This document shows, one piece after another, positions 1-64,000 of a stretch of DNA of 64,000 bases. Source of the stretch: Pisolithus tinctorius (taxonomy: Eukaryota > Basidiomycota > Agaricomycetes > Boletales > Pisolithaceae); NCBI GenBank assembly GCA_024663395.1, contig JANFAH010000028.1, positions 1 to 64,000 of the forward strand, given 5' to 3'. Within the stretch, counting starts at the first letter, position 1. Every line of letters starts with the position of its first letter. The notes beneath the pieces were generated by a model, which made no database searches, was not told the DNA's origin, and saw only the letters and a program-made list of their open reading frames with translations. Made by a program: the position numbers and the translations under genes.

Positions 1-2456
1 TTCACTCGACCGTCTTTCTCGACCAGGGAAGAGAGAAAGAAAATCTCTAATTCTACCAGCGTTCCCAAGAACCAGCCAGTTCCGTACCGCAAGTAATTGT
101 ACAGTTCTCGTATCAGGACAGTCGGTCGCACGATCATGGCCCAGATTGAGTCGAATAAAGGGCAGTTGTAACCTGTAAGCACTATCAGGTGGTCTTGCTA
201 CAAACATCAATGAGATGTTGCATGGGCAAGTCAATGTATTCGCGTACCAGATGCTCTCCCACACCAGGCGAATCCAAGACGACGTGACGTTCATCTCCTG
301 AAGGTGTTTCCTAGGGCCAACCCCACTATGGTTCGACGTTAGCTCGGGTCAAATGCACCAGATCGCACGCACGCACCTGAGCAGTAAAAGTTGTGGCGTT
401 CGCAGAGCGCCACAACACAATATCACTTCGCATTTAGCTCGTACATTGACGGAGACGCTATCGGACTTGGATTCCTTGTATCTCAACGCCACGGACACTT
501 GACCCGTCACCATTCCTATCAAAAACCAGCTTGCGAGCAGGGCGCCCGTGCATACGTGAAGCCTATCCTTCTAGAAGCGAGGATTTCCATGGGCAGGTAA
601 GCTCTATACGAGGACGAACGACATCCAGAGGAGTCCATGGTATATTGCATTTTGCACCATCCGATGCTAGGGTCAGTCGGAGAATGCATGTCCTCGATGG
701 TGGGCAGAATGCGGCGGCAAGCCTTTTCAACCCTGAAGAAAGGTGGCATCGGAGAAGGGAGAGATAGTCGGTGTTCTACGACTTACGCTTCGAAAGACTT
801 GAAGTAATACCCTTCATAAGACTCTACGTAGAGGGACCTGTGCAAAACTCTGGTGAGCAACATCAAAAGGGCACCTCTGTTCACGCACCGCTATAACCGT
901 GGTATTCTCGTCGATCTCGCCCCAGCCATGTCTCTGATTTTTTGAAAAAAGGTTTCAACTCTGCATAAGACCAACCGTGTCTACCATCCCGACTCCAAGA
1001 TCAAACTCGGCAGGCCCCGCAGGTATACTGACACATTGATACGGGTGCAGCCACCAAGGCCCAAACCAGTTACGAGGTGACTGAACGGCCAATGCGTTCT
1101 TCGTATACGCTTGAAAATACATTGCTATGTTTTCCGTCCGAAAATTGGTACGTTGATGTGAGTGGGACGCGTGTTAACCAACTGTACAATGCTATAAGCC
1201 AAGGAGAGCAAAGGATGTGTAACGTAACATGACTTACGAGTCGTCGCCATCACCCCGTTCGACGAGCAACACGGTCTTGGAGGGTCTTCACTCAGACGGC
1301 GTGCAAGCACGCACCCCGCGTTGCCACCTATGGTATTGGTTTAACTTCTCACCGATTACCTGTTTAGCTAGTGGGCTCACCACCGACCACGATGAAGTCA
1401 TACTCAGCGCTCAGGTCTTCCAGGGCACGAATGGAGAAGGCGCAGTGGTGAAAGGCCACATCTTGTATCGACTTTGAGGCGACGGGACTCGTTACTTACT
1501 TAAATATTCCGCAGTAGGTGACCGGTGAAGGCTGTGAGTGAGCCATGGCGAATAAGGAAGTGAAACAAGATGTACAGAATGACAGGGATTACACGACCAA
1601 TCAATTAGTTGGTGGCTGGGAGAGCCTCCTCACAGACATTCACCCCGTACAGATTAATTCAATTTGTGCTGCTACTAGCATACTCTATCATACATGTGCC
1701 CTCGTACACCATGTTGAGAAGCTTGTTATAGGGACCAAAATAATCATTGCATGCGGTGGAAGGTGTCAAACTGGTAAGCAACTTGGTCCGGCCACATGGT
1801 GGTGCAGAAGCGTGAGAGCAGGTGGCAGGGCCAAAGTCCCAACGTGACTCGAAAAACAAGCGGAGTTCGGACTCTGTGGCAGAAGACATAGTCGAGAGGG
1901 AACGACAAGGCTTTGGTTTGTCTAGAGGAGACTGGAATACATGCCGTTGGCATCCATTCCGGTGCTGTTAGCTCTTTACCATCCCCGTTTACATGCACTG
2001 TATTTTTCCTGGAACTTGCGCTGAGTGCTTTTTTCTTTCTTCGATGATGGATGCCGCTACAGCGTTGCTCCATCGTCCTTATTTTCCATCTGGTGGTCAG
2101 TGCGCTTCGACACATACCCTTCCATAAAGCCGCTTGCTGGGCGCATGGTTACCAATCATCATGCGCCTTCTTACCACCATTGCATTTTTGGGCCCCTTAC
2201 AAGCACAGCACACTCGGCGAAGGCCGACAAGTCTCCACGGAAAGTATAGGCACGAATACTGCTGCGACGTGATGGGAGAGCTTGTAACACCGTTTGGGCT
2301 TGCGATTCTGGGTTGCGAATAGAGGATCGCATAACGAGATATTTCTTTCTTTCCGTACTATTCTACGAGATGCAATACAAGCTGTAAGTGATTGTTCGCA
2401 GAATTCCAAAGGTATAGCAAACGTCAAAGTTCACGTCAGCCTCCACATCATGAAAT
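1..2456. other. No recognisable gene
   Basis: CpG content is ordinary here. Only short open frames occur on either strand, and none shows a motif or an intron-joined continuation that I recognise. The stretch lies downstream of the 3' end of the decayed NLR gene that starts at 2457 on the minus strand. Confidence 0.5.
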
Positions 2457-5400
2457 CTACAATGACGATACCGCCGTTCGCCGTCCCAACTGCAAACCTC
2501 TGTCCACACGATGCTTTCGCATGATAGGCGACATGTTCGGGAACATCAACAACACCTCCTCTGTCCGTGCATTGACAATCCACTGATTCCTGATGATGGA
2601 AAGAGGCCCCCTATACCCTTCCAGTCGCGGCGCATCGCCAGGAGTGGCCATTAATGGTTCATGGGTGTCTGACTTCCAAGCGAATACCGCCTTCGCATCG
2701 TCCAAAGCTAAAATTTTCGAACCATCATAGAGAACCCCACCCGGTAAACTCACGCTCCAGAAAAAGTTCCGCAGTCATCGCCCCTGTCTCCACGTCCCAC
2801 ACTCGCACCCGACGGTCTTTACCCCCCGATACGAGCCGTTGCCCATCAGATGAAAATGACACATATCCAACGAGGCCCTTATGACGTCGCGTAATACCCA
2901 TACTCCCAGTAGATTCAGTATCCCAGAGACGCAGAATGGGATCGTTAAAGGAGCTCGTTACGATGCGTCGGCCGTCCGCCGTAAACGTGGCAAAGCGTAC
3001 CGGAAGACGATGCTGCCGCACAGAGCGGGGAGTTCCATACCTGCTTGGATGTCCCAGAGGCGTGCGGTGGTATCCCTGGATGCCGACACGAGCATGTGCT
3101 ATCAGGTGAGATAGAAAGAGAGTAAATGGCGCTACTGTGTCCGTGAAGAATGAATGGTACATTGAGCGTCCCAGGCAATCGTTGCAGTGTACCGCTGTTC
3201 GCGTCCCAGACACAGATTACTTTGTCATCAGAAGCAGAGATCAGTCGCCGTCCATCTGGGGTATAAACTAGTGCATTAACCGCTCCGGCATGATATAGTA
3301 TGGGTGGCAGGACTTCCTTGCCGGTCCCTGCGTCCCAAATCCGTATGAATCGGTCACGAGAACCTGAAGCGAATCGGGTTCCACTGTGCGCGAAGCAGAG
3401 ACAAAGAACTGTTTTCGTGTGTCCACTCAACGGTTCCCGATGCATTTCGCCCGTCCGTACATCCCACAGGACGATATTCTTGTCCTGCCCAGCAGACGCC
3501 AGTTGTGTGCCGTCCTCGGAGAAATCGAGCGCATACACACTCCCACCGTGACCTTTCATTGTTGGCAATATCTCCTCCCCGAGAGTGCGTCCCATAGTCG
3601 CACAGATCCGTCGATATGGCCGCTTGCAATGTGCTGACTATCCGGTGAGAACTTGACAACGTTGGCGGTGTTGCGAGCGCCAGGCAGCATAGTCGTAACC
3701 AGTTCGTAAGAGGTATGATCCCACAGAGAAATCGAGCGAGTGCCGGAGGACACGATGTAACGCCCGTCTTTGGAACAGGAAACAGACGTTACGTCCTCTC
3801 CTGGTTTGCTAAACTCGGTAAGCAGGGGTGACCACTGGTCACGGAACCCGTCAACCTGCGGCAGAGTGGGTTCGTTGAAAGTTTTGTATATCACAGACGA
3901 AGTAGGGGTGAATGGGAGTGCGCTCTGGTAGACAAGGAGTGGATGTCGTTCGAATACGTGTGCATATGCTTGGCAGAAGCGTTCAGCGTCCTTGACAAAC
4001 GAACGCAACGATCATCATGGCTGTAATTGGCCTGAAAGAATCATTAGAACACGAAGAAAACACACGTATGAAGGACGACACTGACATCAACCCATTCCCT
4101 AAGTTTATCCATTAACGTGATCGTCTGTCTTGGCCGCCCAATTGCTGACATCGCTTCCACCCAATGTAAGAAATGCTGGCGCAAGAAACCATCAATCTCC
4201 CGGCTAAGTGAGTGCTCGCTGCACTGGACCTCACATAGATGGTCGATCCAATGTGTGCAGGGATAAGCAGTGGCATCCGGGAGGTTTTGCACCTCGAACG
4301 ACCGTGACAACGTATTTGGCAGATATTCTTCTGCAGGGCTACAGCCAGACGAGCGATGCATTGGCGTGCGAGGCGGAGGTGATGATGCGATTTATTGATA
4401 TGCCAAGCATCACGCCCACACCGCCTACGCTCTGTGATGAAATCTGCGAACGAAGGGTGGAAAACACGGATGGGCTTATCAGCTGCCCATTGCAAAAGGC
4501 AGCTCAAGTGCTGGATGGTATGCAAACAGGCCGCTTCTTTCTCCGCCCGTAAAATCGGCATTAAGGATATCGATCGTTGGGGGTGTCAATGGGTTCTCGG
4601 CTACGATACGATACCCAAAATTTCCTGGAAGTCAGCAGAAAGCACTGTCGTCCCACTTCCCTGCAGATTCCAGAGCAGTGATGTAGATATTATCAAGGGC
4701 GGACTCAGAATCGCTTGTACCTCGAGCGCAAAGCTGGGAAAGGCGTTCCTCAGGATCCTGTGCGTTCTCCACGTACCTGCAGGCAGTCGCAGCCCAGACG
4801 AATAGCCCGGATGCACGTAAGGTCAGTGCATCCACCCTAGACGCACCTGGCCAGTCGGGTGGGAGGTCGAGGTATTCATTCTGAAGACGATGGCTACCAT
4901 CTTGTGGTGAATATACGTTTTGACATCACGCTCGTTAGCTTCAGATGCAAGGTCGAGCTCGCGTGAGATTATGTGTGAATGTGTTGAAATGGCGTTGTGG
5001 ATGTCCTTCTCTGTACGGCTAGTGATGAAGATGCGCAGTGTGGTGGGAGGAGCATGCTCTCTCTGACAAGGGCAGTCAAGAGGTCATTCCGTGCACCAGT
5101 ACGACCGCATTCGTCAAGGGCGTCGATGACCACGAGGACAGGTCCCTCGTGTTGAATATCTTCCAGAGATCGAAACGGGTCGGCAAGCAATCGTTGAAAC
5201 TGCCAGTGCAAAGGTGCTTGCTTGATGCTAGGGGTCTCTTCAATGACCCGAGAGATTGCGTCGCAGATTCGAGGGTCAAACTCTCCAAGTTGATAGCGAT
5301 CGTCCGAATGAGCGATGCTGGATCGCTCCGAGCTTCTACTCCGCGTGTGAAAAAGGTGAAAGCACCAAGGCGGCGTTGTTGCCTAAATAGATTTGCAACA

Positions 5401-6851
5401 GAAGTGGCTATTGTGCTCTTGCCAGCTCCGGGGAAACCATGAAGCCAAAGACATTGGATCTAGTCGGGTGGCTGCCCAATCGTATATATCACCTATGACG
5501 TCCATGCGTGTGTTTGGCAGGCACTCTGGTCGTGATGGGTCGTCCATGTCAACCGGGTTAAGCTTCATCAAGTTTTGGATGTTGACTAGCACGATCGTTA
5601 AAAGTGAAAATGGAACAGAACATTACTCACCAATGCGCTTGATGGTGTCGTCGATACGGAAGAGACAATAGTAGTCTGCACTGCTACACCGGACTCCAAA
5701 GCCCGCTTGAGAGATGTAAAGCTGTCCGTGAAATCGTTGATCCGCCTATCCACCCACGCAGTAGACACCAGCCTCTCTGTTAAATGGAGATAACTCATCA
5801 AGGACGTAGAGAACAAGTGAGTGAAACATACTAGCGAACCCGTGGCCACTGCATTCTTGGACAAACATGATGCACTCAGAAGTTTGGACAAGGAGTTTGC
5901 GTATGGTTTCCTCAAGCATGGGAATCTTCTCGGGAAACGGTTTAATATCCTCAACGAACAGTATGCATCTTTCATAAGAGATCCCAGAGCGTCTAGTCTG
6001 GCGTCTTGGCAGAGTTGGGTTTTTAAGATCTCAGCAGGACATCAGGAAACGTACTATTCGGAAAGCGTAAGGAAATACCGTGTAAACGGCAGTTGCAGTC
6101 CTCCACGCGATGAAGGCGAAAGGATGAAGCTGCATGATTGAGTTGTAAGTGAGGCACGAGAGTGGCAACACGAACTTGTGCAAGGGCATCCCCAAGCTGC
6201 ATGAAGGCTTCGAGTTTGGCAACAACCTCTGAAAGAGAGTGCGAAATCCGTGGGTGCTCGACTTTAGCAACATGAGGCAGGTCCTGAACCACGAGCCGGA
6301 CGAAGAGCTTCCAGGCCCGTCGTCGCCCGAGAGCTTACCCTTCGATGGCTGAAGAGGCAAGGACACATTCTGACCCAGTTCTGCGGATGTACGTAGCAGC
6401 TTCGCCTTTTGGCGTAGTGCTTACAGGTTACTCACGGCTGGCTTTCTGCGCTCTCAGTAAAAGTTCAGACAACGACGTCTCTGTGGAGGCTAGCAGCTGA
6501 TTTCCGAGGAAAGATACTGTGCTTTTCCTCCTCAGTTCGAATCGGTAGACAGTTTCGTCAGCTTCCGACGCTCTAACCAATGCATAAATCCGATCGACTT
6601 TTCTCAAATGCTCAGAGACAGGACATACAGTACGAAGTGTTCTTGCCACTCAAACACTCCCGGCTTTTTCGTTGATTTTGTCTTGGCCACATCATTACCA
6701 TCGACGACGATTAGCACGAACACTTGGTCCAATCGTTGGCAAGCGCTGGCAGTTCGGCTTTGACGACTGTCCTACGAAGTTAGACAGCCCTATCGCGACG
6801 GGCGTTGACATGTGTCAGTTTGAACTTCTCACCGGTAACTTCGAAGATCAT
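2457..6851 (-). pseudogene. Decayed C2-NACHT-WD40 (NLR-type) gene
   Basis: Read from 6851 downward, the pieces follow the order of Agaricomycete STAND/NLR proteins. First comes an N-terminal C2-like domain (start MIFEVTGEKFKLTH, about 6851-6430), then a helical linker containing IMQLHPFAFIAW (about 6370-5600). A NACHT ATPase follows, with Walker A GFPGAGKST near 5430 and Walker B VLVVIDALDEC near 5130. Next is the post-NACHT segment VFHPSFADF near 4440. About seven WD40 repeats end the gene (4008-2457; for example GRRLISASDDKVICVWD). Such proteins are signal-sensing ATPases linked to non-self recognition and cell death. The frame breaks repeatedly, near 6280, 5445, 5296, 5045, 4900, 4330 and 3100, and introns cannot explain all of these because conserved motifs continue directly in another frame. 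CpG content is normal. I infer a dead gene whose order of domains is still complete. Confidence 0.8.
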
Positions 6852-6981
6852 GATTCAATATTCATTAACAATTTTGAGAGTTGAAAATGGCAGGCGCTCA
6901 AATGTGATGGAGAAGAATACCGATATTATTGCTATAAACCCCGAGCTTAGTTCCAGCTTCGAAACACGTAAACTCTACGGT

Positions 6982-8939
6982 GAAGTCAGCATCATTGCAC
7001 CCGCCATTCTATGCACGACGTAGTAGGCGGGGTCACAATGATGCCAGTGTCCAAGTAACGCAACTCCTTTTTTTCTCCAGGACTATGCACTCTTTCAGTA
7101 TGGCCACGCCAGGGCGTCCCGACTTCCGGGCTCTTCTAAGAGTCGTACTTCGACACCCAGAATTCACCCAAGAGCAGGCGTTAGAAACACTCGAGCGGGA
7201 ACGGGAAAATCAATAGCAGGCTCGGGCAAGGCTTCAACCAGTCCCACTCCGGCTAACCTTCGACACTGGCAAAATGGTACCAACATTACCACGCATACGG
7301 CCCTCGGAGAGTGCGATCAATCGCCTTGAAGCTTTCAAGCATGTTCCTTTATGGTTCTTTACACGCGAGGGACTAAAAGATGCGGTGGGGCTAGTGGACT
7401 TGAAACATGTCGAACTCGACCACGATCTCTCATTCATCGAATTCTTGTTCACGAAGAACTATCTCCCGAATGCGCCCAGTGGCCAGCCGGAGTTATAGAT
7501 GTCTTCCATGATTCTCTTTCTACATAGAAACCCACGGGCTACGACAGGAGGAAGAACGTGGTGAACGAGTCTTGTTACACTACAAGTCGAGTTAGGGCTG
7601 ACTGGCACAACTGCCTGCCTACGGAGCGTTTCGATATCGTAATCATCATTAATGACTCGCTGATCAATGCAATAGCCAGATAACTAGACTTCAAGGACAA
7701 CAGACGAGACATAAAACGGTGAGTGCCGTTCACATGGAGTCCTAACAACGTTTAACATTGACCTAACCACACGTTGCTATCGATGCCTCGCGAACATCAC
7801 CTTTGCCTAAACCCACCCGCGTGCTTCCATACTCACATAAAATAAATGGACCACCAGACTCGAAAGGATCCCCAAGTCGAACAATACCTCGAGCTTCGGC
7901 AGGGGAAGAGCCGGCGAACGCTACTCAATCCAAGTGATATGACGCGAGCGTGGACGCCCGTCTGAAGAAAGCTGGAAGATCTCGCGCGTAACCAGACCAA
8001 TCTATCTCAGCGGAGAGGTGCGTGATTTGGCACAGGTCATCCAGCGCCACCGACTTTCATCAATGTGTGCGTCCCAATCCTAGACTAGTGACTCAGCCCG
8101 CTTGCCACACCATATCATCGTGGCGAGACACTCCCTGCTGTGTTCACATACCTAACTCACTAACTAATAGCTTTCAGCGCGCATACCCACCAAGTTACGT
8201 CCACATTCACTCTCCCGAATCACCCGTTTGCTGCATAGAACCCTGAATCACATAGTCAATAGGGAATTCACCAAGTAACGTTATCTGTGACCTGTTTTAT
8301 GCAATCTACTCGGACGCACCTTAGCCCTCTTTCCATTTTTACCTTTGACCATCATTAACCTGTTGTCTCGTTCTTGTATCCACATATACCCTCCAATCGA
8401 TAGTATCAGGTCAATAAGTGTAAAAATTAATCCCTATGTACATAGATGGGGAGCGAAGTATACCATATGCTTACGGACCCAGTGATCGACTGCAATACTA
8501 CGCATTCCATAGATGGTAATAAAGATGGACCCCTATTCGATCTGCGATCGCTCGACAACACCTAGGGTAAGTAACGACAGCCGTGTCAAGGGAGGAGTAT
8601 GATATGTGATGGGCCCATACGACGACCCCCACATTCGCGACATCCTCTTACCATATGCACGTGCACATCTTACTACTGACTATGTCGAATACACGGAACA
8701 GGGAGTGGAGCAGGTATGTGTTATCATCGCTCTATACATAAAAACACCCGCTAATACACTGAGCACGCACGCATAGATCCTGTTCGAGACGCTGGCCTCC
8801 GTGCCATTGGCAGACGCCACGTCTTTCTTACTCCCTACAGACCCGTTCGAGGCGCTCGCCAAACACTTGACTCGCTCAACCTTACACCGTATCAAGAATG
8901 ATGGTCTGCCCAACAAGGCGCAATCGACCTCATCAGAGA
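6982..8939 (+). repeat. Segmental duplication, copy A
   Basis: This stretch is collinear with 32397-34590 at high identity. The shared part opens at GAAGTCAGCATCATTGCACC and closes at GACCTCATCAGAGA. Copy B carries an extra 216-bp insertion (a solo LTR) and a few small indels. Copy A starts 131 bp upstream of the start codon of the decayed NLR gene. Each copy holds two short gene-like units described separately. It could be a true segmental duplication or two copies of an unrecognised mobile element, because no terminal repeats or target duplications were found. Confidence 0.85.
7085..7720 (+). pseudogene. Unknown multicopy ORF, copy A (broken)
   Basis: The readable blocks are LLRVVLRHPEFTQEQALETL, a central RLEAFKHVPLWFFTREGLKD, and a C-terminal part RADWHNCLPTERFDI followed by INDSLINAI. 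The layout resembles a multicopy Agaricomycete ORF family that ends in a basic R-x-x-WH..FDI..IN motif, which I know only as transposon-associated and without an assigned function. Copy A has a TAG at 7214-7216 where copy B reads CAG. It is also missing the TKWPAKVIDGFHRFFF block. The R-x-x-WH part lies in a different frame from what precedes it, exactly as in copy B. It is therefore broken and its function is unknown. Confidence 0.5.
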
Positions 8940-8975
8940 TGTCTTTCCGCCACTCACCGGACTCAGATCCAAGAA
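8609..8975 (+). pseudogene. Unknown two-exon ORF, copy A (broken)
   Basis: Exon 1 (8609-8713) begins MGPYDDPHIRDILLPYARAH. A 63-nt GT-AG intron (8714-8776) follows, and exon 2 starts ILFETLASVPLADATSFLL. Against copy B, copy A lacks one G near 8876, which shifts the frame. It also has TGA at 8899-8901 where copy B has CGA, a CpG transition. Coding-like sequence continues a little further than in copy B (FPPLTG, then a possible donor near 9005) before CpG-poor DNA begins. I do not recognise the family. Confidence 0.5.
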
Positions 8976-11026
8976 ATGCTGTTTCAAATCACAAAGTGAT
9001 CCTTGTAAGTCAGCAGGCACCCGCATATAGTCATACATGAATATTACACAATACACATCAGGAAATTAACAAAGTCTTATTTGTACTTAAAACACACTTA
9101 TGTCAGCTTAACATACTTGTGACTGCTTGTGGCACTGGGCTAAGCATGCTGCATTTGTTGAGAACATTAAGACAAAAGAGCCAATTTTGTTATCTCACAC
9201 ATCTTATGGATCTTAGTGGTCTTATGGCTGTTTTGGCATAGAGCTCCATAAGCTCAATAAATTCTAAAGTAAATCAAGTAGTGCAAGTTACAAAAGAATT
9301 ATGATGCCAGCTTGAACATGTGGTGGTCTGTGAAATGATTGACATAGAATCTGCGGAATATGTCCAATGAATTGTGACAGTTGACATATGGTGGGACATA
9401 CTTGTCCCAAAAATTGGTAGGAGATGTGTGCTATGAATGATACTGTCAATATGTATTACTGCAAGGTGTGAACTGTCCTCCACAAAAGATGGTGCAACCA
9501 TCCACATACCTGTCAATTTGTTGGGTTCATCAGCAATTCAATCAAACCAATGGATCAGTGTGCACAGGATGTCTGGCCATTGGTGTGAACAAAAGAGAAA
9601 AGACACAAAACTTGAGCAATGTCCATGCCAAGCATTCCTTCCTTTGTATCATCTGTGCTCACAAAGACACAGTCATACTGTCCAGGACCTCAATGCCAGG
9701 AAGGCATTGCATGAATGTATTTGCACCACATGCTGCCAATACCACTTGGGTCACTTGGGACTATGAAGGTGCAGTGGCTGAATGAAAAATCTTGACATGA
9801 CCATGAAGGGAGTAACATGGTGGGAAGATCAGCATTGTAGAATCTGGTGGATTGTTCAAAGATAAATTGAGCAATGACCCAGGGAGTGAAGGGATACCCA
9901 GCTCAATGCCAGTGTGAGAGCATTCTTTGCACAGTTACAAGCTTGACAAGAGTTCATGTTAGTATGCTCAAGCCAACAGGTGCATTGACAGCATGATGTC
10001 ACTCACCAGGGGTGCATGAGAGCTTCATGTCTGAATGTGTCAACCCAGGTGTTCATCCACAATTCCTGTGTTGTCATCATCCTCATCCAAGGTTGAAACC
10101 TCTCCATCTTCATGCTGTGCAACATCACTATTTTCCCCACCCCCAACCTGGTTGACACCTGTATTGTAGTGGGGAGTGGCTGTGGGAATGTAAGGGTTAT
10201 TATCCAAATAACAGAAAATTGTGAACATACCATTCAGTGGAGGATGATAGGGTTGATGAAGCTGGCAGCATCCCTCAGGCTTTGAAACCAGCACAAGCTG
10301 CAGCAAGCTGAGAAGTGCATTGGTTGGTTTGCAGGATTTGTCTGAGGGCATTATACTTGTTCAAGCAGCACCAAGGTTTCTTAACTGTGGTGATGTGCTT
10401 TGATTCAGTAATTGATGTACACAAACCATTTGGCACATCAAAAAGGTGAATCAATGATTTGTAGTGGACAAGAGCATGACTTCATGGAGCCATTTGCTGG
10501 TCAACAGTGCTATATCTTTGATCTATTTTGGGTTTTGATGCATGCCAACTCCACCCCAATAGCTGAGATCTGACATCCTTCATGACACCTCTTGCTTACT
10601 GTGCCATACTGCCATGCCTCAAGGCTACACCAACTCACTGTTGGAATTTCAGAATTGTACAGTGTTCATTCTACAGGATGAAATCCCTCACATTGCAAAC
10701 ATTTTCATCAATGACCTGCCCATCAAGGGTCCTGCAACTTGTTATGAAGATGCTGATGGCAATGCTGAAACATTACCCAAGAATCCAGCATCTGTTGCTT
10801 CATTTGGAACATGCTGTAGATGTCCATAGGGTAATGCATTGGTTCACTCATGCTGGTGGAATGTTCTCTGGCACAAAATCTCAGATCTGCCAGCCTCATG
10901 TTGTCATCCTTGGCCAAGCATGCCATCCTCATGGTCACTCTCCTGATGATAAGGTGAAGAAGGTCATCAACTGGCCAACACTCACCATTCCCAAAGATGT
11001 TTGCTTACTCCTAGGACTCTGCAGTG

Positions 11027-12850
11027 AGTCAAAGTGTGGTTCAGTGGTGGAAACCAACCAAAACCAACACAAAAGACAATAAAAGAGTGGTGGTGTGCCT
11101 ATGGTACCTAGATGGTAGAACCTTTTATTTGGGAGGGTTTTTTGAGCTACAACACTCAAAGATGAGTGCTGAGGGTTGGGGTGCTCCTGATGAAGAAGGA
11201 GCAGGAATGTGAGAGGATGTGATAGGGTAGACTGCTGTCAGCCTACAGAAGATGGAGGACAACTTAATTCGATGTCCTAAGCTGCACTGAGCTCAGGGAG
11301 GACTTGGAGTGAAGCTGATTGATGATGATAATAAGTGAAGCAGACAATAGTTAGACCCTTAATAAAGTCTCAACTATTGAGGCTGATGAATGAATTACTG
11401 AGTGATGATGAAAAATGCAAGCAAGAGGGGCTCTCTGATGTCTTCTTCTTATTCAGCTATCTAAGTACAGTGATTTATATACAGTACAGGGGCATTGCCT
11501 ATGGAAAACAGGGTGCAAACACTTGGTAAGTGATTGGTAACTGATGAGTAAGGAATGTAAGTGATGGGTAATTGTCTTAGAAGCATTGGTGAGCATTGGT
11601 AAGGATAAGTAAGCCAAAAAGCAAAGAATCAGTAAGCAAGGTCAAAAGATTGGTAAGTATTGGCAATAGGTGAGTCAAAGACAGTCAGAATGTCAAAGTA
11701 TGAGTCAAGTAATGTCAGGAACTGGGAAAGCACACTGGAATCACATTAGGGGGAGGCTGTGCATGTCACATCTCAAAGAGATCACTTCTAGGCCAAGGTG
11801 GGATGACAGAGAGGCAGTGCTGATCTGATGCCAATATAGTACATCCAAAAGTGGACAGTGTGAGTCAGATGTCAACAGGGGTCAAGCTTTAGGGGTCTGT
11901 GGGGTGACAGGAGCATAGGGGATCACAACTTCCCCCCCAAACCATCCTCTCAGTGAAGCAAATAAAAACTTCATGAATGAGGCTCTGTTGGAAAAGAGGA
12001 TGAAGGGGGAGCATCTTCTGCTGTATCTTGCAACAAGGAGGCAAGATGGGCATCATACTCATCATGGATGCAATCAGGGAAGTGGAGAACAGTAGATTAT
12101 ACTGTAGCTGTTGCAATTTTGGAAGAATGACAGATGAGACTGGTATGAAGAATTGCAGGGAGCAGGGAGGAAGGATCCATATGCTTCTTGGACTGGAGAG
12201 ACTGAAATGACCACATAAGCCTTTTCTAAGTGAGTGACAGACCTGAGGCAACCAAAGAACATCCTCCTAGAGGTCATACTGACAAAAAGAATGCACTGTC
12301 CAAGCTGGATGGGCTGAGAGGGGGCAGATGAGGATGGGATGTACCAGGATGCTTCAGGATGGAAGCTGGTCAAACTCCTGGTAGATATACATAGCCATGG
12401 TCCCTAGCAAAGTGGACAAGTGAATGATTGATGTGGAGGTGGCCATATCAGAGGAATTAGTGAAATGAGTGTCTTTTGGAGGGAGTGCTGTAGAAACATG
12501 TGAAGTGCACAGATCTCTCCAATTTTGGAAGGTAGGATCATGTGGCTGAGCACTACAAGTGAGTGGGAATGGTTTTGGTATCTGCAGAAATGGCAGAGAT
12601 ATGTTGAAAACCAGAATGCCATACATGGGCACTTAAGAGTTTCTACTGGTGCCTAACTTGCTTCCTTTCTTTTTCTTTGGCATTGACAACTCATTCTTGT
12701 GTGAGGGATGACTGCTGACATTTCTGGCTGTCCTTCTTCACATGAGGGCTATGGTCTTCATCTCCATTCATCAGCTGCATCCATGTCCACCCAACCAAAC
12801 ACCTTTGGTGTGTGACAGCAGTACTGTTCACATCTAGATTGCAAACTATT
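11027..12850. mobile_element. Insertion inside the gypsy relic, type unknown
   Basis: The reverse transcriptase reading of the surrounding relic is cut at about 11027 and picks up at about 12850, so the DNA between arrived later. A purine tract with TAGGGGGAGGC near 11747 is followed at once by TGTGCATGTCACATC. That looks like a polypurine tract next to an LTR start, which would make this part of an LTR element on the plus strand. I could not find a matching second LTR or a target-site duplication. Confidence 0.45.
11960..12640 (-). pseudogene. Unidentified protein-like segment
   Basis: On the minus strand two overlapping frames read on from one another. NWRDLCTSHVSTALPPKDTH lies near 12500, then FHPEASWYIPSSSAPSQPIQ at the frame change near 12365, then FGCLRSVTHLEKAYVVISVS near 12230. 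The text is low in repeats and looks like decayed coding sequence rather than chance. I do not recognise the family. It lies within the DNA that interrupts the gypsy relic, so it may belong to that insertion. Confidence 0.35.
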
Positions 12851-14949
12851 CACAGTTGGCTTGCCCACTATTGATCTCTATTGCAAGAATGCTCTGTTTG
12901 TCTGGGGTCAGGCCCAGCAAGATGCATTTGACACCTTGAAACTTGCTGTCTTATCTGCTCCTGCCCTTTGCCCCATTGACTACTCATCTGACCTGCCAGT
13001 CATTCTTTCTGTTGATACCAGTAATGTTGCCATTGGATTCATTCTGTCTCAGTATGATGATGAAGGTTGTAAATGTCCTGCTCATTATGGATTGCCCCCA
13101 TCAACAAACATGAATCTCACTACAGTCAGCCTAAGCTTGAGCTCTATGGTCTTTTCAGAGCACTTCATCACTACCATCTATATCTCTACAGTGTTCATCA
13201 TCTATGGGTAGAGGTTGATGTGAAGCACATCAAAGGTATACTCAATGATCCAGATCTTCAGCCTAATGTGACCATCAATCACTGGATTGAGGGTATCCTA
13301 CTCCTTGACTTTAAGCTTGTTCATGTCCCTGCTATTTGACATCAAGCCCCAGATGCACTTTCTAGATGTCAGCCCACTGAAGAGGACTATGAAGAAGGCA
13401 AGGCCAATGCGAAGAAGCTGATGAGTGGTTGGAGAGTATTCTTTTCACAGATGCCCATCCCATTCCATACAATGTCATGACCCTCCCATCCTTCCTGTCC
13501 AATGATACATCCAAGGATGTCCTTTTATGTAGAGTCCTCCACTTCCTTTGAACCACAGGACTACCACCATTCCCTTCCAATACTGCTTGCAAGTGTTTCA
13601 TTCACAGATCCTCCAGCTCTTCCTTTGTGGAGACCAGCTCTTTAAATGTTGAGGTCCCCATCCTCCAGCTAAGGTCATCTTCAACCCAGATCTCTGTGCA
13701 CAGATCCTCAGTCATGCTCATGAAGAACTCAGTCATCATGGAGTCTTTGGAGTCTTTCAGACCATCAGACAGCACTTTTATTGGCCTCAGCTCTATCAAG
13801 ATGTCACCCATCATGTCCATTCCTGCCATGAATGCCAGATCCAAAGCACTCATAAGGCAGAGGTTCCCATCACCACTTCCACTTCCCCTAGAATCTTCAT
13901 GAAGGTTTAATTGACATCATGCTCATGCCCAAAGCTTGTGGATATTGCTATCTTGTTGCAGCTTGAGATGATCTTTCCCTCACTGCAGAAGGTTGTGCTC
14001 TTTGACATGCTAATGCAGACAGTCTTGCTAAGTTCTTCTGGGAAGAGGCCTTCTGTTGTTATGGCATTATTGCACAGGTTGTCACTGATAATGGCAGCAA
14101 GGTCAAGGGTGCCTTTGAGAAACTCATGAAGCACTATTCCATTCCACAGATTCACATCTCCCCATATAATTCAAAAGTGAATGGAGTTGTAGAGCATGGA
14201 CACTTTGTTATCAGAGAAGCTATCATCAAGGCTTGCAAGGGAGACCTTTCACTCTGCTCATCCAAGGTCCATCATGCTTTCTTCACAGACAAGGTTACTA
14301 CTCATCACTCCATGTAAGTGAACAAACTATGTAGTTTGTTGGACTATGCTGACTGCCCTCAGACAATGAAAACAGCATCTCAAGCTGAACTAGCATGCCT
14401 TCCAGCTGAATCAGAGTCTCCTAGCTGCCAGGACAACCAGCTGAAAACACCATGACAAGCATCCACTGCACCACTGCCCTGGCATGCATGAACCCCATAT
14501 TTGGACACTATCAAGAAGATCAAACAAACCCAAGCAGTTTCATGAAGAACCCACCTCATTGGCATATCTCATGAGGTAAGTAAGGAAATATACAACTTGA
14601 TATGAATAGCTCACCATCAATAGCCTATTGATGATGAAGAGTTCTGATCTACTGCTTCAGAACCTGAGGTATCACAAGCAAATAACAGAGATCCTGTATC
14701 AATGGCAGAGGTGATTGCCAAGGGGGTTGAAGCTGCACTTTGGAAAGTACTTGGTGATGGTGCTATCATATGCCATGAACAGGGCAGTCATGGCAGTCAC
14801 CTCAAAAACAAACAGAAGTGGATAAAGAAGTGGAGATAGAGAAGGCTACAGAGCCATGAGGACATCATGATCTTATACTGGTAAGTGACATATTGCTCAT
14901 TCTGTTCATGTGCTAAACCAGCTGTGATAGAGTGAAGTCCATCACTTCT

Positions 14950-15830
14950 TCAAGGAAAAACTCAAAATAAGTCAGGACCATGAATTTATTTTGAACAAAA
15001 TGCCCCCCCCCAATGATGTCCATGCATATGAACACAAGGACAGTCCACCACCTGACACATACTCACCAACTTTTGACCTCACACAGGGCTATTCCTTGCC
15101 ATGGAATTCTTTCATCATTGACCACCTTCTCAACAAATTTCAGAGATGAGGTGATGAAGAACACTGGCCTGTAATGAAGTCCAATGATTACATGTTGGAA
15201 ATCCTACATGAACACTACAAACATCTATGCATGACATGGTGGAAAGCTCAGCCATGTATTACAACAAAGGGCACAGTAGAAACTTCTGCTGAGATTGAAG
15301 AATGCTTGGTAATGGAACAAACCTGGGTACTCAAAGAGAGCAGACAGACCACTTGACAAAAAATGTAGGGCATTAATTTTGCTGTCATACTGGTAACTCA
15401 ACCTGTTTTAGAAATATCAATGTCAATGTGCTGTTCTTGAACATATCATTGCTCTCAAGAAAGACTCCATGAATGGCAAAGGTGATCTCCATACTTGGCA
15501 ATGGCTCCTGCAGCTGATCCACACACTGGGCAAGCATGGGATGAGTTCCAAGGACAGCAACATTGACAATAATGTCATGACTATCCTCCAAGCTAAGAAT
15601 ATAGCATGGCAACACCATGTTGAACAGGAACTTGATATTATTGACCTCCAGAGACTTATCAACAATGTTGTTTTTGCACCCCAAGGATCAAAGCCTATTG
15701 AGAGGATTTGTGCACCTGGAAACCCCCAAACTTTGTGCACTCCAGTCCTGGGCTTACCACAGTCTATCTATGATTCCATTTGGCTTGCTGGGCTTAGTCA
15801 CTGTGAAAGGACTGCCTGAAAGTATCAGAG
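14950..15830 (+). pseudogene. Relic of conserved multicopy Agaricomycete protein
   Basis: The strongest part is at 15469-15800. There LGKHGMSSKDS, VEQELDIIDLQRLINN, FAPQGSKPIERICAPGNP and GLPQSIYDSIWLAGL follow each other in order. This motif chain occurs in a protein family that is repeated many times in Agaricomycete genomes and has no assigned function; it is often next to transposons. Weaker upstream pieces are at 15060-15356. Reading frames change and CpG is absent, so the copy is dead. The family assignment is from memory of its motif order and could not be checked here. Confidence 0.5.
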
Positions 15831-17030
15831 GAACCATTTCCATGGATGGAGATAGCCATTGCCTGATACCAGATACCCAATGTGGTGTATGTACATACAA
15901 ATAGATACTAAGAACATCTACATGAAAATAGATGATCACACTGGGTGATTGTTGTGTGACCACAGGGCAATCATTGGGTGATGAACAGGTGACTGTCAGG
16001 TGATTAGTACAGGCCATGGCAAAACTTCAAGTGTAGGCATGTGTAGGAACACTAATTCTAGACTTGAAGTAAAATTTGCTACTGGAATTTTGGCTGTACT
16101 TCATGTATTGTCAGTTATGTCAATTAGGACAGAACTTAAAGTTTCACTCTGTGCTGTACATGTTGACATAACTTCCTATCTTGGACAACATCTGCTATTC
16201 AACCATACTTATTGTTTACACAATGATTAGATGTTTGCTCTGACTTCAAACCTGAGCAAACATGTAGAAAAGGAGCTAAACTTCAAGTATGGATTTTCTT
16301 CAGTATGCCATCACAAACTCTAAGTGTGAGATTGACATATTGTATTACATATAACAGGGTACTATATAGTGGAAAACTCACTGTATTATTTTCTTGTTGA
16401 CAAATCATTCAGTAGACCACTGGGGAGCATCTTATAGCATTTTATGTGTTCCCAAGGACTACATCCCTTGTGTAGCATAAAGTTCCAAAATCATCCCAAT
16501 GAGCTGTCATTTTCATTTAGGTATTCTGTCACCAATTGTTATCCAAATATTATGTAATATGGCTTGTGAGAAAGCCATGACCAGCTGCTTTGATCCATCC
16601 AAAAACACCTTGGACTAGATGATGATAGTTCACAGTCTGCACTGTGATTAATGAAAAACCTGCAAACATTGGGACAATTTTGTGAGCCACTGTATGGGGT
16701 GGTTGCTCAGTGTGTAGACATGATGATGGATGGAAGTTGAGGGAGAACAGCACAACCAACTCACCTTTTAAAACCCTGAGTAACATGTGTCTTCTGCCAA
16801 TAACTGCCAACCTCATGAACCTTCAGGCAGGTCTTGAGGGCTCAACCCTAAGAGGCAGATACTGTCATATGCCAAACAAGTCAGCACCCTGGTCCTTGAC
16901 AGTGGAATGCTGATACTGGACTGACTATTGATGGTAGTTAGGTTTCCTTCTTATCTTTTCAGTTAGACATTTGCACTGTCCTCACTTGTGCTGAGGCAGT
17001 GTCAGTCATTCAGTCCTTGGCCTTAGCCAG

Positions 17031-17483
17031 TGTTACGCTCGACCGAAGTCAAGGCGTAGGGAGAGCTCGAATCGCAGACTAAGGTTTCTACTGAGCAATG
17101 GCTGCAGTAACCTCTGTAAACGACAGAGGATTTAGGGCAATGCCGGTAAGAGTGGTCCTTGTAAGGGACACTGAGGGCGAAGTTCTGAGAACACTGCGTA
17201 TGATTGAGCAGCTCAAGTCTGGCTTTCCAGGACTTGAGTCAGCAGTTTAAATACTACAGAGGAGAGGACCATGAGGCATCCGCATGTACCCGAGGTAACT
17301 ACGCCATTGGTTGAACAATGACGACACATGTCCTAGGCATGTAACAAGCTAGCAACGCTAGTGGTGGGAATAGAGAGCTGTCGGATCAGAGAGAAGATGG
17401 CTCTAAAAGGAAGATGAGTCCAACAGATCAAAAGTAAGGTAATTGTACAACAGAAAAGGAAAAGCTAGGGGCGAAATGTAACA
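17031..17483 (-). repeat. 3' LTR of the gypsy element
   Basis: The repeat is 453 bp, starts TGTTACGCTC and ends GCGAAATGTAACA on the plus strand. It pairs with 23409-23862. All 22 nucleotide differences between the two fall at 17 dinucleotide sites that are CG in one copy, or TG in one and CA in the other. The only other difference is a single-base indel. Confidence 0.95.
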
Positions 17484-17497
17484 TTACCCCCTTTCTA
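17484..17497 (-). other. Polypurine tract of the gypsy element
   Basis: On the minus strand TAGAAAGGGGGTAA stands directly before the 3' LTR start. This is the expected position and composition of the plus-strand primer for reverse transcription. Confidence 0.75.
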
Positions 17498-17520
17498 AGC
17501 ATTGAAGTCCCCGACTTCAA

Positions 17521-19830
17521 CTACTCTCTGTAAGGTTCTCCGGTCATGTTACTGATGGCGGAGTCGTCAAAATCAAAATCATTGTTGTATAAGTCGTTAT
17601 CCTCGCTCCCGACGAGGGTACGATCATCTACCAAGGCGGGGGTAGCTATCCTGTCCTGTAAAGGACAATGAGGGCATATGGAGGGACACTGGGCTTGAGT
17701 ATGCCCAGGACGAGTGGCATGGCAAAGGGGACATTCATACAGTCCACAATTGACGCGGATATGGCCTAGACGGCGGCAGACATAACACGCTTGATGATAG
17801 TGTGGATTGGACGGAGTAAGGGGTCTATCGAACTCTGTCATGGCATTCAGCACAGGAGTCGGTGGCAACTGTGCAAGGGTTTCGACGATGTTTAACGTGT
17901 AGTCGAGTTCAGCATGGGAGATGCCAAAGGCCGTCTCAGGGTCTACTTCAGACAGAGAGTCGTGAGACTTGCAGGGTTGAGGGTTAGGGCCTGACAAGCA
18001 GCAGGCACAAGGTCTATTGGCTCTTCGGAGAGAGCAGGAAGAGTGGGAGGACGACGATGGTGATGATGCTGGAGGGGAGGATGACACGGAGGAAACCAGA
18101 GGAGAGGTTGCAGTCGAGGGTCTTCTAGACCCAGGAGGAGGGGGAGCGATCAACGTAGGGTGTTGACGGACATTGAAAATGAGGTCTGCGCCTCCAAGGA
18201 CATTGAAAAGTCTAAGTAAAAGGGGAACCTGTTGGACAGTGATTTCATTCAGGATGGTACAGGCAGGGGACAGAAGGGGGTTCTGGCGGTTGACATAACG
18301 GAAAAGTTCCTCAAGCTGAAGGGCTTGGATGGTAGTGTGATATATGAGGTTGAGTGGAGAGTCCTCGTCCACCTCATGGTAAACGGTGCTGACAACAGCG
18401 GGGTCAGCAATGAAGAGTCGGTAGGAGGCGATCATCTGATCGCTAGCGGGCTGTTGTTGTCGACGAGCAAATGGAGTGTGACGGTGAGAGGGTTCACGAG
18501 GGTAGGTGTAATGACGAGGAGGCATTTCAAGAGTGATGTTTCTGACAGTATGAGTGGAAAGTCGAGTGGGTTGTTTCTGGAGGGAGAAGTCTCTGGGGAA
18601 CCGTTTCTTATAGGCAGAGAGCGTATTATCCACATGTTCAAGGTGTGACTCTTTTTGCCACAAGTTTTCAGAAGAAGGGTAGCCTTTCCACTTGATTAAA
18701 AAGGCGTGTCTGCAGCCAGACTTCTTGTGGCCGACTATCGCCTCAACCTTGTACTCTTCCTCCTCATTGATAAGGTCAGGTGGAGGAGCTGGGAAGTTCG
18801 GTCCATGAACGTCATTTTCGTGATAGGGCGATAAGAGAGAAGTGTGGAAAACATTATGGATCTTCCATCGCGCAGGGATTGCAAGGCGATACGTAATCGG
18901 AGATAGGACATCGGAGATTGTGAAGGGTCCTTCTCATTTGGGTGCGAGCTTCCTATTCTCATAGGAACATTTCAAATTTCGTGCTTCCAGCCACACCTTA
19001 TCACCTTTCTGGAATGGGGTGAAGGGTCGCGACGAGCGGTCTTTCATAGTTTTTCTGGCTAGATCATGGGCCGCAAGGGCTTCTTCTCTAGCTTTTCGGA
19101 GTTCCTCGAGTCTAGACTCGGTGGCGGGAAGGTGGGTTTCCGTGATCAGGGATGGAAGGGGTTTCGGTTCATATCCATACATGAGGTAGAACGGAGATTG
19201 ATGAGTGACGGAGTGTGGGCGATGGTTATGCGTGAACTCAGCCATTGGTAGGTTGTTCACCCATGAGGTGGGGTCATTTTGGCAAAAGATGCAGAGATAG
19301 GTCTCCACTTCTTGGTTTACGCATTCTGTTTCTCCATCAGTTTGTGGGTGATACACCGTTGACAAGGCGAGGGAGTATCCCAAAAGGGATGCAAGTTCTT
19401 TAGCAAACACAGAAGCAAATTGAGGACCTTGATCAGATATGATTTTGTCATACAACCCGAAGTGGGAGTAGACCCTTTTGAAAAACAGTGCTGCGATGTC
19501 AGCAGCAGAGGCGGTTTTCTTTGTGGGTGACAAAATTACCCCCTTTGTAAGCCCATGGTCTACCACAACCAAGAGGGAATCATAACCATTAGACACAGGT
19601 AGGTCAGTGACTAGATTGCAAGAGATCTGTTGGAAGGGACGGGTCGAGGTGGAGGCAATAGGCGTAAGGGGTGGTGTCGTGGGGTGAGTATTTACTTTAT
19701 TTTGCTGGCACACAGTACAGCCTTCAACGTATTTTCGGACAAAGGATGTGAGTCCAGGCCACCAAAACTTGGAAGAAACGAGTTGTTGGGTTTTCAGGAC
19801 ACTGGGGTGGCCGGCGGAGGGTGGTCATGA
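17521..19830 (-). pseudogene. gypsy integrase, chromodomain and zinc-knuckle 3' ORF
   Basis: From 19830 downward the segment first carries the zinc-binding region (CTVCQQNK near 19700). The integrase core follows, with ISDQGPQF, STVYHPQTDGETE and HNHRPHSVTHQ. The first catalytic Asp is replaced in ISCNLVTDLP (codon 19615-19617, AAT), a change that fits CpG to CpA. One frame then runs on through TYRLAIPARWKIHNVFHTSL and a chromodomain (EYKVEAIVGHKKSGC, LIKWKGYPSSENLW; about 18770-18620). The only interruption is a TGA at 18934-18936 in place of an expected CGA. Without a stop it continues into about 300 further residues, with CYVCRRLGHIRVNC and CPLCHATRPGHTQAQC, two CCHC knuckles. The chromodomain points to targeting of histone marks. 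The role of the 3' knuckle part is unknown. Confidence 0.85.
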
Positions 19831-19994
19831 TGGTTGGACACGACAGTCCGACGGAGGATAGGGTCATCGGGGATATACACCTGGTCTTTGTAAAGTAACA
19901 CTCCACTGTCAAATCTCCAATCAGTGAGGTGGGATTTAAATGGGAGTGGCATGTCGACGTTTTCAATGGTGCGAAGTGCCGTTTGGACCATGGG

Positions 19995-21370
19995 GTCTTT
20001 CATGGAGGATGATGCGACTTTCTGAGTGAGATTGGTGTCAATAAGATTGACGAATAAGGTTTGTGGAAGGAGGGTAACTCCTTTGTTATCTTCGTCATCA
20101 TCAGGGATGTGATCAGGTCGGGGGAGAGTGCATCCGGTGCGGCCAGGTCTTTGCCTGGGACATGTTCTAACTGCAGATCGAAGTCTGCGAGGTCGAGGAG
20201 CCAGCGAGCTTGACAACAATTTAAATTCTGAGGGGCCTTGAAGTACGTCAGGTTATTATGGTCTGTGAAGACCTTAACCAGGAACGGGGATCCATGGAGA
20301 TAATGTCTCCAGGATTTCAATGCTCGGATAACTCCAAGTAACTCTCTGTCATAGATGTCGTAGTTTCGCTCTGCAGGGTTAAACGACTGGGATAGAAAGG
20401 CACAGGGTTGCCACTGTCCATTTGAATCTTCTTGAAGGAGGATACCTCCTGTTGCATACTTAGACGCATCTGTTGTGATTGCAAACGGTCGAGAGATGTC
20501 TGGCATTCGGAGTGTAGGTTGCGCCATGAAGATTCTTTTGAGAAGATCAAAGGCGTCTTGGCATTTCTTAGACCAACTCCAATCGACTGTTTTCTTAGTG
20601 AGGTCGATGAGTGGTCGTGCAATGTCCAAGTAGTAGGGGACAAATCTTCTGTAAAAGTTTGCGAATCCTAAAAAGGATCGCACATCCTTGACCTTCTTTG
20701 GGACAGGCCAGTTGGCAATGCCCTGGACTTTGACAGGGTCCATGGCGACGGTGTTCTCCTTGATGATCATCCCGAGGTATTCGACCTCGGTCAGATCAAA
20801 GTGACATTTTTCTAACTTTAAGGGAAGGGAGAGTTCCCTCATTCGTTCGAGAACGCGACAGGTTCTTCGTTTATGTTCTTCGGGGTCATTTGAAAAGATA
20901 AGGAGGTCATCCATGTAGACAACCAACCAACCTTCGGCGATCATGTCTCTGAAAGAGTCGTTCATGAATCGCTGGAAGGTGGCAGGGGAGTTACAGAGAC
21001 CGAAGAACATAATGGTGGGTTCGAAAAGTCCTTTATGCGTGATAAACGCTGCTTTCCATTGATCTCCTTCCTTGATGCAGACGTTGTTGTAGCCAGACCT
21101 GACATCCATCTTTGTGAAGATGGAGGCTCCCTTTAGTTTGTCTACAAGGTCCGAAATGAGGGGAAGGGGATATGCATCCTTCACCATATTCTTGTTCAGA
21201 TACCTGTAGTCTTGGCAGGGTCGCAGGGAGCCATCCTTTTTTCCTACGAGGAAGAAGGGGGCGGCTTGGGGAGACTTCGAGGGGCGGATCTTTCCTTCTC
21301 GAAGGTTTTCTTCGATAAACTTTTCTGCGGACTCTCGCTCAGAGGGAGAGAGAGGGTATGCCTTGGCCAC
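19995..21370 (-). pseudogene. gypsy reverse transcriptase and RNase H
   Basis: One long open frame covers RT and RNase H. It shows the entry motif [20 protein letters not shown], the palm motif [10 protein letters not shown] (near 20910), [10 protein letters not shown], and RNase H blocks [29 protein letters not shown] and [10 protein letters not shown]. The polymerase active site YMDD is intact. Near 20125 the frame shifts: the text [11 protein letters not shown] continues as [12 protein letters not shown] in another frame, which leads on toward the integrase. CpG content is still high, so this is a young copy in early decay. Confidence 0.9.
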
Positions 21371-21522
21371 CTTGGGGACGAAGTCCTCTACAAGGTTTAT
21401 GGCATGGTTGTATGGTCATGATGGAGGTAAAACCCCATCAGATGGTTTCTCGAAAACCGAGGCGAAGTCCTTGTGTTCTTCAGGGAGGACAGCCTTCAGT
21501 TTCTTCTTATGTTCTTCTTGGG

Positions 21523-22115
21523 CTAGCTCTGTAGCCATGGTGATTTTCGGAGAAGGCTATTATTGGGGTTAACCTTCTTGGCTTCCTCAACGAGTTTCCC
21601 AACCAACATGACGAAGTGTGCTCGGATGGTTTCATCTTCTGGTTCTTCATAATCCATGAACTTGTTTATTCCTTTCTTTTCAGCAGGGGACACAAGGTTC
21701 ACGGTGGGTTCTTCAATGGCAACGGAAGAGATGTTGTGTCTTAACTCTTTTGACCTGTCAGTTTTCTCATCGATAGAGAGAGTGCCCATCCTCCAGTCCA
21801 CGACAGGATTGTTTTCCTGAAGCCAGGGGAGACCTAGAATAACGTTTTCCATTCCACAGTTGATGACATGGAAAAAGGACTGGTGAACGAGTCCTTTAAC
21901 CTTGAAGTAGAGAGTGGCGGAAAATAATATTCTTCCCTTTGAGTTCTGGGTTCCATCAGCGTTTTTGGCGAGGATGGGTTCAGCGAGGCGCTGAGTGGGG
22001 ATTGGTGCTTTCGCACAAAACCCCAGTCGATGCAAGAAATTTCTGCTCCGGAGTCAACCAGAGCAGTAGTGTTGACGACTTTCAGGTAGTTTCTGATGTG
22101 TAGAGGGAAATGGGA
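21523..22115 (-). pseudogene. gypsy aspartic protease region
   Basis: ALVDSGAEISC near 22065 is the aspartic protease active-site motif (D-S-G). A frame change close to 22020 separates it from the downstream part, where FHVINCGMENVILGLPWLQE is the usual flap/ILG(L/M)PWL region. The piece lies between gag and reverse transcriptase, as in other Ty3/gypsy elements. Confidence 0.8.
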
Positions 22116-22217
22116 TCTGCATAGTACGTTCTGGTGTAGACATTACAAGTACAGGTGCAACAGAAACTAAACTGTCCTTAGTTTGGGGAACATCTGGCAT
22201 CAATGCAGAGTTCCCAT

Positions 22218-23116
22218 TCAAAAATCCTTCCAAGAGCTAGTGATGTTGACCAGAGCAATGGATGGACCAGCGACTTTTTCTTCATCGTCACTTTCTTCTA
22301 CTTCCACAATTTTGCAGATTTCTTGACTTTCTTCTGGGGAGTTTTCCCCTTGTCTGGACATTCCCGAGAGGTGTCCTTTGTTTCCACAACCGAAACATCT
22401 TCCTTCTTTGATGTGACGGTCTCGTTCTTCTTTGGAGAGTCTCACTCCATCCACGTCCATGGCGTTTGGATCTTTTTCTTCAGCAAAATTGTTCCTAGGG
22501 TGGAACATTTTCTTTTCTTTTCTTCCCGAGATTTCATTGACTTTTCTCCACTTGGCGTCAAACTTCTGCACTTGGGTGTACCACCCTTCAATCTTAGTGG
22601 GGTGGTCTCCATCATGTGGATTCGGTTCGCGATGAAAGGTTTGAGTCCTTGTGAGAAGAACTCGATCAAGGCGACGTCTTCCATGATGGTAGAGTTGGTG
22701 GCGGCAGTTCGGAAATCAGTGATATATTGTTCGACCGATTCTTTCTGCTTTAGGGTACGTAGCTTGGCGATGGCAGTACCCGCGGTATCTGCGGAGGTGA
22801 AAGATTCTTTGAAACTTTTTGTAAAATCGGCAAAGGTGCCGAAGTTCGGGGGGGTCTTTTCCAGAGATACCTTCTGGAAGGTGGCAGCCCAGGAACAGGC
22901 GACACCCTTCTTCATGTACAACAGTGCATAAACGACCTTTTTGGTGTCGGTGTTGTACAGTTCTTCGTTTACCAAAAGATAGGTCTGTATGGAGTACAGC
23001 CAACTCATGGCATTCTTCTGGTCTCCATCAAATTCAGAGGGAGCACCAATCTTCAATTCTGTGGGTTTGACTCCAGTAGTGGCAGTTGCTCCCTTCGACG
23101 ATGAACTGGACATCAT
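22218..23116 (-). pseudogene. gypsy gag (frameshifted)
   Basis: From 23116 the frame reads a typical retrotransposon gag: low-complexity start, KIGAPSEFDGDQKNAMSWL, then KESVEQYITDFRTAA and FFSQGLKPFIANRI. Near 22580 it shifts to a second frame that carries the nucleocapsid part with EGRCFGCGNKGHLS (CCHC knuckle). The last Cys of that knuckle lies in yet another frame, so a further indel sits near 22365. The 5' leader to the LTR (23117-23408) also contains a short acidic coding-like stretch out of frame with the main gag. Confidence 0.8.
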
Positions 23117-23408
23117 ATTCAGTGGTGGGGTCAGGGTGTAGGAAGTGTGGTGGGTACTGGTGGGATTGGAGTACCGAGTGATGCGAGGGATTGGGTGAAG
23201 AGGTTCGAGAGGATTCCAGAGGTGAAGCCTCTATCCAGTTGTTCGGGTTCGTTGGAGGAGGTGTCTGTGACAGTGCTCTCCTGTTCTTCGTCAGATGACG
23301 ATTCTTCGCGAGTGGGTCACAACAGCGCCCAACGTTGGTTATTTCGGGGGTTCATGGTGGTGCACTAAGCAGTGACCATTTCGGCCAAAGGCTGTAGACT
23401 TGAGCTTT

Positions 23409-23862
23409 TGTTACACTCGACCAAAGTCAAGGCATAGGGAGAGCTCAAATCGCAGACTAAGGTTTCTACTGAGCAATGGCTGCAGTAACCTCTGTAAATG
23501 ACAGAGGATTTTAGGGCAACACCGGTAAGAGTGGTCCTTGTAAGGGACACTGAGGGCGAAGTTCTGAGAACGCTGCGTATGATTGAGCAGCTCAAGTCTG
23601 GCTTTCCAGGACTTGAGTCAGCGGTTTAAATACTACAGAGGAGAGGACCATGAGGTGTCCACATGTACCCGAGGTAACTATGCCATTGGTTGAACAATGA
23701 CGACACATGTCCTAGGCATGTAATGAGCTAGCAACGCTAGTGGTGGGAATAGAGAGCCATCGGATCAGAGAGAAGACAGCTCTAAAAGGAAGATGAGTCC
23801 AACGGATCAAAAGTAAGGTAATCGTACAACAGAAAAGGAAAAGCTAGGGGCGAAACGTAACA
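23409..23862 (-). repeat. 5' LTR of the gypsy element
   Basis: The repeat is 454 bp, from TGTTACACTC to GCGAAACGTAACA in plus orientation. It pairs with 17031-17483 and is followed by the target duplication GCCAG. Confidence 0.95.
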
Positions 23863-23867
23863 GCCAG

Positions 23868-25378
23868 TATGAAGTAATACATAACCTTTAGTACATTCTT
23901 CTGCATTGCTATGTAGTCATCTGCCAGTAAATCTGGTCTTCAGGTTCCCAGCCCTTGGTATATACATAAGTCTTCACTACCCCTGTACTTAGTCCTCAGT
24001 CTGAATATCAAATTAGTCTTCCCTTGAACCCTTGGCTTAGATTTGAGTTGACTCTCAGCTTTCACATCTGACCCCCTTGGCTTTCACCTTTGACTTCAAC
24101 CCGGCTTGCACAAGAGTCTAGCACACAAGCTAGACTAAGGGTTGTCACACCTCAGTCTTCAGTCTTCAGTCCCCTTGACCTGTCTCAGACTTAACATGCT
24201 GCTAGTGTACTGCCACCAGAAGTGACCATAGAATTATGATGTCATAATGAAAGTTGTAGCTTGTAATTATGGGAATATACTTGTCTTCTCCAGGAGTGGA
24301 AAAATGCATGAGAAAAATGCAAAATACTTGAAAAATCTGAATCTTTACACACAATATGTCACTGGATTGTGATGACATCATAAGCCAAATTGCAGGCCCT
24401 GATGATAGAATCACAGTGGTATGCTTTCTTCATCATGATTCACAAAGAAATTGGCAAGATACAGACAGAAGAAGTGCAGTGTATTAGGATTAGGGTGAGA
24501 TTAGCAATGGATTAGCATTAGACTTAGATGAGGTTAGGTTTGGGTTAGAGTTGGACTGGCATAAGGTTAAGATAGGTTGAGGTTGGGAAGTGATAACTAG
24601 TATTATTTTTGTATGGTTTGGTTAGTGTTCTGATTACCAATGGTTAGTATTTTGTTCTATAGTGGACTACCAAATGTGTGGATTCCAATGGAATTGCTGT
24701 GAGACTAGTGAACTCCAGAATGTTGTGTAGTGCAGTACCATACTGTGCTGTGGCATGAATACTGTAGGGCTGGGACACTCTGGGGACTCTGGGGTACTGT
24801 AAGGTACTGTGACAGCGTTGCAATATGTGTAGGAAGCTGACACCCCTCTAGCAATTTTTTGGGGGATTGCTGATATGGCAGTACAGTGGTTAACCATAGT
24901 ACATCAGCAATCTGATAATTTCTTCAGATCATCAAATCATCAGATATGATTTCAGAGCTTCAGAAAAATTGCCAAGTTACTGATGCAGTCAGTGGTAAAT
25001 AAGAGAATTTGTGGGGGCCAACATGACCAGTGTGCCAAAGTATGTAGAAAAAGTACCAGGGGGAGCAATCCCTGAAGCCAATGGTATGGTCACTTGAATT
25101 GACAAGGCTCTCACCAACTTTAGGAGTAGCCTAGAAGCTGGCAGAATGGCATCCTGCTTTATGAACATGTATACAGGATGGTTATTATTTGGCAAGACTA
25201 CCAATGCAGAATTTCTGCATGCAGTGCATGACAACATTGTACATCATATCTGCCACTGTAAGCAAGTATTGATTTCCTGGTGTAAAATTTAGAGGAAAGT
25301 AACTATGATCTTAATTGTCCAAGCATTGATTGTTCACAGTAGAGAAGTAGAAGGATATACATGGATAGTAAGCAAAGA
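23868..25378. other. CpG-depleted DNA, no gene recognised
   Basis: This is the continuation of the old block to the right of the gypsy insertion. CG is nearly absent; I found it near 24110 and 24813. Around 24485-24590 there is a run of imperfect TTAGG-like words. No reading frame here gave a motif I recognise. The 3' end of the second NLR gene starts at 25379. Confidence 0.6.
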
Positions 25379-28300
25379 CTAATTCTCAATAGACTTGAGA
25401 CATTGATGCCACTTGGTGCCATGAACCATGTGACTCAAATCTAATTCTACACAGCACCCAATGGAGATAACTGCTATGTTCCACAGAGAGTAAAAGGGCA
25501 CCCTGAGTGATACAGGTATCCACAGCAGCAACCTTCCATTAGGGCCCTTCAACCATCCATCATTGTGAAGTTTCACAGGTTCATGCCTACCAGCATGCAC
25601 ATCCTGGGGACAATCAAGCAGTTGCCCAGCATCATGCAATGCATGAGAAGACATGGAAGAAAAACATATTGGGTATGCTTAATGGTTTGAGGATACCTGA
25701 AATCCCTAAGATATGGGAAATACTCACCATTTTCAGGGGAAGGCAAGGGACATGCAAACTTTGGATTGTTTGCAGGTGGTCCAAATGTGTCTTGGTTGCA
25801 AATCATTTTTGTATAACTCTCAACATCCCAAACCCTCACAGTCTTGTCATCTGAGCCTGAGAAAATCCTCCTCCCATCAGCAGAGAATGCCACTGATGTG
25901 ACAGAATATGTATGACCCTCCAGAGGGCTACCAACCTGCACACCTCTCTCAGCATCCCAAACCCTCACAGTCTTGTCAAAAGAGCCTGAGACAATCCTCT
26001 TCCCATCAGGGGAGAATGCCACTGAGCCAACACAATGTGTATGACCCTTCAGAGGGCTGCCAATCTGCACACCTCTCTCAGCATCCCAAACCCTCACAGT
26101 CTTGTCAAAAGAGCCTGAGAGAATCCTCTTCCCATCAGGGGAGAATACCACTGATGTGACAGAAGATGTATGACCTTCCACAGTGCTGCCAACCTGCACA
26201 CCTCTCTCAGCATCCCAAACCCTCACAGTCCTATCATCTGAGCCTGAGACAATCCTCTTCCCATCAGGGGAGAATGCCACTGAGTTAACATAATGTGTAT
26301 GACCCTGCAGAGGGCTGCCAACCTGCACACCTCTCTCAGCATCCCAAATCCTCACAGTGTTGTCATTTGAGCCTGAAAGAATCCTCTTCCCATCAGGGGA
26401 GAATGCCACTGATGTGACAGAATATGTATGACCATGCAGAGGGATGCCAACCTGCACACCTCTCTCAGCATCCCAAATCCTCACAGAGTTGTCACTTGAG
26501 CCTGAGACAATCCCCTTCCCATCAGGGGAGAATGCCACTGATCTGACAGAATATGTATGACCCTGCAGAGGGATGCCAACCTGCACACCTCTCTCAGCAG
26601 CCCAAACCCTCACAGTCATGTCTCCTGAGCCTGAGACAATCCTCTTCCCATCAGGGGAGAATGCCACTGAGCTGACATAATTTTTATGACCCTCTAATAT
26701 CAGCTGAACACCTGGCCACTCCTTGAACCCTCCTGCAAAGATCTCTGCTAGACAATGGAATTTTGGCATGAGCACTTTTGATAGCAAGCTGTTTGATGGA
26801 CAAAATGGAAGTGCAGAGATGTAGACATGCATTGCACTGTGTGTAATTGCATTGCCAAAGTTCCAAATGAACTGTATCCCATCTTGTACCAATGCTAATG
26901 TATCCTCAAACCCACTTTGGCCCTTTCATAGGTCTTAGATGATGTTACCCATAAATTATGGAATACTCACTTGTAGCCATTTTGCAGTACATGCAAGAGC
27001 ATCTGCAGCATTTCCAACTAACCCAAGCAGACTCATGGCCTCAAGCCAGAACAGAAATTTTTCACTTCCAATCACAGCTTTCACCGTTGTCGCCAGCTTG
27101 GGGTCAAAAGCAGTCCTCCATAGATGATTTGCCCAGAATTGACAGGAATAGGATAGATGGGGCAAGATGTTTTTGGTATTCCTCTCTGGTAAATCAGGAA
27201 AGTCGGCATTGCTGAAGTAGGAACTCTCCAGTCCACAAATGTTGAATTTAAGATCGCTGCGAAGAATTCGCAATGATGCAAAGGACTGGTCATACGAGTC
27301 AGATATGTCAACGAAGTAGGCGCCACTCCGCGAACGGTCGGTTAGGAAGTCATAAAATGATGCATGGAGAGGGCGAACAGGAGTTGAATGGTCACTGATG
27401 CCACTGAGCACCGGAGCCATGAACTCCAAGATGACAGAAATGTCATAGCGATCATCCTCGCCTGGGAATTGCGTTCGGATCAGATTCAGCGTCTTCATCG
27501 GCAGGGGCTCCATGACCGTCAAAAGCTGTCGCATCACCGAACGAAATCGGGAAAGGGGCACCGGCGATGTGGGTACACCACTCTCCAGGATTGAGATGTA
27601 TGTTGCATCCAGAAGTGTCTTCCCCTCTCCATATTGCAAAGTCACCACATTGTCAAAGCGCTCCTTCACTGTATGTCCAGCTCTCCTTGGCCTGACAAAT
27701 TCACAGGCCAGACGCGCCCATTCGAATAACCCATTCGCCTTCTCAGCAATCTGATTTATCTCAGTGGATCCGATGCCTTCGAGGTGGCCAATTTCTTTCG
27801 TAACGAATAGACGGATGTCACGTTCTGCGGATTCCAAAGGAACGTCATCCAGACAGGTTTTTAGCACATGCTGTGAATTTCGCATCGCGTATTCAATGTC
27901 CGGTAATGGTCTGGACGTCAAAAGGATGCGGAAATTGGCAGGCAAACTGGCAGCCTCGGTCGACGTGAGGAGTGACAAAATGTGCCTTCTTGACTCGTCT
28001 GCCCCACTTTCATCCAGGGCATCGATTACTACAACCACGTTCCCAACTATCGCTCCCTTGGCCTTCGACAACGGTTCCAAGATGAGCCGCTGCCATTGCT
28101 GCGCCACGTCAGGGGTAGCCTTGAGAGTGTGATCCTCCGCAAGAGTAGAGGCCAATGCTCGTCGGAACACAGGGTCACGTCCAGCCAGATCGCGCGCGAT
28201 GGTAGTGAACATCTTTCTTCGCGGTGCTCGGATTGCCGGTCACGGACGAAGCAGAAGCAAGACCCAATTGCCCCCACGTCCTTGACCCACGATGCAATCG

Positions 28301-29705
28301 TATGGGCAATAGCGGACTTCCCCCTCCCAGCCTGACCATGAAGCCACAAGATGCGGGGCACGTCGACATCACGACTGGTAATCCAACCAATAATCTGCTG
28401 TAAAATCTCGGTCCTCGTACCATCAAGGCATCTCTTGGTCGTGTTCAGGCCAGCCCCGCCTGCATAAGCCACGCCATCGAGGTTCAAATCCTCGAATACG
28501 CGATACATGTTGACGTGAATGTTCCGGATCATGCGATCGCGGTACTGCTGCATCAAGTCATCTAGGGTTTTGATGTTGCCATCGGCAATGGTCTGCGTTT
28601 CAGATAAAATGTCTTTCCCCATTCTTTTCCCTGAAAACGTACGTATCGCATCAACACACTGAGACTATATAAAAATAAGACGTACAGAAACTCTTCGTTT
28701 CGGAATAGTCTTTGATAAATTGTGCAGAGTCACTTATCACCCGCGCGATCATTGCAAGGGTATCCTTCATGTTCTCGATATTCTTTATGGTATCATCTTC
28801 CGCAAGGAATTCATAGGTATTCCTGATTTTATTCAGCAGACCGGATACTGCTGCATCTCGATTAGCTTGGCTGATGAGCAACTGCGGACGATGTGAAATA
28901 AGGAACGTTCGTTGAAGCGTGATCGTACATTGGAAGCAGCGGGCAAGATTCCCAGCGCAATCTTGGCATAGGGGTGAACCTGGCGGACGCTTGTGGTGAA
29001 TTTATCGGATGCAAATATAAAACACATACGTTGGAAAGAGTAGTAACGATTCCATTGAAGACTTTGAAAGGTTTGAGATACGTATCACTGAAGTTTTGGA
29101 TATCCGTGAACTGGGTATTGGCGTCGTCGACGACACTGATAACACCACATCCGATGCGAGAAATAGGATTAATGTCATCGAATGCTTTCACCCCGATGCG
29201 AGAAATAGGATTGATGTCATCGAATGCTTTCACCGCGGCATCGACATCTTGTCCAACCGCAGCTGATGCGGATGCTGACTGTGTCTCGTCGGCTGGCCCT
29301 TGGGTCTGTCCAAAGGGGATCAGCCAGGCTCATAGCATGAGGAGGTGGTTGCAGATGACATACGACCTCTGTTCCAGGCACCGGTGATTGTTCCACTTGC
29401 TCCGGAGGACCCACATTGGTATTTGTATGAGCCCTCTCCGTCGCAGTGGTTTGATGACTTTGGATCTTCCGATGGAAGAAGCGCTTGATCTTGGAAAGCC
29501 CTCCCTTGGATGCGCTACCCGAAGTTTCCACACCAAGGGTAGGACTCTCTGGCGGAGCCCGAGAAGGGCCTTGAGACTGATCCCCAAAATCAACATGCCA
29601 TCCTAGCAAAGACAATATGCGTACCGTCAGATGGCTAGGCGAAGAACCGGGCGGCTTTCCGAAATCCAAGAGACGACAATGTTTCTTCGACTGCATGCGT
29701 GCCAT
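25379..29705 (-). CDS. NACHT-WD40 (NLR-type) protein, almost intact
   Basis: I assemble seven exons: 29705-29364, 29305-29030, 28979-28929, 28881-28686, 28630-26971, 26922-25728 and 25677-25379. All introns are GT-AG and 47-58 nt, and the phases agree. The product is about 1,340 residues. It has a basic/low-complexity N-terminus, a helical domain (HPYAKIALGIL, then ISQANRDAAVSGLLNKI), NACHT with Walker A HGQAGRGKSAIAHT and Walker B VVVVIDALDES, LHASFYDFL, and seven near-identical 43-residue WD40 repeats. It ends with the family C-terminus WLKGPNGRLLLWIP. The role in the family is ATP-dependent signalling in non-self recognition. One base is missing near 28208 (REE then MFTTIARDL in the next frame); it may be a sequence error or an inactivating mutation. 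Exons 6-7 lack CpG entirely. A further small intron in exon 1 is possible. Confidence 0.85.
25790..26690 (-). repeat. Seven near-identical WD40-coding units (129 bp)
   Basis: Each unit encodes a WD40 repeat with the constant text VAFSPDGKRI, SGS, TVRVWDAERGVQVG. The units differ mainly at a few places, namely the residues after GH (KNY, TYS, TYS, THY, TSS, THC, TYS) and around SGSxD (GDM, SDN, NDN, DDR, FDK, FDK, DDK). No CG dinucleotide is left in the array. Confidence 0.85.
29151..29234. repeat. 42-bp in-frame tandem duplication in the NLR gene
   Basis: Two copies of a 42-bp unit (29151-29192 and 29193-29234) differ by one base. In the NLR reading frame they give KAFDDINPISRIG twice. The unit is a multiple of three, so the frame is kept. 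Confidence 0.9.
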
Positions 29706-31037
29706 TGGAAAGGTGTTTCGTGTACGGTTTGTGAGTTCTGTTCGACGTCGAGGATGCGAGACGTGGTAAAGGTGAGGCTTGATGGTATTATGTAAGCACG
29801 ATGTGCCCAATTGCCAAACCTGTTTTGTTAGCGGTCGATATCTTCCTGCTCGACATCGCCCACTCCGATACGCAGGCGTACCAGCCAGCAGCCATGTGCA
29901 TGATCGCCATATTCATGTCGGCGGTTTGTACTGTCGGGCAATGCCCACACGCACTTGCCTACCTCCGTCGCCAAGCGAAGTCAGTCAGCGAAAGTCTACT
30001 ACTGTACTACACTTGGACAAACGTCACCGGAAGGCTCCTCCTCCCAACCCCCCTCCAGTAAACTGTTCTACCATGTACGCGCATGGGGTGCGATGCAGGA
30101 GGGGTGCGCAGATCGACAATCTCTTTGGCGTTCATTGCCGCTCATCCCCCAATTGTTCTCGGTTGTATTTTCGACAATGGGGAGTCAGCCGTAGGCAAGC
30201 AAGACCAGGGGCACACCTATATTGCCCGACTACATGCCAGCTGGTGCTCCAGTGCACAAGGGTGCTCTGCCTTCAGCTTGTCTGGCTGCTCGGCCTTGGA
30301 CAATCTTAGTGAACCGCAAGTCGCACTCGTCCACAACACTGCATGCTACCTTGCTCTGAAATAGTTCCAGAGGCCGGAACCAAATTGGTATTCGTTCGTT
30401 GAGGGACCACCGTCGTGATTCACGAACGTTGTGAACGCATGCATACCACCAATTTTGATCACAGATGTGCCGCTATCTGCGAGATATGAACATGAAACTA
30501 CTGGGCCTTTTTTTCTCTCCTTACTACGAGGGCGAGGAGTCCCCTATCCCCAGTATTCATCCTTATGGTGTAACTGGCTGGTAAGTTCTAAGTCGATGAC
30601 TGCGTTCGCTGGCGAATAACCGGAAGCATCCGCTAGTTGCTAGATAACATATTCTAGAAACGGTGAGCTGACGCTATTACCCCTTCCTTGTCTTTGGTAA
30701 CATCTAGCATGGGCGTCGCCACTGACGGTGTGGACAGGCCAGATGTCTAGGCGGTACAGCACTGTAGTCCGAGCGCTTGGCGGGACTTTCTGCGGTTTGT
30801 CAAGTCCAAAACTTGGCTGGTTCGCTGATCACACTTGACTCCCCCTCAACGTGATCGTAGCAAAAGAGCAAAACTTGATATTCCATTTTCCAAGAGGCAT
30901 CTCCGGAATACATGAGTGATACATTGCAGGCATCTATGCTACATCATACTAAATGGTACAGGACGCTATAGCTACAGCAAGTCGTAACGATCAGGTGCAT
31001 ATGGAAATGTCGTACGTAGAGTAAGATGAGCACACGT
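29706..31037. other. No recognisable gene
   Basis: CpG content is normal. Short open frames exist on both strands but show no motif or intron-joined partner. The part next to 29705 is the likely promoter of the NLR gene; I see no clear core element. Confidence 0.5.
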
Positions 31038-31069
31038 TCACATCTGAGAGATCGTTGAAAATTTAGCGT

Positions 31070-32059
31070 TTATAAAAAATGGTATTTCCCTTGCTCCCCC
31101 ATGATTTGAAGCCCTTATCGACGTGATTGCAGTTTCATCATTCACACAAGTTTGATCTGTGCGGTTCTTCCATACCTGCTGTCGATAGTTATCCTTCCTA
31201 GGGAAGGTCTTCTCGCAGGCACCCCCACCATACTGGCAGATCCAACCTTCAAAAAGCCACATTACCGCAACCGCACACACATACAGCGTCGGATGACTGT
31301 TCGCACCTTCGTCATTTGTGTACATAACTTGATGTGCCCCTTTACATGCTTTCTACGCTTAAATGTCCCCCCGCAAGCGGCATGGGGACAGAGGAAGGTC
31401 TTGTCATCGGTTCTCCGTTCTTACCGGGTTCCCACCGAGTGAAACGGGTACTTGTCTCCCGCGTGTTCTTTTAGTGCTAGGGGTGGTGGGTAAGGGGGAC
31501 GCCGCATGTTTGCTTCTCTGCAGGGCGGATGGCGTTGGTGGGTTGGACGGAGTGAGCGGGGTACACTTGGTAAACAAGTTCTGCGTCTGCGTGATCGGTG
31601 TTGGGAAGGATTGCCCAGATGTCGGTGGGAACAAATGAGTATATGCACCCTCGGCAGGGAACAAGCTCGGATCAGGCACCAACTCCAGGCGTGGGGGCCA
31701 AAAGGCATCTGTAAAACACGGCGAGGGGCATTTGATTCTGTGTGGGGTGGACGAGTTCGACAGGTTCTGTGCCTGTATGCACGGCATCGGTCTGGATAGT
31801 CCAGGCATTGGTGTGAACGTAGGAGTATATGCGGTCGCGGCAGGCAACATTCCAGGATTAGGCATCGCTGGCAAAGAGGGCCAAAAAGTATCTGGAGAAA
31901 TCAGCGAAGGCACCCTGGGACCGACGGGTGACTAGCGATGAGACGAGGTAAAGCGACTGCAAGCTCCGAGTGATGGTTGATGAAAGGAGTCTCTGCTGGC
32001 AGGTCGAAGCGCGCAGGCTGGGCGAGATCAAGGCGCACGGCATACAGGACGCAGTGCAT
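31070..32059 (-). CDS. C2H2 zinc-finger protein, probable transcription factor
   Basis: A start at 32059 (MHCVLYAVRLDLAQPARFDL) leads into a Pro/Ser/Thr-rich region with two diverged 55-60 residue repeats sharing FWPxxxxxPxP, AYT and QNL (31910-31560). The stretch STKRTRGRQ follows. Then comes a C2H2 finger CPHAACGGTFKRRKHVKGH (about 31396-31340). A second finger-like piece WICQYGGGACEKTFPRKDNY lies near 31230, after what looks like an intron ending TTTTTGAAG. Its expected first His position reads Gln (YRQQV), so it may not bind zinc. Frames change near 31880 and 31410; short introns or indels could be responsible, so the gene may be broken. DNA binding in the nucleus is inferred from the fingers only. 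Confidence 0.45.
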
Positions 32060-32518
32060 CTGGGGTGCTTAGTTCGCACCTTCCAATAACGCGGAGACCA
32101 GCGACCCGTGTATCGAGATGCATGCCAGTGATGCGCGGGAGGGAATGATAAGCCGTTCGCAAATTGGAAGTCGATAGCTACCTAGTCATGTCAGCCACCT
32201 GGACATGCCCCACCATAAACAGCGTGCTGTTGCTCTGTTGTATATATTGTGGAACACATAGTGTCAGGACTACAAGGAAGAGCGGGAGACAAGTCTCGGA
32301 GTGGTGCGGCGAGAGGATGAGGGGAGCATTGGGGCCAAACTTGCTTGCCGACATCCGATCGCTCTGGTCCACTTCAGCACACCGGCAGCTTCCACCGAAG
32401 TCAGCATCATTGCACCCGCCGTTCTATGCATGACGTAGTAGGCGAGGTCACGATGATGCCACCAACACTTGCCAGTGTCCAAGTAACGCAACTCTTTTTT
32501 TTCTCCAGAATTATACAC

Positions 32519-33370
32519 TCCTGCAGTATGACCAGGCCGGGCATCCCAACTTCCGCCCACTTCTAAGAGTCGTACTTCGACACCCAGAATTCACCCATGA
32601 GCAGGCGTTAGAAACACTCGAGCAGGAATGGGAAAATCAACAGCAGGCTCGGGCAAGGCTTCAACCAGACCCACTCCGGCTAACCTTCAACACAGGCAAA
32701 ATGGTACCAACAGTACCGCGGATACGACCCTCGGAGTACGTGATCATTCGCCTTGAAGCTTTCAAACATGTTTCCTTATGGTTCTTTACACGGGAGGGAC
32801 TAAAAGGCGCGGCAGGGCTAGTGGATGTTGGCGTCAACGGTCACGTGGTTATGCGCGTCTGTACTTATAGGTTTGTTTGCGTTGCTTTGCACCTCAGCCG
32901 TTGTGTCTACAACGCTGAGGTGAGTACGATAGCCCCTGAGGACCCGTCTACATACTCATTCTCGTAGCGTGTCCGATCAGGTAGAGTTAATCAAAGCCGT
33001 TGTGTCTACAACGCTGAGCGTGTCCGATCAGTTTCTCTACAGTGGACTCGAAACATGACAAGCCCGACAATGATCTCTCCTTCATTGAATTCTTGTTTGC
33101 AAAGAACTATTTCCTGGCCCAGCTCGAATTGACCAAGTGGCCTGCCAAGGTTATAGATGGCTTCCATCGATTCTTTTTCTACATAGAAACACACGAGCTA
33201 CGACTGGAAGAAGAATGTGGCGAACGAGTCTTGTTACACTGCAAGTCGAGCTAGGGCTGACTGGCACAACTGCCCGCCTACGGAGCGTTTCGATATCGCG
33301 ATCATCAATGACTCGCTGATCAATGTGATACCAGATAACTGGATTTCAAGGGCAACAGACGAGGAATAGA
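32519..33370 (+). pseudogene. Unknown multicopy ORF, copy B (split by solo LTR)
   Basis: The upstream part reads LLRVVLRHPEFTHEQALETL, then RLEAFKHVSLWFFTREGL, and stays open up to the LTR at 32826. After the LTR it resumes with DNDLSFIEFLFAKNY, LTKWPAKVIDGFHRFFFYIE and GERVLLHCKS, and then in a different frame RADWHNCPPTERFDIAIIND. Copy B has the TKWPAKVIDGF block that copy A has lost. Both copies share the frame change before RADWH, so that break is older than the duplication. The function is unknown. Confidence 0.5.
32826..33041. mobile_element. Solo LTR, 216 bp, TSD GTGGA
   Basis: Copy B contains 216 bp plus a repeated GTGGA that are absent from the matching point in copy A (GCTAGTGGACTTGAAAC). 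The extra DNA begins TGTTGGCGTC and ends TCTCTACA, so it has the TG..CA ends of an LTR. GTGGA stands on both sides (32821-32825 and 33042-33046). Inside, the word AGCCGTTGTGTCTACAACGC occurs twice, the first time as part of a hairpin (CCTCAG...CTGAGG). The copy without the insertion serves as an empty-site control. Confidence 0.9.
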
Positions 33371-34257
33371 ACGGTGAGTGCCGTTTACATGTATTCCTAT
33401 CAACGCTTAACATTAACCTGATCACATGTTACTATCGATGTCCTGCGAACGTAATCTTTGCCTAAACCCACTTGTGTGCTTCCATACTCACATAAAGCAA
33501 ATGAACCACCAGACTCGAAAGGGTCCCCAGGTCGAACATACCTCAAGTTTCGGCAGGGGAAGAACCGGCGAACGCTACTCAATCCAGGTGATATGACGCG
33601 AGCATGGACGCCCATCTCAAGAAGCTGGAAGATCTTGCACGTAACCAGACCAAAAAATCTCAGCGGAGAGGTGCATGATTTGGCACAGGTCATCCAGTGC
33701 CCCGACTTTCACCAGTGTGTGCAGCCCAATCCTAGACTAGTGACACAGCCCGCCTGGGACACCATATCACCGTGGCGAGACACTCCCCACTATGGTCACA
33801 TACCTAACTCACTAATTAATACTTTCAACGCACATACCCACCAACTTACGTCCACATTCACTCTCCCGACTCACCCGTTTGTTGCTTAGAACCCTGAATC
33901 ACATAGTCATTAGAGAAATCACCAAGTAACGTTATCTGTGACCTGTTTTATGCAATCTACTCAGACGCACCTTAGCCCTCTTTCCATTTTTACCTTTGAC
34001 CATCATTAACCTGCTGTCTCGTTCCTGTGTCCACATATACCCTCTTCAATTGATAGTATCAGGCCAATAAGTGTAAAGATTAATCCCTATGTACATAGAT
34101 GGGGAGCGAAGTACTCCATATGCTTCCGCTACGGACCTGGTGATTGACTGCAATACTACACATTCCATAGATGGCAATAAATGGACCCCTATTCGATCTG
34201 CGATCACTCGGCAACATCTAGGGTAAGTAACGACAGCCGTGTCGAGGAAGGGGTGTG

Positions 34258-34617
34258 ATGGGCCCATACGACGACCCCCACATTCGCGACATACTCCTAC
34301 CATATGCCCGTGCACATCTCACGACCAACTATGTCGAATACACGGAACAGGGAGTGGAGCAGGTATGTGTTATCATCGCTCTATACATAAAAACACCCGC
34401 TAATACACTGAGCACGCACGCATAGATCCTGCTCGAAACGCTGGCCTCCGTGCCATTGGCAGACGCCACGTCTTTCTTACTCCCAACAGACCCGTTCGAG
34501 GCGCTCGCTAAGTACTTGGACTCGCTCAGCCTTACACCGTATCAAGAACGATGGTCTGCCCCACAGGGCGCGATCGACCTCATCAGAGACATCATGTCCA
34601 GTAAATTTTGTCTGTAA
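34258..34617 (+). pseudogene. Unknown two-exon ORF, copy B (3' truncated)
   Basis: Exon 1 is 34258-34362 (MGPYDDPHIRDILLPYARAH), the intron is 34363-34425, and exon 2 starts ILLETLASVPLADATSFLL and continues PFEALAKYLDSLSLTPYQE. The frame stays open to 34590. There CpG-free foreign sequence begins, and a stop is reached at 34615-34617. Copy B therefore keeps the original frame that copy A has lost, but lacks its 3' end. I do not recognise the family. Confidence 0.55.
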
Positions 34618-35482
34618 GATTTTGTATGGCCTGCCAAAGAAGCACAATGGGCTGGCCATGATAACATATAATATATTTGGCTGTACTACCATTTCTACCC
34701 TTATACATGTATGTTACATGAGTAAGACCTCAAGGACATATATGTGACTGTCAACTGCTGCCAAGGTGGGGATGCATCACAGTAAGGCAGCACTATTCTG
34801 GCTATGTGCAAGTCCTGACAATTTATTCTGGTAACTGATATTGTCTGACATCATTGTTTAACATGTAAGGTCTGTCCTCAATTAGTGTGTATTGCACTTT
34901 GTAGGGAACTTTGTATGGCATGCCAAAGAAGTGTAATGGACTGGCCACAGTAACATAGAATATATTTGGTTGTACTACTATTGCTACCCTTATACATGTA
35001 TGCCACATGAGTAAGACTTCAAGAACATATATGTGACTGTCAACTGCTGCCAAGGTGGGGATGCATCACAGTAAGTCAGCACTATTCTGGCTATGTGCAA
35101 GTCCTGACAATTTATTCTGGTAACTGACATTGTCTGACATCATTGTTTAATGTGTAAGGTCTGTCCTCAATTAGTGTGTATTGCACTTTGTAGGGAACTT
35201 TGTATGGCATGCCAAAGAAGTATAATGGACTGGCCACAGTAACATAGAATATATTTGGTTGTACTACTATTGCTACCCTTATACATGTATGCCACATGAG
35301 TAAGACTTCAAGAACATATATGTGACTGTCAACTGCTGCCAAGGTGGGGATGCATCACAGCAAGTCAGCATTGTTCCAGCTATGCACAAGTCCTCATAGT
35401 TTTCTCTGGCAACTGACATTACCTGACATCATTGTTTAACATGTAAGGTCTGTCCTCAATTAGTGTGTATTGTACTTTGTAG
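34613..35482. repeat. 289-bp tandem repeat, three copies
   Basis: Three copies with a period of 289 bp begin near 34613, 34902 and 35191. The second and third are almost identical and the first is more diverged. A marker word is GTATGGCATGCCAAAGAAG. The array lies in CpG-free DNA that starts where copy B of the duplicated segment is cut. The third copy is itself more diverged at its end and fades near 35482. Confidence 0.9.
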
Positions 35483-36441
35483 GCAGGCAGACACTGACTT
35501 GCAACATAGACAAAACCATTGAGGTTCATCCATTTCTACCAAATGTTTGGACACCATGTTGAGTCCCATGTAATATGGCTGTTATCATGTGATTTCTGGA
35601 CATTAGTAAGTCATGCTGCATTCATTAGTATATTTGCTGGGAAGTTGTCAGGAGCTGTCACTTGGTGTTGATATTGTATTAGCAGAAGCCACATGAGTAA
35701 TGTTGACTGAAATCTACATGGCTACTGTGAGTTTTTGTCAGGGTTAAGGTAGATGGTATTGCTTTGGCATGCTGGTATGTAAATAGATATTGTCCACAAT
35801 GTAGTCCCTGTTACATTACAAGTCTCCAACCTCAGAACTATATTGAGCCCTTCAGCCCAACAGTATCCAGTAGGCATATCATCCTACCTTGCAAGCAAGT
35901 AGCCCTTGATCTGCAATCTAAACAACTACTTATTAGCATTCACCATGTCCTGCCAATTCTGGTTATTCTGCAAATCTTGTGGCATGATACAACTACATGC
36001 CAATTGTTGTCCCATTGCTATGTAGTTGGTGGATTATCCCACCTTTGAATAAGAGCAACAAACAAACAACATATGGAACACTACCACTGCTGTGTAAATT
36101 TATTTATAACATCCCACTACATGGGCAGGCAGAGATCATTCAGCAGATGCTGCAATCCTAGGACCATGTGGACATAAACATTACTCTTTGGGCTGCATTG
36201 GTGCATGCAATGAATATATTTATATATTAGAAGCTGCCATCCCGGCAGAAGATAGGTAATGCACTGGAATTACAATAATCGAGCTACTTGTAATGAATGG
36301 GAATGCAACATCAGGTAATCAAAATTATTCCACCTCTTTGGCCAAGTGCTGGGCTGCAAGTTGGGACACCGACGATTTCTTGACTGCAGCGACAGGCAAT
36401 GTGATCGGTCGGTTCTTACCAAAAGCCTTGCTAAAAAGACG
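35483..36441. other. CpG-free DNA to about 36240, no gene seen
   Basis: No CG occurs until about 36243, where normal composition returns abruptly, 200 bp before the end of the DUF6698-type gene. No reading frame shows a recognisable motif. Confidence 0.6.
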
Positions 36442-37788
36442 TCAGAGCATAGTGACTTCAATTTGGGACGCATACTGATTCCACCATGCAAGCAGCTCGT
36501 CCACTCGTTTCTTAGCTGCAGGGCCTGGCAGATCTTCGAAAAAATCCAAAATCGTGTTGTAGAATTGTGAATAGTCAAAGTCGCCGTCCACATTGTGCCA
36601 GGTGTTGGCGGAGGAAAGGGCGAAGCGGACCTAAGATGGTAAGGGATTGAGCATACATGACCAGAGCGTAGCATACCTGGACTGCCGTGTATGCAATTGA
36701 CCGAGGAGTGACTGCCTTCATGCCAAGGATCGAAGCAACGTGATTCTTGGTTGCTGCCTTCTGGTTGGAACTCCCCCGACGGCGTCCAGGCGTTGCGCGA
36801 TCCTCGTCAAGGTCCCGGATGGATGAAGGTGATGTGAATATGAACTTGAACGCCTGCAGAAGTCAACGCCGCAAACGGTAGCTACCCAGAAATCGATTCC
36901 ACATACCTTAATCAAAAGTGAAGATCGGAAGAGTCCTCGCTCAGCATCTGTTGAGTAAAACTCGAAATTTTCATAAAGGAAGAGCGGCCAAGAATATGCT
37001 GTGACAAGGTAAGATGGGTTGCGATCCCGAATCCCGTCTTTCACGCTGGTCCAGCATTAGCACGCGAAAGAAATTGTAGGTGGTTTAAGTACTTACATGG
37101 CTAGGTCCCAATCGAACTCTGCTGGGCAGATTAACTTGCCAGTAACATCATGCACGAACCCGCGCTCATCTTTGGTGGTAGTGCGAAGGGGAGGCTCAAT
37201 GGGATGGAACAAGTCAGTCAACCAAGACACGATGTCTTGTTTGAGATTAGCCGTGTCATCTCCACGCGCCCCATCAGCTCCTTTTTGAAGCTGCTTGCAA
37301 ATATCTTCGAGCTCATCAGCAGTGCCGCGCAAAACAATCTTTTTCATCCAAGGAAGAACTGTGATGAGTTCCTCAAAGGATTTATAGAGACGGTCGTCAC
37401 TGGTAGCAATTAGCTAGAAACCGATCAACTGTTTGAATTCACATACTCGCAGGTGTTCTCCAAGTCAGACTCGTTATGGTCATTTTCTTGAAACTCTTGG
37501 TGGCGGTCGAACGCTGCGATGAGATCTTCGACATTTTCATAAAGAGTTACCAGGCGTCTTATTGCTCTGCCCCGATGAACATATGAGTCCTGTTGCCTAT
37601 GGTGGATCGGCGAACAAGTAAAAACGTCAAATGGTAAATACACACCTGTGGGATTTTTTCGAGCTTGCTCTCATGGTTTCAAGCTCGAGCTCAAGGGCTG
37701 CTATCCGCCTCTTCGATCTGCAGTGCGCAACGTGCAGAGCATCTTTGTCACCGGAAGGCTGCCCGTCGTCAGACTGTGACTCTGCCAT
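36442..37788 (-). CDS. DUF6698-type protein, intact, six exons
   Basis: Exons are 37788-37646, 37596-37447, 37399-37097, 37045-36907, 36853-36677 and 36630-36442. All introns are 46-53 nt and GT-AG, the phases match, and the total is 1,101 nt (366 residues). The N-terminus is hydrophilic with a short charged helix (RRIAALELELETM). Then come RGRAIRRLVTLYENVEDLI, the block CKQLQKGADGARGDDTANLK, DERGFVHDVTGKLICPAEFD and DRNPSYLVTAYSWPLFLYE. A Ser/Pro segment FKFIFTSPSS and the C-terminal VRFALSSANTWHNVDGDFDY finish it. This matches the domain that I know as DUF6698, an Agaricomycete family with many copies per genome and no known function. The assignment is from memory of the motif order. Nothing suggests decay. 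Confidence 0.8.
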
Positions 37789-38479
37789 GCCTGGAGCTCT
37801 GAAGGTGGTAGTGGGCGGCAGCTAGTAGCATGCTTTTGCGGGCAGGCGCACTTAATAGACTCGGCGTGCAATATCATTTACGTGACTACAGAACTTCGGA
37901 TGACAGGTTGAAATTTCATCTGCGAGACGGTTGAATTACAGCATATGAATTGTTTGAGAACTCTGCACGTACCGAAGTGCTGTTTCATCCGAGACGGATG
38001 GCCCAGGTTGAAATTTCACCTAAGCGATTTCTTGACAGGGCGTGCCTCCTGGAATATGGCAAGAGAATTCCACTGAGTGTTCGCTATTATGTCATGTTGA
38101 GACTCCAAGTGCTTTTTGCCATATGCTAATGAGTTAGGGCACTCGAGGGTAGCTTTGAAACGCTCCCAGAATGGTCCCGATCAACCAACAGGATTTTTAC
38201 TCAGCACCAGCATTATTGCTACCTAGCTTGCATGATGAAAATGTACAGTAATCTACGTGGGGTCCATGACGACAAAAACATACTAGATATGTGCCAGTTG
38301 CTTGGAGGGACATCCAGCAAGAGACATAGGCACAAGCCGAAGAAAAACTCCCCAGAGGCTTACCCCCATACACAAGGTACATAACTACAGCAAAGTGGTT
38401 GTTGCCTGTAAGTGCATAGTGGGGTGTGCAGAACGGGAAGAGAGCGACAAAGCAACAAATGAGATATACTGTATATAAA
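37789..38479. other. No recognisable gene
   Basis: Normal CpG. A short imperfect direct repeat with GGTTGAAATTTCA occurs near 37905 and 38008. This interval includes the likely promoter of the DUF6698-type gene and ends where the RPB1 similarity fades. Confidence 0.45.
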
Positions 38480-41400
38480 CAGGAAGTGCACACGGACCAG
38501 CGAGATGCACATGCCACTCGCATGGGGGCGCAGGCAAGGTCTCTCGTGCTTCGTGGTCTTGGGTCGGCGTCATGTCGGATCTTTTGCCCAAAGGACTCTG
38601 CCCGTATCTGAGGAATGAGATCTCCTCCCCGCCATTCGCCATTGACAGCAGGGCGAGAATGCCACTGACTTGCCCTTGAAGTTACTCTCTGACCATGCAG
38701 GGGAGTGCGTGTCATATGGCGTCATTGCCACGCTGCCGTCCACGTTCGTAGCAAGTATATTTTGCACTGGCAAACGATGGGATCTTGTAGTGTGTCAATG
38801 ACCAGTGCGATGCGACATCAAAGGCACTCGTACCCATGGGCGCGAGCTGGCCGAACATTACATTTTCTGTGATGCCATGACAATCATCCTTTTCACCAAC
38901 GACAGCAGCTTCCATCAAAATCTCCACCGTTTCCTCAAACGAGCAAGGCATCGGGACACCAGTTCTAGCTGGAGCTTCGACTCAATTTCCTCATCCGGGA
39001 TGGTGAAGAATTCCATGAACTCGGAGTCTTCTTCAATTACGGTGGACGTAGGGTCGGGGTCGTACCAAATCTCGACTGCAGCAGTTACAGTCCAAAGCGA
39101 CCCGGGCAACATCAGACTCCAAGTATATGGAAAGCAGAGGCGTTTTGATACTGGTGGCGACATTGATAATTTCTTTTGAACCGGGCACACCGATCGTAAC
39201 ATTCTTGCTGGATACGCAGGCATAATGGAAGGTGTTAAGCGACATCTGAGTAACTGGTTCACCAATGGATTGGGTGACAAGGGTACTGCACATTTCTCCA
39301 GGATTGACAAGGGAATGGTTGAACTTCGCCTGGATCCCACCCAACACCCACTCAGACACTTCGCAGTTGAGATGGAACTCTTCTAACACGCGGCGAGTAG
39401 CGAGTGTGGCTCGTACATGCAAGCAGAAGGTCAGCAAAGCGCTCGCCTGCGCTTCCCTACCGAGTTCATCGTCATCCAGCACAGCCAGGAGCCTCTCTGT
39501 GAGTTGGTAGACTGCGTCGACAATGTACGCTGGTTCGAGGTCACTAGGCTTGTGGCGGTCGATGTGAAAGATCTGAACGGCATTCTAAGTGATACGATGC
39601 GGATTGACAGGCATGTGGTGGGGAGTAAGGTTGTCTGCACGAAGGAAAATGAACCACCGCAATTCAGGATGATCCTGTACGGGTCAACTGTATTCTTCGT
39701 CAAGCTTCACTTGCAACTCAAGGGAGCCGTCGTCGATACCGATCCGCAGAACCCCAGGAAGCAAGCCACCTCCTTGTCCGTGACGCCAACACGGACTCTG
39801 TGCTCGAACCCCCTATCCTGAGCTCGAATGTACCGATCCTCTGGTGCTCGATGAATGCGCCATCCTTCTCACCCTCTCCATATATGAGCCGGATGAGGTC
39901 GCCCAATGAATTGCACACTGTATGTCATAGCAGACCGTGACGTCCTCTAGCGCCTTGACAAGACATCACACCGTTAGATGCAGCTTGTCTCCGCCGTTTT
40001 GACAGTGGTATCAACGAGACCTTCTTGACCAACCACACCATGGAAAAAGAACTCCTGGAGGGAGGTCAGACCGCACAGATATGAACTCCCCTCGCCTCCG
40101 GACTAAAGTCATCCTTAGTGAAGTGAGTTAACGTCTGATAGCGGAAGCCGAATGATATACGCTTTCCTTCTACACTCCGCCGCCTGAAATAGGCGGACAT
40201 CTGCGAGACATTGCTATATGAATCTGTAGATCCCGCACTGATCATCTGCTTGACATTGTCGTCCTCTTTCAAGTGCTCCTGCGCGTATCGACCAGACTGG
40301 TCACGGCCAAGGCTAAGTTCACGTTCCACTATACTGAAGGATTCTTGGATAATCATGCCGGGCATGACCTTCAAGCGGTTGTGATATGCGTCATCAATGA
40401 TCTCCTAGACCCTGTGCTCCTCCGCAATTTTTTCGGTGATGAAGCTCACCACTTTCGGTCCAGAAAAAGTATCTCCAATGCCGATACTGAAACCATTATG
40501 GCAAAGCCCATAGTTGACGACCCTCTGCATACCAGTGAAGACTTGAAGTGGGGCCGAGACCTTTCTCACAGAAGGCGACAAGTATGGGACCACCTTTGGT
40601 CGCGCCGGCCGCCTTTTTGTCAACGATGCCATACAAAATTTCACTGTTGTCGACCATCATGCCATCGTCGAGGATTGGGTTCAATGTTTTCTAATCCAAT
40701 GCACGACGAATATTGAATCCGCGTGGAATAGCCGTGCTCAGAATTTATTCACCTATCCAGAGGGGCTTTGGCTTGATAACGGCTGGCAGCGGGACATGAC
40801 CATCCCAATTAGGTACCCAGAGGAGAATGTTTTGAACTTGGTTCCAGTCAGGGAACGTGTCTCGCGGCGTGTACTTGCAGATACCGCACAGCGTATCTTG
40901 CACGACACCCACAAGGGGTTTGTCAGCTTATGGCGAAATGATCTGACTCAAACAGCATCAGCAACGAAGAATAGACGATGGAGGGCGTGCACGAACCTGC
41001 AGCGTACCAATGCAATCTGTGATGATTCTGCACGAGTCTCAGACTGTGGTATACTGAACAATGATTATGAACACACGCAACTGGTAACTAACAACCTTGG
41101 ACTTACTGCATGTTCATCTCGTCACCGCCGAAACCAGCATCATAAGGGGACCTCGCAGAGGGGTTCAGGCGGGAGGCTAGAAAAGTTGTCAGCATAAGGA
41201 ACTCTGAGACATCTAAGAGCTTACTCGAGTAGGGCATCAGCTTCACCTGGTGACTCATATTTAAGGATATAGCCAACCCCCTGTCCTTCAAAAGTCGTCC
41301 TACTATCCAACTGTATTGGAGAAACGCATCGACACTTGCAGTGCCGCAAGTCAATACGTTCTCCGGTATCCCTGACATCGTATCTTGCTCCTGGATAAGT

Positions 41401-42140
41401 CGAGAGCCCATTCCGAACGAGTTCTTGCAGGTAAGCAATGTTGTACGGTGTCACTACACAGAGACATTAGCGACAACCCCACCACCATCTGTCGATACGT
41501 GCCTCGTTCAGGGTCGTAGGACTCATGCCTATACTTATGGAAACACCAGCTTCGTCCAGTTCCAAGTTTGGGTCACCTGTGATGACCGTGCGGGTGGAGA
41601 AGTCCACCCATCAGGTTACCACATAGACGTCCTTCTTTGCCCTTTAGCCATATCCGGACGGCTTTCACAGGTCGGCCTGAGTTCTGGAGGGCTTGAGGGG
41701 TACCAGTAACATCATTATCCATGTAGGTTGAAACTACCAGGAGGGATGAGTGGATAGGGAAAGAATACAATGCGATACTTGCCTGCAACAGCTGTTCAAA
41801 CTCCGTTACGACGGGAGCAGGTGCACCTTCCTACTCACACTGTCGAACGCTGGCAGAGGCCATAGTGATGTCACCCAACTTGTATGTCAGATCATCTTCA
41901 CTCGTCATGACACCACCATCAACAGCTCTACTCGGGCGGACAGGTGGAGGCAGTACTGGCAATACGGTGATGGTCATCCACTCCGGTCTTGCATACTCGT
42001 CTGAGAGACTTGAAGTAACTAGAAACCAGAATTCGATATTTTCTTGAATGTTGTGTACACCTCCGACGGCGTGCACAGGCGTTTGTCAGGTTGCAACGAC
42101 TTGATGTCCTACAAAGCGTTAATATCTTGATGCCCTTCGT
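38480..42140 (-). pseudogene. rpb1: RNA polymerase II largest subunit (RPB1) fragment, decayed
   Basis: On the minus strand the text follows RPB1 in order. CTPSEVYTTFKK lies near 42075, then EWMTITVLPVLPPPVRPS and [47 protein letters not shown], the active-site region, [21 protein letters not shown], and EILYGIVDKK follow. Next come VEGKRISFGFRYQTL and trigger-loop-like [12 protein letters not shown]. The last parts are [44 protein letters not shown] and [11 protein letters not shown]. The metal-binding NADFDGD is altered to DAGFGGD. Stops and frameshifts are many. One 53-nt GT-AG intron is still present (41054-41106), so this is a DNA copy, not a retrocopy. It starts inside the clamp region and ends just before the heptad tail. 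The cell must have a working RPB1 elsewhere. Confidence 0.9.
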
Positions 42141-42488
42141 CGGTTCTGAGTACCGCGAGATGCGAAGGACGGTCGCAAGCAGTTCGGAGAGGGACTACTC
42201 GTGTGAGGTAGAGATATGTTTGCTGGCGCCATGACCGGGTTCTGAGGAGATGTAGCGGGAGTGTCGATAACGCATTACTCTCGTATTAGACGCATGCCGG
42301 CGGGCTACATGACCAATTTTCCCACTCGACCCAATCACGCGGATAGCGAGGCAATATGATAGAACAGATGGCAGAGCACAATTACAAGACAGACCAAGCA
42401 GCAGCCAGGAAATAAAGAACTTGCAACTGCCAGTGCGCCGTAGTAACTACTACTTCGAAGTTAGTACTAGTGTTGATAGGGTGAATTT

Positions 42489-45400
42489 TTAGAACGAAAG
42501 GTCATCAACGTTGGCCTCTTCGAACTCATTGAGTTCATCACCGTCTTCGTCATCCGAATTGCCGCTGACATCTGTGCAAGCATCTGTGTCGTTCTCGCTT
42601 GAACTGTCGTCTGTGTCTTCATCGCCATTCACTTCCATATCACTACCATCCCGATCGTCCTCATCATTCTCTTCCCCTAACAGTCCATCATCCTCATTGT
42701 TCATCTCTCCTGCCGGAGGGTGGGGAAGGGAATGTGCATGACCAGGACTTCTCCCAGCAAAGTGCATGAACATATCTCGGTCAGCAAATCTAAGAAGTAG
42801 GATTAGTGAGGTGTAGCGCTAGAGATACACACCTACATGTTTACATAGAAATTTACCCAACCATCTTCTTCCCCTTCTCTTCATGCAACGGATTTCCCAG
42901 CGGGAAGTAAGTGAGTCCCCTTACCATCTGCGAAGGCCGGTATAAGGTGAACAGCACGGATTGCAATATTGGGGTCAAGAAAACTGAATGTGGCAGGGTC
43001 AGAGGTCGGGACGAATCCTATCTTGGGGAGGCGGCCTACAGCTAAACGAAATCGGCGGCCCGGGGATACACCAAGCCATCGAACCCACAAAACATGCAAG
43101 TTTTGGAAGCCCTCACCTCCGCCGAGAAGTCGCACATCGACGTGGTAGATTCCAAGTACACAGGCATACCAATATGGATGGCAACCTGGCCCTGATTCAC
43201 CGGTAGGAACCATTACGTCGGACTGGTGGCCTAGGTGTAGGAAATCGTACTCTTCGCGCATGTCATAGGTAGTGTAACGAATTCGCATGGTTCGTACGGC
43301 ATATAGCTTGTTGTCTCGGATTATAACGCTGTTACGTTCCTCGCCTGAATATTCGTCATCTTGGTCAGCAAGGGGCACATGAAGGAGTCGGTGCAGAAGA
43401 TGGTTTTTGAGGTCCGGAAGGAAACCCTTGGATCAGCTTCGGTGTTAGAGACTGGATAAGACAAATCGCTTGCTCCGATAGGCTTACTTTCAGGGCGGGA
43501 TCATCCTGCTGATCCCGGAGCATGGAGAACAGGTCCAATGGAGAGGTTCTATGGGAAGGAAGAAAGTGCTGTGGAACTTGAGTGGTCGTGTTGCTTCTTG
43601 GAGACGGCTCCTGTGCTCTGCTGCTACAACTCTCTTCTGCTGGTAGCTGATCGATGACCCGCAGCCGCCTCCGACGTTGCTCGTGTTTCGAGAGCTGGTT
43701 AATTGTGTTTTTCTTACTAGTTAGAGGATAATAGGCTTTCAGAGCACGATGAGCAAGTTCCCCCTGAAATCAGTTAGTCTGAAGAAACATCCGAAGATCT
43801 GAAGCATATCACCGTTTGCATTGTATACGAATCTGTCGTCCCAAACAATCTAATAGATTCCACATAATCTCCTAGCGCATGGAATTTATACGTGCACATG
43901 TTGAACGTCTTCACTTTCCCACCACTTGGCAGAGACGGCACAGCAGAACCAGCTCCATCACGGGCTTGCTTCCGCAACCGGGAAGCTCTCTCTTTAGGTA
44001 GCTCAATGGTGCGATAGTCAGGACATAACTTCCTTGAAAATAAACGGAGCTTTTGACAGAGAATCATATGGGTCCTTTCTAGGTCATTTAAGGTCGTCTC
44101 CGTGTGTAGTCGCAGCTTTGCAAGCACGTGCCATTCGGCAAAGCGGAAGAGTAACGTGGACACAATACGGTCATGGGCTGGTGGGAAGAGACCTTCGAAG
44201 ACTGGAATGGTGCACTTTACTCTTGTTGAGCATCTGAGGCAGCATGGATGAGATGTAAATGAATGTGCCTGCAGGATGTCTTCAAAATCTCTGGCTGCAA
44301 GCCGCTTCATTTCCAAGGTATTGCTGGAAAATTTCCGAATAGTCCCCCGACCGAATGAAGGTATTTGCCAAAACCTGGGAATGCTGTTAGTTGAAGCAGA
44401 ACGCTGAGAAGAGCAATTACCTTGCATCTAGCTCAGCGACAGTTAATGCACCGGTTGGAAGACCATAGAGAAGGCGAATAAGGTGTGTGAAAAGGGACTT
44501 CCAAGAACCAAGCTCACATTCATGCATTAAATCGACTACTAGCATGGTGAGTTGCTTCAGACCGAGGCCAGACAGTTTTTCTGCAAAAGCATTCTGGAGA
44601 GCCGTCGAATAAAAAGGTAAATGCCACGAAGCATATGTACTTACAATGGTCGGAACCCATGAATCGCTACCAAGTATGCGTTCCACGAAGGATCCATCTA
44701 CTGCCTTTGCCTGCTTGAGTATAGCTTCATGTACTTGGAGAACCTTCTGCAATACGAACTCCCTCAACTGGGATGCTCGCAGACGTGCGTCACGAAGAGT
44801 TCCAACGCGATCTATCAAGTGCTTGGGTACCAAGCAACGTGGGCAGGGGCGACGACCCATCTCCCGTATGGTTGCAATAAGAGCCCTAAATTGTGGTGTA
44901 TCAACTACTGATGAGTGCCAGGAACATGTCTGATAGAAGTTCACATTACTTTTCTGGGTAATCAGCTGAATAGGTGAAAATGCGGGGGAACACTCGGTGG
45001 ATGGCTCCGTCGGGGCAGCGCAGGATGATGCCATGGTGACAAGCCTCTACAAATGCCTCATCCAATAAAATATTCCAACAGCTGTGGAACAGTTCACGGC
45101 AACAGTGGGCTTGTAGGGAGGCAATTCCCTTCCTGGATGTTCTTTCAAGCATCAGGAAGAAATCTTTGATACTGTCTGGGAGCTGCAATACCGATCACAA
45201 TAAGACGTCGATCTTCGGAGTAGAACTGCCGTGACTTACTGAAGGGAAGAAGGCGACTAGATGACAAGCACCGGAGTTTGGCATTGCACGGGCATACTTC
45301 GAAACGTTTCCAAAATAAAGGTAGAGTGGCCAAGCCTTCGCATTGCCGAAAGTAGCCAGATGAGTGGCATCAGAGAAGAACATGAGACCAGCGATAACTC

Positions 45401-46530
45401 GCTCCAGCTTGCATCCAGGCTCCGGTGCTTGCTTTTGAAGCGCTGCATGGGCATTGATCCAACTGTCCGAAGTGTATAATTCACCAAACGCTTGCTGAAC
45501 TTTGCCAGTGACGGGATCATGCCAGATTTGTTCAAATGGCCATAGATGGAATGTTTTAGCTTGGATATCATTGAACGCTGAACGTATAACCTCAACGAGA
45601 GATCGATAATGAAAACCTGGTACCGAGTATTTCTGACTGCTCCCCTGATTTGTCTTCATCCTGGTGGGCACCTCGATATCCATGGAAGAAACCTTCCAGT
45701 TGTCCGGAAACACTACCTCGGAGTTCCCAGAACTCTCACCTGGAGCATGGTCCTCGTCGAGGAGTCGAAGATGTCTATTAGATGAAAAACCATGCAAGTC
45801 CACAGAATTGAAATCCTCCGCTAATAGCACGGCCTGGACGAGCCTCGTGACTTCGCCCTCGGACTTATGCTTGCTGCCCGTATTCATCCATTGCATCAGG
45901 CGATATATGGTCATGTTCGCGAATGGGTAAGGAGGAGGAGGGAGGTGAGGCTGAGGAACAATGTGCACACCCTTTTGTAAAAGGGGACATACTTTGGCCA
46001 GTAGCATAGATGAGACAAAGGAGTCAGGCTCGAAGGATGGGCAGTGGAGGTACCGGCGACATATGCCAAAGAAGTCTCTTTCTGATTGAAAACTCCCATG
46101 TACGTGGAGTATCACCCTGCGAATAATGCCTGCTCGATTTCCTGATGCAAAATCTCGATTCTGCAGAGGTGTAGTAGATGGAGGCGAAGGCGCACGATTG
46201 TGACGATCTTGAATTAGGCTATGGGGAAGTTGGCCCTCGGCTACAAACAGGAACCATGATATCAAAGTGCATCCATGGACAATTCCTATGGCACTTACCA
46301 CTGGCAGGTCGTGTGTCAACATGCATATTCGAATCTTCAGTTTGCATATCATTGCTCTCGTCCTCATCAACACAGGGATGTGGACTTGGAATACGAAGCT
46401 GGGTGTGATCTGATACACTGGCAAGGGTAGCAGTGGTTCCGTGGTCGTCGTTCGGTATCACACCAGCCTGGTCCTGAAGTAAAGGTGAGTACTGCAGTGG
46501 CGGTTCATGAAGTGGTCGAACGGTCACCAC
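42489..46530 (-). mobile_element. Plavaka-type DNA transposon transposase, multi-exon
   Basis: The pieces from 46424 down follow the Plavaka transposase (CACTA-related, common in Agaricomycetes): FANMTIYRLMQWMNTGSKHK, VPGFHYRSLVEVIRSAF, CKLERVIAGLMFFSDATHLA, LYLYFGNVSKYARAMP (46424-45195), then LTMLVVDLMHECELG and LLYGLPTGALTVAELDAR (45034-44417). IRKFSSNTLEMKRLAARDFE, FRFAEWHVLAKLRLH and YKFHALGDYVESIRLFGTT follow (44427-43774). The C-terminal part has RIRYTTYDM and SFLDPNIAIRAVHLIPAF (43378-42881), and an acidic tail DRDMFMHFAGRSPGH..DDE (42773-42489). Introns of normal size separate the parts. A TGA at 42881-42883 stands where CGA is expected, just before the EEDGWVNFYVN block. This copy is therefore probably inactive. 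Terminal inverted repeats were not found. Confidence 0.85.
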
Positions 46531-47839
46531 TTACCAGGTCTTGAAGTCCACTGCTGCGCCCAGTAAATTTCCCGAGCGCGGTACTTGACTGCCTCACCGT
46601 GTATCGCAGAGCAGCATCTACCCTTTTCACTCTTTCATGACGCTTCAAAATGGCAAGACTTGTGGACTTCCGGTATGATGAACAGAGCAGCCGATGTTTT
46701 GAGAGTGAGCATTGATTGTCAAAAGTTCAGCTGCATGAAGGTCCACAGAAGAGCGTGACCATGAGAGTATGAAAAGACAATAATGCTGGATTGTAATGGC
46801 CACCGGAATGGCGGCGATCATGGCAGCAAGATATGATGGGGTCATTGAGCTGTGTTAGAGGTAACAAAACAATCACTACAACCGGGGTTCTTTCGGTGAG
46901 GCTAGGAGCCCTAGCATTAGGTTTCGGTAGGCCGTCAATGCCCGGCAGTGACATTAGTTGGGGGATTTGAGATTTCATACCCGAATCACGTATTGACAGG
47001 CACGAGCCTGAAAAAATTCGTTATAACGCAGGCTAAATGAGATCGGGACGTTCCAAGCTGAACATACCTCTCCTTTCCATCCTTGAAGCCTCCGTAGCCT
47101 GCAAGGTGATTTTCTTCATGTTAGATCGTGGTGGTGCATGAATCTGATAGCAGAATACGTTCTCAAAGAACAACTTGGGAATCTTGATCCCAGGCAGAGA
47201 GACGTACTGGGTGAGACAAGTGTTGGTGGATCACTGAAGATAACGGTCACAGTTTATCAACATCTCTAGAGTAAAGATACTCACCGATTTTTGCGTACGC
47301 AGGCGTGGGTGAAGACCAAACCTGGCACCTACCCGAATCCCGTGGGCCTGCAAGTCTGCCAGCCATGAACAGTAAGTATACTCAGAGTGACAGCAAACTC
47401 CAGCAGGACATAAGAAGCTTAGGATGCAATTCTAGCTCCTTCGTAATAGGTGTGTCCCCTCGTGTTTCCTCGTATTTGTATTAGTTAACTGGTTTTGGAT
47501 AGATTCCAAACGTGAACACACCCCAACTCCGCCACCTTGTGGGCAGCCTCCAGCACTTCAGGAGCTGCCACAGCATTGTACAAGTCGAATGATCACCATA
47601 CCCATCCACATTGTACAGGAACTCATTCGAGCGAGGTGGGCTGCTGAGATAGCAAAGTGTGAAGCGGAGCAGAAGTTACAAGTGCTACAGATGGTACATG
47701 GTAAATGGAGGAAGTATACTTGAGGCAGGTCCTAGCGATGCAGCTCCTTGTATGCGACAAACAAGAAAAACGAAGTACAACTGGTCACAAACAATACAAG
47801 TAAACCACATAGATGCGCATTGTTTATTACCAGCCCTAT
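46531..47839. other. Upstream of the transposase, no clear gene
   Basis: On the minus strand a readable stretch SSYRKSTSLAILKRHERVKR lies near 46660 and may be a 5' exon of the transposase. Otherwise I see only short frames on both strands. Composition is normal. Confidence 0.4.
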
Positions 47840-48407
47840 TCAGCATTTTGTCAATGCAACCTGCAGCGGTTTCATATTGAGCTCTTGGTCGGGTTCACAT
47901 ATGGTCTTGAGATACCGTTTCGCTTCGTCAAATCTATGAGACCACTCCTGTACTTCTGCCTTGCACATGTAAGTGCATGCCTCGTACTGGCGAAGGCGGT
48001 GTTCTGCAGCCTGCAGTTGTGTGCCAATCGTCGCAACAGCTTGTTCTGCCACATTACGTATGTGTTTTTGACGAGCAGTGCTGGGGCCTTTCAGGTTGAG
48101 CTATTTGATAGATTAAGTTTTATTCCACAGGAAGAGAACTGCGACGCACCAGGTTTATAATGGCATTGTCAGTAGAGGTCCCTGAGCCGTATCTCTCTGG
48201 TACAGCTAGTGCACCGTGCCAAGATAAGTTTGGAGCATCCGAAGTGGACCGAAGTTCAGGCTTCCTGCCATATTCCGACTGTTGAGTGGAAGTCATTGTC
48301 GCAAAAGTTGAACAAGAATTGGCATCGTATGATGGTTGTAATAGATAATGAGGATCTAAACTCCGACTTCGGACTTTTCCTTGTGAAACTTTTTCAGTCA
48401 TGCGCAA
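47840..48407 (-). CDS. Hypothetical protein, two exons, charged helix
   Basis: An upstream frame (48407-48120) reads SEYGRKPELRSTSDAPNLSW, then AVPERYGSGTSTDNAIINLV. A second frame (about 48095-47840) reads ARQKHIRNVAEQAVATIGTQ and continues with a helix-prone, charged stretch that includes EWSHRFDEAKRYLKTI before a stop. The gap between them could be a GT-AG intron starting near 48126, but I could not fix the acceptor phase. No family is recognised. It ends about 250 bp downstream of the dsc1 stop codon, on the same strand. Confidence 0.35.
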
Positions 48408-48658
48408 GTCATGATAGATATGGTTTATAGATTAGATTAAAACTTCCACTAACTGGCTGGAACATTCAATGACCTACCCCAAATCCGCCACCTCACAGCA
48501 AGACTAGTAGCAAGCACCTCGCGCAAAATTTAGGACACAGGATGCTAGTTCTACATAATCAATAACGGTGACATTGCGCAGTACAAGTTACATACGCGGT
48601 AAAGGCTTGCTGGACTACGACAGCGGTACTCGAGAGGCGCCTCCCCGACATTATGATA

Positions 48659-51570
48659 TTACAAGGGCGGTAGCGGCCTGCGACATTGTGGGCATATATT
48701 CTAGGTGATATTTCAGTTTCCGTCGTGTGTGCGATGACACGAGACTATGCCTACTTTGAGAGCAAGCCACTGTATCAGATGATGGAAACATCGCAAAGTT
48801 AGAAAACAAAATGGAGGACCTCGCACAACATACCTTCTCAAGACATTCCGTGTGCTGTAGGATTGTGCTGAGCACTAAGTACCACAACCATCAGTGGAAT
48901 CGAACTCACAAAAATATGGTGACACGGGGCCACACTATAACCCTTCTTGATGCCTACCTTTTGCAGCAGCCCGCCAGTAACCTGCTGCAATTGTTTTGAG
49001 TCCTTGACATGGATTACCTCCATGCAAATGGAGCAGTCGCCAAGCGGCTGGTCCAGTGCCTCGGGGTCGTGCATATTTAATGGCATTGGTGGATGGTAGT
49101 CATATATTTGTGCCGTAGCGAACTATATAAAAAGATGACAAGTCAACTACGGAGGAAAAAGCAGTGCGTTCGGGAATGAGGACACAAACCCGTTTCGGCA
49201 GAAAGAATGCGGGGCCAAGGAACTTCTGTAGGAGAACCACACCAACTTGGAACAGAATGAACGCAGCGAGGGAGTATACCCATCCTGTAGAGACGGTTAG
49301 ACCAGGCGCGGCGCTCAGGATGACACTTACGTCGTGGCTCTACATCCAATACATTCGTCGAATTTGCCAAAAAATCTGTAGCTTTGTTAGATCCAGCAAG
49401 GCAAACGAAAAACCGACTGACAGAAAGGGAACCACAACCTGCATATTGACATGCCAACGAGGTACTCGGCACTCAACGAACTGCTCCTCCCACACTTGAC
49501 GGAGCGAACGATTTGTGGTAGCCAAAATAACGAATACATAGATCTGACGAAAAAAGAGCCAGTAAAGGCGACACGATTGCGCGGACAACGAATGCGAGAC
49601 AGATAAGTAATCCAATCCCTTGGTACAGTCAGCCAAAAAAGTAACAAGTAATGGTCAGCCTACGTACAAATGCGTGCCTGTGGATCTGAATACAAATTTC
49701 GGGCGAAAGCGCCCAGGAAGGAACGGGTTGTGAGCGGAGGGGGTGTTTGAGGACGTTGTGCTGGCTGGGCAGTTTCAGCGCCTGGTCCATTGTCCTGTGG
49801 AGCTTGCTGTGGAGGTCTCAGTGGGGGTATGGTAGTATCGAGTGCATCTCCTGGGGCCTGGACTTGGTTGACAAGGGTTGCATGGTGCTATAGAGAGACG
49901 TCAAACACGGCAACAGAAGCAGCGTAAAAGATATACCGCTTCTATGGAAAAAATTATAGAGGAGGCGAAAGCTGGGATAATCAACGCGAGCGAGGGCCTT
50001 CCATGTGCCAAGATAGCAAAAGTGATGTGTGCAGCGAGAGAAACCGTGTCGACGATGGCCTGGGTGTAGAAAGTCCAGACCGACAGACGTTGAAGAGCAG
50101 CAGGACTATGTGTACGGTCAACGTGGCGACATAATAGAGTGAGCATTATGAGGGAAATGACTCCTGAAATGCTCCCATCTGTACCATTGCCAATGAGAAC
50201 GAATCTCCTTGTACGGAATAAGGCAACCTACAGTTAACGACTCTTCGGAGAAATGACTGAGTTCTATGAGAGGGTTGAATGATTAACGAATAACAAACAA
50301 GAAGCATCTCCGCTAACCTTAGTCCCTCGGCGTGATAGAACCGATAGAGTACGCCACATTCTCTACTCAGCAAGACACCGTTGACGCGAAGGGGGAAAAC
50401 ATTCGGTGTCCATTTTCCCGTTGGCGATTGTAGCTCGCTTTCAACGTCAATCATAAGTTCTTCAGAGATCGGGGACGGTTCAATCTGAGCATATACTAAG
50501 AATCCGCAATCACTCTGAACTCCACTGTTGGCTATCACATCATGAATGGAGTCCAAGGACAAGATGCTCCACACCGACCTTCCGAAGACTCTTGGTCAAC
50601 GACCCCATTATCTATCATGGTCTTGATTTTGTCTATCCGTGATTGAAGTTCATTTTGCACGACACGAGTAGTTTCATTTTGTGACTCCTCTGGTACGATT
50701 GCTGGGAGGTACCTGATGTTGATATGACGTCTGAAAGCCTATAAGCCAATGGAAGTGCCAATATGACGACGAAAGACTAATTACCCGGGAGGTTCAGCAA
50801 AGCCATATACCGAACCATTGGCTATGAAATGGACACCCTCAAAATCAAGCCTCATCTCGTTACTGCTTGTCGCATCGACAAAATCAATTCTTCCCTAGAT
50901 AGTGCATCCTCAGACAGATGGACCAGAGGTAGCATGGTGGAATTATCGCACATGAGCCATTGCCAGCTTGTCTGACACACCTTCTACAACTGCATGGTCG
51001 ATGACACTCCATGCCATTTTTCGTGTTGCTTTCCAATCCTGCGTGCCCAAGGAGTTTAAAATCTCCGTCATGTTCGTGTTTGCCATATAGGATTCAGCGT
51101 GCGATGACCAAGGAGCCTGGGCGTCATTCAGGCTCGGAAGCATGACGTTGTGAAAGTCAATCTCCCTGCGGATGAACCCAGTTATATTTGGAAAGTATGA
51201 AGCACTAGATGGGTCCAAACGAGACCCGAGTGTCATGTATGACTCGACGAGAGGCCGAAGTGAGGGATTTCGATCGGGCTGATTGTGCCAAGGTTTGAAC
51301 GTTAACCTCGACTCGACGACTAAGGTGCGCACGTACCATGGAAAAGTTGGTATCGGATCCGTTCATCCAGCTCGTGAAATTGGATAGCTGGTAAGTAAGA
51401 GAGCATAACGCATCGTAGTGATGACTCCGAGCCAAGAACTCGTCTCCGCTATGATTCGTGAGCAAGAAAAGCATAAAGATAATAAGAACAAAGGATGGAA
51501 TGGAGCTCCTCTGCTGCAGCTGCGGCCTCATCGCAGTCTGCACATTCTCGGCTTCATCGTCACGGTCCAT
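48659..51570 (-). CDS. dsc1: Dsc1/Tul1-like membrane RING E3 ubiquitin ligase
   Basis: I assemble 14 exons: 51570-51337, 51278-50952, 50894-50785, 50730-50579, 50531-50299, 50227-49937, 49887-49668, 49618-49422, 49375-49331, 49284-49190, 49122-48910, 48854-48834, 48769-48755 and 48700-48659. The product is about 731 residues. It has a signal-anchor helix SIPSFVLIIFMLFLL, a luminal domain (ESYMTLGSRLDPSSASYFPN, FEGVHFIANGSVYGFAEPPG), several membrane helices (TQAIVDTVSLAAHITFAIL, FWLPQIVRSV), and a C-terminal RING-H2: CSICMEVI ... CHHIF, HTECLEKW, ICPQCRRPLPPL. The family is the catalytic subunit of the Golgi/endosome Dsc E3 complex, which drives membrane-protein turnover and, in fission yeast, SREBP cleavage. 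One T seems to be missing in a run of six at 49550-49555. Everything else is in frame, so I suspect a sequence error, though a true mutation is possible. Confidence 0.88.
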
Positions 51571-51688
51571 GGCATGAAAGCGATTGAAGCTCGGCACTGC
51601 GTCGCTCGCTGAGCAGTGTGCCGGGGCAGCACGTGACTTCCCTTCAAGGCAATCTACACGGTCGCGAAGTTGAGGTCGACCACAAATC
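51571..51688. promoter_or_regulatory. Divergent promoter between dsc1 and nnf1-like gene
   Basis: Only 118 bp separate the two start codons, which point away from each other. The two genes must share this short promoter space, or their promoters overlap the first exon of the neighbour. I see no TATA box. Confidence 0.6.
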
Positions 51689-52493
51689 ATGGCAAAAGGA
51701 ACACAAGACACAAAAAGATGGACACATTTTCACTCTGCGTTGCAACTGGCGATACACAGAGCAGCACACAAGTGGGCATAAGTCATGACCAATCTTCTCT
51801 GTCTGTCTGTCTAACCGCGGGAAGATACGAAGATTTCCAGGAGTGCTTCGCGCTGTGGTGCAAAGAAGAACCACATGGGGCGGAGGGAATATTTAACATC
51901 ATATCATGGCACATGGAAGACCAAGTGCCTGTCAGTACATCGAGCATTTCTATTTCGAGAGACTTAAATTGTGCTCCAGGCAAGCTGTGAACGGTTGTTC
52001 AAGGATTACAGCGTCAGAGAGAACATCAACACGCTACACGCAGTAGTCACAGAGGCACGAGCCGGAAAACAACGTGCAGAAGTCGACAGGAAGGATTTAT
52101 GGAAAGAGGATTTGGATCCTCGGGGTGCAGTACGTGCCCATATGGTCCCAGTATTGCAGGCAGAAAGAGAAAGATTGAAAGAGACACTGCACCAGGCAAG
52201 CATCGAGGCTATGTCCCGTGGCTCTTCTGTCTGACGCTAAGTGGCAGCTCGAGGAAGAGAACATTGTCCTATATGAGGAGACTGTGAAGAATGCACAGAG
52301 CGATCGCAAAGCTAAGGAACGAATACAAGAACTATTGAAGCATGCGGACGAGGTACTTCGATCTTGCCATCCATATATTTCATACTGAGCCGTCTTTCAG
52401 GTTTACTCCAGATGGAATAACATTCCCCATGATGAGATAGGGTTATGGAGTCTGCAGGTGGCAGAGAACTCAGCGACTAATCGACCTCCCTAG
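51689..52493 (+). CDS. nnf1: Nnf1-like kinetochore protein (MIND complex)
   Basis: The five exons 51689-51771, 51825-51930, 51980-52195, 52242-52352 and 52401-52493 join in phase to 609 nt (202 residues), the usual size of Nnf1/PMF1. Key text is KRWTHFHSALQLAIHRAAHK, YEDFQECFALWCKEEPHGAE, CERLFKDYSVRENINTLHAV, WKEDLDPRGAVRAHMVPVLQ and the C-terminal YSRWNNIPHDEIGLWSLQVA. Most of it is predicted coiled coil. Nnf1 is one of four MIND/Mis12 complex subunits linking centromere chromatin to Ndc80. Intron 3 (52196-52241) begins GC rather than GT, a rare but known type. The family call rests on remembered motif order and could be wrong; the gene model itself is strong. Confidence 0.65.
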
Positions 52494-53012
52494 TGGTATA
52501 ATTGAAGTATCTCTATTGCCAAGCTTGCAACTCACTTGCGTCTATCAACGATAGAAATGCACGGTGGCAGGAGGCAAGTTTCATAGTAGCACTCCCATAA
52601 CGTGTAGTCTACGGCGCACTCTCTACCAATAGCATCCATTGTCCGTTGTGTAAAGTTAGTGTCCTAGTCCGATGAGTACTAATGGCATTGTAAGTACTCT
52701 ACGCTAAAGTCCGTAGCAAGGCCCGAAAAGGAAGGAGTTTCAGTGGTGAGTTGGTTCCCACGCAATTATGACCCTGGTAGAGACCTTGCAAGCAAGGTAA
52801 TACCATACTTGTTCTGGAGTCAAGAAATGCATAGAACCAACTGAATTACTACTACTTATACCAACAACAGATTCATTGAGAAAACCCACATGAATTTCCC
52901 CGCTCGATGTCCCAAAGGTGATCGAATCTCCATCTATAGCGAGAGTAGAGATGGACGACTGAGGAATCGGGGTCGATGCGAGTCGGTTCTTTTTCGTCGG
53001 GTCTCCAGATAC
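52494..53012. other. No recognisable gene
   Basis: This is the space between the 3' ends of two convergent genes. Nothing recognisable is present. Confidence 0.5.
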
Positions 53013-54483
53013 CTAGCTAACCCAGTGAAGAATGGATTGCCGCATTCGGTCAGATGAGCTCGCTGCCCTCTCTGCGCTAACAACACCATTATGGTTATCC
53101 CTGCTCGCCTGACGTTCGGATTGTAATGGCCGGGGAAGGGTCAGGGGACTCTCCTCAAGGGAAATAGGAATGAATGAGCAACGTGGATAATGGTAGTCCC
53201 GCTGATTCTCATGAGTAGAGGGTAAGAGGACAGGCAGGGAGCACTCGGATGGAGTGGCTACCTGCGTATCTGGGATAGTAACATCGGTGCATGAGGATCT
53301 CCAGCTGCCAAATGAAACCCATGAATTCAATCGCAAAGATAACAGTGAGGACATCGACGTCAGTGACTCAGACGACGGGGGGGGAGGGTATGGGTGCTGA
53401 GTCACGGACGACGGACTGCGAAGATTTGCAACACGTCTGCAAGGTACGCCAGCGGCTTGCGCCTTCCATCGGTCGCCTTTCCACTCCACAGGTTGCAATA
53501 GATTGTCCAGCAACTGGGTATGCGCTGACAGTCTGCATCGATGTCGTGTGTTATTGGATAACGAGTCCAGTCCAACGGTACACCGAGCATCCTCGACTTG
53601 CTCAGGTGCGTCCGGAGGGAAGAGCCTGCCCTTCATACACTTGACGACCTCCTTGAAACACACCGTGGGTCTCGGTGAATCGGTGGCGGCCTGTTTACCT
53701 GCCGTTCTAGGAGATCGAATGACTTGCCAGGTGGAGGTTGGGCCGGAGGGGTTGGTGGGTACCATGAAGCTGTATTGAAATGGGGTTTCTTCTCGTGTAG
53801 GGTTTGAGTAAGAATATCTCTCGGCACGAGCCTGAAACACCGAACTGTCAACAAAAATTCAGAGTAGAGCTTCCAAACTCGCACCCTTGAGTAACATTGT
53901 TGTCTCTGTGCAGCGTGTCTCCGCTCGTTCTCTGTTTGCATTGGGTCCCCTCCATGGGTCTCCCATCTGCTTCCTCAAGGGTGAGGGGACCAGAAGGAAC
54001 AAAGTAAACATCGAAGTCCTCGTTGCAGACCTCGTCGATCCTAGGGTCGTCATCAGAGCCTGTGACTTCGATGCCTTTGAGTTTGAGGAGAAGTGTCTTG
54101 GCGAGTCGTATGTCATCCAATGCGTAAGCTACCTGAACCTGGTCCTCGAGTTTGGTGGGTGGCGATGGTGTCGAGTCATAAAGGTCGGAGGAAAGGGAAG
54201 CCGAGGAAGACGAGTCAGATGAGTGGGCGGCCGAACTATCCAGCATGGGAGACGGTGACCGTTCGAATACAATCGAGGGGGAAGAGGGGAGGGGAATGGT
54301 GATGGATGACTCAATGGCAGTGGGATGAGCTAGCGCACACGCGTCACCCGCAGCGCTCGAGGATGGAACCAATTCCGATTGAAAAAGGAGACTGTTGGCG
54401 ATTGCATCCGGTAGGGAGGAGGGTTGCGGCTGCTGCTGTTGGTGTTGCTCAAGTAGATGAGCTCTCCTTTCTTCGGAAACCAC
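53013..54483 (-). CDS. Conserved Agaricomycete protein, unknown function
   Basis: The upstream part (54483-53925) is Ser/Pro-rich and then shows the family signature DDIRLAKTLLLKLKGIEVT, DDDPRIDEV and EDFDVYFVPSGP. Shortly after, QTENERRHAAQRQQCYSRVR continues in another frame near 53940. The downstream part (53840-53013) has QYSFMVPTNPSGPTS, CFKEVVKCMKGRLFPPDAPE and LNSWVSFGSWRSS. This order is typical of a widespread Agaricomycete protein of unknown function. The start is uncertain because the upstream frame opens just after a stop at about 54486, so a further 5' exon (perhaps 54608, MSGCDANEYLARFHAIPLAF) is likely. The frame changes near 53945 and 53845 could be short introns or damage. 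Confidence 0.5.
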
Positions 54484-54766
54484 TCACCAATGCAATGAAC
54501 ACGATCAGGAGAAGTGAACTGTTGTTGTCGAGTAGCACAAGCCTGCCAAAAAGCGAGAGGAATGGCGTGAAAACGAGCGAGATACTCATTTGCATCACAG
54601 CCACTCATTCCTTATCAGGTCTTTGGTGATGACACAGTTAGATGTCAGATCTTATCCTCAGCTTGCATCACAGATTTACAGGGTTGCATCAGACATAAAA
54701 TCTAGTGTAAGTGATGGTCATCTCACTACTGATTAGCCTCTCAGTGACCTAGGAAGTATATACACC

Positions 54767-57669
54767 ATGGAACAACAACAATACAACAGTGGTGGGGAAT
54801 CACTGATCACTGATCAGTCTTTACAGAGTGATCAGGGTACAGTGGACCAGGGGCAAGTGTACTATGGTGGGTTCCTTCATTCATTTGGCTAACTTGGCTA
54901 ATCCTCCATGGCTAGGCCAACAGGATATGAATGCTGGGTTCATATCTGGAGAACAGCATTTCCATGAGTCTGGTAAGCAAGATTTATTCATTCATCTAGA
55001 TGATTTGATTGATTCTCCACTACCAGGGCAATATCAAGGCAACAGTGGGGATCTACTATATTCCTCTGAGTCTGGTAAGCAGGATTTTTTCATCCATTTG
55101 ATTGATTTGGTTGATTCACCCCTACCAGGGCAATATCAAGACAATAGTGGGGGTCTACTATATTCCTCTGAGTCTGGTAAGCAGGGTTGTTTCATTCATT
55201 TGATTGATTTGGTTGATTGTCCCCTACCAGGGCAATATCAAGACAACAGTGGGAGTCTACCATATTCTTCTGGGTTTGGTAAGTAATATTTTTTAATTCA
55301 TTTGATTGATTTGGCTGATTGTCCCCTACCAGGGCAATATCAAGACAACAGTGGGGGTCTACCATATTCTTCTGGGTTTGGTAAGCAATATTTTTTTGTT
55401 CATTTGATTGATTTGGTTGATTGTCCCCTACCAGGGCAATATCAAGACAACAGTGGGGGTCTACTATATCCCTCTGAATCTGGTAAGCATTTTTTTTTCC
55501 ATTCATACAGAAGTTTAATTGATTTGGTCCTACCAGGGCAAAATCAGGAAAACAGTGGGGGGTTACTATATTACTCTGAGTCTGGTAAGTGAGATTTTTT
55601 CATTTAGAAGTTTAGTTTGGTTGATTCTCCCCTACCAGGACAATATCAGGACAATGGGGGTCTACCATATTACTCTGAGTCTGGTAAGTAATATTTTTCA
55701 TTCATTTAGAAGTTTAATTGACTTGGTTGATTCTCCCCTGCCAGGCCCATACCAAACTCAACCCAGTTCTGGAGGAGGTATCTATCATCATGATTGTAAG
55801 TCCATCACTTTCATGTACTTTTGGGTAATTCAGCTAATCTCATTGAATAGCCCAATTCCAAGGCCCTGGTGTCCCTAGTTCAGGGGGTATGTGAAAGTGT
55901 CCCCTTCATTTGCATTTTGACTGAGGCTCACCATTGGTACATTTATAGAGTCTGGTCTTCAAAGGATCATGTCTATGACTCTTCCCCCAACCCTTGAAGA
56001 TGTCTCTCGCTGGTTGTCAACTGAGGGCCATGACAACCAGTACATCATGGATGGTCAGTCCAACCATCCAGAGAATATTTCAGGGGAGTATCCACTGGGT
56101 TTTTACCCTCCATTTCACATGGTCCCTGGTGATTCAGGCACTCAGCATACTGGTAAGTCAAGAACCATCAGATTCTATACAAAGTAAATGTTGACCAGCT
56201 ATTGCAGGAGAGAGCACAGAGGAGACAGGAGGGTGGAAAAAGAATGAGGGGGAAGCAGGGTGGACTTTTCACCCTCCTCCCCCAGGTTCATGTAAGTCAA
56301 CTTCAGTTATACCTACAATTGTCAACTCAACTGAAATTCCTTTTCAGATGTGGATCATGACACCTTGAAAAGTAAGTCAATCTCACAGTGAAATCAATAT
56401 ATTTTCATGACCATTGGATTTAGATATTTATGTGCCAGTCCCATATGAAGGTGAATACATACCCCCACAGGGTGTGATAGATGACCAGACATGGGCACAA
56501 CTCACTGGGGCCCCACATTGGAAAAGTAAGTATAAGTTGTTTCTTGAACTTTTTTCTAACTATTTGCAGTTCTCATGGGAGATAGACTGGTTACTGGCAC
56601 CACTCCCTTAATTTCCTTTGCCCAGCCAGCTGAGGCAAGGGATCACCCCCATTCTAGGCGTAATTTGAATTGGCCAAATTCAGAGAAGTTTGGAAGTGCA
56701 AAGCGGCATGCTGAGCAGCAGTTTTCCAGTCAACTGTTACTGGCAGGGATTGACATCCCAAAAGGTGAACAAACAGCCATGGCCCATGCTGTTTTAGAAA
56801 GGACAGTCCAAATTTACCAGCTTCCAAGAGGACTCACTTGTAAGTTCTACATTGATCTCTCAGCAATCAGCCTCTGACCTTCTATGTACTTGTAGCAGTG
56901 CATGGTAGTGAACAGGTAATACACTGTGGCATATATGGATTCTTACTGATGAGTGATTTAGTTTGCTGATGTTCTTTTTGACCACTTGCGTGGTAACATC
57001 AGGTCACTCTTTCGAGTGGCATCTGTAGACTTTGGTATCACAACCCAATTACCTCCAAGAAAAGGGCAGGATCCCAGGGTTCAAGTGGCACCAAATTGTG
57101 AAGAGCATATTAGGAATGTTGCTGCAGAGCCATATGCATGGTGTCACAGAACTTTCAATGGTCCTACAGTGAGTGACATACCAGTTCTTACCAGAGGGCT
57201 CATGCTGACATGATCTGATAGGGACCAATCTGTGTAAAGTTCATTGACCTTCGCATTGATTTATATTTTGTCAAGGTTCTCCTATGGCTCCCAGAGTTAA
57301 CCCTTATCTGGCTTGCCAATAGCCTGACTGATTTTGAATCATTCACAATTCCCATTAGGCTTATCAGCCATGTAGTCTATTCTGTGAGTATCTATCCTAC
57401 ACTATTCCATGCCTGGGACAAGGACTAACACTGTAATCACATAGCTTCAATGGGCCCTGGAATTGGACATGGACAAGGGAAATAATTTGAAACATTACAT
57501 GTCCAAACGTGGGAATAGTGCAGTTGACAGAGGCAACTCAGATAGTGAAGCAGCCATTCTAGAAAGGTATGCAGACCTGGAGCTGGGGATTGGTGATGCA
57601 TTCCTTGATCATCAATGGGCATTGATGAACAAGACACGTTGGTATCAAGTTATGAAACAAATTCAGTAA
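54767..57669 (+). CDS. 20-exon gene with tandem micro-exons; DUF6532-like
   Basis: The start is at 54767 (MEQQQYNSGGESLITDQSLQ). Exons are 54767-54866, 54916-54972, six of exactly 48 nt (55027, 55129, 55231, 55333, 55435 and 55537 as starts), 55639-55683, 55745-55795, 55851-55886, 55949-56152, 56208-56291, 56348-56371, 56424-56525, 56570-56839, 56896-56915, 56962-57168, 57276-57383 and 57445-57669. They add up to 1,821 nt (606 residues) with no frame error. The first 16 introns are all phase 1. The N-terminal third repeats a 16-residue QYQDNSGGLLYSSES-G unit rich in Q, N, G, S and Y. The C-terminal half includes WAQLTGAPHWK, AHAVLERTVQIYQLPRGL, HLRGNIRSLFRVASVDFGI and FESFTIPIRLISHVVYSLQ. It resembles the layout of the fungal DUF6532 family, but I am unsure. 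Residual CpG is confined almost wholly to exons, which argues for selection. Confidence 0.75.
54973..55683 (+). repeat. 102-bp tandem repeat, seven units, each intron + exon
   Basis: Units start at 54973, 55075, 55177, 55279, 55381, 55483 and 55585. Each is 54 nt of GT-AG intron (start GTAAG, end ACCAG) plus a 48-nt exon; the last exon is 45 nt. The exact 102-bp spacing shows that the intron and exon were copied together. Confidence 0.95.
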
Positions 57670-58646
57670 GTTACTTTACACTCTAACATTTTGGTAGCTT
57701 CATGTATTTTCTAGGAATGCACTTTGTCCTGTCTGATTGGTTCAAATGCCACTTTGATGATAGTTACAGGCTCATGTAAATTTGTATTCAGAATTGCTGT
57801 CCAGGGCTCATGTTCTGCAGCCCCATAAACATACAGCAGTAAATGTTACTTCATATTGTCCACAGATGACTACTGTCACTACATGAAGGTCTATCTTATT
57901 GGAGTTGTGCACACAAGCTCCCTCACATCAAGTCCAGCAGTTCTGATTTGGACCCTGCTTGTTCAGCTTGACAGTCATCTCTGCCATTCAATGGTCATCT
58001 AGCAACCCCAACTGGTCCTCATCCTTTAAAGCCAAACATGTTAGATTATGAGTTAAACATATACCCCAAATAATAATATGTATGAGACTTATGTCCACTG
58101 CCCTGACATGTAGTTGAAGAAGTTGTTACAGAGGCATGGTTGATAGAGGGCACACCATGAGAGGATGTGGAAAGGATTGAGTATGTGCATGCACAAGGGA
58201 GGATATCATTGTGAGTACCAGTGATGTTACCAGTGATGATCAACACACTAGACAATGAGGACCCATCATCTGCTGTATCCTCTCCCTCTGTCTCCATCAC
58301 ACTTGTCTGTGGTATGACATTTTGCACAGGCTCAACATCCACCATGTTGACAACCACTCAGCCCCTCCTGCAGATGGGTGTTGACTTGGGTCTCCTGGCT
58401 TTCCCAGTCATGACACTACATTCATTACTGATATGCCCTTTCATGCAGATGTTTGGATCCTCTCCTGGGGTGTGATATCTCACCCATTTGGATGCCAGAT
58501 CTCTTGATTTTTTGGAGTCATATACTACTCAAATAGGGCTTTCAAAAGCTGTATTGTATGCTACAGTAGATGTGGAGCTCATTCAAATACCACATCTTGT
58601 GGTTCAAGGATCAGACAATTTCACAGGTATTTCAGGATTGAGTCCT
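57670..58646. other. CpG-free DNA, no gene recognised
   Basis: Short open frames on both strands, among them an acidic Ser/Thr-rich one on the minus strand (58357-58046). None has a known motif. Confidence 0.5.
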
Positions 58647-58802
58647 CAGGAAAAAGGGGACTTTGCTACAGGTGGTTTTTTGGCTTTTTTTAGCCCTTTT
58701 TTTGCCATTTTTCAGTTATAAAGTGAAAAAGGATGACAAAAAGTGCAGAAAGACAATAAGAAGCCAAAAAAAAACACCTATAGCAAAGTCCCCTTTTCCT
58801 GA
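58647..58802. mobile_element. MITE-like element with about 40-bp inverted ends
   Basis: The left end (58647-58686) starts CAGGAAAAAGGGGACTTTGC. Read in reverse complement, the right end (58762-58802) starts TCAGGAAAAGGGGACTTTGC and continues with the same order of G/T-rich words to TTTTGGCTT. The whole unit is about 156 bp with no coding capacity. No clear target-site duplication was seen. Confidence 0.8.
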
Positions 58803-61039
58803 TGGGATTCCTCCTCACTCCTTTTGTGCTGTGTTTGTCCTGCTTTCCTTCTCCATCTCTCCTGGTTTCATTCTGTTTTGAGTGCCCATCAATAATTAAC
58901 AGTCTCCTCCCCCTCATGACTAATCTGTGCTGTGTCTCACCCATCTCACCACCAGGGCTCTCACTTCTCAGGGATGAGATACTACTCTATGAGAGCTTTC
59001 AAATGATGTGTTGTATGTCTGTCTAGATATGTTCTACCATCTCCATGAACTCTGTTGATTGCCCCAGCCATTGCCATTTGAGAAATTCACCTCTCCCTGC
59101 CCTTGAAGATTTAGGGTTGTATCTTGCATGTCCCTGCACCATTTCTCTCACTTTTCCTGCCATACATTCCACTAGTTGAACCCTCTCTGGGGACAACTTA
59201 GGTGTCCAATTCTGTGCAACAGTAGTCTGAGCCACTTTTGCATATAACTCAGGATCAGGTGATCTGATGTAGGGAAGACAAGGTCTTCACCTACAATATG
59301 TCCAAGTTGGCCCCTTTTTTTCTTTTCTTTTTGTTTTGCATTTTTGTTCTCTGCCTCTGGACTTAGCATTGAGCAGCTGCATTGCTAACTAAGCAAGATC
59401 ACTACACTCAAAGGATGACTGGAGTGAACAAGTGCAAACAACAATGACAAAACTGGATGTCAATCACAGGCTGTGAGAGTCCAGGATTGTAATTCAATGG
59501 AGATGAGGCATGACAGGTGCAGATGCTGAGCTCAAGAGCTCAAAGGTTTGTTTTGTTTTAGAACATTTTACTTACAACTACATTATTCTAGGGGAAACAG
59601 CTGTTTGCAATGAAGTATGACCAACACCTGAGCTGTTATGACATGAGAATCTACAACAATGTACAAGGAGAAGACCCTCCCACTGGCAGCCAAAATCAAA
59701 GGTAACATTGCTTTTATTGAGCAAATGATGTCCAAGCTTGAACTGCAGCTTACTCACTGTGTATTGCAATCACTCATTGCACTCAGGAAATACATCAATG
59801 GTAAGGTCCTGCAAGATCCCATGGAAAGAAACTACCCAGAAGACTCAGACATGAAGGCAGAACTACTTTCCTGGCTGCCCTGGATGTGTTTAGGCCCTTA
59901 GAGCCCAACAGCCCAAGTTCTTGTTCTTGTTTCATGACTTTTTACTTATGGTTGTGTTATTCTAGAGTAGCCAATGACATTGAAGAAGGAATGCATCAAT
60001 ATACAGCATGACAAGTACAACACCCACAAAATGCCAGAAGAGAAGAGTTCAAAGTGACTCTATGAACTTGCATGCAAATTGTCAAACACCTGGCAAGAGG
60101 AGATGCCATCTCCATGTTGGATATCATACAGAGACACCATGATGTTGTGTGGAGCAGGTATCTGCTACCTAGTAAGGGGATGTAGGCTCCAGCCTAGGGA
60201 TAGGCAATCTGAAGGGGTGAGTTTGACCCAAGGGGAGTTGCTCTAGCAGTAGGAGGGTGATAGGGAACAAATGCAACCAAGTTGTGCATGTTGCTCAACC
60301 TGTAAATTAAAAGGACAGTGGATTATGGGGCAGACAGGCCTCAAGCCAGCCTAGAAAAGTGTCAGAAATATGCCTGTGACTCAGTGCTAGGCAGGCAAAA
60401 GGAAAGGGGTCATCTCAACATCATTATTCTGCTTGCTCTCTCTGTCTCTAACCTGGGGGCTTCAAAATTGTTATTTTTCCTGTTGATGAAGACAGGTATA
60501 AGTGTAGCTACATGCAGAGTATGTAACTATGAACTAAGTGACATCAAAAGTGAAAAGAGCAACAAGAAAGAATGGTAATTAGTTGAGATCAATGTAATAA
60601 TGGCCATGAGGCCAGTTTGGCATCAGCAATCAAAGGAGTGGCTATAGCAAGGGAAGTGCAAGGAAGCACAAGTGGTCCAAAGGGATGTGAACAAGAATAC
60701 AGTGAGAGTGACAGAAACACACTTACATAACTGATAGTGCAGAGCCAAAAAGCACAAGTGAGCAAGTGCAGGTGGCCTGAAAGCAGTTGCAAGTGTTGGA
60801 ACTTCATCACAATGGTCAAGGGGAGTGTCTAGTGGTCATGTGATGGCAGGAGAAGTGATTTGACCAAAAAGGGTGGAGTATTGGGTGACCTGGAGCACAG
60901 AGGGTGTTAAAGATGCTTGGGAGTGGTTGCATTTGCATTGCTTTTATTGCAGAGCCTATAGACACTTAGTAGACCTCCAATTGACACTATACACACACTC
61001 CTATTGTAGGGAGATCACTCTCCCCACAATGTCCTGTTT
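58803..61039. other. CpG-free DNA, no gene recognised
   Basis: An 80-codon open frame at 59659-59901 (KGNIAFIEQMMSKLELQLTH) could be a decayed exon, but I do not recognise it. Other frames are short. Confidence 0.45.
59266..59393. repeat. Dispersed repeat, copy 1
   Basis: This copy is similar to 62353-62474 in the same orientation. Shared words are ACAAGGTCTTCACCTA, TTTTGTTTTGCATTTT, CTGCCTCTGGACTT and CTAAGCA. Confidence 0.8.
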
Positions 61040-61660
61040 TGTATGGGAGATATCACAGATGAATGGGATGTGTTGGATGTATTGAAAGAGTCAGGCACCA
61101 CATGTATTGTACAGACTGCCTCACCACAGGACAGCACAGAAGACCCCTCCATCTACTACAAGGTCAACATCAAAGGCACCCAAGCCATCACAGCTGGAGT
61201 CCATAGACTGATCTACAAGACATTCAGGCCTGGAGACTGCCAAGTGATGGCCAGCCTATACCAAGCATATCAATGCAGCCAAACCCACATCCAGATTGAT
61301 GACAACAACAATCTGTTTGATTATAACAATGTCAGGAATGCCACACAAGTCCACCTACTCACAGTGGACAAACTCATTCCTCCTCCCTCTCACTCCTCTA
61401 CCATGTTGGGTAAACCCAAACTATACCCTGAAAGTGCTAGGGTAGAACTCAACAAGTCCCTACACTGCACTCCCACTCCCATATATGCCACTACTGAATA
61501 TCATCACATGCCACACAGCTCCACACAACCACTCAGTCCCTATGTCACACCCCCACCCAATGTCAAATCCATCCTATCCATGTTCAACACTCCATTCAAC
61601 CCACATGAACTCAGTGCACCATCATTCATTCTTGAGCCAATGGACAAATATTCTTAATCA
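61040..61660 (+). pseudogene. ERG26-like sterol C4-carboxylate 3-dehydrogenase relic
   Basis: The frame reads GDITDEWDVLDVLKESGTTC, QTASPQDSTEDPSIYYKVN, IKGTQAITAG. It then jumps straight to RPGDCQVMASLYQAYQCSQT and IQIDDNNNLFDYNNVRNATQ, with HLLTVDKLIPPP and later SPYVTPPPN. That is the order of the NAD-dependent ERG26/3-beta-HSD family of sterol synthesis. The N-terminal nucleotide-binding loop is missing. So is the central stretch with the catalytic Tyr-x-x-x-Lys, because RLIYKT joins the RPGD region directly. Residues that are usually Arg or Gly appear as Cys, Gln, Ser or Asp, as expected if CGN codons lost their CpG. It is a dead partial copy of a host gene. Confidence 0.7.
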
Positions 61661-62086
61661 TGACTCTACAGACTTATGCACAAGAGCAAACACATTTACA
61701 ACCACATTGGAAACCTTCAAAACTGTGAGGGGACACACAACATGCACAGGACATCAGAGCTGCACAGAAATTGGGCATATTAGTCTTTCAGCTTACTTCA
61801 TAAAAGGCCAATGCCCAGTGTGCCAGCACTGCACTGTGCTAGTACCCTGTCACCATTTTGCACCATGTACTGCATTTTGAAAGGTGAACTCCCCCCCTTG
61901 CTTCATACTTGATTCATCACCAACTTGCTTACTTGTCCAGAGTTACCTCCATCATTGTCCAGTTCAAAGGTTGTCTTGGTGGTTGTGGGAGGTTGAGGTC
62001 ATGTGTTCAAGGTGAAAAAGGTGGCTGGGTGTTTGTGCATGGTCAGGGGCACATTAGGAAGGGTGATGGCATGGTTCATGAGATCA

Positions 62087-62120
62087 TGCATGTGTGTGTG
62101 TGTGTGTATGTGTGTGTGTG
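62087..62120. repeat. (TG)n microsatellite
   Basis: An interrupted run of TG dinucleotides, broken once by TATG near 62108. Confidence 0.9.
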
Positions 62121-62352
62121 AGGTCAGCAGTGTGTTTTGCAAGAGGAAGGAGTTGTGCCTTAGACAGTTGTTGGTTGAGTGCAAAGGGTACATTGCAAAG
62201 TCAAGGACATGCATAGGGTCAAGAGAGTGTTAGTGAGGACAGGTGGGATGTTCAGGAGTGGGGAGTTGAGGGGTGAAGGGTGTGTTTGTGAAGCCAAGGA
62301 TGTCTGCACAAGGAGAGAGGATGGCTAAAGACAGTTGTGATCTAAACCCCCT

Positions 62353-62474
62353 TGGATGTAGGGATAACAAGGTCTTCACCTATGAGAAGTCCAAGTTCTT
62401 TCTTTTCTTTTTGTTTTGCATTTTCATTCTGTGCCTCTGGACTTGGCACTGAGCAGCCACATTGCTGACTAAGC
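62353..62474. repeat. Dispersed repeat, copy 2
   Basis: Partner of 59266-59393, same orientation, about 3.1 kb apart. Confidence 0.8.
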
Positions 62475-63110
62475 ATGGGTGCCATGTTCATGTGAGTTCT
62501 GCTTACTATACTCATGTACAGACATCACTATGGGGTATAGTGGAGGAGCATGGAGTTGCAAAGGATAGTATATTTATAGTGGAACTACTTTCTTTGATAT
62601 GATTGATGAATCAATGAAATACTATTACATATGCCAGCATACTCATAACCTCAAAGCTATCATCAGGTCTGGCAGTATACATGGATACAGCTTTGCAATG
62701 TTATATAAAGCCATCACAATGGTGAACCCAAGTATGGCCAATGGAAAATCAAGGAATATCAAGGTATAAGGCCAGTAGTGATGACTGGCCATTGATCAAA
62801 TGAAGAGGCTTACATGCAGTTTGGGTTGGAATGATGTCCAAGCCTTCAGTCTCTGTAACTTGAAGGTGTTCAGAAGGATACCTCTACAGCACTATAAGGT
62901 GTTTGGTGGTTTGCCTTCCAGTTGTAGGCATGCACCTGGCTGGTAGCAGCATTGAGTCTGCTTACATAAACATGTAATGTGTACATAGAGATACTTCAAT
63001 TTTTTCTCAATCCCTCATACTGTAGCTTGTTCACTACTAGCTATCCTTCAAATGTAGGTAGGCAGAGACATGTGGAAACCTGGTAAGCCAGTGCCATGGA
63101 ATATACATGT

Positions 63111-64000
63111 TGTCATGACCGTGCATTCGTCATAGGTCCTTACTCACTCCGCAACCTTTTCCGCCGGTCATTCGCTTACTCCGCACCAACTCCGCCCACC
63201 CTCTATCGTCTACGAACCATCTCCGCTCCGACTGTTGTCGGACTTGTGTTTCTCTTCTACCGGACCGAGCGGTCCGTTCTCTGAGGGGTCATGTGACTAC
63301 CTGCGCAGTCAGGTACTCCGCAGCGCGCACGCCGCATGGTCCAGCGTCTGGACTGTTTCCTTTTCTGGGTGTTCTATGTTACCCGCTCGTATGTCCTCCG
63401 TCTACCCTTCATTCGTCGTCTAGGAAGTTTTTACTTGAAAATTTCTGGGTCTCTGTATGTCAGTTCCGATTCTGGTTACTGTACCTCTGTAACAGTATAA
63501 AAGCATGTATCGTACTCTGCCATTCTTCAGTACGAATATCAACTTAGTTCCTACTCCTCCTGACTCCGTCTTCTGTCTGTTGGACTTACCTCCGACACTC
63601 CGTCTGTACTCTCCCTCTGAAATACGAGGGCTGAGATTGTGCAAGGGGGTAGCGCACGAGCTAAACCCGACGCCCTCACTCTGCTCCGCCTCTGTCTCGG
63701 CGGACTTCGTTCCTGCCACCACTCCGCTAGTCGGAGTTTCGTTCTTCCCTGTCGGACTTGCTTCCGAACCACTCTCTAGACCTTATATAGCGTCGGAGTT
63801 GGTCGGAGTAGGCCCGGACTTGACAGTATATTCATACTCGCACTTGTACGATCTCATTTTCTGTCCTCCGAAAAACTTACATCATTATGAGAACTCGAGC
63901 TCAATCCCAGAGAGAGGTCACTGAGAACCTCGCTGCAGCGCTAGCTAATCCGTGTCGACTCCCTTCCGTCGTCGAACAATTCCAGTCCTTCTCCACTCGA
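63111..64000 (+). mobile_element. 5' end of an LTR retrotransposon, runs off the window
   Basis: At about 63108-63111 the DNA changes from CpG-free to CpG-rich and begins TGTCATGACCG. It is rich in CTCCG words, has a TATA-like TATAAAAG at 63496-63503, and after about 775 bp reaches an ATG at 63887. From there an open frame starts MRTRAQSQREVTENLAAALA and continues to the window end, which looks like the start of a gag. The most likely reading is an LTR followed by a very short leader. The right LTR is outside the window, so this is an inference. Confidence 0.6.
63887..64000 (+). CDS. Putative gag start, partial
   Basis: The open frame runs from ATG 63887 to the window end, 38 codons, hydrophilic with a basic start. 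It follows the putative LTR. It is too short to assign to a gag family. Confidence 0.4.
   Translation, partial: MRTRAQSQREVTENLAAALANPCRLPSVVEQFQSFSTR

What the first reader, a model, noticed from the sequence alone, without database searches (positions are those of the whole stretch)
54973..55683. A 102-bp minisatellite that is an exon plus an intron
Seven units of 102 bp each hold a 54-nt GT-AG intron and a 48-nt phase-1 exon (45 nt in the last). Every added unit adds 16 residues and a new intron without disturbing the frame. The introns are also a multiple of three, and the first ones are open in frame (through text such as HLIDLVDSPLP). Retaining them would give a 34-residue repeat instead of a 16-residue one. 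This is a compact way to create length variants by unit number, exon skipping or intron retention.
Basis: partly seen in the sequence, partly recalled or inferred. Interest (0 to 1): 0.85.

Follow-up and report, generated by a model that had tools for sequence, protein, structure and literature searches.

The report
Transposon gene with exon-intron minisatellite
In a mushroom that lives on tree roots, a large jumping DNA element carries a gene whose first part is made of a short exon-plus-intron unit repeated seven times, and other copies of the element have four to eight units, so the predicted protein grows or shrinks in whole 16-residue steps.

Summary
In detail: seven 102-bp units, each a 54-nt GT-AG intron plus a 48-nt phase-1 exon (45 nt in the last). 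The genome is Pisolithus tinctorius; the annotated protein (BKA82DRAFT_4362269) implies the same junctions. The array is the N-terminal part of a 21-exon gene (54767-57736, 630 aa, no Pfam match). The gene is not a single-copy host gene. It rides on a repeated ~29-kb element with exact ends CATCA...TGATG, 2-bp target duplications in 3 of 7 two-ended copies and a Plavaka transposase domain: close to the published description of PlavakaB DNA transposons. Copies carry 4, 6, 7 or 8 units; hybrid units show in-register recombination that leaves exon length and frame intact. The gene lies in a CpG-free block where the 8 surviving CpGs are all Arg codons, so the frame was under selection while CpGs decayed. 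Length variation by unit number is therefore shown between element copies. Retention of introns as coding sequence is not supported: stops and 1-nt indels occur in introns as chance predicts. Exon skipping is untested. Exon-intron repeat arrays are known elsewhere (Tetrahymena LRR genes); I found none described inside a DNA transposon's gene. The protein's function is unknown; I infer an element accessory protein.

The parts
34590..63110 (.). PlavakaB-type DNA transposon (about 29.2 kb in all); left terminus CATCATGTCC at 34590; the last 700 bp and the right terminus ...GTACTGATG lie outside the window at C28:71211-71910, behind a nested LTR-like element
   Evidence: Left terminus exact at 8 places (6 different left flanks), right terminus exact at 11 places (8 different right flanks) and at one more with 1 mismatch; Plavaka domain inside; termini as published for PlavakaB
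45195..46454 (-). open frame with Plavaka transposase domain (PF18759)
   Evidence: hmmscan E 9.6e-16, 58.3 bits, cut-off 26.3
54579..63119 (.). CpG-poor block of the element with only 8 CpGs, all in the array gene
54767..57736 (+). array gene, 21 exons, 630 aa, BKA82DRAFT_4362269 (hypothetical protein)
   Evidence: the protein of the exon chain is identical to P0001 up to residue 624; last intron 57666-57714 and exon 57715-57736 inferred from P0001
54867..54915 (+). intron 1, 49 nt, diverged copy of the unit intron
   Evidence: local score 38, 0 of 300 shuffles reach it
54973..55683 (+). exon-intron minisatellite: 7 units of 54-nt intron + 48-nt exon (last 45 nt)
55684..55744 (+). 61-nt intron 9, diverged copy of the unit intron
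   Evidence: local score 79, 0 of 300 shuffles reach it
56208..57736 (+). exons 13-21 encoding the conserved C-terminal part (about residues 260-630), 39% identical to a Paxillus rubicundulus protein
34621..35483 (.). 289-bp x 3 tandem repeat just inside the left terminus
63111..64000 (.). start of an 8.1-kb LTR-like element nested in this copy (second LTR-like stretch at C28:70497-71211)

Best explanation
The array is the N-terminal part of a spliced gene carried by a ~29-kb PlavakaB-type DNA transposon in Pisolithus tinctorius. The unit is one symmetric phase-1 exon plus its short intron, so gain or loss of whole units by recombination or slippage between registers changes the protein by 16 residues and disturbs neither the frame nor the splice sites, wherever the breakpoint falls. 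The protein (a G/Q/Y/N/S-rich repeat followed by a conserved part without a known domain) is most likely an accessory protein of the transposon. Shown: the array, a public protein with this spliced frame, the element with both termini, unit-number differences between copies, hybrid units, past selection on the frame. Inferred: that the RNA is spliced this way, that the repeat is a flexible multivalent region, and that the protein serves the element.
For: Array and gene model; public protein identical through residue 624. Element: right terminus identical to the base in 11 copies with 8 different flanks, left terminus at 8 places with 6 different flanks, 2-bp target duplications in C1, C7 and C38, Plavaka domain, published PlavakaB termini 5'-CATCA..TGATG-3' and 2-3 bp duplications. 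Gene bound to the element: the 40 matches of the Paxillus homologue in the genome lie on 11 contigs at the places of the array gene and nowhere else (37 of 37 candidates scored); 10 of these 11 have at least one element end, C51 has none. Unit number: 7 in C28, C1, C7, C55, C30; 8 in C118, C18; 6 in C38, C4; 4 in C51 (and P0003). Hybrids: C38/C4 have one unit with a b-type intron start and c-type end and exon; C51 has in addition a b/e hybrid exon of 48 nt. Frame: the 8 CpGs left in the block of the window copy are all first positions of Arg CGN codons, about 1.7e-10 if drawn at random from the block's CG/TG/CA sites; over the post-array part of all 11 copies 59 of 59 CpGs are at codon position 1 and none is intronic or silent. 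A homologue in Paxillus at 39% identity has tandem repeats of its own in front of the shared part.
Against: No RNA evidence was available. Between copies pN/pS is 0.87 over all pairs of 11 copies (post-array part), near neutral, and 4 of 11 copies have TGA at the CGA codon 57013, so many copies are decaying; C30 and C157 have lost all eight Arg CpGs. Unit exons are hardly more conserved than unit introns (0.873 against 0.864 identity). Target duplications are absent in 4 of the 7 two-ended copies (C4, C18, C118, C28). No domain or usable structure for the protein. The transposase could belong to a younger insert, as it lies in the CpG-normal middle of the element.
Confidence: 0.78

Rival explanations
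1. The gene is a host gene captured by the transposon (as the element also holds Rpb1 and 3-beta-HSD fragments), so the array says nothing about transposition and is carried as cargo.
For: Fragments of Rpb1 (PF04992/PF04998) and 3Beta_HSD (PF01073) lie in the same element.
Against: Apart from C51 (no ends found) and diverged relics on C2, no copy outside element copies was found in the genome; the frame was kept by selection through long CpG decay, unlike a dead fragment.
Confidence: 0.25
2. The array is like the amphioxus 'mirages': a minisatellite over exon-intron boundaries that splicing normally removes as a single intron, so the repeat is not translated.
For: All donors and acceptors are phase 1, so one big splice from 54973 to 55744 would also keep the frame. 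Mirages vary in unit number in the same way.
Against: None of 66 parsed unit exons changed length while 7 of 66 introns did; nonsynonymous to synonymous ratio between the six 48-nt units 0.56; each intron has a GTAAG donor and CCAG acceptor and a size usual for fungi (recalled); the annotated Pisolithus orientalis protein also keeps repeats.
Confidence: 0.08
3. Length and retention variants are regulated: exon skipping or intron retention gives 16- and 34-residue repeat isoforms on purpose.
For: Fifteen consecutive symmetric 1-1 exons (exons 2-16); 42 of the 56 48-nt-unit introns parsed are open and a multiple of three.
Against: Openness is what descent from an open ancestor predicts (4 of 18 with stops, 2.6 expected); 1-nt intron indels are tolerated.
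Confidence: 0.08
4. All copies are dying repeats; the gene model is a relic and the array now evolves as plain repetitive DNA.
For: pN/pS 0.87 and TGA at 57013 in 4 of 11 copies; CpG-poor block.
Against: C28, C1 and C7 have an intact frame, and C55, C18 and C38 show no premature stop either (there with one array exon misaligned); C28, C1, C7 and C38 keep all eight Arg CpGs.
Confidence: 0.2

Closest known systems
Tetrahymena 90-bp-exon LRR genes (PMC6564038; abstract and passages seen)
   Same: Uniform symmetric exons with matching introns as tandem repeat units; unit number varies, attributed to unequal crossing over; units lie next to retrotransposons.
   Different: Phase 2 introns, ~347-bp units in T. 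thermophila, leucine-rich repeats, many genes of a ciliate; here 102-bp units, phase 1, no LRR family match, inside a fungal DNA transposon.
Amphioxus 'mirages' (PMC3087553; abstract and passages seen)
   Same: Minisatellites spanning exon-intron boundaries, with different unit numbers between haplotypes.
   Different: There the repeats do not disturb regular splicing and cover one boundary; here each unit is a whole exon plus a whole intron and is predicted to be translated.
Internal tandem repeats in human segmental-duplication paralogues (PMC2812944; abstract and passages seen)
   Same: Minisatellite unit number differs between recent paralogues and changes exon and intron structure.
   Different: The passages describe units within exons or the making of new introns; arrays of complete exon-intron units are not described in them.
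PlavakaB DNA transposons (PMC12730594; abstract and passages seen)
   Same: Termini CATCA..TGATG, 2-3 bp target duplications, Plavaka transposase.
   Different: No gene of this kind is mentioned in the passages seen; no Tet_JBP match listed lies inside this copy.
TnpA of the maize Spm/En CACTA element (recalled; only a search listing seen)
   Same: An intron-rich second gene of a related transposon group (recalled).
   Different: No sequence comparison made; no subterminal motifs shared by the two ends were found here.

Membership tests
PlavakaB DNA transposon | Plavaka transposase domain inside the element | tested here: met
   PF18759, E 9.6e-16 at window 45195-46454 minus
PlavakaB DNA transposon | termini 5'-CATCA..TGATG-3' | tested here: met
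   left CATCA exact at 8 places, right TGATG exact at 11 places and one with 1 mismatch; 0 matches of the reversed control patterns; definition
PlavakaB DNA transposon | 2-3 bp target-site duplication | tested here: inconclusive
   2-bp duplication in 3 of 7 two-ended copies (C1 ac, C7 ta, C38 ga); not in C4, C18, C118, C28; C28 has mixed flanks
PlavakaB DNA transposon | transposase groups with PlavakaB in a tree | not tested
   no reference transposases were fetched
Tetrahymena-type exon-array gene | tandem units of equal symmetric exon plus intron with variable unit number | tested here: met
   (likeness in working, not descent)
Tetrahymena-type exon-array gene | exons encode leucine-rich repeats with phase 2 introns | tested here: not met
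   phase 1 introns, no Pfam family at E<=1
amphioxus-type mirage | array does not alter the spliced mRNA | not testable with these tools
   no RNA; evolutionary evidence points the other way
schistosome micro-exon gene (features recalled; only a listing seen) | secreted protein, most of the coding sequence in symmetric micro-exons | not tested
   exons 2-16 are symmetric but include exons of 102-270 nt; secretion not examined with a tool

The most novel reading that the evidence does not exclude
The exon-intron minisatellite is a length dial on a transposon's own accessory protein: unit number (and perhaps skipping of any of fifteen symmetric exons) sets the valency of a flexible G/Q/Y/N/S-rich region that helps the element act in a methylated genome, and its CpG-free coding block reflects that long contest.
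Probability: 0.12. Interest if true: 0.8.

Novelty: new variant of a known kind. Interest (0 to 1): 0.55.

Why it matters
It is a clean natural series (4, 6, 7, 8 units in one genome) of how a protein repeat grows by exon-intron units without frame or splice damage, down to hybrid units that show the breakpoints. That it sits in a dispersed transposon gives many copies of known relatedness, so unit turnover can be timed and the effect of repeat length on transposon activity could be tested. The CpG pattern also gives an RNA-free way to show past selection on a reading frame.

Tried and rejected
Structure prediction of P0001 with four relatives gave mean pLDDT 29.1 and was not used; no structural search was run on it. 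Pfam, solved structures (one hit at E 0.73) and a profile search of 5.8 billion proteins gave no relatives beyond the five already found. The idea that the whole repeated block is an ordinary segmental duplication was dropped when base-exact termini appeared. Helitron- or LINE-like ends were considered by eye and dropped. An inverted match of the right end elsewhere in the window was sought and not found beyond chance-like scores. Subterminal motifs shared by the two ends, as a TnpA-like protein would need, were not above shuffles. A Tet_JBP gene in this copy was looked for and not listed, although the genome has at least 150 matches (150 of 186 candidates scored). In one search a multiple alignment misplaced gaps inside the array for six of nine copies; array counts are therefore taken, and selection counts from the part after the array. 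One search missed one unit of C4 (5 listed; 6) and the interrupted last unit of C51; the parser skipped the 45-nt units and one unit of C4. One search lists one spurious 65-nt intron in 9 of the 10 array copies (dropped), a shortened first intron in C118 and C18, and misses one unit of C4 and the last of C51.

Searches bearing on novelty in print: (listings and abstract starts only); seen in part (abstract and passages): PMC6564038, PMC2812944, PMC3087553, PMC12730594. None of these showed an exon-intron array in a transposon gene; the library lacks most subscription journals, so this is a weak negative.

Full report
What was checked. Tandem Repeats Finder gives 54965-55707, period 102, 7.3 copies, score 941. 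The units are seven 54-nt GT-AG introns and seven exons, six of 48 nt and one of 45 nt, all phase 1. The exon peptides are GQYQGNSGDLLYSSES, GQYQDNSGGLLYSSES, GQYQDNSGSLPYSSGF, GQYQDNSGGLPYSSGF, GQYQDNSGGLLYPSES, GQNQENSGGLLYYSES and a 15-residue last one. The intron before the array (49 nt) and the one after it (61 nt) are diverged relatives of the unit intron (0 of 300 shuffles each), so the array once reached further and its edges have aged. Exons 2, 10 and 11 are not significantly like a unit.

The gene. Joining the exons from ATG 54767 gives a 20-exon, 624-residue model in which the first sixteen introns are all phase 1 and exons 2 to 16 are all multiples of three. A protein search returned the same protein, annotated as hypothetical protein BKA82DRAFT_4362269 of Pisolithus tinctorius on a contig of 843,343 bases, which is the length of the window's contig C28. 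Its sequence is identical to the model through residue 624 and adds NALCPV, which implies a last intron. It is an independent prediction; whether RNA supports it is not known to me. No Pfam family matches at E up to 1. Two more P. tinctorius records (contig lengths equal to C30 and C51) and one Pisolithus orientalis protein (F5J12DRAFT_779148) are the close relatives; a Paxillus rubicundulus protein (PAXRUDRAFT_12955) is 39% identical over residues 260-630 and carries its own 11-residue tandem repeats of the type HHSTGWVPEES in front of that part (seen by eye).

Copies and unit numbers. The array recurs at many places in the 92.5-Mb assembly. Reading them unit by unit gives 7 units in C28, C1, C7, C55 and C30, 8 in C118 and C18, 6 in C38 and C4, and 4 in C51, whose last unit is interrupted by an insertion (P0003); C157 is cut by a contig end. 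The annotated P. orientalis protein shows four clear units plus a fifth read in another frame (by eye). Over 66 parsed unit instances no exon departs from 48 or 45 nt, while 7 introns are 53 or 55 nt (two of these are shared by C18 and C118, so five events). The six-unit array of C38 and C4 has a hybrid unit that begins as unit b and ends as unit c; C51 has the same hybrid intron and, in addition, a b/e hybrid exon, still 48 nt. Exchange between registers therefore keeps the frame and both splice sites whether the breakpoint is in an intron or an exon.

Why there are many copies. Eleven copies end at the same base on the right...GTACTGATG, with eight different flanks. In the window the last 700 bp are separated by an 8.1-kb LTR-like element inserted at 63111. 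The left end is CATCATGTCC at window 34590, found first in C28, C4 and C118 with differing flanks. A genome scan finds the left end exactly at 8 places (six different flanks) and the right end at 12 (11 exact, one on C2 with a mismatch); the reversed control patterns match nowhere; seven contigs have both ends. A 2-bp target duplication is present in C1, C7 and C38 and absent in C4, C18, C118 and C28. Inside lies an open frame with a Plavaka transposase domain, E 9.6e-16. A 2025 paper states that PlavakaB families have termini 5'-CATCA..TGATG-3' and 2 or 3 bp duplications (PMC12730594, passages). I had found the termini before I read this. The element is thus best read as a PlavakaB transposon of about 29.2 kb (34590-63110 plus 700 bp), and the array gene is one of its genes. 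The Paxillus homologue, used as a query, matches the genome on 11 contigs, each time at the array gene; two diverged relics lie on C2. Ten of the 11 have at least one element end; C51 has none.

Selection. The window is sharply divided into CpG-normal and CpG-poor stretches. The right part of the element, 54579-63119, has only eight CpGs and all eight are the first two positions of Arg CGN codons in exons 12 to 20; none is synonymous, intronic or intergenic. Drawn at random from the CG, TG and CA sites of the block this has a chance of about 1.7e-10 (sites treated as exchangeable). Over the part of the gene after the array in all 11 copies, 59 of 59 CpGs are at codon position 1, at these eight sites and one more Arg site, 57369. 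Elsewhere in their blocks some copies have a few further CpGs that I did not classify. So the reading frame was protected while unprotected CpGs turned into TpG or CpA, whose excess is visible in most CpG-poor kilobases. Each of the eight sites is lost in 3 to 6 of the other copies, and 14 of the 49 variable coding sites fall on them; at 57013, CGA has become TGA in C30, C118, C4 and C157, 4 of 11 copies. C28, C1, C7 and C38 keep all eight, C30 and C157 none. Between copies pN/pS is 0.87, between the six 48-nt units of the window 0.56. The picture is a gene kept by selection over the long life of the family, with single copies decaying freely after they land, which is what one expects of a transposon gene.

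Intron retention. The array introns are a multiple of three because they are copies of one another; no other intron of the model is. Of 18 distinct 54-nt introns 4 contain an in-frame stop, where random mutation of an open ancestor predicts 2.6. One-base indels are tolerated. A shuffled intron of this composition is open in 33% of cases, so an open ancestor needs no explanation.

What is known. Arrays of equal symmetric exons and introns that change in number by unequal crossing over are described for the 90-bp-exon LRR genes of Tetrahymena (PMC6564038, passages), minisatellites over exon-intron boundaries for amphioxus (PMC3087553, passages), and variable internal repeats for human duplicated genes (PMC2812944, passages). 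The present case works like the first and differs from it in phase, size, protein, kind of organism and above all location, in a DNA transposon. I rate it a new variant of a known kind. What the protein does is open: the structure prediction failed (pLDDT 29.1), no listed Tet_JBP match lies inside this copy, and no motif shared by the two element ends stood out from shuffles.

Changes made on the second check: the count of copies that keep all eight CpGs (C38 added), the 59-of-59 count (new), the copies without premature stop, the flank counts and the control wording.

Noticed in passing
window 9355-17035, 24103-27084, 34576-36242, 54579-63119: CpG is almost absent (observed/expected near 0) in these stretches with sharp edges and about 0.5-1.1 elsewhere; TpG/CpA is mostly raised there. 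Two of them are the two ends of the transposon, while its middle (36243-54578) is CpG-normal, as if the middle were acquired later.
   Followed up: partly
   Followed up: partly
window 39033-39581 (-) and 61010-61654 (+): Fragments with Rpb1 (PF04992, PF04998) and 3-beta-HSD (PF01073) domains inside the transposon look like captured host genes.
   Followed up: no
window 57013 and seven other Arg codons: Each CpG kept in the window copy is lost in 3 to 6 of ten other copies; C18 and C118, which share both flanks, differ in whether 57013 is a stop.
   Followed up: partly
window 54527-54592: A 59-66 bp motif on the boundary of the CpG-poor block occurs at 27 or more other places (40 of 107 candidates scored), at 16 of them with a second copy about 160 bp away; on the reverse strand it reads LARFHAIPLAFWQACATRQQQ.
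   Followed up: no
window 25817-26694: A 129-bp tandem repeat, 6.8 copies, 89% matches, lies in another CpG-poor stretch.
   Followed up: no
whole assembly G000: 150 Tet_JBP domain matches listed, all but one above the Pfam cut-off (150 of 186 candidates scored): a large expansion of 5mC-oxidase-like genes in this fungus.
   Followed up: no
P0005 residues 1-85: The Paxillus homologue has its own, different N-terminal tandem repeats in front of the shared part, so repeat growth there may be a habit of the family.
   Followed up: partly
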